Positions 1 through 33,081 of a DNA stretch of 33,081 bases are shown here, in pieces. Source of the DNA: Mailhella massiliensis (lineage in GTDB: Bacteria > Desulfobacterota > Desulfovibrionia > Desulfovibrionales > Desulfovibrionaceae); the NCBI RefSeq assembly GCF_900155525.1, contig NZ_LT706931.1:1-33081 (forward strand), read 5' to 3'. The notes beneath the pieces are model-generated. The model searched no databases. It had not been told where the DNA came from and was given only the letters and a program-made list of their open reading frames with translations. Position numbers and translations under genes: made by a program. The number at the start of each line of letters is the position of its first letter. Within the stretch, counting starts at the first letter, position 1.

Positions 1-2
1 TG

Positions 3-134
3 GAACAGCGCAACGGGCGCATTATCCGCCAGGGCAACCTGTTCTATGAGCGCGACCCGGAACACTTCTCCGTGGGCATTTACAACTATGCCACCAAACA
101 GACGTATGACGCCCGGATGTGGCAGACTATTTAG
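3..134 (+). pseudogene. SNF2 helicase/N12-class DNA methylase, fragment upstream of the insertion
   Basis: This is the end of an open frame that enters from outside the window and stops at 132-134. The residues EQRNGRIIRQGN match SNF2/superfamily-2 helicase motif VI (QRxGRxxRQG). The following TYDARMWQTI is a conserved tail segment of the very large helicase-methylase proteins found on phages, plasmids and conjugative elements. The frame ends in TAG four bases after the 17-bp repeat at 114-130. The missing continuation (RMWQTIEYKAAAIEQFRKGD) is found in phase at 10931 onward. I read this as one gene split by a 10.8-kb insertion. The family includes the phage P1 DarB-type antirestriction proteins; whether this truncated product keeps any activity is unknown. 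Confidence 0.85.
114..130 (+). repeat. attL core, 17-bp direct repeat
   Basis: The sequence cggatgtggcagactat recurs at 10931-10947 as cggatgtggcagaccat (16 of 17 identical). The repeat encodes the RMWQTI codons of the split helicase gene. A P4-type integrase starts 250 bp inside it. Removing one repeat and the intervening DNA restores the reading frame. This is the expected arrangement for a tyrosine-recombinase attachment site. Confidence 0.85.
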
Positions 135-235
135 GTATCCATGAATCCAAGTAAGTTTATACTATTTTGATTTTATTATAGAAAAATTTGATTAGTGTGC
201 TATAAAGTCCAACAAGGAAGCCTTGCATCGTCAAA

Positions 236-358
236 TTTTGCGGGTATAACAGAAGGTATCGCGGCCACGATACACAGAAGCAACAGACAGGATACCCACA
301 CAAGAAAACGGCGGAAGCAATTCCATGAAATTATTGGAAAACGCTGATACCCGCAAAA
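236..358. promoter_or_regulatory. Cluster of GGTATC/GATACC motifs, candidate integrase arm sites
   Basis: Between attL and the integrase start lie several copies of a GGGTAT/ATACCC motif. ttttgcgggtat at 236-247 is a perfect 12-bp inverted match to 347-358. GTATCG/CGATAC form an inverted pair at 256-261 and 268-273, and gataccc occurs at 291-297. Two further copies lie just inside attR (10851-10856 and 10863-10869). Repeated short motifs flanking both cores are typical of arm-type binding sites for the integrase or its directionality factor. They could also autoregulate the int promoter. Confidence 0.55.
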
Positions 359-379
359 CTGAACAGACGGAGCAATAGC

Positions 380-1573
380 ATGTTAACCGATACCTTTCTC
401 AGAACCCTGAAGCCTGCCGACAGACCCAAAAAGTACGCCGACGGCGGCGGGCTGTTTATCTATGTATCCACAACCGGAAGCAAGTTGTGGCGTATGGCGT
501 ACCGCTTCAACATGAAAAGCAAGCTCCTCAGTTTCGGGGAGTATCCCCTTGTTTCCCTGAAAGAGGCAAGGGAACAACGCGACGAGGCAAAAAAGCTGCT
601 GGCAAAGGATATTGACCCCGGCCAGCACAAAAAGGAACTTCGGGCGGCCCGCATCGCCGAGGAAGCCAACACATTCAGGGCGGTCGCCCTTGAATGGTAT
701 GAGACGCAGACAACACACAATACTCCCGCCCACCGTCGCAGGCTTATGTTCAATCTGGAAAAATACCTGTTCCCCTCCCTTGGGCGAAAGGCCATAACAA
801 ATATTGAAGCGCAAGACCTGCTGGCCATCAGTAAGCCTCTTGAAGTCGAATCGACATGGATTTCCCACAGAGTGGTGCAAATCTGCGGAAAAATCTTTCG
901 CTACGCCATAGCCAGCGGCAAACTCAAGCATAATATCACGGCTGACCTGCGCGGCGCATTGCGTCCCATCCCCACCAGACACCATGCCGGGCTGACAGCC
1001 CCGCTGGAAGTAGGGAAACTGCTTCTCGATCTGGATAATTTCACAGGTTTTTTCCAGACGCATTGCGCCTTGCGCCTGCTTCCCTTGACCTTTGTGCGGG
1101 CCACGGAATTACGGCGGGCGGAATGGAAGGAAATCGACTTCGAGGACAAGCTGTGGCGCATCCCGGCGGAGCGGATGAAAATGCGCACGCCCCATTATGT
1201 TCCGCTTTCGGAACAGGCGCTTGCCATCTTTCGTTCCCTTCACGGCGTAACAGGCGAAGGGAAATATATTTTTCCGGGCACCCGTGGCAATGGAAACGTC
1301 ATCAGCCCGTCAACCATGCTGAACGCGCTTCGCTTCATGGGATACAGGAGAGACGTAATGTGCATCCACGGTTTCCGCACTATGGCCTCCACACTTCTCA
1401 ACGAGCTTGGCTATAACCGGGACTGGATAGAACGCCAGCTCGCCCATCAGGAACGGAACGGCGTCCGGGATGCGTATAACTGCGCCCAATATCTGCCGCA
1501 ACGCCGGAAGATGATGCAGGAGTACGCCGACTATCTGGACACATTACGCGAAAAGGCGCGACAGGCAGCATAA
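380..1573 (+). CDS. int: P4-family tyrosine recombinase (integrase)
   Basis: This 397-residue protein has the layout of P4/DUF4102 integrases. An N-terminal arm-binding domain (LTDTFLRTLKPADRPKKYADGGGLFIYV) is followed by a SAM-like core-binding domain around residues 95-185 and a catalytic domain. Visible catalytic residues are Arg240 in the TFVRATELR box, His330 and Arg333 in IHGFR, His356 in QLAHQ and the nucleophile Tyr366 in RDAYN. Length and residues look intact, so it is probably active. It sits next to attL and points into the element, as is usual for these islands. It would integrate and excise the 10.8-kb element at the helicase-gene target. A gene target inside another mobile element, rather than a tRNA, is unusual for the P4 class. 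Confidence 0.95.
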   Translation: MLTDTFLRTLKPADRPKKYADGGGLFIYVSTTGSKLWRMAYRFNMKSKLLSFGEYPLVSLKEAREQRDEAKKLLAKDIDPGQHKKELRAARIAEEANTFRAVALEWYETQTTHNTPAHRRRLMFNLEKYLFPSLGRKAITNIEAQDLLAISKPLEVESTWISHRVVQICGKIFRYAIASGKLKHNITADLRGALRPIPTRHHAGLTAPLEVGKLLLDLDNFTGFFQTHCALRLLPLTFVRATELRRAEWKEIDFEDKLWRIPAERMKMRTPHYVPLSEQALAIFRSLHGVTGEGKYIFPGTRGNGNVISPSTMLNALRFMGYRRDVMCIHGFRTMASTLLNELGYNRDWIERQLAHQERNGVRDAYNCAQYLPQRRKMMQEYADYLDTLREKARQAA

Positions 1574-1590
1574 AAGGCAAGACACGCCCC

Positions 1591-1637
1591 CGGCCCTGTT
1601 CCAGAGATTCCTCCCTGAGAGCAGGGCCGATTTTCTT
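1591..1637 (+). terminator. Probable terminator after the integrase
   Basis: CGGCCCTG (1591-1598) pairs with CAGGGCCG (1622-1629) across a 23-nt loop, followed by attttctt. It begins 17 bp after the integrase stop. The long loop lowers confidence. Confidence 0.45.
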
Positions 1638-1738
1638 GGCTATGATGAATTGTTATAAATTCATGAAAGCCATACTGAAACCGCAATATTTCCCAAAACC
1701 TGTCAAGAAATTTTTTTGTGTCGTATTCGTTCCGGCGG

Positions 1739-1757
1739 GACAATATCGGACATTGTC
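1739..1757. promoter_or_regulatory. Palindrome upstream of the AlpA-like gene
   Basis: GACAAT (1739-1744) and ATTGTC (1752-1757) form an inverted repeat with a 7-nt spacer, about 80 bp before the AlpA-like start. A second small hairpin, CATGC/GCATG, follows within 20 bp. It is a plausible operator, but no regulator can be assigned from sequence. Confidence 0.3.
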
Positions 1758-1834
1758 GGAGCATGCTTTCAGCATGGAACGACAGCGCCGCAAAAAACGG
1801 TGATATACGTTGAAAAACACTATGGAGGTTCCCC

Positions 1835-2059
1835 ATGTCAAATCTGGAAAACGAATCCCTTTTGCGCCTGCCCCAGGTACTGAAGATAATCCCCATCAGC
1901 AAAAGCGCGTGGTGGCAGGGCTGCAAGGATGGACGCTACCCCCAACCTATCAAGCTGGGACCGCGTACAACCGTATGGAAAGCGTCGGATATTTCGGCCT
2001 TCATGCGGCAGCTTTCCCGAAGCCCCGTTCAGAACGAAAGCAACGGAGTGAAGCAATAA
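1835..2059 (+). CDS. AlpA-family helix-turn-helix protein (excisionase-like)
   Basis: This 74-residue protein has the signature of the AlpA/MerR-like winged HTH family: LLRLPQVLKIIPISKSAWWQ, then a GRYPQPIKLGPRTTVW hairpin and the recognition part SDISAFMRQL. In P4-like islands such proteins act as recombination directionality factors or activate the integrase. ATG 1835 is preceded by GGAGG with a 6-nt spacer, which fixes the start. Its position between the integrase and the mobilisation genes fits control of excision. An alternative overlapping frame beginning at 1810 is a shadow. The family assignment is firm; the excisionase role is inference. Confidence 0.88.
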   Translation: MSNLENESLLRLPQVLKIIPISKSAWWQGCKDGRYPQPIKLGPRTTVWKASDISAFMRQLSRSPVQNESNGVKQ

Positions 2060-2091
2060 AATGAATACACCATCTGACCCATTCCCAAAAG

Positions 2092-2134
2092 GCGGCGCGA
2101 CCAAGGCATGAACCTTGACCGCGCCGCTTCTTTT
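2092..2134. terminator. Bidirectional terminator between convergent genes
   Basis: GCGGCGCG (2092-2099) pairs with CGCGCCGC (2120-2127). An inner CAAGG/CCTTG stem lies beyond a 2x2 internal loop, and TTCTTTTT follows. On the other strand a CCTTTT tract borders the stem. It lies between the AlpA-like gene and the convergent small gene, so it can end both transcripts. Confidence 0.75.
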
Positions 2135-2138
2135 TGTG

Positions 2139-2477
2139 TCATCCCCCGTCTGCGCTTCCCCATTCCCCGTTGCTGTTGCCTTCATGGGGCGGGGGCGTGT
2201 CTTCTTCGGCTCCATCCTGTTCCTTTACCGGCTTCAAGTCGGAAGCCTTGTCAAACAAAGCCTTCAACCTGGTGAGCGGAACCGATACCCCGACATCCGC
2301 GAGCAAGTCCCGTATATCCCGCAGCGTGTAGCCCTGCCGCATGGCCTTTCTAATGTCGTTGACCAAAAATTCCGCGACTTCCCCGCGTGTCTTCCCCGCC
2401 TCTTTCACCGGGAGGCTTCGGAGTTTTTTCCGGGCGGCCTCTATCTGTTCGAGCGTATAGCGTCGAGCCGTTGCCAT
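2139..2477 (-). CDS. Small mobilisation-associated protein, family shared with the outer element
   Basis: This is a 112-residue protein of unknown function. Residues 5-75 (YTLEQIEAARKKLRSLP, GKTRGEVAEFLVNDIRKAM, QGYTLRDIRDLLADVGV) align along their length with the 77-residue protein at 15440-15673. Both are divergent from a mobC gene across a candidate oriT. The helical, basic, HTH-like character suggests a DNA-binding accessory, perhaps a relaxosome component or a mob-operon regulator. The C-terminal 40 residues are acidic and Gly/Pro-rich and are absent from the paralogue. The start has a purine-rich AAGGAAGG upstream. I know no named family for it. Confidence 0.75.
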   Translation of the reverse strand: MATARRYTLEQIEAARKKLRSLPVKEAGKTRGEVAEFLVNDIRKAMRQGYTLRDIRDLLADVGVSVPLTRLKALFDKASDLKPVKEQDGAEEDTPPPHEGNSNGEWGSADGG

Positions 2478-2799
2478 AAAGCATCACCTTCCTTGTCGTA
2501 TTCCTTTCCGCTTACCACATTGAAAGCGTTATTCACAACAAAACTTCATGAACGGTAATGCTCTATAGAGCATTTCTGTAATGCATAGCAGACAAATATG
2601 GACAAATATTTTTTCTTATCTCCACATTCACAACTTATTTTTATTTTTGAAGTCAGCGTTTAAAGAAAAACAATACAGTCTTTTTGCTTTTTTCTCTGGC
2701 CTTCAAGGTAATTTTTCATCTATGCTTACGCCAAAAGCGGAAGCACAGCGCGGGCAATGCTTCCCCCAAAGCAATGAACGGCCGTTCCCAAAACCGCCG
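2478..2799. other. Intergenic region with a perfect 18-bp palindrome
   Basis: No gene is credible here. AATGCTCTATAGAGCATT at 2557-2574 is a perfect palindrome about 80 bp upstream of the minus-strand small gene, so it is a candidate operator. At 2591-2609 gacaaatat is repeated in tandem with a 10-bp period, placing both copies on the same helical face. The rest is AT-rich spacer leading into the candidate oriT. Confidence 0.5.
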
Positions 2800-2900
2800 G
2801 GAGTTCTTCTTTACAGGATGGTAGCTGTCTGACAACAGCTAACATCCTGCCAAAGGCTTCGCCTCTGGACTCCCGCAGAGCGTTCGGCGCTGCGCTTCTC
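2800..2900 (+). other. Candidate oriT of the inner element
   Basis: An imperfect inverted repeat has arms at 2814-2828 and 2835-2849 (14 of 15 bases paired, 6-nt loop). It is followed by cctctggactcccg (2862-2875) and cggcgctgcgcttctc (2885-2900), and preceded by ggagttcttc (2800-2809). The same blocks occur in the same order, over the same ~101 bp, upstream of the second mobC (15260-15360, minus orientation). Conserved noncoding DNA beside mobC/mobA with a stem-loop is the classic oriT arrangement of MOBP elements. The nick position cannot be read from sequence; the conserved cctctggactcccg block is the likeliest region. Confidence 0.65.
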
Positions 2901-2927
2901 ACGCTCTCAAAAAGGCAGGAAAGGCAG

Positions 2928-3251
2928 ATGGAAAAGCGTAAGGCGACAAGCAGATTACAGAGGCGGCGGACGCTCAGACTTACCGCCGAGGAAGAGAATA
3001 GATTGACTCGGCAGGCCGCCACCGCCGGAATCTCCGTTTCCGAGTACATGCGGCGGCTGTTCTTCGGCGGCAGGCCCATCATCGCCAGAACGGACGACCA
3101 GACCATCCGGGAACTGCGGCGGCTTGGGGGCCTGCTCAAGCATCATTTCGAGGTGGTAAAGCGGGCAGAAAATCCCGCCACCCTTTCGGAACTGGACGCC
3201 GCCTTACGGGAAATCCGGCGAGCCATCGAAGCCCTGAGCGAGAAACAATGA
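2928..3251 (+). CDS. mobC: MobC-like relaxosome accessory protein
   Basis: This 107-residue basic protein has a ribbon-helix-helix-like N-terminus (LRLTAEEENRLTRQAATAGISVSEYMRRLFFGG) and the MobC segment IRELRRLGGLLKHHFEVV. MobC proteins bind oriT and help the relaxase melt and nick DNA. The stop overlaps the relaxase start (ATG 3248 against a stop ending at 3251), so the two are translationally coupled. The protein at 14859-15239 is a close paralogue sharing YxRRxFFGGRP, IRELRRxGGLLKHxFE and the overall length. The start at 2928 has GGAAAGG just upstream. Confidence 0.88.
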   Translation: MEKRKATSRLQRRRTLRLTAEEENRLTRQAATAGISVSEYMRRLFFGGRPIIARTDDQTIRELRRLGGLLKHHFEVVKRAENPATLSELDAALREIRRAIEALSEKQ

Positions 3252-4867
3252 TTGTCAAAAAACTCAAGCGTACCAGCTTCAAAAAGTCCAAGGCCGTCAT
3301 GATTGGCGGTCTGGTGGACTATATTCTTGCCGAACACGACGACAGGGGCAAGGACAAGCTCGCCTATGCCGGAAGCAGAAACTTTCTGACAACAACTGTT
3401 GCCGCTCAGAAAAGGGAGATGATTTCCCTTGCCGAGGAATCCATCCAGAGCAAAATGCCGGTCACGCACTGGATTCTGTCATGGCAGGAAAACGAACAAC
3501 CGACCAGTGAACAGGTGGACGAGGCGGTCAGTCTCTTTCTCCGTGGAATGGACCTTGCCGAACACCAGACAATTTACGCCCTGCACAAGAACACGGGTAA
3601 TTATCACCTCCATATTGCCGTGAACCGGACGCATCCCTACACGCAGAAAGTCATTCAGCCGCACCGGGGATTCGACATCAACGAGGCGCATAAAATAGTG
3701 ACGGAAATTGAACACCGGCAGGGATGGGCACCGCAGATGAACGCCCGCTATCGCGTCAATGAACAGGGCCATGTGGTCAAGAATCTCCAGCGGCGGGAAG
3801 GACTAAAGCCCAAGCCAAAGGCGGAAGACTTTGAAAACGCCACCGGAGAAAAATCGGCCATGCGCATTGTGCAGGAGCGTGCCCATGCCGTCATTCAGAA
3901 CGCATCATGTTGGGAAGAGCTTCACGCCGGGCTGGACACGGTGGGGCTGCGTTTCGTCCGCAAGGGTTCCGGCGCGGTGATTTTCGTGGGAGACACGGCA
4001 ATCAAGGCGTCCAGCGTGGACAGGAATTTTTCTCTATCCAAACTCTCCAAACGGCTTGGAGAGTTCAAACCCAGCTATTATTCCGAACGGGCATTCAGGA
4101 AGCCCGCTCCGGAGCCGGTCAGTCACGTTTGCCGAGAGGAGTGGCGGGAGTATCAGAAGGAACGGCGGAGGCAGGAAGAGGTGAAGCATAACGCCAGAGA
4201 AAGGCGAGAGGAAGAACGGGAAGCACTGGAACAGCGTCAGCGGGAACGCCGGGAAGCGACCACGGCCCGCTTTGCCCGGCACGGGCTTTCCGTGCTGAAC
4301 ATTGCCCGGCATTGCCTGAAAGAACAGGAACGGGAGGAGAAAGCGGCGTTGCGGGACAGGCAGGCTCAATCAGAAACACCGGAACAGCTCCCGCGCTTCA
4401 AGTACTGGCTGGGCAAACGCAATCCGTATCTCGCCAATCTCTGGCGTTTCCGCAAACGAATCGCTCCCGGCGTGGAGGTCAGGCAACGCGAGTTCCCCAA
4501 GGTGGGCATGCTGGCTTCCTCGTATGCCGCTTACAGGGAAATGGTGAAAAAACGGTTTCCTGAAAAAATGGATGAGTCACGGCTGGATGCGGCCATTGCC
4601 CTGTACATGCGTTGTGCCGGATATACAATGCAGGAGGTAGCCAACGAGCTGTACAGACACGCCCCCGCTCGCCCCCACGGGCAGAACCGTGATGAACGGA
4701 TAGACTACGGGCGCAGGGTGGTCTGGTACGCCTTTGGTACGGCGGGAGATATTGATATTGCCAATATCCAGCCCTCGTTGGAGCAGATTCAAAAATTTGA
4801 CAGAGAAGCCGATTCCATTACGCGAAAAGAAATGCAACACGACCGGTTCAGAATGCGTTTACGATAA
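3248..4867 (+). CDS. mobA: MOBP-family (TraI/MobA-type) relaxase
   Basis: This 539-residue relaxase would nick oriT and pilot single-stranded DNA through a helper type IV secretion system. The likely catalytic Tyr25 lies in GGLVDYI, and the metal-binding motif III is NYHLHIAVNR (His120 and His122) with His106 just before it. A coiled-coil, Arg/Glu-rich stretch spans about residues 290-370. The C-terminal domain (SRLDAAIALYMRCAGYTMQEVAN ... VVWYAFGTAGDIDIA) is shared with the outer relaxase. This protein lacks the roughly 180-residue RepB-primase-like domain present there. It ends in RMRLR. No coupling protein or secretion genes are in the element, so it is mobilizable rather than self-transmissible. 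Confidence 0.93.
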   Translation: MIVKKLKRTSFKKSKAVMIGGLVDYILAEHDDRGKDKLAYAGSRNFLTTTVAAQKREMISLAEESIQSKMPVTHWILSWQENEQPTSEQVDEAVSLFLRGMDLAEHQTIYALHKNTGNYHLHIAVNRTHPYTQKVIQPHRGFDINEAHKIVTEIEHRQGWAPQMNARYRVNEQGHVVKNLQRREGLKPKPKAEDFENATGEKSAMRIVQERAHAVIQNASCWEELHAGLDTVGLRFVRKGSGAVIFVGDTAIKASSVDRNFSLSKLSKRLGEFKPSYYSERAFRKPAPEPVSHVCREEWREYQKERRRQEEVKHNARERREEEREALEQRQRERREATTARFARHGLSVLNIARHCLKEQEREEKAALRDRQAQSETPEQLPRFKYWLGKRNPYLANLWRFRKRIAPGVEVRQREFPKVGMLASSYAAYREMVKKRFPEKMDESRLDAAIALYMRCAGYTMQEVANELYRHAPARPHGQNRDERIDYGRRVVWYAFGTAGDIDIANIQPSLEQIQKFDREADSITRKEMQHDRFRMRLR

Positions 4868-5030
4868 GTTGCAAGATATGACAGCACCAAATATTTTTAA
4901 TGAATAATATAAAAATGTGAAACAAATTTCGTCAGTTTATTCAGATAGTTTGGCAATAAAATGCCATATTGAATTTTTTTCAGAAAATTATTATTGAAAA
5001 CAATAACTACAGATAACCAACGAGATATTC

Positions 5031-5669
5031 ATGACCACAACACACTCCACCGATTCCGCGTATCGAGGAAAAGGCCGTCCACGTGCCTTTGACCGTGAAC
5101 AGGCGCTGCACAGGGCGCTGGAAGTCTTTTGGCGACACGGGTATGCGCCCACCTCGGTAGCGGAATTGTGTAAGGCTATGGAAATAAAGCCTCCCAGCCT
5201 GTATGCCACCTTCGGCAATAAAGCCTCTCTTTTTCTTGAGGCTCTTCGGTATTACGAAAGTAGGTATTGGGACGCGCCAGCCAAACGGTTTATGAAGGAG
5301 CCTGATGTATACACGGCGGTTGCAAATTTTTTTAGTGAATCCGCAACAATACTGCTCTCCCCAGAAACGCCATGCGGCTGTATGGTCGTGCTTGCTGCCA
5401 TCAATATTGCTGAAGAAGAAAAAGAAATTATCGAATCCGTGCGTGAACTCAGACTTGCCACAAAAAAAATGTTTGCCGACAGGCTCAGGCAGGCTATCCA
5501 CGATGCGCAGATACCTCCGGATACGGATGTTCCCGCCTTGGCCGGAGCGCTTAATACCCTGCTTGAAGGCTTGTCCATTCAGGCCAGAGACGGCCTTTTT
5601 CAATCTGAGTTGAAGGCTATTGCCGCCCACGCGGTGCGTATGCTGCCCCTACATTTTTGCGAGGCATAG
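5031..5669 (+). CDS. TetR/AcrR-family repressor of the cargo operon
   Basis: This 212-residue protein begins with a TetR HTH: GRPRAFDREQALHRALEVFW, then TSVAELCKAMEIKPPSLYATFGNK. An all-helical ligand domain with conserved Cys residues (ETPCGCMVVLA) follows, as in the YxaF/AcuR-like C-terminal type. It precedes the reductase operon, and a 10-bp-arm palindrome lies in the spacer of a promoter right after it (5711-5741). This fits a ligand-responsive repressor of the downstream genes. Related regulators respond to reactive enals, acrylate-like molecules or thiol-reactive compounds; the inducer here is not known. Confidence 0.9.
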   Translation: MTTTHSTDSAYRGKGRPRAFDREQALHRALEVFWRHGYAPTSVAELCKAMEIKPPSLYATFGNKASLFLEALRYYESRYWDAPAKRFMKEPDVYTAVANFFSESATILLSPETPCGCMVVLAAINIAEEEKEIIESVRELRLATKKMFADRLRQAIHDAQIPPDTDVPALAGALNTLLEGLSIQARDGLFQSELKAIAAHAVRMLPLHFCEA

Positions 5670-5710
5670 CTGTTTCTTCGCCAAGCAGATTAAGAAGTGG
5701 GGGAACACTC

Positions 5711-5742
5711 TTGACATTTTTTTTAGTAATCACTAAAAAAAT
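5711..5742 (+). promoter_or_regulatory. Cargo promoter with embedded TetR-type operator
   Basis: A consensus -35 box TTGACA is at 5711-5716. A 17-bp spacer puts a weak -10 (taaaaa) at 5734. The palindrome TTTTTTTAGT aatc ACTAAAAAAA (arms 5718-5727 and 5732-5741) fills the spacer and overlaps the -10. Bound repressor would block RNA polymerase directly. It lies between the TetR gene and the radical SAM gene. Confidence 0.6.
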
Positions 5743-5784
5743 AATCAAACAGCATTTTGACAGATGAAAAAGGGGATGCTTCAC

Positions 5785-6675
5785 ATGGAATTTACCGAAC
5801 AACCTATGCGCCCCCCACAGGAGGCTCATTCATTCCTGCCGCGGGCAACGCAGGGCTGCACCTATAACGGGTGCCGTTTTTGCTATGTATCGAGGGGCTA
5901 CCCCTTCATGGCGGTCACGCCCGACCAGTTGGAGCGGGAAATTCTGGCTCAAAAACAGTTTTTCCCCGACGATACTCCCATTTATATGACCGGCTCCAAC
6001 CCTTTTGCCCTGCCCGCCGAAAAACTGAAAACGTATCTTGCCGTGCTGCGCAAGCATTTCCCTCACTTTGCACGCGTAAGCATGCAAAGCCGTATTAACG
6101 ACATTGCGGGCAAGAACATGGCAGAGCTGCGTGAACTTTACGGTCTTGGGCTGAGTCATCTCTACATCGGCACGGAAAACGGCAATGATGCCGTGCTCAC
6201 GCTCATGAACAAGGGACATTCCGCTTCCGAAACTGTGGAGCAACTGCTGCGGCTGGATGAGGCGGGAATAACGTATACCACGTTCTATATTATCGGCATG
6301 GGCGGCAAGGGAATGGGAGTTGCCAGCGGTGAAGCCACGGCACTGATGTTCAATCAGACGCACCCGCAGCGCATTACCACGACGGGCATGACGGTCTTTC
6401 CGCATACGCCACTGGCGGAAATGAAAGAACGACATGCATTCATAGAGGCATCGGAACGGGAGAAGATAGAAGAGCTTCAGGCATTTCTGAAAGGCCTGAC
6501 AATTGATACCTTTTATGATGGCATTCATTACCTGAACCCGCTCAACTACCGTTTTGCCAATAATGACGCAGAAGCAAAACGCCGTGCGCTGGAAGACATT
6601 GACGAAGTTCTGCGCTCCTATTCCGATGAGGAGCTGGAAAAAATGGTCTGTCGTCATCTTAAACACTCTTTGTAG
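5785..6675 (+). CDS. Radical SAM protein (GCTxNxCxFC family)
   Basis: This is a cytoplasmic radical SAM enzyme of about 296 residues. The cluster motif reads TQGCTYNGCRFC, a CX4CX2C spacing seen in a family whose members begin with RPPxEA and a GCxxNxCxFC segment; RPPQEAHSFL is present here. The SAM-binding MTGSNPF, GTENGND and IGMGG segments follow. The substrate is unknown and no SPASM or B12 domain is visible. ATG 5785 is preferred because AAAAGGGG precedes it by 9 nt; ATG 5764 has no Shine-Dalgarno and 5776 sits right against the purines. It is the first gene behind the TetR-controlled promoter. A reductive or maturation role for the neighbours is only a guess. Confidence 0.85.
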   Translation: MEFTEQPMRPPQEAHSFLPRATQGCTYNGCRFCYVSRGYPFMAVTPDQLEREILAQKQFFPDDTPIYMTGSNPFALPAEKLKTYLAVLRKHFPHFARVSMQSRINDIAGKNMAELRELYGLGLSHLYIGTENGNDAVLTLMNKGHSASETVEQLLRLDEAGITYTTFYIIGMGGKGMGVASGEATALMFNQTHPQRITTTGMTVFPHTPLAEMKERHAFIEASEREKIEELQAFLKGLTIDTFYDGIHYLNPLNYRFANNDAEAKRRALEDIDEVLRSYSDEELEKMVCRHLKHSL

Positions 6676-6681
6676 AACTAG

Positions 6682-6708
6682 GTCAGTTTTTTCTTCAAAA
6701 AAACTGAC
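6682..6708 (+). other. Intercistronic hairpin
   Basis: GTCAGTTTTTT (6682-6692) pairs with AAAAAAACTGAC (6697-6708) around a CTTC loop. There is no T-run after the stem, so it is unlikely to be a strong terminator. It more likely affects message stability or processing between the radical SAM gene and the flavoprotein gene. Confidence 0.5.
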
Positions 6709-6755
6709 ATTAGCTCCCATTATGGCAACAATATTTACCAAACCAGGAGGAAACC

Positions 6756-7310
6756 ATGAGCAAAAACATCATTATCCTTAACGGAAGCCCCCGCTTGAAA
6801 GGCAATACGGCCATGTTATGCGATGCCTTTACCGAAGGCGCAAAGAGTGTCGGTCATACCGTTACCCGTTTTGATTTGCAGAAAATGGACATCCACGGCT
6901 GTCTGGGTTGTGTAAAAGGCGGTAAGGACACCGCCAGCCCCTGTGTACAGAAGGACGACATGGCAAAAATCTACCCCGTATACAAAGAAGCCGACATCGT
7001 TATCCTCGCTTCTCCCATGTACTACTGGGGAATATCCGGCCAGTTGAAAACAGCGTTTGACCGTCTTTTCGCCGTTGCCGAATGTAATCCCGGCTATGTA
7101 AATCCTAAAAAAGAATGTGCTCTTATTATGGCTGCTGAAGGTAACAGTGCAGATAACTGGAAACCTGTTATAGATTACTATCATGCCCTCCTCAGCTTTC
7201 TTGAATGGAAAGACCTGGGGCAGGTGCTGGCTGGCGGCGTATTTGATGCCGGAGCAGTGGCAGGTCAGCCTGTTGTGAAGGATGCCTTCAACTTCGGCGC
7301 ATCACTGTAA
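6756..7310 (+). CDS. NADPH-dependent FMN reductase-fold flavoprotein, cluster ligand missing
   Basis: This 184-residue protein has the flavodoxin-like fold of the NADPH-FMN reductase/iron-sulfur flavoprotein family. The FMN phosphate loop is LNGSPRLKGNT, and ASPMYYWGISGQLKTAFDR is the second flavin segment. Iron-sulfur members use CX2CX2CX5-7C. Here Cys49, Cys52 and Cys63 are present but the third position is Gly55, so a [4Fe-4S] cluster is unlikely and it is probably a plain FMN reductase or flavin carrier. The start is set by AGGAGG 7 bp upstream. It could feed reduced flavin to the ene reductase two genes downstream; that pairing is inference. Confidence 0.88.
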   Translation: MSKNIIILNGSPRLKGNTAMLCDAFTEGAKSVGHTVTRFDLQKMDIHGCLGCVKGGKDTASPCVQKDDMAKIYPVYKEADIVILASPMYYWGISGQLKTAFDRLFAVAECNPGYVNPKKECALIMAAEGNSADNWKPVIDYYHALLSFLEWKDLGQVLAGGVFDAGAVAGQPVVKDAFNFGASL

Positions 7311-7326
7311 AAAAGGAAGGGCGGAT

Positions 7327-8058
7327 ATGCACAAATCACAAAACTCCTCAGAAGAAGTTTCCTCTCGTCCCCGTCTTTCACGGCGCAGACTTTTCTTTGG
7401 AGCAGGTGCTGCCGCCCTTTTTGCCGCAGTGGGAGGCACACTATTCCGCTATTTCGTCTCTACTTCTCCCATGAAGGTGGAGTCTTTTATGACTCATGGT
7501 ACAGGGAAGAAAAAGCATATTCTTATCCTTACAGGAAGCTCAAGAGTGGGAGGGAATAGCGATCTTTTGGCGGAAGCCTTTGCCAAAGGCGCACTCGATA
7601 GCGGACATACCGTGGATATTTTTTCTACGGGAAAAATGCGCATGAGCGCCTGTTTACACTGCGAAGGATGTTGGAGTACCGGGACTCCCTGCGTACTTCA
7701 GGATAATTTTGAAAAGTTATGGCCGCTCCTTGAAAAAGCGGAACTTCTGGTCTTCTGCAGCCCTCTTTACTGGTACAACTTCAGCGGCCATATCAAATCC
7801 GCTATGGACAGGTTGTACCCCTACTCCAAAAAAGAAAAGCTGCGGGATCTGCCGATAAAAGAGGCAATGCTGCTCATGTGTGGTGAGAGTCTGTTTCCAC
7901 GCTCCTTTGCCGGTCCTGCGGAAGCCTACCGTCAGATGTTGGGACTCAAAGGATGGCAGGATAGAGGAAGGCTTTTTGTTACCGGAGTGCATGAGCAAAA
8001 TGCCATAAAGGGACATAAGGCTCTCGTTACAGCCGAGGAAATGGGACGAAACGTCTAA
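7327..8058 (+). CDS. Tat-exported iron-sulfur flavoprotein
   Basis: This 243-residue paralogue of the preceding gene has an N-terminal twin-arginine signal, RLSRRRLFFGAGAAALFAAV (residues 16-35), so the folded, cofactor-loaded protein would be exported. The mature part has LTGSSRVGGNS for FMN and Cys109, Cys112, Cys115 and Cys122 (CX2CX2CX6C), complete for a [4Fe-4S] cluster. ATG 7327 follows AAGGAAGG; the frame is open 45 bp further upstream, but that part overlaps the previous gene and would bury the signal peptide. Most iron-sulfur flavoproteins are cytosolic, so a Tat-targeted one is unusual. It suggests a periplasmic electron-transfer or reductase step whose electron donor is not encoded nearby. 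Confidence 0.85.
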   Translation: MHKSQNSSEEVSSRPRLSRRRLFFGAGAAALFAAVGGTLFRYFVSTSPMKVESFMTHGTGKKKHILILTGSSRVGGNSDLLAEAFAKGALDSGHTVDIFSTGKMRMSACLHCEGCWSTGTPCVLQDNFEKLWPLLEKAELLVFCSPLYWYNFSGHIKSAMDRLYPYSKKEKLRDLPIKEAMLLMCGESLFPRSFAGPAEAYRQMLGLKGWQDRGRLFVTGVHEQNAIKGHKALVTAEEMGRNV

Positions 8059-8097
8059 ATTTAAAAATCGAGACCAATCTCGAAAGGGGGTGTTTTC

Positions 8098-10071
8098 ATG
8101 CAGAATTATAAATACTTAGGAACGCCGTTTCAAATCGGCGACCTGACAATTAAAAATCGTTTCTGTATGGCTCCCATTGGCGGAGGACAGCATCACCTTC
8201 CCGGCGGCGGCCTGAAAGACGAAACAATACAATATCTGGTGGAGCGGGCCAGAGGCGGATTTGGTTTGATTTTTACCGGGGCATTGGCTGCGGATTATAC
8301 TGTTGACCCCTATACTGGTATTGGGCCTGCCATTCTGCAGAATCCGGACGCTTTCAAAATGACCGCATCAGAATTGAATGAACGGGCGACCGCCTATGGA
8401 ACAAAAATTTTTGCCCAGATCACTATGGGGCTGGGGCGCAATTATCCAAATCTTCCTGCCCCTTCGCCCGTTCATGTATTCCGCCATCCGGGAGAGGTTT
8501 CACCGGAGCTGACCCATGACCAGATTAAATCCAAAATCGACTCAATCATTAAGTCGGCAAAAATCGCAAAAGATTCCGGCTTTGCCGGTGTGGAAGTCCA
8601 TTCCATCCATTGGGGGTATCTCCTAGATCAGTTTGCCTTGTCCATGATGAACCGCCGTACGGATGAATATGGCGGCAGTCTGGAAAACCGCCTACGCGCC
8701 GCGAAGGAAATTCTGGAGGGTATCAAACAGGAATGCGGCAGCCATTATCCTGTCAGTATGCGGTTGGGCCTGAAAACCTTTGTAAAAGATTTTGAAAAGG
8801 CAACACTCACGGGTGAAGAAGAAGCCGGACGTCCCCTGGAAGAAGGTATTCAGATTGCAAAAATGTTGGAATCCTATGGCTATGACTGCCTGAGTGTGGA
8901 TACCGGCACCTATGATTCTTTTTATTACGCATGTCCACCCATGTATATGCCGAAAGGCTATCTTGTGGAAATGGCGGCAAAGGCCAAAGAAGCGGTGAAC
9001 ATTCCCATTCTTGCGGGCGGCCGGATGAACGACCCTGATATTGCCGAGGCAGCCATCCGTGATGGAAAAATCGACGCTGTCGTTATGGGGCGTGCCGCAC
9101 TGGCTGACCCGGAATATCCGAACAAGGTATTAACCGGACACACGGAACGTATCCGGCCCTGTATTGCCTGCAATCAGGGGTGCATTACCCGACTCCAGCA
9201 AGGGAAACAGCCCTCTTGTGCGGTCAACCCTACTGCCATGCGGGAACTTCGCTTTGCTATACGTCCCGCTGTACAGCCCAAAAAGGTACTTATTGTTGGC
9301 GGAGGCGTAGCTGGTATGGAAGCTGCGAGAGTTGCCGCTATGCGGGGGCATAAGGTTTCTTTGTACGAAAAAAATGAACAATTGGGAGGCAATCTGATTC
9401 CCGGCGGTTCGCACCGTTTCAAAAAAGAGGTCCGGGAACTGAACGCTTGGTATCGGAACGAACTGAACCTTCTACCGGTAGAAATCCATGCAGGAAAAGC
9501 TGTTACAGCAGAGCAGGTTAAGCATATGGGAGCAGATGTGATCATCCTAGCCGTTGGTTCTATTCCCATCATGCCGAACATTCCGGGAATGGACGATAAG
9601 AAGGTCATCGGGTGTGTGGAGGCTTTTGCACACCCGGAAAAAGTAGGACAGAGGGTAATCATCATTGGCGGTGGTTTGGTAGGTTGCGAGATGGCGCTGG
9701 ATTATGCTCAGGAGGGCAAAGAAGTTACTGTCGTTGAGGCATTGCCGAAGATTCTTTCCGCCGGGATTCCATCTCCTATTCCCAATGCACAGATGATTCC
9801 TGACCTGTTTGAATATTACCATGTAAATGTGCTGGAAAGACATAAACTTTCTGCCGTTGAAAACGGAAAAGCAATTTTGGAATACTGTGGACAGAGAAAG
9901 GAACTGGAAGCAGATTCCATTGTCATTGCCGTTGGATTCCGACCTGTGCAGGCTATGACGCAAGAGCTACGGAAGAATGGTTCTGTAGTCTATGAGATCG
10001 GTGACGGTCAACAGGTCAGCACGATTCTCCATGCTGTATGGGACGGTTATGAAGTCGGCAACAATATCTAA
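8098..10071 (+). CDS. Old yellow enzyme/2,4-dienoyl-CoA reductase-type ene reductase (BaiCD-like)
   Basis: This 657-residue, three-part enzyme starts with an FMN TIM barrel (residues 1-345, APIGGGQ start and HSIHWGYLLDQF active-site segment). A [4Fe-4S] site follows around 355-374 (CX2CX3CX11C), then FAD- and NAD(P)H-binding halves marked by VGGGVAGMEAA and IGGGLVGCEMA. This is the architecture of 2,4-dienoyl-CoA reductase, clostridial enoate reductases and BaiCD/BaiH, which reduce activated C=C bonds of enones or enoates. The HxxHxGYLLDQF form is the BaiCD/enoate-reductase type rather than the E. coli FadH type. The substrate cannot be fixed from sequence; bile-acid, steroid, cinnamate or dietary enone reduction are the main options. 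It appears intact. Confidence 0.93.
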   Translation: MQNYKYLGTPFQIGDLTIKNRFCMAPIGGGQHHLPGGGLKDETIQYLVERARGGFGLIFTGALAADYTVDPYTGIGPAILQNPDAFKMTASELNERATAYGTKIFAQITMGLGRNYPNLPAPSPVHVFRHPGEVSPELTHDQIKSKIDSIIKSAKIAKDSGFAGVEVHSIHWGYLLDQFALSMMNRRTDEYGGSLENRLRAAKEILEGIKQECGSHYPVSMRLGLKTFVKDFEKATLTGEEEAGRPLEEGIQIAKMLESYGYDCLSVDTGTYDSFYYACPPMYMPKGYLVEMAAKAKEAVNIPILAGGRMNDPDIAEAAIRDGKIDAVVMGRAALADPEYPNKVLTGHTERIRPCIACNQGCITRLQQGKQPSCAVNPTAMRELRFAIRPAVQPKKVLIVGGGVAGMEAARVAAMRGHKVSLYEKNEQLGGNLIPGGSHRFKKEVRELNAWYRNELNLLPVEIHAGKAVTAEQVKHMGADVIILAVGSIPIMPNIPGMDDKKVIGCVEAFAHPEKVGQRVIIIGGGLVGCEMALDYAQEGKEVTVVEALPKILSAGIPSPIPNAQMIPDLFEYYHVNVLERHKLSAVENGKAILEYCGQRKELEADSIVIAVGFRPVQAMTQELRKNGSVVYEIGDGQQVSTILHAVWDGYEVGNNI

Positions 10072-10136
10072 TTCCTATGGTATAAAGCAAAATGCTTTAT
10101 ATAAAAAGGTGTTATTATTACAAGGAGGTAATCACT

Positions 10137-10523
10137 ATGAGAGCGGAATTGAAAGAGTATCAGGCTGTAGAAGAAGCTGCGATGAAATTTGTCAAAAGCG
10201 TTGCTGAAGGCAACAGCAAGTACGCAAAGGAACTGTTTATTAATGAAGCAGTTCTGTTCGGCTACCTTGACGGTAAGCTGGAGCATGGCTCCATTGAGCA
10301 GTTCTATCACAATGTGGATACTGTTCCCGGTGGTGACAATTTCAAGGCTCGTATAGACGTTCTGCTATTAGAGGAAACACTGGCTGTTGTCCGTGTTCTT
10401 GAGCAGGGCTGGGGCAATCGCATTGATTTTACCGATGTGCTGCTCCTGCTGAAGATGAACGGTGAATGGAAGTGCGTGGCGAAAGCCTATAACCAGAACT
10501 CCAATACCATTCAGAAAAAATAA
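10137..10523 (+). CDS. NTF2/SnoaL-like fold protein (lumazine-binding-like)
   Basis: This 128-residue protein has the cone-shaped alpha/beta barrel pattern of the NTF2-like superfamily, closest in feel to Lumazine_bd_2/SnoaL-like proteins. There is an N-terminal helix (EAAMKFVKSVAEGNSKYAKELF), the segment GSIEQFYHNVDTVPGG, and strands ending in WKCVAKAYNQ. Start 10137 follows a perfect AAGGAGGT 8 bp upstream; an upstream start at 10092 has none. Such small proteins act as isomerases, dehydratases or ligand binders; BaiE in bile-acid operons has this fold and also sits beside BaiCD-type enzymes. It is the last cargo gene before a terminator. Catalytic residues cannot be assigned. Confidence 0.82.
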   Translation: MRAELKEYQAVEEAAMKFVKSVAEGNSKYAKELFINEAVLFGYLDGKLEHGSIEQFYHNVDTVPGGDNFKARIDVLLLEETLAVVRVLEQGWGNRIDFTDVLLLLKMNGEWKCVAKAYNQNSNTIQKK

Positions 10524-10590
10524 AATGCCATGTGTGTAGTCAGATCGTGCAGGCCCCTCTAACTACCTAATGCACTAAAAAAACGAAAAG

Positions 10591-10628
10591 CCGCGATTTC
10601 CGTTTCACGGATTTCGCGGTTTTCTTTT
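10591..10628 (+). terminator. Terminator of the inner-element cargo operon
   Basis: CCGCGATTTCCG (10591-10602) and CGGATTTCGCGG (10608-10619) form a stem with a 2x2 internal loop and a TTTCA loop, followed by TTTTCTTTT. It lies 67 bp after the NTF2-like stop and is the only good terminator in this gap. Confidence 0.7.
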
Positions 10629-10930
10629 GGGACTATCCCCAAATATCTAGCCACAAACATAATCATCCAGCAGTCATAGAGGGTTATTTGGTCAGTAAAA
10701 ATAGATTATTTATATACGTTATTACATAAAGACTTTTATAAAGAAGCCTGTTCCATAAAGAATGACGCGAGCTTCTTCGTTTTCACGCCACATCTTTCGA
10801 GAGCAGTCCAAAGCCGTCCAGAAAATTTTTTTTGAATCTTTCAAAAATGTGGGTATTTCGAGGGGTATCAGAGGTAATATATAAAAATTTTATATACTAT
10901 TTCAATATATTACAATGTAGACAAAAAGTT
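10629..10930. other. Right-end noncoding segment of the inner element
   Basis: No convincing gene is present. The segment holds GGGTAT motifs at 10851-10856 and 10863-10869 matching those near attL. A 19-bp AT palindrome with 9-bp arms lies at 10878-10896. An open frame starts at TTG 10832 and runs into the helicase fragment. The repeated motifs are likely integrase arm sites at the attR side. Confidence 0.55.
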
Positions 10931-10947
10931 CGGATGTGGCAGACCAT
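10931..10947 (+). repeat. attR core, 17-bp direct repeat
   Basis: cggatgtggcagaccat matches the attL copy at 114-130 at 16 of 17 positions. The RMWQTI codons of the helicase gene resume here and continue into EYKAAAIEQF. The distance between copies, 10,817 bp, is the size of the inner element. Confidence 0.85.
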
Positions 10948-12526
10948 AGAGTACAAGGCGGCTGCCATCGAGCAGTTCCGCAAGGGCGATCTGCTCCAGC
11001 GCGTTATCGACGACGTGCAGAGCGAGGCCGCCAACGCCGCCGAAATGAAGGCCGCAGCTTCAGGCAATCCGCTGATTCTCATGCAGGTTCAGCTTGCCGC
11101 AGACCTTCGCAAGCTGGAAGCCCTGTATTCCCAGCATCAGCGGGGACAGCATCGTCTGCGCGACAGGCTGAAGTGGCTCAACGGAACCGATGAGCGTCTT
11201 GCCAAGGCGGAAAGCGCCTACGCCGCCAACATCCGGCACCGGGACAGCCACACCCATATCATCAAGGAAAAAGACAAGGAAAAAATCCGTATAGAACTCT
11301 TTGCGGGAGACAAGATGCTGACGGACAGAGACGGCGAAAAAATAAAGGATATTCTGCTCGGCTGCGTGAAGGAGATCACGCGCAATGCCGGAGCCAGGGT
11401 ACTGTTCGGCTCTTATCGGGGCTTCGCCATGCACCTTGAACGCTATGCCCAGTCCTTCGGCGGCAAGGAGGGGTTCAGAATCGTTGTGACAGGTACGGAT
11501 GGACAGGAGTTCAAGCCGGACAATCTCGTCTATCTCTTTGACGCCAAACTCAGTCTTTCCGGTCTGTTCCAGCGCATGGACAACTTCCTGGCCAAAGGTT
11601 TCGATGAAGCCATGAAAAAATTTCGGGAAACCTGCCGTCATGAAAAGGCGGAACTGGAAACAACCAGAGAAGCGCTCGGCAGGGAGTTTCCCCAGAAGGA
11701 GGAACTGACCCTGGCGCGGGAAAATCATAGCGCTATCATCCGGGAGTTGCAGCGTATGCAGGATGACGCGAGCTATGTTTCCCACTGGACACCAAAGACT
11801 TCCGACGCCGGGGCCGACACGACTCCGGCAGAAGAGACCAGGCAGGAAACTCCCGACGCCCCCTTCTCCATGGCAGACGCGGCGCCGAAAGACCACCGTG
11901 TCTGTACGCTTACCTTTGGTGAGCAGGGGGACCAGACGGAGTACGCCGTCACGCACAGTCAGGTCGGTTACCTTCTGAACCGTTCCCATGTGCGTGAAAC
12001 TACGAGGTGGCCCATCCATTGCCTGTACGACGACAATCTCTGGCACTCCCTTGTGAAAGGCCCTCCCGGTGTCCGCTTCAAGCAGTTTGAGAGCAGAGAA
12101 GACGCCCTGAATTTCGCACGCCAGGATGCCGCACTGCTCGGTTTTGCCGATGCCATGACGCATCCTGAGAAGGATCTCTCCGCAGCTTCGGCAACGGAGG
12201 GCGACTCCTATCGCCAAGCCATGGAAAAAGCCGGATTCCGGCCTTCCGGCATGGATTTTTACGGCAAACAGGAACACGAGTTGAAGGTTGAAACGGGGGA
12301 CGGCGGAATATTTGAGCTGAGAATATTCCAGACGGAAGAGGGTAAAGTCGGCCTGCGTGTTCAGTATGAAAAAGACCACATCATCAACGGTGCGCGAACC
12401 GTCCATGCCTCTTTTGATACGCTCAAGGAAACTCTGGACTATGCCAGCATCTATAAGAAAGTGGCGGAAACACAAAACATCACTGCGCCTCCTGTGCAGG
12501 AGACTTTCTCCATGCGAATGAGATAA
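10934..12526 (+). pseudogene. SNF2 helicase/N12-class DNA methylase, fragment downstream of the insertion
   Basis: From the attR core onward the frame encodes about 530 residues of the C-terminal portion of a large helicase-methylase. The segment MWQTIEYKAAAIEQFRKGDLLQR directly continues the fragment at 3-134. Helical coiled-coil segments follow, then two unassigned alpha/beta regions (from about CTLTFGEQG, and from SYRQAMEKAGFRPSG). It ends in FSMRMR. The frame is open back to TTG 10832 inside the inserted element, so a hybrid product is possible, but no Shine-Dalgarno supports it. In the uninterrupted state this protein would probably modify DNA or protect it from restriction on entry to a new cell. 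I treat it as disrupted rather than as a stand-alone gene. Confidence 0.82.
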
Positions 12527-12540
12527 AGCATCAGCATGAC

Positions 12541-12580
12541 AGAAGCGCCTTTTGAATTGATAGCTCAAAAGGCGCTTCTT
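12541..12580. terminator. Bidirectional terminator between helicase fragment and relaxase
   Basis: AGAAGCGCCTTTTGA (12541-12555) and its perfect 15-bp complement at 12565-12579 flank a 9-nt loop. It begins 14 bp after the helicase stop and about 67 bp beyond the end of the convergent relaxase gene. A long U-tract is lacking, but the stem is strong. Confidence 0.7.
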
Positions 12581-12646
12581 ACTGTGAATGATTCGCTCAA
12601 GTTGCCGCACAGCTGTCCGACTTCCGCAATCCCCAAAGACCGCAAA

Positions 12647-14896
12647 TTACCTCATGCGCGTATGGTGTGCAGACTTCTGCTGCATACCGGCACGTTCCTC
12701 CACTCGTCGCCACAGTTCCCGGTATGTTTCATACTTCGCCAGCTCTACATCTCCCGCTGTGCCGAAAGCGTAATCCGCCGTGCGTTCGGCGTATCGCTGC
12801 CAGTCTCTGCGTGCGGGCGTCTCCCGGATAGAGGGTGCACATTGCCGGACAGTCTCCATCACAGCATCCCGGCTATGGCCGGTAGCGCGAAGTCGCAGGG
12901 CGATCATGGCATCCACACGGGAGTAGTCTTCAATGGTCAGGTGACGGCGAATATCCTCCAGGTGAGCATGATAGGCGGTAACGGCATCGCCTGAAGGTCC
13001 GCCTCCCTGATGCAGTACCGGACATCGTTTTCTGCTCTCAGCGGCGGCCTCATATTCCCCGGCTATCTGTCGGGCCAGCTCCAGCCCCTTGCGGCACTCA
13101 CGTTTTTCGGCAACCAGAAGTTTCACCTCCGGGAAGGAACCGTCTTCCCGACGATGCTTCGGTTTTCGATTCTCAAAGCCCGGCGCTCTGTGCGGGTGAA
13201 TGCAACCGCACAATTTTTTATCTCCATACTCCTTGTTCAGCCGTTCCGTAAGCCGGTTGCCCACATCCCGGTCAAAACGGCTCCCCAGTTTTGCGATGGT
13301 CAGAAGGCATTGAAAATTCCCCGGAGAACTCTCCAGAATGACCGCAGGCCGGTATCCGTCCCTTTGCAGCCGGACCAGACTTTCCGCCGTCATGTCGTCG
13401 ATAAGCACATGATGCTTTCCCTCAGATAACGGCGTGTAATATATATTCTCTTCGCGCCGCTGGAGCCTGAGCATCTCAGGTATGCGCAAGACCAGTTCTT
13501 CAGGGGTAAATCCCCTGGTAACGCCGCCTTCCTTGTCGAGAATGAAGGTCTTTTTATTCCCGTTTGTCTCCATGGCGATGCAGGTCACTCGATACCTGTC
13601 TGCTCCGACGGCTGCGGCATAGAGCCTGAAATTCTCCATTTCCCGCATGGATTCTCTTCCTCTGTCCGGCACCGGCGGCGGGGTGTGTCTTGTCTTTTCC
13701 CAGGCGGAACGATACCTCCAGAGTCCTGCCTGACGATGCAGTCCTTTTGCCCGCAGCCATGCCTCAAACCGGGGTTTATGCCGCCTGGCCTTTTTCCCCG
13801 TGCCCCGCAGGAAACGTCGCTCTTCCCTCTGCTGTATTTTCAGACAATGACGGGCAATATTCAGTACCGGCACGCCGTATTGCGCCAGCCGGGCAAGACT
13901 ATTCCGACGCTGTTCTCTCTGCCGCTTTCGCAGGGAGTCGACCGGCGTTATTGCCTCGTCGTTTCGTGCCTCTTTTTCTTCCTCAAATTCCTGCTGATAG
14001 AGTTTCCATTCTTCCAGGTTTACCGAACTCACCGGCTCCGGCGGCAATGCTTCTTGCTCCTTCGTATAGTTTCCTTCCGTGAACTCTCCCCATTTTCTGC
14101 AAAGTTTTTTCATGCTGAAAGCCCGGTCCACGGAAGAAGCCTTCACGGCAATGTCTCCCACAAAAATGACCGCGCCGGACCCTTTTTTCTCAAAACGGAG
14201 ACCGACTTCTGCCAGCTTCCGGTGCATGTCTTCCCATGAGTCTGCATCCCGTATGATGTCATGCCCCCGCTCCTGTGCGATACGCTGGGCAGACTTCTCT
14301 CCCGTGGCGTGTTCAACGTCCAAGGCGGCCTGTCGAGGTTTTATTTCCCTGCCGCTCTTTCTCCGGGCCAGTTCACCGTTTTCCAGCACGACATACCGGG
14401 CTTTTTCCTGCGGTTTCCATCCCTGTCCGTGTTCAATGAGCGCAAGAATCCTGTGCGCCGCATCAATATCAAATCCTTTGTGCGGCTGAACGACTTTTCC
14501 CGTTTCCTCATTCATGCGGTTCACCGCAATGTGAAGATGGTAGTTATCGGTATCATAATGCAGACCGTACACGGTCTGATGACCGGTCAGCCCCATGTGC
14601 CCCAGAAAAATATCCACAGCCTCATCCACCTGTTCCCTCGTGGGCTGCTCTCCCTCTTGCCATGAAAAAATCCAGTGCTGCACCGGCATTTTGCTGTGAA
14701 CCGACTCTTCGGCCAGAGCGATCATTTCCATCTTCTGGCCGTTATGCGTGGAAGTCAGGAAATTCCTGCTGCCCGCATGGGCGACCTTTTCCTGCGGATT
14801 CTTGTTGTGAGGAAAGCGGATGTAATCCACCAGATCCCCGATCTGCCACGTCTTCGGCTTATCGACGATTTCCCGTCTGACTTTCTTCACTATCAT
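12647..14896 (-). CDS. mobA: MOBP-family relaxase with RepB-type primase domain (outer element)
   Basis: This 749-residue paralogue of the inner relaxase has the same N-terminus (MIVKK), Tyr25 in GDLVDYI and NYHLHIAVNR motif III. After a coiled-coil linker, roughly residues 440-620 form a RepB-primase-like domain (YRVTCIAMETNGNKKTF, YYTPLSEGKHHVLIDDM, PHRAPGFENRKPKH). Such relaxase-primase fusions make primers on the transferred strand in the recipient. The common C-terminal domain (SRVDAMIALRLRATGHS ... ADYAFGTAGDVELAKYE) follows and the protein ends in TRMR. ATG 14896 is preferred over 14920 because it matches the paralogue and has TTGGAG upstream. It overlaps the mobC reading frame by 38 bp. 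Confidence 0.92.
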   Translation of the reverse strand: MIVKKVRREIVDKPKTWQIGDLVDYIRFPHNKNPQEKVAHAGSRNFLTSTHNGQKMEMIALAEESVHSKMPVQHWIFSWQEGEQPTREQVDEAVDIFLGHMGLTGHQTVYGLHYDTDNYHLHIAVNRMNEETGKVVQPHKGFDIDAAHRILALIEHGQGWKPQEKARYVVLENGELARRKSGREIKPRQAALDVEHATGEKSAQRIAQERGHDIIRDADSWEDMHRKLAEVGLRFEKKGSGAVIFVGDIAVKASSVDRAFSMKKLCRKWGEFTEGNYTKEQEALPPEPVSSVNLEEWKLYQQEFEEEKEARNDEAITPVDSLRKRQREQRRNSLARLAQYGVPVLNIARHCLKIQQREERRFLRGTGKKARRHKPRFEAWLRAKGLHRQAGLWRYRSAWEKTRHTPPPVPDRGRESMREMENFRLYAAAVGADRYRVTCIAMETNGNKKTFILDKEGGVTRGFTPEELVLRIPEMLRLQRREENIYYTPLSEGKHHVLIDDMTAESLVRLQRDGYRPAVILESSPGNFQCLLTIAKLGSRFDRDVGNRLTERLNKEYGDKKLCGCIHPHRAPGFENRKPKHRREDGSFPEVKLLVAEKRECRKGLELARQIAGEYEAAAESRKRCPVLHQGGGPSGDAVTAYHAHLEDIRRHLTIEDYSRVDAMIALRLRATGHSRDAVMETVRQCAPSIRETPARRDWQRYAERTADYAFGTAGDVELAKYETYRELWRRVEERAGMQQKSAHHTRMR

Positions 14897-15239
14897 GGCC
14901 GGGCACTCCAAGATGCTCAATGGCGGAAATCAGAAGCCCCAACGCCCGTTCCTGCCGCTCAAGCATATCCGCACCGGCACCTGACTGCCGGAGCGTTTCA
15001 AAGTTGTGCTTGAGCAGGCCCCCGATACGGCGAAGTTCCCGAATCATCATGGCGTCGGTGTGGGCTATGAGCGGGCGTCCTCCGAAAAACCTCCGGCGCA
15101 GATACGCGGAAACGGACAGCCCCGCCATATCCGCCTGCTGTTCAAGACGCGCTTTTTCCTCCGGGGAAACCCGCACTGTAACCCAGAGTTTTGATGAGGA
15201 AACACCGCCGCCTTCCGCATTGCTCTTTTTGCCTTTCAT
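14859..15239 (-). CDS. mobC: MobC-like relaxosome protein (outer element)
   Basis: This 126-residue protein has an N-terminal RHH-like DNA-binding part (LWVTVRVSPEEKARLEQQAD, AGLSVSAYLRRRFFGG) and the MobC helix IRELRRIGGLLKHNFETL. It is the counterpart of the inner-element MobC. The coding region overlaps the start of the relaxase gene by 38 bp, implying coupled translation. AAAGG lies 8 bp upstream of the start. The candidate oriT lies immediately upstream, on the opposite side from the relaxase, as in the inner element. Confidence 0.88.
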   Translation of the reverse strand: MKGKKSNAEGGGVSSSKLWVTVRVSPEEKARLEQQADMAGLSVSAYLRRRFFGGRPLIAHTDAMMIRELRRIGGLLKHNFETLRQSGAGADMLERQERALGLLISAIEHLGVPGHDSEESQTGNRR

Positions 15240-15259
15240 GCCTCTTGCCTTTGGAATGC

Positions 15260-15360
15260 GAGAAGCGAAGCGCCGAGCATTCCGGGAGTCCAGAGGGCGT
15301 CAGCCTTCTGGCAGGATGGTAGTTGTGTGTCACAACTACCATCCTGCCTCGAAGAACTCC
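15260..15360 (-). other. Candidate oriT of the outer element
   Basis: A perfect inverted repeat has GGCAGGATGGTAGTTGTG at 15310-15327 and its complement at 15331-15348, with a 3-nt loop. In the minus orientation it is preceded by ggagttcttc (15351-15360) and followed by cctctggactcccg (15283-15296) and cggcgcttcgcttctc (15260-15275). These are the same blocks, in the same order, as at 2800-2900. Flanked by mobC and the divergent small gene, it is the probable transfer origin. An alternative reading as a plain terminator is disfavoured by the conserved non-stem blocks. Confidence 0.68.
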
Positions 15361-15439
15361 TGTCGTGGAGTGGCGAAATTGCAGGTAATGAAAATTTTCG
15401 GCTATAGTAATTACAAACACAATAACAAAAGGAAAATTT

Positions 15440-15673
15440 ATGGAAAAACGTGGAACTTTGCGACCGGAACAAATCAAGTTGGCTCAACGACTGCTCACCG
15501 AGTTACCTGAAAAAGACCACAGAAAAACTCGGGAGGAAGCAGCTGAAATATTAGAAAAAGATTTCCAAAAAGCTTTTCAAAAAGGATATTCCCCAAAAGA
15601 CATCTGTATCATATTAAAAAATGCAGGCATTATTATTCCTGCATATCTTATAAAAAAATTTTTGAAGGTGTGA
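15440..15673 (+). CDS. Small mobilisation-associated protein (outer element copy)
   Basis: This 77-residue basic protein is related over its whole length to residues 5-75 of the protein at 2139-2477 (shared LPxK, KTRxExAE, F/IxKAxxxGYxxxDI, xLK/DxG). It lies divergent to mobC with the candidate oriT between them, exactly as in the inner element. It lacks the acidic tail of the other copy. Base composition is much more AT-rich than the mob genes. AAAAGGAAAATTT precedes the ATG. Function is unknown; a relaxosome or regulatory DNA-binding role is inferred only from position and helical basic character. Confidence 0.75.
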   Translation: MEKRGTLRPEQIKLAQRLLTELPEKDHRKTREEAAEILEKDFQKAFQKGYSPKDICIILKNAGIIIPAYLIKKFLKV

Positions 15674-15740
15674 TTTGGTATAATTAAAAATAAATATAAT
15701 TCACATTAATCAATATAAACATCGCCTATTCTTAATTACA

Positions 15741-15757
15741 ACTGAGCGAATTAGGCA
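15741..15757 (+). promoter_or_regulatory. Candidate AraC operator, copy 1
   Basis: actgagcgaattaggca occurs about 100 bp upstream of the DUF362 gene. It matches actgagcgaaataggca at 17839-17855 at 16 of 17 positions. Both sites precede transcription units around the AraC gene. A TATGAT -10-like box lies at 15825-15830 with no good -35, as expected for an activator-dependent promoter. GCCTA/TAGGC with a following T-run also allows a weak terminator reading. Confidence 0.55.
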
Positions 15758-15854
15758 TTTTTTACAGCGAATCCGGCATACATTTTGAGCTCCCCCGGTG
15801 GTAAAGTTATATCTCGTAATCTCTTATGATTTCACTTAATTCAGGAGAATTTTC

Positions 15855-16832
15855 ATGTCAGGTTATCTTTCCCGCCGCGCTTTTTTGAAGCAAGGTTCGT
15901 GCATGCTTGGAACTGCTGCTGCCGGAGCATTTCCTGTATCTGTACAAGCAACAGAAGCTGCACATATCAATCCACGGGCAACTGTCTACTTTTCCAAAGA
16001 AATTTCTCCAGAAGCAATGCTCCGACTTTACGGCAAGATAAATCAGAATATCGGAGGTAACATTGCCCTTAAAGTACATACCGGTGAACCTCATGGGCCG
16101 AATATACTTCCCCCTGCATGGATTAAAAACATTCAAGAAAATATTCCTAAATCCACTATTGTAGAATGTAATGTTCTTTACGACAGTCCACGTCAAACCA
16201 CTGAAGGCCATCGAAAAACTCTTAAAATTAATGGCTGGACTTTTTCCGATGTCGATATCATGGATGCCGAGGGCGATACGCCTCTTAAAATTCCTGGAGG
16301 ACAGCAACTTTCCGAAATATATGTAGGAAAACATCTTTTGAACTATGATTCCATGATTGTATTGACTCACTTCAAAGGACACGCAATAGCCGGATTCGGC
16401 GGTTCCTTAAAAAACATTGCCATTGGCTGCTCTTCCCCCCATGGCGGAAAACTCCAAATTCATCATCCCCTTACTGAAAAGGGATGGGAACTTGGTCCAG
16501 CAATGTTACAACGCATGGTTGAAGGGGGCTGTGGCATCACTCATCATTTCGGGAAACGTATTGTCTATATCAATGTATTGCGCAAAATATCTGTTGATTG
16601 TGACTGTGCAGGGACAAGCGCTGCTGCACCGAAAATTCCCGATTTGGGAATACTGGCTTCAACCGATCTTCTTGCGATTGAACAGGCTTCGATAGACATG
16701 GTCTTTCAGTTGCCCGCCAAGCAGAATCATGATTTAGTGGAACGTATCGCTAGCCGTTCCGGTTTATGTCAACTTGAATACATGAGACTGCTGGGCATGG
16801 GAAATAGCGACTATGAGCTAATCACAGTCTGA
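15855..16832 (+). CDS. Tat-exported DUF362 protein
   Basis: This 325-residue protein has an N-terminal Tat signal, YLSRRAFLKQGSCMLGTAAA. The body is DUF362: HTGEPHGPNILPP, a central VLTHFKGHAIAGFGGSLKNI block, and the C-terminal DLGILASTDLLAIEQASIDMV typical of the family. Many DUF362 proteins carry a ferredoxin-like cysteine cluster; only scattered Cys (VDCDCAG) are seen here, so no classical 2[4Fe-4S] domain. The biochemical role of DUF362 is unknown, but it often accompanies oxidoreductases. AGGAG precedes the ATG. It is 30 bp ahead of the AraC gene and likely co-transcribed. Codon use is more AT-rich than the downstream operon. Confidence 0.87.
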   Translation: MSGYLSRRAFLKQGSCMLGTAAAGAFPVSVQATEAAHINPRATVYFSKEISPEAMLRLYGKINQNIGGNIALKVHTGEPHGPNILPPAWIKNIQENIPKSTIVECNVLYDSPRQTTEGHRKTLKINGWTFSDVDIMDAEGDTPLKIPGGQQLSEIYVGKHLLNYDSMIVLTHFKGHAIAGFGGSLKNIAIGCSSPHGGKLQIHHPLTEKGWELGPAMLQRMVEGGCGITHHFGKRIVYINVLRKISVDCDCAGTSAAAPKIPDLGILASTDLLAIEQASIDMVFQLPAKQNHDLVERIASRSGLCQLEYMRLLGMGNSDYELITV

Positions 16833-16862
16833 AACATATAGCTCCATTGAGGGATAGGGTAT

Positions 16863-17762
16863 ATGAGTGACGTCACAAGTCTGTCAAAACAGAATACTGT
16901 TCTCAGAAAAAAACTATTAAAATGGTTACCCGAACCTTCCAGACTAGAAACAGCCATTCCAGGACTGGCACTAGCTCGTTATAATGAAGATACCAAAGCC
17001 TCCCGATGTTTCTATACCCCTATGGTGGCTCTTGTTGTACAAGGATACAAACATTCGATAATCGGCGACCACCAAGCTAATTACGGTAAAAATCAATGCG
17101 TCGTCGTCGGCGTCGATATGCCGGGAGTTTTTCATGTAACCGGTGCATCTGAAGAGGTCCCATTTCTTTCCCTATCTGTCCGCCTTGATAGACGCATCAT
17201 TTCACAACAGATTGCTGAGCTGCCAACAATTCTCATAGAAAATACCGAGCCTCTCAATCCGGTAGTTGTTTCCGATGTAAGTAAAGATCTGCTGGATGCT
17301 TTTATACGTCTGGTAGAGCTTCTGGACACTCCATCCAGAATTCCGATTCTGTCTCCCCTGATCCTCAGAGAAATCCACTTCTACCTGCTTAGCGGCAATC
17401 AGGGGGGATGCCTGCGCCTTTTCAATACCAGCGGAACACAGGCTAGTCAGATTGCTCAGGCAGTTGCCTGGCTAAGAGAGCATTACACGACCCCTCTTCG
17501 CATGGAAGAACTGGCAAGACAGGTCAATATGGCCCCCTCTACTTTCAATCGGCATTTCAAAGAAATCACCAGCCTCAGCCCTCTCCAGTTCCAGAAACGC
17601 CTGAGACTTTATGAAGCTGAACGTCTTATGCTCATTGAGGGAAAAGATGCCGGAACTGCTGCTCTTTCAGTAGGTTACGAGAGCGTCTCGCAATTTACCA
17701 GAGAATACAAGCGCCAGTTCGGAGAGCCTCCCCATAGAGACGTTGCCAGAAAAAAATCATAA
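16863..17762 (+). CDS. AraC-family regulator, YqhC-like
   Basis: This 299-residue protein has an AraC_N cupin-type sensor domain (about residues 25-180: VALVVQGYKHSIIG, VVVGVDMPGVFHVTGAS, PFLSLSVRLD). Two C-terminal HTHs follow (LRMEELARQVNMAPSTFNRHF, and DAGTAALSVGYESVSQFTREYKRQF). This N-terminal class includes E. coli YqhC, which activates yqhD (aldehyde reductase) and dkgA in response to glyoxal and other aldehydes. The same partner types, an Fe-alcohol dehydrogenase and a Dkg-like aldo-keto reductase, lie downstream here, so it is probably an aldehyde- or electrophile-responsive activator. A good terminator follows the gene. Confidence 0.92.
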   Translation: MSDVTSLSKQNTVLRKKLLKWLPEPSRLETAIPGLALARYNEDTKASRCFYTPMVALVVQGYKHSIIGDHQANYGKNQCVVVGVDMPGVFHVTGASEEVPFLSLSVRLDRRIISQQIAELPTILIENTEPLNPVVVSDVSKDLLDAFIRLVELLDTPSRIPILSPLILREIHFYLLSGNQGGCLRLFNTSGTQASQIAQAVAWLREHYTTPLRMEELARQVNMAPSTFNRHFKEITSLSPLQFQKRLRLYEAERLMLIEGKDAGTAALSVGYESVSQFTREYKRQFGEPPHRDVARKKS

Positions 17763-17782
17763 CATACTATTTTAACTATTTT

Positions 17783-17825
17783 AAAAGCGGGAAGCCTTAT
17801 TTTTTCAAGGCTTCTCGCTTTTTTA
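17783..17825 (+). terminator. Terminator after the AraC gene
   Basis: aaaagcgggaagcctt (17783-17798) pairs with aaggcttctcgctttt (17807-17822) with a single G-T wobble, an 8-nt loop and a T-rich end. It separates the DUF362-AraC unit from the long enzyme operon. Confidence 0.85.
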
Positions 17826-17838
17826 TTTTGCCGACAGC

Positions 17839-17880
17839 ACTGAGCGAAATAGGCAAAAAACAGCACTAAATATGTATAGT
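17839..17880 (+). promoter_or_regulatory. Candidate AraC operator copy 2 and operon promoter
   Basis: actgagcgaaataggca (17839-17855) repeats the motif at 15741-15757. A TATAGT -10-like box is at 17875-17880. A 17-bp spacer puts the -35 region inside the end of the motif, where an AraC activator would contact polymerase. The operon's first gene starts about 75 bp further on. Confidence 0.55.
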
Positions 17881-17955
17881 TCATAGATAAAAGAAGCTCT
17901 ATGTTGATATCAACAAAAGGAAAACGTCTTGATGCACATCAGCAAGGAGGTTCCA

Positions 17956-18690
17956 GTGTTTTCCAAGATATTCATAGCGATTCTGGGCGTATGCTGTACT
18001 GTAACAATGGGCCTGCCTGCAATGGCGCATGCCGAAAGCACGCATTCCGTGTCAGCATTGAGCGGCAAACAGCAAAGTATCGTTTCCATAGCGGCCTTTA
18101 CCGCAAAAGGGGACACGGAAAAGCTGAAAGGGGCTCTTGCGGAAGGTCTGCAAAACGGCATGACGGTCAACGAAATCAAGGAAATTCTTGTCCAGATGTA
18201 CGCCTACACGGGGTTCCCCCGCAGTCTGACGGGCCTGAACACCTTCATTGCTCTGCTTGATGAGCGTAACGCTCAGGGTATTCATGATGAAGAAGGCCGT
18301 GATGCCACACCTTTGCCCGATACGGCGAACATCCGCGAACTCGGTACAGCGAACCAGACTGCCGTCATCGGCAGGCCTGCCAGCGGACGAATTTATGAAT
18401 TCGCCCCTGTTATCGACACGTTTTTGAAGGAGCATCTTTTCGGCGACATATTCAGCCGCGACATCCTCAACTTCCAGGAACGGGAACTGGCCACGGTTTC
18501 CGCTCTGGCCAGCCTTCCGGCAGAAGCCCAGCTTCGTTCCCATCTGAATTGCTGTCTGGTCGTCGGATGGAGCGAAGAGCAGATGAAAGCGTTCGTATCC
18601 GTACTTGAAACGAAAGTCGGCAAGCCAGAAGCGGAACTGGCCGAAAAGACGTTAGCTCATGTTTTGAAAAACAGAACACAGTCCAAATAA
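17956..18690 (+). CDS. Exported carboxymuconolactone decarboxylase-family protein
   Basis: This protein of about 244 residues has a signal peptide (VFSKIFIAILGVCCTVTMGLPAMAHA). It carries two tandem CMD-type helical repeats (QQSIVSIAAFTAKGDTEKLKGAL, then ERELATVSALASLPAEAQLRSHL). The AhpD-like CxxC redox motif is absent, so it resembles the PcaC side of the family and its activity is unclear. GTG 17956 is chosen because AAGGAGG lies 5 bp upstream and it makes a clean signal peptide; TTG 17929 and ATG 17932 are in frame but would extend the N-terminus ahead of the signal. A periplasmic CMD protein beside a cupin and hydrolases is a recurring neighbourhood. Confidence 0.85.
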   Translation: MFSKIFIAILGVCCTVTMGLPAMAHAESTHSVSALSGKQQSIVSIAAFTAKGDTEKLKGALAEGLQNGMTVNEIKEILVQMYAYTGFPRSLTGLNTFIALLDERNAQGIHDEEGRDATPLPDTANIRELGTANQTAVIGRPASGRIYEFAPVIDTFLKEHLFGDIFSRDILNFQERELATVSALASLPAEAQLRSHLNCCLVVGWSEEQMKAFVSVLETKVGKPEAELAEKTLAHVLKNRTQSK

Positions 18691-18720
18691 CAGCATGCTT
18701 TCGCATGAAAGGAGACAATC

Positions 18721-19776
18721 ATGAAAAAATTTTCTCTGGCAGCCGTGGCTATGGCCTCTGCTTTGGCATTTGCATGTACCGCCCATGCGGCAGAAGGCAA
18801 TCCTTTCGGTCTCGTTTATAAAGACGCCATTACGAAAAACGTCAAAGGAAAAGTAAATATCCACCCTGTCACCTATACTTTGAACGGTCTGAAGATTGCG
18901 GCCAACGTATACACTCCCGCCGGATATGAAGCTACGAAAACATATCCAGCCGTCGTGGTGGCTCATCCCAACGGAGGCGTAAAAGAACAGGTGGCCGGAC
19001 TTTATGCCCAGCGTCTGGCAGAAAAAGGCTACATCACCATAGCGGCTGATGCCGCATATCAAGGAGCCAGCGAAGGCCAGCCGAGAAATGTCGACAAGCC
19101 CTATTATCGTACGGAAGACATTCACGGCATGGCTGACTATATCAGCAGCTATCCGGGTGTAGATGCGGCAAGACTCGGTGTACTCGGTATCTGCGGCGGT
19201 GGCGGTTATACTCTGAATGCGGCGAAGTCCGACAAGCGCTTCAAGGCAGTCGCAACTCTGAGTATGTTCAATTCCGGCCAGGTACGGCGCAACGGATACA
19301 TGAATACTCAGCTTGATTCCATTCAACAACGTCTGAAAGATGCTTCCGATGCCCGTATAAAAGAACTATCTGGGGATATCAGCTATTCCTGCAATATCGA
19401 TTTTGATGCTCTTACTGATGAAAGTATCAGCAAAATTCCGACCGATCTGTATCGGGAAGGCATGATCTACTATGGGCGTACGCATCGTCACCCCAATTCA
19501 ACATTCCGTTATACAACCAGCAGTCTCATGGAACTGATGAGTTGGGATGCTACCGACAATATCGAACTCATCAATGTTCCTCTGCTGATGATGGCCGGAG
19601 AAAAGGCAGACTCTCTGTACATGAGTGAAGAAGCTTTTGAAAAGGCTACCGGCACCAAGGACAAGGAACTCTTCAAGATTCCCGGTGCCACGCATATTCA
19701 GACCTATTTTGTTCCCGAATATGTGGATAAGGCCGTTGCCAAGCTCACGGAATTCTACGGGAAGAATCTGAAATAG
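18721..19776 (+). CDS. Exported alpha/beta hydrolase with Cys nucleophile (dienelactone-hydrolase-like)
   Basis: This 351-residue protein has a signal peptide ending in ACTAHA. The fold markers are VVVAHPNGGVKEQ for the oxyanion region, LGVLGICGGGGYTL for the nucleophile elbow, LLMMAGEKADS for the acid and GATHIQ for the histidine. The elbow is G-x-C-x-G, so the nucleophile would be Cys as in dienelactone hydrolase rather than Ser. A related protein lies two genes downstream (20378-21457). The likely substrates are small lactones or esters in the periplasm; none is established. AAAGGAG precedes the ATG. Confidence 0.87.
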   Translation: MKKFSLAAVAMASALAFACTAHAAEGNPFGLVYKDAITKNVKGKVNIHPVTYTLNGLKIAANVYTPAGYEATKTYPAVVVAHPNGGVKEQVAGLYAQRLAEKGYITIAADAAYQGASEGQPRNVDKPYYRTEDIHGMADYISSYPGVDAARLGVLGICGGGGYTLNAAKSDKRFKAVATLSMFNSGQVRRNGYMNTQLDSIQQRLKDASDARIKELSGDISYSCNIDFDALTDESISKIPTDLYREGMIYYGRTHRHPNSTFRYTTSSLMELMSWDATDNIELINVPLLMMAGEKADSLYMSEEAFEKATGTKDKELFKIPGATHIQTYFVPEYVDKAVAKLTEFYGKNLK

Positions 19777-19798
19777 CTGCTGATTGCAAAAAGCAGCC

Positions 19799-19842
19799 AG
19801 CAGGAGGGCCACTATGGCGTGTACTCGCCATGCCCTCCTGCT
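19799..19842 (+). terminator. Strong two-tier hairpin inside the operon
   Basis: AGCAGGAGGGC (19799-19809) pairs with GCCCTCCTGCT (19832-19842). Inside it ATGGCG (19814-19819) pairs with CGCCAT (19826-19831) after a 4-nt bulge. Only a short, interrupted T-run follows (aattttt at 19851-19857). It may partly terminate or stabilise the message between the hydrolase and cupin genes. Confidence 0.5.
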
Positions 19843-19870
19843 CTTACCGCAATTTTTCATGGAGACTATC

Positions 19871-20353
19871 ATGAAACGCCTTTCCCTTTTCACTCTTTGC
19901 CTGTTGCTTGCCGGAGTCATGGCCGCGTCTTCGACATATGCCGCCCCCCAAAAACAGATCGTGATTTCGGGAGAGTCCCGCCACTCATCTCCAGCTCCAA
20001 AGCAAAACTTCATAGGTAATGTCCGCGTTGACCCGGCTTTTGAAACTCAGGCTCCGCAACGCGTCTACGGTTCCTACGTTACCTTTGAGCCTGGTGCGCG
20101 CACCAACTGGCATACCCATCCGTTGGGCCAGACATTGCTCGTTACATTCGGCGTCGGACTGACTCAGGAATGGGGAGGCCCGGTACAGGTTATCCGCCAA
20201 GGAGACGTGGTGCTGTGCCCCCCCAATGTCAAACACTGGCATGGAGCTATGCCCAATAACGCAATGACGCATCTCGCCATAGGAGAACATTTGGAAGGAA
20301 GCAGCGTAACGTGGATGGAGAGCGTCACAGATGAACAGTATCATGCACGGTAA
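19871..20353 (+). CDS. Exported cupin, hydroxynitrile-lyase-type metal site
   Basis: This 160-residue protein has a signal peptide (RLSLFTLCLLLAGVMAASSTYA) and a single cupin barrel. Motif 1 is GARTNWHTHPLGQTLLVTFG and motif 2 is GDVVLCPPNVKHWHGA. The metal ligands would be His, His, Gln (in place of the usual Glu) and His. The same set is known in cupin hydroxynitrile lyases such as the Granulicella enzyme, and related cupins often sit next to CMD proteins. The physiological reaction is unknown. ATG 19871 (GGAG upstream) is chosen because it begins the signal peptide; the longer open frame from 19784 covers the hairpin. Confidence 0.87.
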   Translation: MKRLSLFTLCLLLAGVMAASSTYAAPQKQIVISGESRHSSPAPKQNFIGNVRVDPAFETQAPQRVYGSYVTFEPGARTNWHTHPLGQTLLVTFGVGLTQEWGGPVQVIRQGDVVLCPPNVKHWHGAMPNNAMTHLAIGEHLEGSSVTWMESVTDEQYHAR

Positions 20354-20377
20354 CACCCTTGATCCTGCGAGACTCTC

Positions 20378-21457
20378 ATGAATATGAAAAAAGCAACAGT
20401 TGTCTGTCTGTTCTGTGGTATTCTATTCTTTGCGGTATCGCCTCAGGCTCGCTCCGAACAAGGAAAAATATACAAGCCTGCAACGACAATGGCGGAAGTT
20501 ACCAACCGGAACTTCAAGACATTTTCCGTTGATGACAATGTACGGCTTTATCGTGTGAGCTTCAGTAACCAGTACGGCATGGAAATAGTCGGTAACCTGT
20601 TCATGCCCAAACAGCTCAAAGGCAAGGCAAGCGCCATCATCATCGGACATCCCATGGGAGCCGTCAAGGAACAGGCTTCAAGCGTATATGGCGCACAGCT
20701 TGCTGCCCGAGGCTTTGTGACCCTTGCCGTTGATCAGCTGTTCTGGGGAGAAAGCGGCGGTATTCCCCGCCACGGCATTGCGCCTGACCTGTACGCCGAA
20801 ACTTTTTGTGCCGCCGTAGACTTCCTCGGCACAAGGGATTTTGTAGATCGGGAAAAAATAGGCATTCTCGGAATCTGCGGAAGTGGAAGTTTTGTTATCA
20901 GTGCGGCGAAGATTGATCCGCGTATGAAAGCTGTCGCCACCGTGAGCATGTATAACATCGGGGAAATGCGGCGCAGCGGCCTGCGGGGGGCCATCCCTCT
21001 CGAACAGCGTAAAAAGACCATCTCCGAAGCCGCAGAACAACGTTATTCCAGTTTTCTTGGTGATGAGCAGAGATTTACGGGAGGTTCTCCTTTCACTGTA
21101 GATGCCAATTCTCCCGCTACCCGCAAAGCTTCCTATGATTTTTACCGCGGCAGGGGCGAATTTATTCCTGATGGTGAATCTGCTGATATCAATACCCGTT
21201 CGGATATGGTCACAAACATTCATTTTATGAATTTTTATCCCTTTAATGATATCGAAACGATTTCACCGCGTCCCATGCTTTTCATCATGGGAGAAAAGGC
21301 ACATTCCAGACCTTTTTCGGAAGACGCCTATGCCAGGGCTGCGAACCCCAAAGAACTTTTTGTCGTAAAAAACGCAGGACACTTCGACCTTTATGACAAA
21401 ATAGATCTGATTCCATTCGACAGGCTTGAAAAGTTTTTCCGGGACAGTCTGAAATAA
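20378..21457 (+). CDS. Second exported Cys-nucleophile alpha/beta hydrolase
   Basis: This 359-residue relative of the protein at 18721-19776 has a signal peptide ending near SPQARS. It has the IIIGHPMGAVKEQ oxyanion segment, the nucleophile elbow ILGICGSGSFVISAAK, LFIMGEKAHS near the acid position and KNAGHFDLYD with the catalytic His. The elbow again has Cys. Sequence divergence between the two copies is large, so they are likely different specificities rather than a recent duplication. The start could be ATG 20378 or 20384; no strong Shine-Dalgarno decides. It begins 24 bp after the cupin, so the same transcript is expected. Confidence 0.86.
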   Translation: MNMKKATVVCLFCGILFFAVSPQARSEQGKIYKPATTMAEVTNRNFKTFSVDDNVRLYRVSFSNQYGMEIVGNLFMPKQLKGKASAIIIGHPMGAVKEQASSVYGAQLAARGFVTLAVDQLFWGESGGIPRHGIAPDLYAETFCAAVDFLGTRDFVDREKIGILGICGSGSFVISAAKIDPRMKAVATVSMYNIGEMRRSGLRGAIPLEQRKKTISEAAEQRYSSFLGDEQRFTGGSPFTVDANSPATRKASYDFYRGRGEFIPDGESADINTRSDMVTNIHFMNFYPFNDIETISPRPMLFIMGEKAHSRPFSEDAYARAANPKELFVVKNAGHFDLYDKIDLIPFDRLEKFFRDSLK

Positions 21458-21619
21458 TAGTCTCTTCACTTTCATAAAATACACGTTCCCACATGTTATA
21501 CCGATGTGAGAAAAACTTTCAGTCCGGTTCCAGCACCTTTTACGTTTTCCCGTCATCCCTTCCTATATATGGCGTTTCCATTACGCCCGTTGTAGGAAAA
21601 AGAACCAAAGGATTTCATC
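21458..21619. other. Longest gap in the operon
   Basis: These 162 bp separate the second hydrolase and the Fe-alcohol dehydrogenase. A short CACAT/ATGTG inverted repeat is present, but I see no convincing terminator or promoter. Confidence 0.4.
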
Positions 21620-22789
21620 ATGAAAGATTTTGTATTTGAAAACTCTACCAAGGTTTATTTCGGCAAAGAATGTGTACGGAAACATCTTCCGAATCTTCTT
21701 GATAGCTATGGAAATACTATCATGCTTGCCTATGGTGGTGGATCCATCAAACGACACGGTATCTATGATGAAATTGTTGCAGTCCTCCAGGCTGCGGGCA
21801 AGACCATCGTTGAATTTCCAAATATCATGTCCAACCCCACATATGCAAAAGTTCAGGAAGGTGCGACTCTCGCCAGAGAACGGCATGTTGATCTGATTCT
21901 CGGCGTAGGCGGTGGATCAGTCATGGACTGCTGTAAGGCCATTTCGCTGGCAGCCGTTGCAGAAGGCGACATATGGGAACGCTTCTGGGCCAGTTCAGGA
22001 ACGATAGACTTTTCCCCTCTCCCTCTTGCCGTTGTGGTAACGGTAACGGGTACGGGGAGTGAGATGAACGGCGGTGCCGTCATTACCAATGAAGCAAGCA
22101 AAATAAAGACCGGACGGGATTATCCCCAGTGCAATCCGAAATTTGCATTGCTTGACCCGTCCTACACCATGAGTGTTCCTCCCTTGCAAACGGCTTCCGG
22201 CGGCTTTGATATTCTGAGCCACATTATGGAAACCTATTTCAGCGAACCTGATGAAGACAACGTCTCGGACGACATTTCCGAAGCTCTCATGCGCAGCGTT
22301 ATCAGAAATCTGCGCAAAGCAGTTCATAACCCCGACGATTATACGGCCCGCAGCAATCTTATGTGGGCTTCCACCATGGCTGAAAACCGGATCATCAAAC
22401 TGGGCAAGAAGATGGATTTTCAGGCCCACCAGATTGAACATCAGCTTGGGGCCTATACAAGCTGCAATCATGGTTGCGGTCTCGCCGTGATCAGTCCGGT
22501 ATACTATCGGCATATCTATACTTACGGACTGACGAAGTTTGCATCCTTTGCCAGAAACGTCTGGCAGATTCCGGCGGAAGGAAAAAGTGAGGAAGAACTC
22601 GCTCGAGCCGGGGTAGAGACTCTGGCGGCATTTATCAAAGAGCTGGGTCTGCCCGACTCTCTGCGTTCCCTGGGAATTACCGAAAAAAACGTACTCAAGG
22701 ATGTGGCTGACTCCTGCAACATCTCACAGGGAAGCTATAAACACATGACGACTACGGAAATTCTGTCCATTCTGGAAGAATGTTTCTGA
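21620..22789 (+). CDS. Iron-containing alcohol dehydrogenase (YqhD/BDH-like aldehyde reductase)
   Basis: This 389-residue cytosolic enzyme of the Fe-ADH family has AYGGGSIKRHGIYD, the nucleotide-binding GVGGGSVMD, TVTGTGSEMN, and metal ligands in GGFDILSHIMETYFS (Asp, His) and DFQAHQIEHQLGAYTSCNHGCG (His, His). Such enzymes reduce aldehydes to alcohols with NADPH or NADH. The C-terminal WQIPAEGKSEEELARAGVE segment is typical of the YqhD/butanol dehydrogenase branch. Together with the YqhC-like regulator and the Dkg-like reductase downstream it mirrors the E. coli yqhC-yqhD-dkgA aldehyde response. It is intact. Confidence 0.93.
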   Translation: MKDFVFENSTKVYFGKECVRKHLPNLLDSYGNTIMLAYGGGSIKRHGIYDEIVAVLQAAGKTIVEFPNIMSNPTYAKVQEGATLARERHVDLILGVGGGSVMDCCKAISLAAVAEGDIWERFWASSGTIDFSPLPLAVVVTVTGTGSEMNGGAVITNEASKIKTGRDYPQCNPKFALLDPSYTMSVPPLQTASGGFDILSHIMETYFSEPDEDNVSDDISEALMRSVIRNLRKAVHNPDDYTARSNLMWASTMAENRIIKLGKKMDFQAHQIEHQLGAYTSCNHGCGLAVISPVYYRHIYTYGLTKFASFARNVWQIPAEGKSEEELARAGVETLAAFIKELGLPDSLRSLGITEKNVLKDVADSCNISQGSYKHMTTTEILSILEECF

Positions 22790-22889
22790 CCATGACGCGA
22801 CGACGTCGCCTCTTCCACTCTCAGGTTCCCCAAAAGCACGAAACTTCAATGCCAGACGTAAAACTCGCTGACCTCATCGGAGGCGAAGA

Positions 22890-23741
22890 ATGAAAAACTT
22901 TCTGTTGAACGACGGCAACTCCATTCCTGCAGTAGGTTTCGGGGTGTTCATGATTCCCAATGACGGTTCCACCTATAACGCCGTCAAACAAGCACTGATC
23001 TCAGGCTATCGTCACATTGACACGGCAGCAGCCTACTTCAACGAAACGGAAGTCGGCAACGCCATCAGAGACAGTGGTATTTCAAGGAAAGACCTTTTTG
23101 TCACCAGCAAGCTCTGGATTCAGGATTATGGATATGAAGCGGCCAGAGCAGGCATTAATGAATCACTCCGGAAGCTGAATATCGACTATATCGACCTCTA
23201 CCTGCTCCACCAGCCCTATGGTGACGTACCAGGTGCATGGAGGGCTCTGGAAGAAGCCCAAAAAGAAGGAAAACTGAAGTCCATAGGGGTCAGCAACATG
23301 ACCCCGTCTCTCTGGAAAAAATTTATTCCTCACTTTGGCACCCTGCCTGCCGTTAATCAGGTGGAATGCAATCCTTTCTTTCAGCAGAAGGAACTGCGGA
23401 AGATTCTTGCAGCAGACGGCGTCGTCCTGGAGGCATGGTATCCTCTCGGTCATGGTGACAAGAAACTGCTTGATCACCCCTACATCACCTCACTGGCACA
23501 AAAGTATCACAAGAACTCCGGGCAAATCATTCTTCGTTTTGAAATACAGGATGGAATAGTGGTGCTGCCCAAATCAACAACCCCATCCAGAATTGCCGGA
23601 AACATCGACATTTTCGATTTTTCTCTGACGGAAGAGGAAATGGAGAAGATGCATGGTCTGGATACCGGCATAGGAACCCATAATCCCGAAACTCCGGGAC
23701 TGGGAGAACTTCTGCTGAAGAAATACAAAATACATGACTGA
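22890..23741 (+). CDS. Aldo-keto reductase, DkgA/AKR5-like
   Basis: This 283-residue TIM-barrel reductase has the AKR catalytic tetrad: Asp and Tyr in DTAAAYFNE, Lys in TSKLW and His in LLHQPYG. NADPH-binding segments SIGVSN and VLPKSTTPSRIAGN are present. It is closest to the 2,5-diketo-gluconate reductase (DkgA/YqhE) group, which reduces methylglyoxal and other dicarbonyls. GGAGG lies 7 bp before the ATG. It follows the Fe-ADH by 100 bp, the same partner pair seen in the yqhD-dkgA operon. Confidence 0.93.
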   Translation: MKNFLLNDGNSIPAVGFGVFMIPNDGSTYNAVKQALISGYRHIDTAAAYFNETEVGNAIRDSGISRKDLFVTSKLWIQDYGYEAARAGINESLRKLNIDYIDLYLLHQPYGDVPGAWRALEEAQKEGKLKSIGVSNMTPSLWKKFIPHFGTLPAVNQVECNPFFQQKELRKILAADGVVLEAWYPLGHGDKKLLDHPYITSLAQKYHKNSGQIILRFEIQDGIVVLPKSTTPSRIAGNIDIFDFSLTEEEMEKMHGLDTGIGTHNPETPGLGELLLKKYKIHD

Positions 23742-23832
23742 CGGAAAGTCTCGGCAAGCATAATCACAACGGAAGATCAAGGAAAAACTGAACCACGCGC
23801 TCAAGGAAAAATTCAAAGCCTGTGGAGGCATT

Positions 23833-24534
23833 ATGAAGCTCCCTCATGACACCTATGTGAATTCGGCGTTCTCAAACATCTCCAGACGCAATGCCTTAAA
23901 AATGATAAGTCTGGGACTATCGTTCAGTATGTTTGCTCCCCTGCTGAGTCCTGCCTTGTCCCACGCTGCAGACGCCAATGAAACAAAACCCCTTGTCGTC
24001 TACTTTTCCATGCCGGAAACGGACAATCCCCACAATATGACCAGGGAAGAGGAAAACAGTACCGTCGTCATCGACGGAAAAGTTCTCGGCAACACTCAGT
24101 ATGTGGCCATGCTGATTCAGGAAATGACCGGCGGCGACATATTCCGCATCATTCCGCAGGTTCCCTATCCCACCGATCACAGAACTCTGGTTGATCTGGC
24201 CAAGGAAGAACAAAACACAAATGCCCGCCCTGCTATTTCCGGAACCGTCAATGTTGCCGGCTACGATGTCATTTTTCTCGGCTATCCCAACTGGTGGGGG
24301 GATATGCCGATGATTTTGTACACCTTTCTTGAACAGTACGATCTCTCCGGCAAAACCATTATTCCCTTCTGCACCCACGGCGGCAGCGGGCTCTCCAACA
24401 CCGTTCAGGCCATACAGAACTGTCAGCCCGACGCGACCGTAATACGTAACAGTTATGTTCTTTCCAGAAATCGCATGGAACGTGCCCCCTCTGGGGTGGC
24501 CGAGTGGCTGAAGGAAATCGGTCTGAAAAAATAA
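23833..24534 (+). CDS. Tat-exported flavodoxin-like protein
   Basis: This 233-residue protein has a twin-arginine signal (residues 17-45, ISRRNALKMISLGLSFSMF, ending near ALSHA). A long-chain flavodoxin-type domain of the flavodoxin_4 group follows: VVYFSMPETDN at the FMN phosphate site, FLGYPNWWGDMPM and PFCTHGGSGLSNTVQAI around the isoalloxazine ring. Similar Tat-targeted flavodoxins accompany aldo-keto reductase and CMD/cupin genes in many gut bacteria. It would carry electrons to a periplasmic partner, possibly one of the exported proteins in the operon; the reductant is not evident. GGAGG precedes the ATG. Confidence 0.9.
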   Translation: MKLPHDTYVNSAFSNISRRNALKMISLGLSFSMFAPLLSPALSHAADANETKPLVVYFSMPETDNPHNMTREEENSTVVIDGKVLGNTQYVAMLIQEMTGGDIFRIIPQVPYPTDHRTLVDLAKEEQNTNARPAISGTVNVAGYDVIFLGYPNWWGDMPMILYTFLEQYDLSGKTIIPFCTHGGSGLSNTVQAIQNCQPDATVIRNSYVLSRNRMERAPSGVAEWLKEIGLKK

Positions 24535-24544
24535 GGAGAAAATC

Positions 24545-25084
24545 ATGAGCAAACAAATTCTTATCTTGGCAGGCAGCCCTCGTAAAAACGGAAATTCCGC
24601 CGCACTGTGCCGCGCCTTTGCACGCGGAGCAGAAGAACGTGGACATCAGGTGGAAACTGTTTTTCTGCGGGACAGGAAAATTAGTTACTGTCTGGCCTGC
24701 TACCATTGCAAAAACAACAACGGAGTCTGCATCATCAAGGATGATATGGGAGAGATCCTTGATAACATGAACAAAGCTGATGTCATTGTTATGGCAAGCC
24801 CCGTTTATTTTTACTCCGTTGACGCGCAAATGAAGGCCCTTATCGACCGTACCGTAGCGCAATGGCTGACGATTAAAAATAAAGAATTTTATTATATTAT
24901 GACATCAGCAGAAGAAAGTGACACCGTCATGGACTGCACGCTTGAGTGTCTGCGAGGTCTGGCAAAATGTCTCAAAGGCTCTGTTGAACGCGGCGTTATT
25001 TACGGAAAAGGCGTATATGCTGCGGGAGAAATAGAATCCAGGCCTGCTATGCAGGAGGCCTATGAAATGGGTCGTCGAGTATAG
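24545..25084 (+). CDS. Iron-sulfur flavoprotein (NADPH-FMN reductase fold)
   Basis: This 179-residue cytosolic flavoprotein has LAGSPRKNGNS for FMN phosphate, and Cys49, Cys52, Cys55 and Cys62 (CX2CX2CX6C), which complete an iron-sulfur flavoprotein [4Fe-4S] site. ASPVYFYSVDAQMKALIDR forms the second flavin segment. Members transfer electrons or reduce quinones, peroxide or nitro compounds in anaerobes. It begins 10 bp after the exported flavodoxin gene and has AAGGAG upstream, so tight coupling is expected. Confidence 0.9.
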   Translation: MSKQILILAGSPRKNGNSAALCRAFARGAEERGHQVETVFLRDRKISYCLACYHCKNNNGVCIIKDDMGEILDNMNKADVIVMASPVYFYSVDAQMKALIDRTVAQWLTIKNKEFYYIMTSAEESDTVMDCTLECLRGLAKCLKGSVERGVIYGKGVYAAGEIESRPAMQEAYEMGRRV

Positions 25085-25206
25085 ATGTTACGCCGTGCGG
25101 CCGGACTGTGAGACTGACGAAAAGCAGGGGAGATTCAGGTTGAGCATGTCCGGTCTGCACGACGTGCCGGTATCAGCCCCCCAAATATTTCAGAAAGGTG
25201 TATCAA

Positions 25207-26166
25207 ATGAAACAGCGCAAGTTAGGATGCCTGCAAGTTTCCGAAATCGGGCTTGGCTGTATGGGGATGGACCACGCATATGGTACCCCCGCACCGAGAA
25301 AAGACATGGTCAAACTACTCCACCGGGCTGTGGAGCTGGGGTGTACTTTTTTCGATACTGCTGTCGTTTATGGGACCACCAATGAGGAACTTCTGGGACA
25401 AGCGTTCTCTTCCATGCGTGATAAGGTCGTATTGGCAACAAAATTCGGAATTGTTGGCCAGCGCATTGAAAACGGCAAACCGGTCAATCTGCTGGACAGC
25501 AGGCCGGAATCTATCCGTGTGCAGGTGGAAGGTTCTTTAAACAGGCTTAAAACTGATCACATTGATCTCTACTATCAGCACCGTACAGACCCGTCTGTTG
25601 AACCGGAAACGGTGGCAGACACCATGAGCACCCTGATAAAGGAAGGAAAAATTCTTGCCTGGGGTCTTTCCAATGCCTCCGTGGAATACATGAAACGAGC
25701 TCATGCCGTATGCCCTCTGGCAGCAGTGGAAAACCAGTATTCCATGATGTGGCGCGAACCGGAACATGAACTATTTGATCTGTGTTCTGCCATGGGCCTT
25801 GCTTTTGTTGCCTACAGTCCTCTGGGCAACGGCTTTCTAACCGGGCGCTTTACCCGTAATTCCGTGTACGAGGAAGGAGACTTCCGCAGCTTCATGGGAA
25901 GATTCAACCATAACGTCATGGAGCACAATCAGTGTCTGCTGAAACTCATCCAGGACACCGCCCTCGCAAAACAGGCGACTCCCGCCCAGATTGTCCTCGC
26001 TTGGGAACTGGCGCAACGGCCTTTTATTATTCCCATTCCCGGCACCACTTGTCCTCAACGCCTAGAAGAAAATCTTGGAGCTTCACTTATTAACCTTTCC
26101 AATGAAGAACTTGCGGCCATTAACGCATCTCTGGCATCCCTCGATGTGGATGAAACGTACTTCTAG
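25207..26166 (+). CDS. Aldo-keto reductase (AKR13/YajO-like)
   Basis: This 319-residue second aldo-keto reductase has GLGCMGM near the N-terminus, tetrad residues in FDTAVVYGTTNEELLG, ATKFG and YYQHRTDP, and the cofactor segments VAYSPLGNGFLTGRF and IPIPGTT. It belongs to a different branch from the DkgA-like enzyme, so the two are not recent duplicates. ATG 25207 is preferred; GTG 25198 would lie in the probable AAAGG ribosome site. It sits 122 bp after the iron-sulfur flavoprotein gene with no visible terminator in the gap. Confidence 0.92.
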   Translation: MKQRKLGCLQVSEIGLGCMGMDHAYGTPAPRKDMVKLLHRAVELGCTFFDTAVVYGTTNEELLGQAFSSMRDKVVLATKFGIVGQRIENGKPVNLLDSRPESIRVQVEGSLNRLKTDHIDLYYQHRTDPSVEPETVADTMSTLIKEGKILAWGLSNASVEYMKRAHAVCPLAAVENQYSMMWREPEHELFDLCSAMGLAFVAYSPLGNGFLTGRFTRNSVYEEGDFRSFMGRFNHNVMEHNQCLLKLIQDTALAKQATPAQIVLAWELAQRPFIIPIPGTTCPQRLEENLGASLINLSNEELAAINASLASLDVDETYF

Positions 26167-26193
26167 TGCAGGAAATCCTGATAGGGAAATACC

Positions 26194-27165
26194 ATGAAAA
26201 AGCGGCTTCATCTTTTTCTTCTGATGCTTGGTACAGCAATGCTTTTTGCCCCGGCAACCTGTAGTGCGACCGGTGATGCAAAAAACGATATGCGTAGAAA
26301 TATCTATCTTACAGAGTCGACTTCCATCAAAGACATGGTGAATCATCCGGCTTTTTCCGGTTTCGGAGAACACCTTCTCCCTCGGCCGCAAGATGCAGCA
26401 AGCGATCTGCCCCTGCGCGAAGTGGGGAGACTTATGCCTTGGCACAGCCATATTCAGCCGACTGTTGTTCTGCAAGCCATCAACCGAATGATCAGCGATA
26501 TTTCCACCGGGAAAAAAGTGTTCTACAACTTTTATGATGCCCCTCAGAAACAGAGATATACAGGACTGTTCTTTTTCCGGGGAAAAAAAGGGGCTCCCTT
26601 TGCACTGATTTGTCCCGGAGGAGGCTTTGCCTACATAGGCTCTCTGCATGAAGGTTTTCCGCTGGCTGAAGAGCTGAGCCGTATGGGATACAACGCCTTT
26701 GTTCTCCAGTATCGCACCGGAGGCGAAGTCGTGGCTTGCGAAGACATGGCCGCAGCAGTTTCCTGGATTTTTGCTCAAGCCGACACTCTCGGAGTGAGCA
26801 CCCAAAATTACTCCGTATGGGGAGGGTCCGCAGGAGCAAGAATGGCCGCGAATCTTGGCTCCTATGGCGCGTCGGCCTTCGGAGGGCAAAATGTTCCACG
26901 CCCTGCGACTGTCGTCATGGCCTATACAGGACACAGCCGCTATACAAACGACGATCCTCCAACATTTGCCGTAGTCAGCTCCGACGATCCCATTGCCAGT
27001 CCGCTTGTCATGAAACGCAGGATAGACTCCCTCAAACATGCCAGAATCAATGCGGAATTTCATCTTTATCACCACGCAGGACATGGATTCGGAACAGGAA
27101 CAGGTACGGATGCCGAGGGATGGATGGAGAAAGCCGTCCATTTCTGGGAACAGACTCAACAGTAA
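26194..27165 (+). CDS. Exported alpha/beta hydrolase, acetyl-esterase-like
   Basis: This 323-residue protein has a signal peptide (residues 1-26, LHLFLLMLGTAMLFAPATCSA; no convincing lipobox). Markers of the BD-FAE/acetylesterase group are ICPGGGFAYIGS (oxyanion), SVWGGSAGARMA (Ser nucleophile), VVSSDDPIA (Asp) and HHAGHGFG (His). It would hydrolyse short-chain esters in the periplasm, supplying alcohols or acids to the reductases; the substrate is unknown. It follows the aldo-keto reductase by 27 bp. Confidence 0.88.
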   Translation: MKKRLHLFLLMLGTAMLFAPATCSATGDAKNDMRRNIYLTESTSIKDMVNHPAFSGFGEHLLPRPQDAASDLPLREVGRLMPWHSHIQPTVVLQAINRMISDISTGKKVFYNFYDAPQKQRYTGLFFFRGKKGAPFALICPGGGFAYIGSLHEGFPLAEELSRMGYNAFVLQYRTGGEVVACEDMAAAVSWIFAQADTLGVSTQNYSVWGGSAGARMAANLGSYGASAFGGQNVPRPATVVMAYTGHSRYTNDDPPTFAVVSSDDPIASPLVMKRRIDSLKHARINAEFHLYHHAGHGFGTGTGTDAEGWMEKAVHFWEQTQQ

Positions 27166-27184
27166 AGAGTAAGGAGAAAAGACT

Positions 27185-28267
27185 ATGACAGCAAAAATTT
27201 TGCTTACCGGCCTACTACTTGCGGCAGGACTAGCCTCAGCGCACCCTGTAACGGCCGTTGAACAGGAAAACAAAACACTGGTTATTCAGGAACAGGGAAG
27301 TTTTGCTGCCGGAGGTACTGTCATTCCGGCAAAGGCCCCCTATAATCCGCTAAAGCCACAGGCTTCAGGACAAACACTGCACGGCGATCATGCCTATGTG
27401 TTCTATCAGATCCCGACAAACGCCAGAAAATACCCTCTGGTATTCCTCCATGGAGCTGGGCAGTCCGCAAGAACTTGGGAAACGACGCCTGACGGACGTG
27501 AAGGCTTCCAGAATATTTTTCTACGGCGCGGATTCGGCGTATACCTTGTAGATCAGCCCAGACGAGGAGATGCCGGACGCAGTACTGTCTCTGCTACGGT
27601 CGAAGCAACGCCCGATGAGCAGTTCTGGTTCGGCCAGTTCCGCATCGGTATCTGGCCGGAATTCTTCAATAACACACAGTTTGCCCGTAGCGACGCATCG
27701 CTGAACCAATTTTTCCGCCAAATGACCCCAAACACAGGTCCTTATGACGCAGGAGTTATCTCCGACGCCATGGCCGCCGTATTTGAACGTACAGGCGACG
27801 GTATTTTAGTTACACATTCTCAGGGCTGCGGGCCTGGCTGGCTGACTGCCATAAAAAGCAACAAGGTACGGGCCATTGTAGCCTATGAGCCAGGCAGTGG
27901 CTTCGTGTTTCCCGAAGGAGAACTTCCATCTCCTATCCCCAATGCCAGCTCTTTTGGACCGTTTACTGCGTCGGAAGTGCCGCTGGAACAGTTCAAGGCC
28001 TTAACGCGTATGCCCATTGTTATCTATTACGGCGATAACATTCCAGACCAGCCTGTTTCCGAACCACATCAGGACTACTGGCGGGCTGCCGTGCATATGG
28101 CAAAACTCTGGGCGGAAACTGTTAATAGGCACGGTGGCGATGCTGTCGTCGTCCAACTTCCCCAAATCGGAATACATGGAAATACCCACTTCCCCTTCTC
28201 TGATCTAAACAATGTCGAAATAGCCGACATTCTATCACAGTGGTTAAAAGAAAAAAGAGTGGATTAG
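27185..28267 (+). CDS. Exported alpha/beta hydrolase (Ser nucleophile)
   Basis: This 360-residue protein has a signal peptide (ILLTGLLLAAGLASAHPVTA). The hydrolase fold shows LVFLHGAGQSARTWE for the oxyanion loop, ILVTHSQGCGPGW for the serine elbow and IGIHGNTHFPFSD with the catalytic His. A long insertion (residues about 120-190, Phe/Gln-rich) forms a lid. It is unlike the two Cys-type hydrolases upstream. AAGGAG precedes the ATG, and the gene lies 19 bp after the previous esterase. Substrate unknown. Confidence 0.87.
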   Translation: MTAKILLTGLLLAAGLASAHPVTAVEQENKTLVIQEQGSFAAGGTVIPAKAPYNPLKPQASGQTLHGDHAYVFYQIPTNARKYPLVFLHGAGQSARTWETTPDGREGFQNIFLRRGFGVYLVDQPRRGDAGRSTVSATVEATPDEQFWFGQFRIGIWPEFFNNTQFARSDASLNQFFRQMTPNTGPYDAGVISDAMAAVFERTGDGILVTHSQGCGPGWLTAIKSNKVRAIVAYEPGSGFVFPEGELPSPIPNASSFGPFTASEVPLEQFKALTRMPIVIYYGDNIPDQPVSEPHQDYWRAAVHMAKLWAETVNRHGGDAVVVQLPQIGIHGNTHFPFSDLNNVEIADILSQWLKEKRVD

Positions 28268-28271
28268 TACA

Positions 28272-29114
28272 ATGAATACCTGGTTAATTACAGGATGCTC
28301 TTCCGGTCTTGGGAAAAGTCTGACTGAATCAGTACTGGAATATGGAGATCAAGTCATTGTTACGGCCAGACGGGTTGAAGACATACAGATATTCAAACAG
28401 AAATATCCCCAAAAAGTCCTGACGTTGCAACTGGACGTAACGAAAGAAGAGGAAGTCCAAGCAGCTATAGCAAAAGGAATCGAACAGTTCGGAACAATTG
28501 ACGTTCTGGTCAATAATGCTGGTTATTGCTTACGTGGTGCCGTAGAAGAATGTTCTTTTGAAGAAGTAAGAATGCAGTTTGAGACAAATTTCTTCGGAAC
28601 GGTCCGTATGATACAGCATGTTCTTCCTCATATGCGAAAACAGAAAAAGGGAACCATCGTCAACTTTTCTTCCATCGCAGCTCTGAGCACCTCGGAAGGT
28701 TCAGCCTTTTACGGAGCTTCAAAGTGTGCGGTCGAAGGCCTTTCTGACGGCCTCAGAAAAGAAGTAAATCCACTGGGCATAAAAGTCATAGTGGTAGAGC
28801 CTGGCCCGTTTAAAACCGACTTTTTCTATCGTTCCATTGCCATCAACGAACACAACATAGAAGACTATCAACATACGTCTGGAAAACGAAAAGTAAAAAT
28901 CAAAAATCTTGACGACTCGGTCATGCAAGGATGGGGTGACAACACCAAGGCTGCGAAGGTCATTATCAAGGCAGTCAAATCGAGAGAAAGTCCTTTCCAT
29001 CTTTTGCTCGGCTCCGTTGCCGTCCGGCTGGCCGAGAACATTTTTGCCTCACGAACTTTGGAAGTTGCGCAATGGAAAGAACTCAGTATTCAAACTGATG
29101 TACACTCTGAATAA
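28272..29114 (+). CDS. Short-chain dehydrogenase/reductase
   Basis: This 280-residue classical SDR has the TGCSSGLG nucleotide motif, DVTKEEE, NNAG, the catalytic Ser in NFSSIAA and YxxxK in YGASK, and EPGPFKTDF after it. The TARR cofactor segment favours NADP(H). It belongs to the large cytosolic SDR group that reduces ketones or oxidises alcohols; the substrate is not predictable. It starts 4 bp after the hydrolase stop, giving likely translational coupling, and is more AT-rich than the middle of the operon. Confidence 0.93.
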   Translation: MNTWLITGCSSGLGKSLTESVLEYGDQVIVTARRVEDIQIFKQKYPQKVLTLQLDVTKEEEVQAAIAKGIEQFGTIDVLVNNAGYCLRGAVEECSFEEVRMQFETNFFGTVRMIQHVLPHMRKQKKGTIVNFSSIAALSTSEGSAFYGASKCAVEGLSDGLRKEVNPLGIKVIVVEPGPFKTDFFYRSIAINEHNIEDYQHTSGKRKVKIKNLDDSVMQGWGDNTKAAKVIIKAVKSRESPFHLLLGSVAVRLAENIFASRTLEVAQWKELSIQTDVHSE

Positions 29115-29139
29115 CAATCACCTCATCCTGGAGAAAACA

Positions 29140-29781
29140 ATGAAAGTTATTCTTGTAAACGGCAGCCCTCATGAACACGGATGTACATACACAGCTCTGA
29201 CCGAAATAAAAAACACGCTTGAACATGAAGGCGTATCGGCAGATATATTCTGGATTGGTACAAAACCTCTTGCAGGCTGTATTGCCTGTAAAAAGTGTTT
29301 CACACTGGGAAAATGCATCTTTCAGGACAGAGTCAACGAATTTCTTGAAATAGCAGGAAATTTTGACGGATATGTTTTCGGCTCCCCTGTACACTGGGCT
29401 GCTGCTGGAGGTGCAATCACCTCCTTTATGGATCGTGCTTTTTATGCAGGAATGAATGGCGGACACGATATTTTCTATCTCAAACCGGCTGCTGCCGTAC
29501 TCTCCGCCAGAAGAGCAGGAACCACTGCCGCCTTCGACCAACTCAACAAATATTTTACCCTGCTGCAAATGCCCGTCATTTCCTCCCAGTACTGGAACAT
29601 GGTTCATGGAGCAACTCCCGACGACGTCAGGCAGGATATTGAAGGCCTACAGACCATGCGTACTCTGGCAAGAAATATGGCCTACTTTCTTAAATGTAAG
29701 GAAGCAGGACAAAAAAACGGAGTGCCACTGCCGGAACGCGAAAGTATTATCTACACAAATTTTATTAAAAAGGCGGAATAA
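29140..29781 (+). CDS. Iron-sulfur flavoprotein, last gene of the operon
   Basis: This 213-residue protein has the FMN loop VNGSPHEHGCT, and Cys47, Cys50, Cys53 and Cys59 (CX2CX2CX5C) for a [4Fe-4S] cluster. GSPVHWAAAGGAITSFMDR follows. A longer open frame from 28909 overlaps the SDR and is rejected, because GGAG lies 8 bp before ATG 29140 and homology begins there. Together with the protein at 24545-25084 it gives the operon two cytosolic iron-sulfur flavoproteins. A terminator follows within 65 bp. Confidence 0.9.
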   Translation: MKVILVNGSPHEHGCTYTALTEIKNTLEHEGVSADIFWIGTKPLAGCIACKKCFTLGKCIFQDRVNEFLEIAGNFDGYVFGSPVHWAAAGGAITSFMDRAFYAGMNGGHDIFYLKPAAAVLSARRAGTTAAFDQLNKYFTLLQMPVISSQYWNMVHGATPDDVRQDIEGLQTMRTLARNMAYFLKCKEAGQKNGVPLPERESIIYTNFIKKAE

Positions 29782-29841
29782 TCTTATACAATTTACGGTA
29801 TTCTAACATTAATTTTCTAATCAAAGACCATTTTTTATTAT

Positions 29842-29877
29842 ATAGCGCAGTGTCATATATGATTCTGCGCTATTTTT
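29842..29877 (+). terminator. Terminator of the long enzyme operon
   Basis: ATAGCGCAG (29842-29850) pairs with CTGCGCTAT (29865-29873). The loop is itself partly palindromic, and T5 begins at 29873. It lies 61 bp after the last iron-sulfur flavoprotein gene. Confidence 0.8.
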
Positions 29878-30001
29878 AATGAAAAAATGAAATATAATTT
29901 TTATTACCTATCAAAAAGCCACTGCTCTCAGAATTTCCTCCATGCTACTAGCTGGAATAGGCAGACTTACCTGTTACTACCATATTATGCTGGAGGATTT
30001 C

Positions 30002-30398
30002 ATGCGAGGACTATCTCATACAGAACATGAAATCATGTATCTTTTATCAGAAGGAAATTGTCCCAAAAAAAATATCAGAAAAATTACATATATCATATGG
30101 TACTGTACGATGGCACCTTTCAAATCTAAGAAAATTATATAACGTACATACAACTCGTGAACTTTTATTTGCATCCACATATTCAAGACACTATGCATAT
30201 AGTAATTTAAAAATATCGCCTAGAGCCAAACTAGTAATAGAACTTTTCATTCAAGGTAAAACGTATGAGCAAATTGCGTACCATCTTGGCATCAGTGTAA
30301 GCGGAGTACGAAGACATCTTGAAAAATGTCTCATACAAAACGACTGCAAATCAACTATAGAATTAATTGCAAGATATAAAAATTATTACAAGATATAA
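30002..30398 (+). pseudogene. Tandem-HTH LuxR-type regulator broken at an A8 tract
   Basis: The frame from ATG 30002 (GGAGG 5 bp upstream) encodes LSHTEHEIMYLLSEGNCPKK and then leaves the family pattern. The +1 frame gives KISEKLHISYGTVRWHLSNL and continues to 30398. Dropping one A from the A8 run at 30065-30072 joins them into one 131-residue protein with two GerE/LuxR HTH domains, the second at ISPRAKLVIELFIQGKTYEQ. There is no receiver or ligand domain. The break may be a true mutation, phase variation by slippage, or a homopolymer sequencing error. DNA is very AT-rich, unlike the operon upstream. Confidence 0.7.
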
Positions 30399-30435
30399 TT
30401 TCACAGCAATAAACGGTCGTTGGCTGGAGATTATT

Positions 30436-31745
30436 ATGTCCTACGCATTGGACGAAATTCTCACTTTGAAAGAAGTGGCCCAAGCTCTTCGCCTTGACCC
30501 CAGAACGGTAAAAGAAGTAGCCTTTGCCTTAGGCGGCAGGCGCATTGGATACCGCTGGAGGTTTCGATGGGGCACGGTGTTGGAGTATTTCAGCAATGCC
30601 GACGTTGAGACCCGACAAAGGAAATTGTTGGGTGGCGAGAGTCATCGTGAACGGCAGGCAGATAGCCTGCAAAATGTTCCCGGCAGGGAAAAGCATGGCC
30701 CGGAATGGCGGGCCGCAAAAGAATGGGAGGAAGAGCAAAAAAGACTCGCACGGGAAGGGATGACGATCCCCACGGCATTAGAACTGTTTATGGCGTGGGG
30801 AGATAGTTACCTTACCCATGTTCAGCGAACCATGAGCCGACAGACCTATGTGGAAAAGAAGCTGGTGACGAAGGACTTTTTCGCCTACTGCGGCAAAAAG
30901 GCATCCATGACATCGCGGAAATCACTTCGGCAAGAGCCTATGAGTTTCTTTCCAGAGTCAAGGATGAGCGCGGGGCGAACGTTGCCAACAAGTACCGCAA
31001 GAATCTGCTGGCTGCATGGAACTGGGGTTCCGACTTCTTTGAGGGATTTCCACAGGTGGCACCACCTTTTCTGAAGGTGAAGCCATTTCCCGTAAAGCAC
31101 GGCGAGCGCTATGTTCCACCGGAAAGTGATGTCATCAAGGTGTTTCAGCAGGCGGAAGGGCAGGACCTGGTCATGCTGCTGACCCTGTACTTCATGGGAG
31201 GACGCTGAAGCGAAATCTTCCGGTTGACGTGGAGCGATGTGGACCTTCAGAAGGAAAAAATCAGGCTGACCGACAACAAGTCGGGTCATGGAATGGAACG
31301 GGTGCGCTGGCTCCGAATGCACCCGGAACTGGTCAAGGCGCTCAAGTGGTGGCGGGATGCCCGCCCCTGCAAGGTGGACAATGTGTTCATGCAGCTTCAG
31401 AACGACACGTTTCTGGGGCAGCCGTTCACCCAGCGCATTCACTTCATGGAGCGTCTCTGCCGGAAGGCCCATGTGAAGCCCTTCGGTTTTCACGCCATCC
31501 GGCATAAAAGTGCGGCCATCACGTTCGTGAGTTCAGGTCTGAATGCCGTCCAGGTTCTCATGGGACATTATCGAGCGACTACGACGGATCGCTATACGAA
31601 GAGCGCGGGGCTGTACACGGACCAGAGCGAAATTCTTTCGCCTCTGGGAGGCCATCAAGCAGACGAAGGACGCGCCATGAAAAGCCATTTTTACAGAACT
31701 TTTCTTAAGAACACCCAGCCTCACACGATCCATGGAGAGCCTTAA
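30436..31745 (+). pseudogene. Tyrosine recombinase with excisionase-like N-terminus, inactivated
   Basis: An intact frame begins at ATG 30436 (GGAG 6 bp upstream) with an excisionase-like HTH (TLKEVAQALRLDPRTVKEVAF). It is thrown out of frame near 30895-30901 (aaaaagg) and continues in another frame (IHDIAEITSARAYEFLSRVK). It then meets a TGA at 31206-31208 exactly between GGR and SEIFRLTWSDVD. The catalytic domain is otherwise recognisable: box I there, HAIRHKSAA (His, Arg), LMGHYRATTTDRY (His and nucleophile Tyr). Two independent lesions make it a pseudogene. It may be the former integrase of the outer element, at its right end. Confidence 0.8.
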
Positions 31746-32460
31746 CGAAATGAGTCCCCTCCGGCATAGCCGGTGGTTCCTCTTATACGCCTGTAAGACT
31801 CTCTACCAACCGCGCCCTAACAGGCGCATGTACGGTCTGACATCTGCATTTCTGTTACCGGCGGCCCGCAAACGGGCTTCCGACGTACGGAATACTCATC
31901 TGTTCGCCGAGCTTATCCTCTCTCATCTGGTTTCTGATGTACTCGGCTATCTTTGCCTTATTCTTACCCACTGTGTCGACATAGTAACCACGGCACCAGA
32001 ATTTCCGATTGCGACACTTGAACTTCAACTCGCCGAACTGTTCGTATATCATCAGACAGCTCTTCTCTTTTAAATACCCGATGAATGACGATACACTTAT
32101 CTTCGGCGGTATTTCTAACAACATATGAATGTTGTTAGGGCAGCATTCAAATTCTACTATACTCCCCCCCCTTCCACTCACATAATTTTCGTCATAGTTC
32201 TCCTATAGCTCTTTTCTTCTCGCCATAGAAAAATTTGTCTGCGATATTTCGGAGCAAATACTATATGGTATTTGCAGTTCCATTTCGTATGGCACTAACC
32301 TTTTGTGCCACCCATCGTGACCTCCTTTTGATTTGCTTGAGGACGCAGAGGTCAGACCGGCCCCCTCCCTTAGCAAATCAAAAGAAGTTTTTATCACATA
32401 TTTATAACTATAAATTTTCGGGAACCCCCAGCCTAGCTGGGGACATTTACCCCAAAAACG
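31741..32460 (-). mobile_element. Degenerate IS200/IS605-type insertion sequence
   Basis: A decayed IS200-like unit contains a broken Y1 transposase (31855-32315, minus) between two subterminal hairpins. One is CCGGC-ATA-GCCGG at 31761-31773 on the transposase 3' side; the other is CCCCAGC-CTA-GCTGGGG at 32426-32442 on its 5' side. Such single-strand hairpins replace terminal inverted repeats in this group. Exact ends are not determined. It starts right at the integrase pseudogene stop. Confidence 0.65.
31855..32315 (-). pseudogene. tnpA: IS200-type Y1 transposase, multiply broken
   Basis: The C-terminal part is clear: ECCPNNIHMLLEIPPKISVS (the HUH-equivalent His region), YLKEKSCLMIYEQFGELKFK and FWCRGYYVDTVGKNKAKIAE with the Tyr helix. 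Upstream of 32181 the frame is lost. KWNCKYHIVFAPKYRRQIF is recovered in another frame, with an extra T in the T5 run, an in-frame TGA and an expanded G tract (8 C on the plus strand at 32163-32170). An early TAG follows the likely ATG (32313-32315, AAAGGAGG upstream). Total span matches the usual ~150 codons. Not functional. Confidence 0.78.
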
Positions 32461-32518
32461 CCCTAGAATTTCTCACAAGGCGTTGATTTTTCCGGCGTCC
32501 CCAGGCGGAGAAAAATAC

Positions 32519-33081
32519 AGAGGCTGTCCTAGGCTCAGGACTCATTACTTGCCAAAAGGATAAGAAGTTCTTATTGTCGGCATAGGGAGGATGCCATGAA
32601 GGAACTTTTTTATCTTTCTCATGAACAGATTGCTCGTATCAAACGCTACTTTCCACGTTCCCATGGCATTCCGAGAGTCGATGACAGACGTGTCATCAGC
32701 GGCATTATCTATGTCATCAAGCACGGCCTGCAATGGAAAGATGCTCCGCGCGAGTATGGACCATACAAAACTCTCTACAATCGTTTTATCCGCTGGAGCC
32801 GATTGGGTGTCTTTAACAGGATTTTTGCGGAGCTTGTTGAGCAAAACGGCTCCACAACACGCTTGATGATTGATGCCACACATCTCAAGGCACACAGGAC
32901 AGCAGCAAGTTTGCTGAAAAAAGGGGCCTTTCCCGATGTATCGGACGCACAAAAGGCGGCCTGAATTCAAAACTCCACGCTGTCTGCAATGCCTTCGGTC
33001 AACCGTTGGCCTTCCATCTGTCCGGCGGTCAGGTGAGCGATTACAAAGGCGCTGCTGTCCTGCTTGATACTCTGCCGCAGG
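32519..33081 (+). mobile_element. IS5-family (IS427-like) element, right part outside window
   Basis: The left end is placed near gaggctgtcctaggctc at 32520, the usual start style of IS427-group elements, 76 bp before the transposase start. The right end and its inverted repeat lie beyond the window, so the exact left end and target duplication cannot be confirmed here. Confidence 0.6.
32596..33081 (+). CDS. IS5/IS427-type transposase in two frames, truncated by window end
   Basis: The first frame (32596-32964, 122 residues) has the IS5 DUF4096 N-terminus (RIKRYFPRSHGIPRVDDRRV, YVIKHGLQWKDAPREYGP) and the first catalytic Asp in LMIDATHLKAHR. The conserved continuation RCIGRTKGGLNSKLHAV lies in the -1 frame and runs to the window edge (LAFHLSGGQVSDYKG). 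A run of six A followed by four G near 32921-32930 is a plausible slippage site for a -1 frameshift that makes the fused product, as in many IS427-group elements. GGGAGG lies 5 bp before the ATG. Confidence 0.83.

What the first reader, a model, noticed from the sequence alone, without database searches (positions are those of the whole stretch)
114..10947. A mobilizable element inserted inside the helicase/methylase gene of another mobilizable element
Seen: the frame ending at 134 and the frame at 10931 join exactly at RMWQTI through a 17-bp repeat (16/17 identical) 10,817 bp apart. An intact P4-type integrase lies just inside the left copy. The split gene sits next to a second relaxase/mobC module. 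Known: some streptococcal mobilizable elements use SNF2 genes of ICEs as targets. Inference: here a P4-type integrase in a probable Desulfovibrionaceae uses the same kind of target, giving a nested element that may travel on its host or disarm its antirestriction gene.
Basis: partly seen in the sequence, partly recalled or inferred. Interest (0 to 1): 0.85.

Follow-up and report, generated by a model that had tools for sequence, protein, structure and literature searches.

The report
Hitchhiker element nested in conjugative element
A 10.8-kb hitchhiking mobile element in a Desulfovibrio-family bacterium sits inside one gene of a larger self-transferring element, and relatives in the same bacterial family have hit the same few genes of that larger element repeatedly, much as unrelated hitchhikers do in streptococci.

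Summary
Window 114-130 and 10931-10947 are a 16/17 repeat 10,817 bp apart. The same genome has an uninterrupted gene copy with one such site: left flank 127/127 identical, right flank 96%. 27 copies in 22 of 288 family genomes run through the site. Window 131-10930 is an integrative mobilizable element (IME): P4-type integrase, NikA-like protein, MOBP relaxase, redox cargo.

The host is not another mobilizable element but the right part of a roughly 50-kb conjugative element (ICE) with type IVB-like secretion genes. Its family is a landing ground: SNF2 site A is split in 5 genomes, this one included; a coupling-protein gene (site C) and a small secretion-cluster gene (site D) are split too. 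Three other right ends share site B. Integrases of sites A, B and C group together.

Against strict specificity: a 99%-identical integrase lies beside a chemotaxis-type gene, and sister IMEs lie elsewhere. Streptococci have such nesting with serine integrases; eight paper searches showed me no tyrosine-integrase case in these two genes.

The parts
3..134 (+). 3' end of the left half of the SNF2/Eco57I-methylase gene; reads into a stop just past the repeat. Starts at the contig edge.
   Evidence: the intact homologue in G138 carries SNF2-rel_dom and Eco57I domains
114..130 (+). attL core, CGGATGTGGCAGACTAT (site B)
242..351 (.). GGGTAT/GATACC repeats, probable left integrase arm sites
   Evidence: role inferred from P4-type integrases (recalled)
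380..1573 (+). P4-type tyrosine integrase, 397 aa
   Evidence: Pfam Arm-DNA-bind_3, Phage_int_M, Phage_integrase; tree
1834..2058 (+). 74-aa ORF that looks AlpA/excisionase-like to me (recalled); no family hit
   Evidence: no match; only a weak ThiJ_like match (E 0.2)
2139..2477 (-). conserved 112-aa ORF of the IME backbone, function unknown
   Evidence: 77-86% identical in four other IMEs (L160, L188, L191, C28 site D)
2928..3251 (+). NikA-like relaxosome accessory protein (mobC-like)
   Evidence: Pfam NikA-like
3248..4867 (+). MOBP-type relaxase, 539 aa
   Evidence: Pfam Relaxase and TraI_middle; NCBIfam TraI_MobP_relax, 255 bits over a cut-off of 250
5031..10523 (+). IME cargo: TetR-type regulator, radical SAM protein, two FMN-reductase-like proteins, Old Yellow Enzyme-type flavoenzyme (BaiCD hit below its cut-off), lumazine-binding-like protein
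10851..10868 (+). paired right arm motif GGGTAT-N6-GGGTAT, starting 80 bp before the attR core (82, which counts two bases more)
   Evidence: same place in other right ends
10931..10947 (+). attR core, CGGATGTGGCAGACCAT (site B)
10931..12526 (+). right half of the SNF2/methylase gene (about the last 530 of 2,220 residues)
12647..14920 (-). relaxase of the host ICE, with RepB primase domain
14859..15239 (-). NikA-like protein of the host ICE
15661..30490 (.). stretch with no nucleotide match of 150 bp or more in the ICE copies of G138 and G231: cargo of this ICE copy (mostly redox enzymes by my reading)
   Evidence: (gap between ICE-matching blocks)
30445..31745 (+). tyrosine recombinase near the right end of the host ICE, broken here into two frames
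   Evidence: 391-aa ORF in G138

Best explanation
Window 131-10930 is an integrative mobilizable element that its own P4-type tyrosine integrase inserted, by recombination between a short core site on the element and the matching core in the SNF2/methylase gene of a conjugative element. Shown: the repeat, the empty site, integrase and relaxase genes without internal stops, the arm-like pair near the right end, and repeated occupation of the same and other sites in this ICE family. Inferred: the crossover lies in the first 14 bp of the repeat (attR has the empty site's C at position 15, attL has T); the element can excise by the reverse reaction; its relaxase nicks an own oriT and the element leaves through a type IVB-like apparatus supplied by an ICE, in trans, or rides inside the ICE in cis. 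The ICE family acts as carrier and nest: related integrases have diverged to hit different conserved genes of the same ICE (SNF2 sites A and B, coupling-protein site C); the site-D element has similar mobilization genes but a more distant integrase.
For: 16/17 repeat; same-genome empty site with the 17 bp in one copy; 27 uninterrupted copies in 22 of 288 family genomes, counting rows of at least 75% identity. Right halves starting at the same codon in G155, G078 and G056, and the paired arm motif at 78-82 bp from the core in 4 of 4 site-B and 3 of 4 site-A right ends examined. Host ICE family: DotH/IcmK, TrbI, T4SS_TraI, T2SSE, DotM, TraG/TrwB-type, SLT and topoisomerase matches in G138. Site A split in G000-C28, G147, G237, G146 and G087 (in G147 and G087 the halves lie on separate contigs), plus a right half in G137. 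Site C: left halves in G137 and G243, hits that begin there in G221, G274 and G243; only the G243 right half was read at DNA level. Site D: C28 and two places in G243. Integrase identity: within site A 90-97%, within site C 90%, between sites A, B and C 44-61%. Group of 14 out of 48 rows, support 98/96.
Against: L052 (99% identical integrase over 285 aa) lies next to a gene that I read as a chemotaxis receptor, with no SNF2 right half in the stretch and without the window's right-end sequence; the SNF2 copies found in that genome run through site B. L052 is cut off inside the integrase, so its site is unresolved. IMEs with 82-84% identical relaxases sit beside tRNA-Ser (G146) and in stretches of G089 and G147 without ICE-backbone genes, though with other integrases. 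The three other site-B right ends have no integrase in view: G155 and G056 reach a contig end, and 60 kb of the G078 contig showed none. No circular form, transfer or activity was seen; the left flank is only 127 bp plus the repeat.
Confidence: 0.87

Rival explanations
1. Assembly or mixture artefact: contig C7 joins reads of two strains, and the apparent insertion is a chimera at a shared sequence.
For: The window begins at the contig edge; its first 127 bases are identical to C28 and then diverge. Genome contamination is given as 2.43%.
Against: The break falls exactly at a 16/17 repeat, not at a random place. Other genomes have right ends at the same codon with the same arm motif. The right flank differs from C28 at 50 of 1,600 positions compared without gaps, so it is a separate ICE copy.
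Confidence: 0.06
2. The split was made by homologous recombination or a transposon, and the integrase is a passenger.
For: Mobile DNA is common here; a transposase-like ORF (my reading) lies at 32.6 kb.
Against: The element has an integrase just inside one end, arm-like motifs inside both ends, a core repeat with a single mismatch, and no transposase match among the eleven ORFs of 131-10930 that were scanned.
Confidence: 0.04
3. The integrase has low or relaxed specificity; SNF2 site B is one of several sites, and the ICE association reflects the abundance of ICEs.
For: L052 lies beside a chemotaxis-type gene; 7 of 30 related integrase loci have a tRNA gene in the flank; sister IMEs lie at other places.
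Against: Within each ICE-gene site the integrases are 90-97% alike and between sites A, B and C 44-61%. The integrases of these three sites form one group. Site-A breaks agree to within about ten codons in five genomes.
Confidence: 0.2

Closest known systems
Streptococcal IMEs in snf2, maff2 and traG of Tn5252-superfamily ICEs (tet(O) fragment in ICESp2905, IME_SsuNSUI084_SNF2 and others; PMC5357655, PMC5704250, PMC7168690; passages seen)
   Same: A mobilizable element inserted inside the SNF2-helicase/methylase gene or the coupling-protein gene of an ICE; several sites per ICE; decayed remnants; integrases mostly grouped by target
   Different: Those use serine integrases in Firmicutes. Here the integrases are P4-type tyrosine enzymes, the bacteria are Desulfovibrionaceae, and the ICE has a type IVB-like apparatus
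Tn1806-like ICEs nested in snf2 of ICESa2603-family ICEs, shown by conjugation (PMC12942858; passages seen)
   Same: Nested insertion in the snf2 gene of an ICE; the composite can transfer and the inner element can leave alone
   Different: The inner element is a full ICE with a triple serine integrase and a 4-bp repeat, in Streptococcus agalactiae
Tyrosine-integrase IMEs in oriT of Tn916- and ICESt3-related ICEs (PMC5704250; passage seen)
   Same: A tyrosine-integrase IME that targets an ICE
   Different: The target is the oriT nic site, not a protein gene; Streptococcus agalactiae
Tn6212 in Pseudomonas syringae ICEs (PMC10945833; passages seen)
   Same: An element with a XerC-type tyrosine integrase that its authors think may target ICE sequences, in a Gram-negative bacterium
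   Different: Mobilization genes and an interrupted SNF2 or coupling-protein gene are not mentioned in the passages seen

Membership tests
Integrative mobilizable element (IME) | own integrase with direct-repeat att sites | tested here: met
Integrative mobilizable element (IME) | relaxase and accessory protein but no own mating-pair apparatus | tested here: met
   Relaxase and NikA-like protein present; no secretion-system family among the eleven ORFs of 131-10930 that were scanned
Integrative mobilizable element (IME) | excision and transfer with a helper | not testable with these tools
   needs a circle PCR and a mating
ICE (host element) | conjugation module, integrase and relaxase | tested here: met
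   In the related copy G138: DotH, TrbI, T4SS_TraI, T2SSE, DotM, TraG-type proteins and an integrase, and a homologue of the window's relaxase. Completeness of the apparatus and the ends of the ICE were not mapped; in the window's own copy only the right part is assembled
P4-type tyrosine integrase | N-terminal arm-binding, central and C-terminal catalytic domains | tested here: met
   PF13356, PF22022, PF00589 above cut-off; NCBIfam PRK09692 hit below its cut-off (243 of 434 bits)
Streptococcal SNF2-targeting IMEs (Tn5252 group) | serine integrase | tested here: not met
   The integrase is a tyrosine recombinase. It works like these elements but is not a member
Site-B specific integrase | close relatives also at SNF2 site B | tested here: inconclusive
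   The only relative above 61% identity listed is L052, which is cut at its left end and lies beside a chemotaxis-type gene

The most novel reading that the evidence does not exclude
One clade of P4-type tyrosine integrases has specialised on the genes of one type IVB-like ICE family in Desulfovibrionaceae, changing target from one ICE gene to another (SNF2 site A, SNF2 site B, coupling-protein site C). It has thereby converged with the unrelated serine-integrase IMEs of streptococci on the same two kinds of ICE gene.
Probability: 0.55. Interest if true: 0.7.

Novelty: new variant of a known kind. Interest (0 to 1): 0.56.

Why it matters
If elements with unrelated recombinases in distant phyla keep choosing the SNF2/methylase and coupling-protein genes of ICEs, then these genes are preferred nests for reasons that can be tested: conserved target codons, no cost to the cell, access to a transfer apparatus, or control of the carrier. 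Related integrases with mapped targets in one ICE (A, B, C) also give a natural series for asking how tyrosine integrases change site. One of the nested elements (C28, site A) carries an ORF that I read as a ribosomal-protection-type GTPase, so nesting bears on how such genes move.

Tried and rejected
tRNA or tmRNA target: none in the window and none in L052. The flanks (up to 1.5 kb) of the 30 integrase loci showed no site-B core other than the window's own; those flanks were too short or my patterns too narrow to show sites A and C, which came out with longer stretches. The attempt to find the empty site of the L052 element through its chemotaxis-type flank failed, because such genes have many paralogues: 243 of 285 genomes matched. 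G103's partial SNF2 hit ends at a contig end. G017's right half begins about 11 codons upstream without the arm motif and was not counted as site B. SNF2 rows under 75% identity were not counted. Ungapped comparison of the last 60 bp of the right ends was not above shuffles (28 of 60 against a shuffle maximum of 34 for G155); only the gapped alignment and the arm spacing are informative, and that motif was written after looking at these sequences. In the integrase tree, matches of 250 residues or fewer were left out. Plasmid DNA search with the IME backbone: no match; integrase relatives are under 60% identical in the plasmid collection (21 records) and at most 37% in the virus collection (5 loci). 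The PADLOC scan gave only weak partial matches for the SNF2 protein.
Full report
OBSERVATION. The 17-bp repeat is real and rare in the window: two matches at up to 3 mismatches, against a shuffle mean of 0.10. The left frame ends ...YDARMWQTI-stop and the right frame resumes RMWQTIEYK.... The best test was inside the same genome. Contig C28 carries the gene continuous across the site, its two matches to the window overlap by exactly the 17 bp, the left flank is 127/127 identical, and the right flank is 96% identical over 1,671 bp. Among 288 genomes of the family, 27 gene copies in 22 genomes run through the site at 75% identity or more (one of them, G067, has a stop within the stretch; less similar rows were not counted).

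LIMIT. The window begins at base 1 of contig C7. The 127 identical bases followed by a mismatch inside the repeat look like an assembler k-mer overlap (the typical k value is recalled). No other copy of the left half was found in the assembly apart from C28's, so this copy's left half is probably collapsed onto C28.

THE INNER ELEMENT. Window 131-10930 encodes a P4-type integrase, a NikA-like protein, a MOBP-type relaxase and a redox cargo, but no secretion apparatus among the eleven ORFs scanned. Its backbone recurs with other cargo: L052 is 97% identical over 716-1878 and 89% over 1846-4797, and C28's third insert (L011) is 85% identical over 1853-4799. By anatomy this is an integrative mobilizable element; mobility was not tested.

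THE HOST ELEMENT. Comparison with G138 and G231 shows that window 10931-12601, 12638-15661 and 30490-31652 belong to the right part of a shared element of roughly 50 kb, whose ends I did not map. In G138 it encodes DotH/IcmK-like, TrbI, T4SS_TraI, T2SSE, DotM, TraG/TrwB-type, transglycosylase and topoisomerase proteins, an integrase and a 2,220-aa protein whose first 1,550 residues carry Eco57I-methylase and SNF2 domains. Several other large ORFs had no Pfam match.

THE ICE AS LANDING GROUND. Site A: the SNF2 gene is split between about residues 1355 and 1365 in C28 of this genome, G147, G237, G146 and G087, with a right half also in G137; in G147 and G087 the halves lie on different contigs. 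The C28 insert is about 17.2 kb, and all five elements have two tandem integrases just inside. Site B: besides the window, G155, G078 and G056 have right halves that begin at the same codon; G155 also has mobilization genes related to the window's upstream (mobC 68%, relaxase pieces 62-67%). Site C: the coupling-protein gene is split near residues 373-383. Left halves beside an integrase are in G137 and G243, and hits beginning there are in G221, G274 and G243, while 21 of 31 rows span the site. Only for G243 did I read both edges. Site D: a small gene without a Pfam match inside the secretion cluster is split in C28 (7,991 bp between cores) and in G243 (7,700 bp), with a further right half in G243. 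The window's own genome, as assembled, therefore carries three nested elements in two ICE copies (sites A and D on C28, site B on C7).

ARM SITES. A pair GGGTA-N-GGGTAT-like motif lies 82 bp from the core (as counted) in the window, G078, G056 and three site-A right ends, and 78 bp in G155; the C28 site-D end has one at about 79. It is absent in G237 (site A) and in G017. The pattern was written after seeing the sequences; the constant spacing is the stronger point.

INTEGRASES AND TARGETS. Within site A the two integrases are 91-97% and 90-96% identical, and within site C 90%; between sites A, B and C they are 44-61% identical. In a tree of 48 rows, the 14 integrases of sites A (both), B and C plus L052 form one group (98/96; midpoint root). 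Site-D integrases group apart, with one next to a tRNA-Ser gene. This suggests, but does not prove, a clade specialised on ICE genes.

EVIDENCE AGAINST. L052, a contig of an uncultured Desulfovibrio genome, has a 99% identical integrase over 285 aa, yet its right side is a gene that I read as a chemotaxis receptor (no family scan); the window's right-end sequence was not found in it and the contig starts inside the integrase. The SNF2 copies found in that genome run through site B (it is G283 in the family sample and G288 by locus). Of 11 places with relaxases at least 79% identical, 5 lie in ICE genes (window, C28, three in G243), 3 do not (G146 beside tRNA-Ser; G089 and G147 in stretches without ICE-backbone genes) and 3 are unresolved. 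Specificity of this very integrase for SNF2 is therefore likely but not settled.

MECHANISM. attR has the C of the empty site at position 15 and attL has T, so strand exchange probably fell within the first 14 bp (inference). In the homologues, the part left of site B keeps the methylase and SNF2 domains (residues 436-507 and 1084-1241 in G138) and ends near residue 1696. Site A cuts at about residue 1357, beyond the matched SNF2 domain but before the motif-VI-like stretch. Whether either truncated protein works is unknown. Transfer through an ICE apparatus is inferred from the presence of a relaxase and the lack of an apparatus.

KNOWN AND NEW. Streptococcal IMEs in snf2, maff2 and traG of Tn5252-type ICEs use serine integrases (PMC5357655, PMC5704250, PMC7168690; passages seen). 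Nested integration of a Tn1806-like ICE in snf2 has been shown by conjugation (PMC12942858; passages seen). A tyrosine-integrase element of Pseudomonas ICEs was suggested to target ICE sequences (PMC10945833; passages seen), and some tyrosine-integrase IMEs target ICE oriT (PMC5704250). Searches for a Desulfovibrio case, or a tyrosine-integrase case in SNF2 or coupling-protein genes, listed none that I recognised from titles and abstract starts; PMC12175345 mentions Desulfovibrio isolates but no such element in the passages seen. The library covers open-licence papers only.

VERDICT. New variant of a known kind.

Noticed in passing
G000 contig C28, about 38-55 kb (L009, L010): The site-A nested element of this genome carries two tandem integrases, a ParA-like ORF, an HsdM-like ORF and a ribosomal-protection-type (tet-like) GTPase ORF (last three names by my reading); the G138 ICE copy has a 72% identical GTPase ORF.
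   Followed up: partly
L163-L164 (G137 contig C8): A coupling-protein left half with a site-C integrase is followed, about 14 kb on, by the SNF2 right half from site A, as if the ICE segment between two nested elements had been deleted.
   Followed up: partly
window 30445-31745: The tyrosine recombinase near the ICE's right end is broken into two frames here; G138 has a 391-aa ORF without stops.
   Followed up: no
window 5031-10523 and 15661-30490: Inner element and host ICE both carry flavin and redox enzymes, a shared cargo theme; the inner element's were scanned, the ICE's are my reading of the ORFs.
   Followed up: no
window 3248-4867 and 12647-14920: The inner element's relaxase and the ICE's relaxase are related: sister relaxases of the inner element are about 53-56% identical to the ICE's over some 400 residues, hinting that the IME took its mobilization genes from such an ICE.
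   Followed up: no
window 32529-33081 and onward: A transposase-like ORF (my reading) in a stretch shared at 98% with contig C28 and, for 553 bp, with G138.
   Followed up: no
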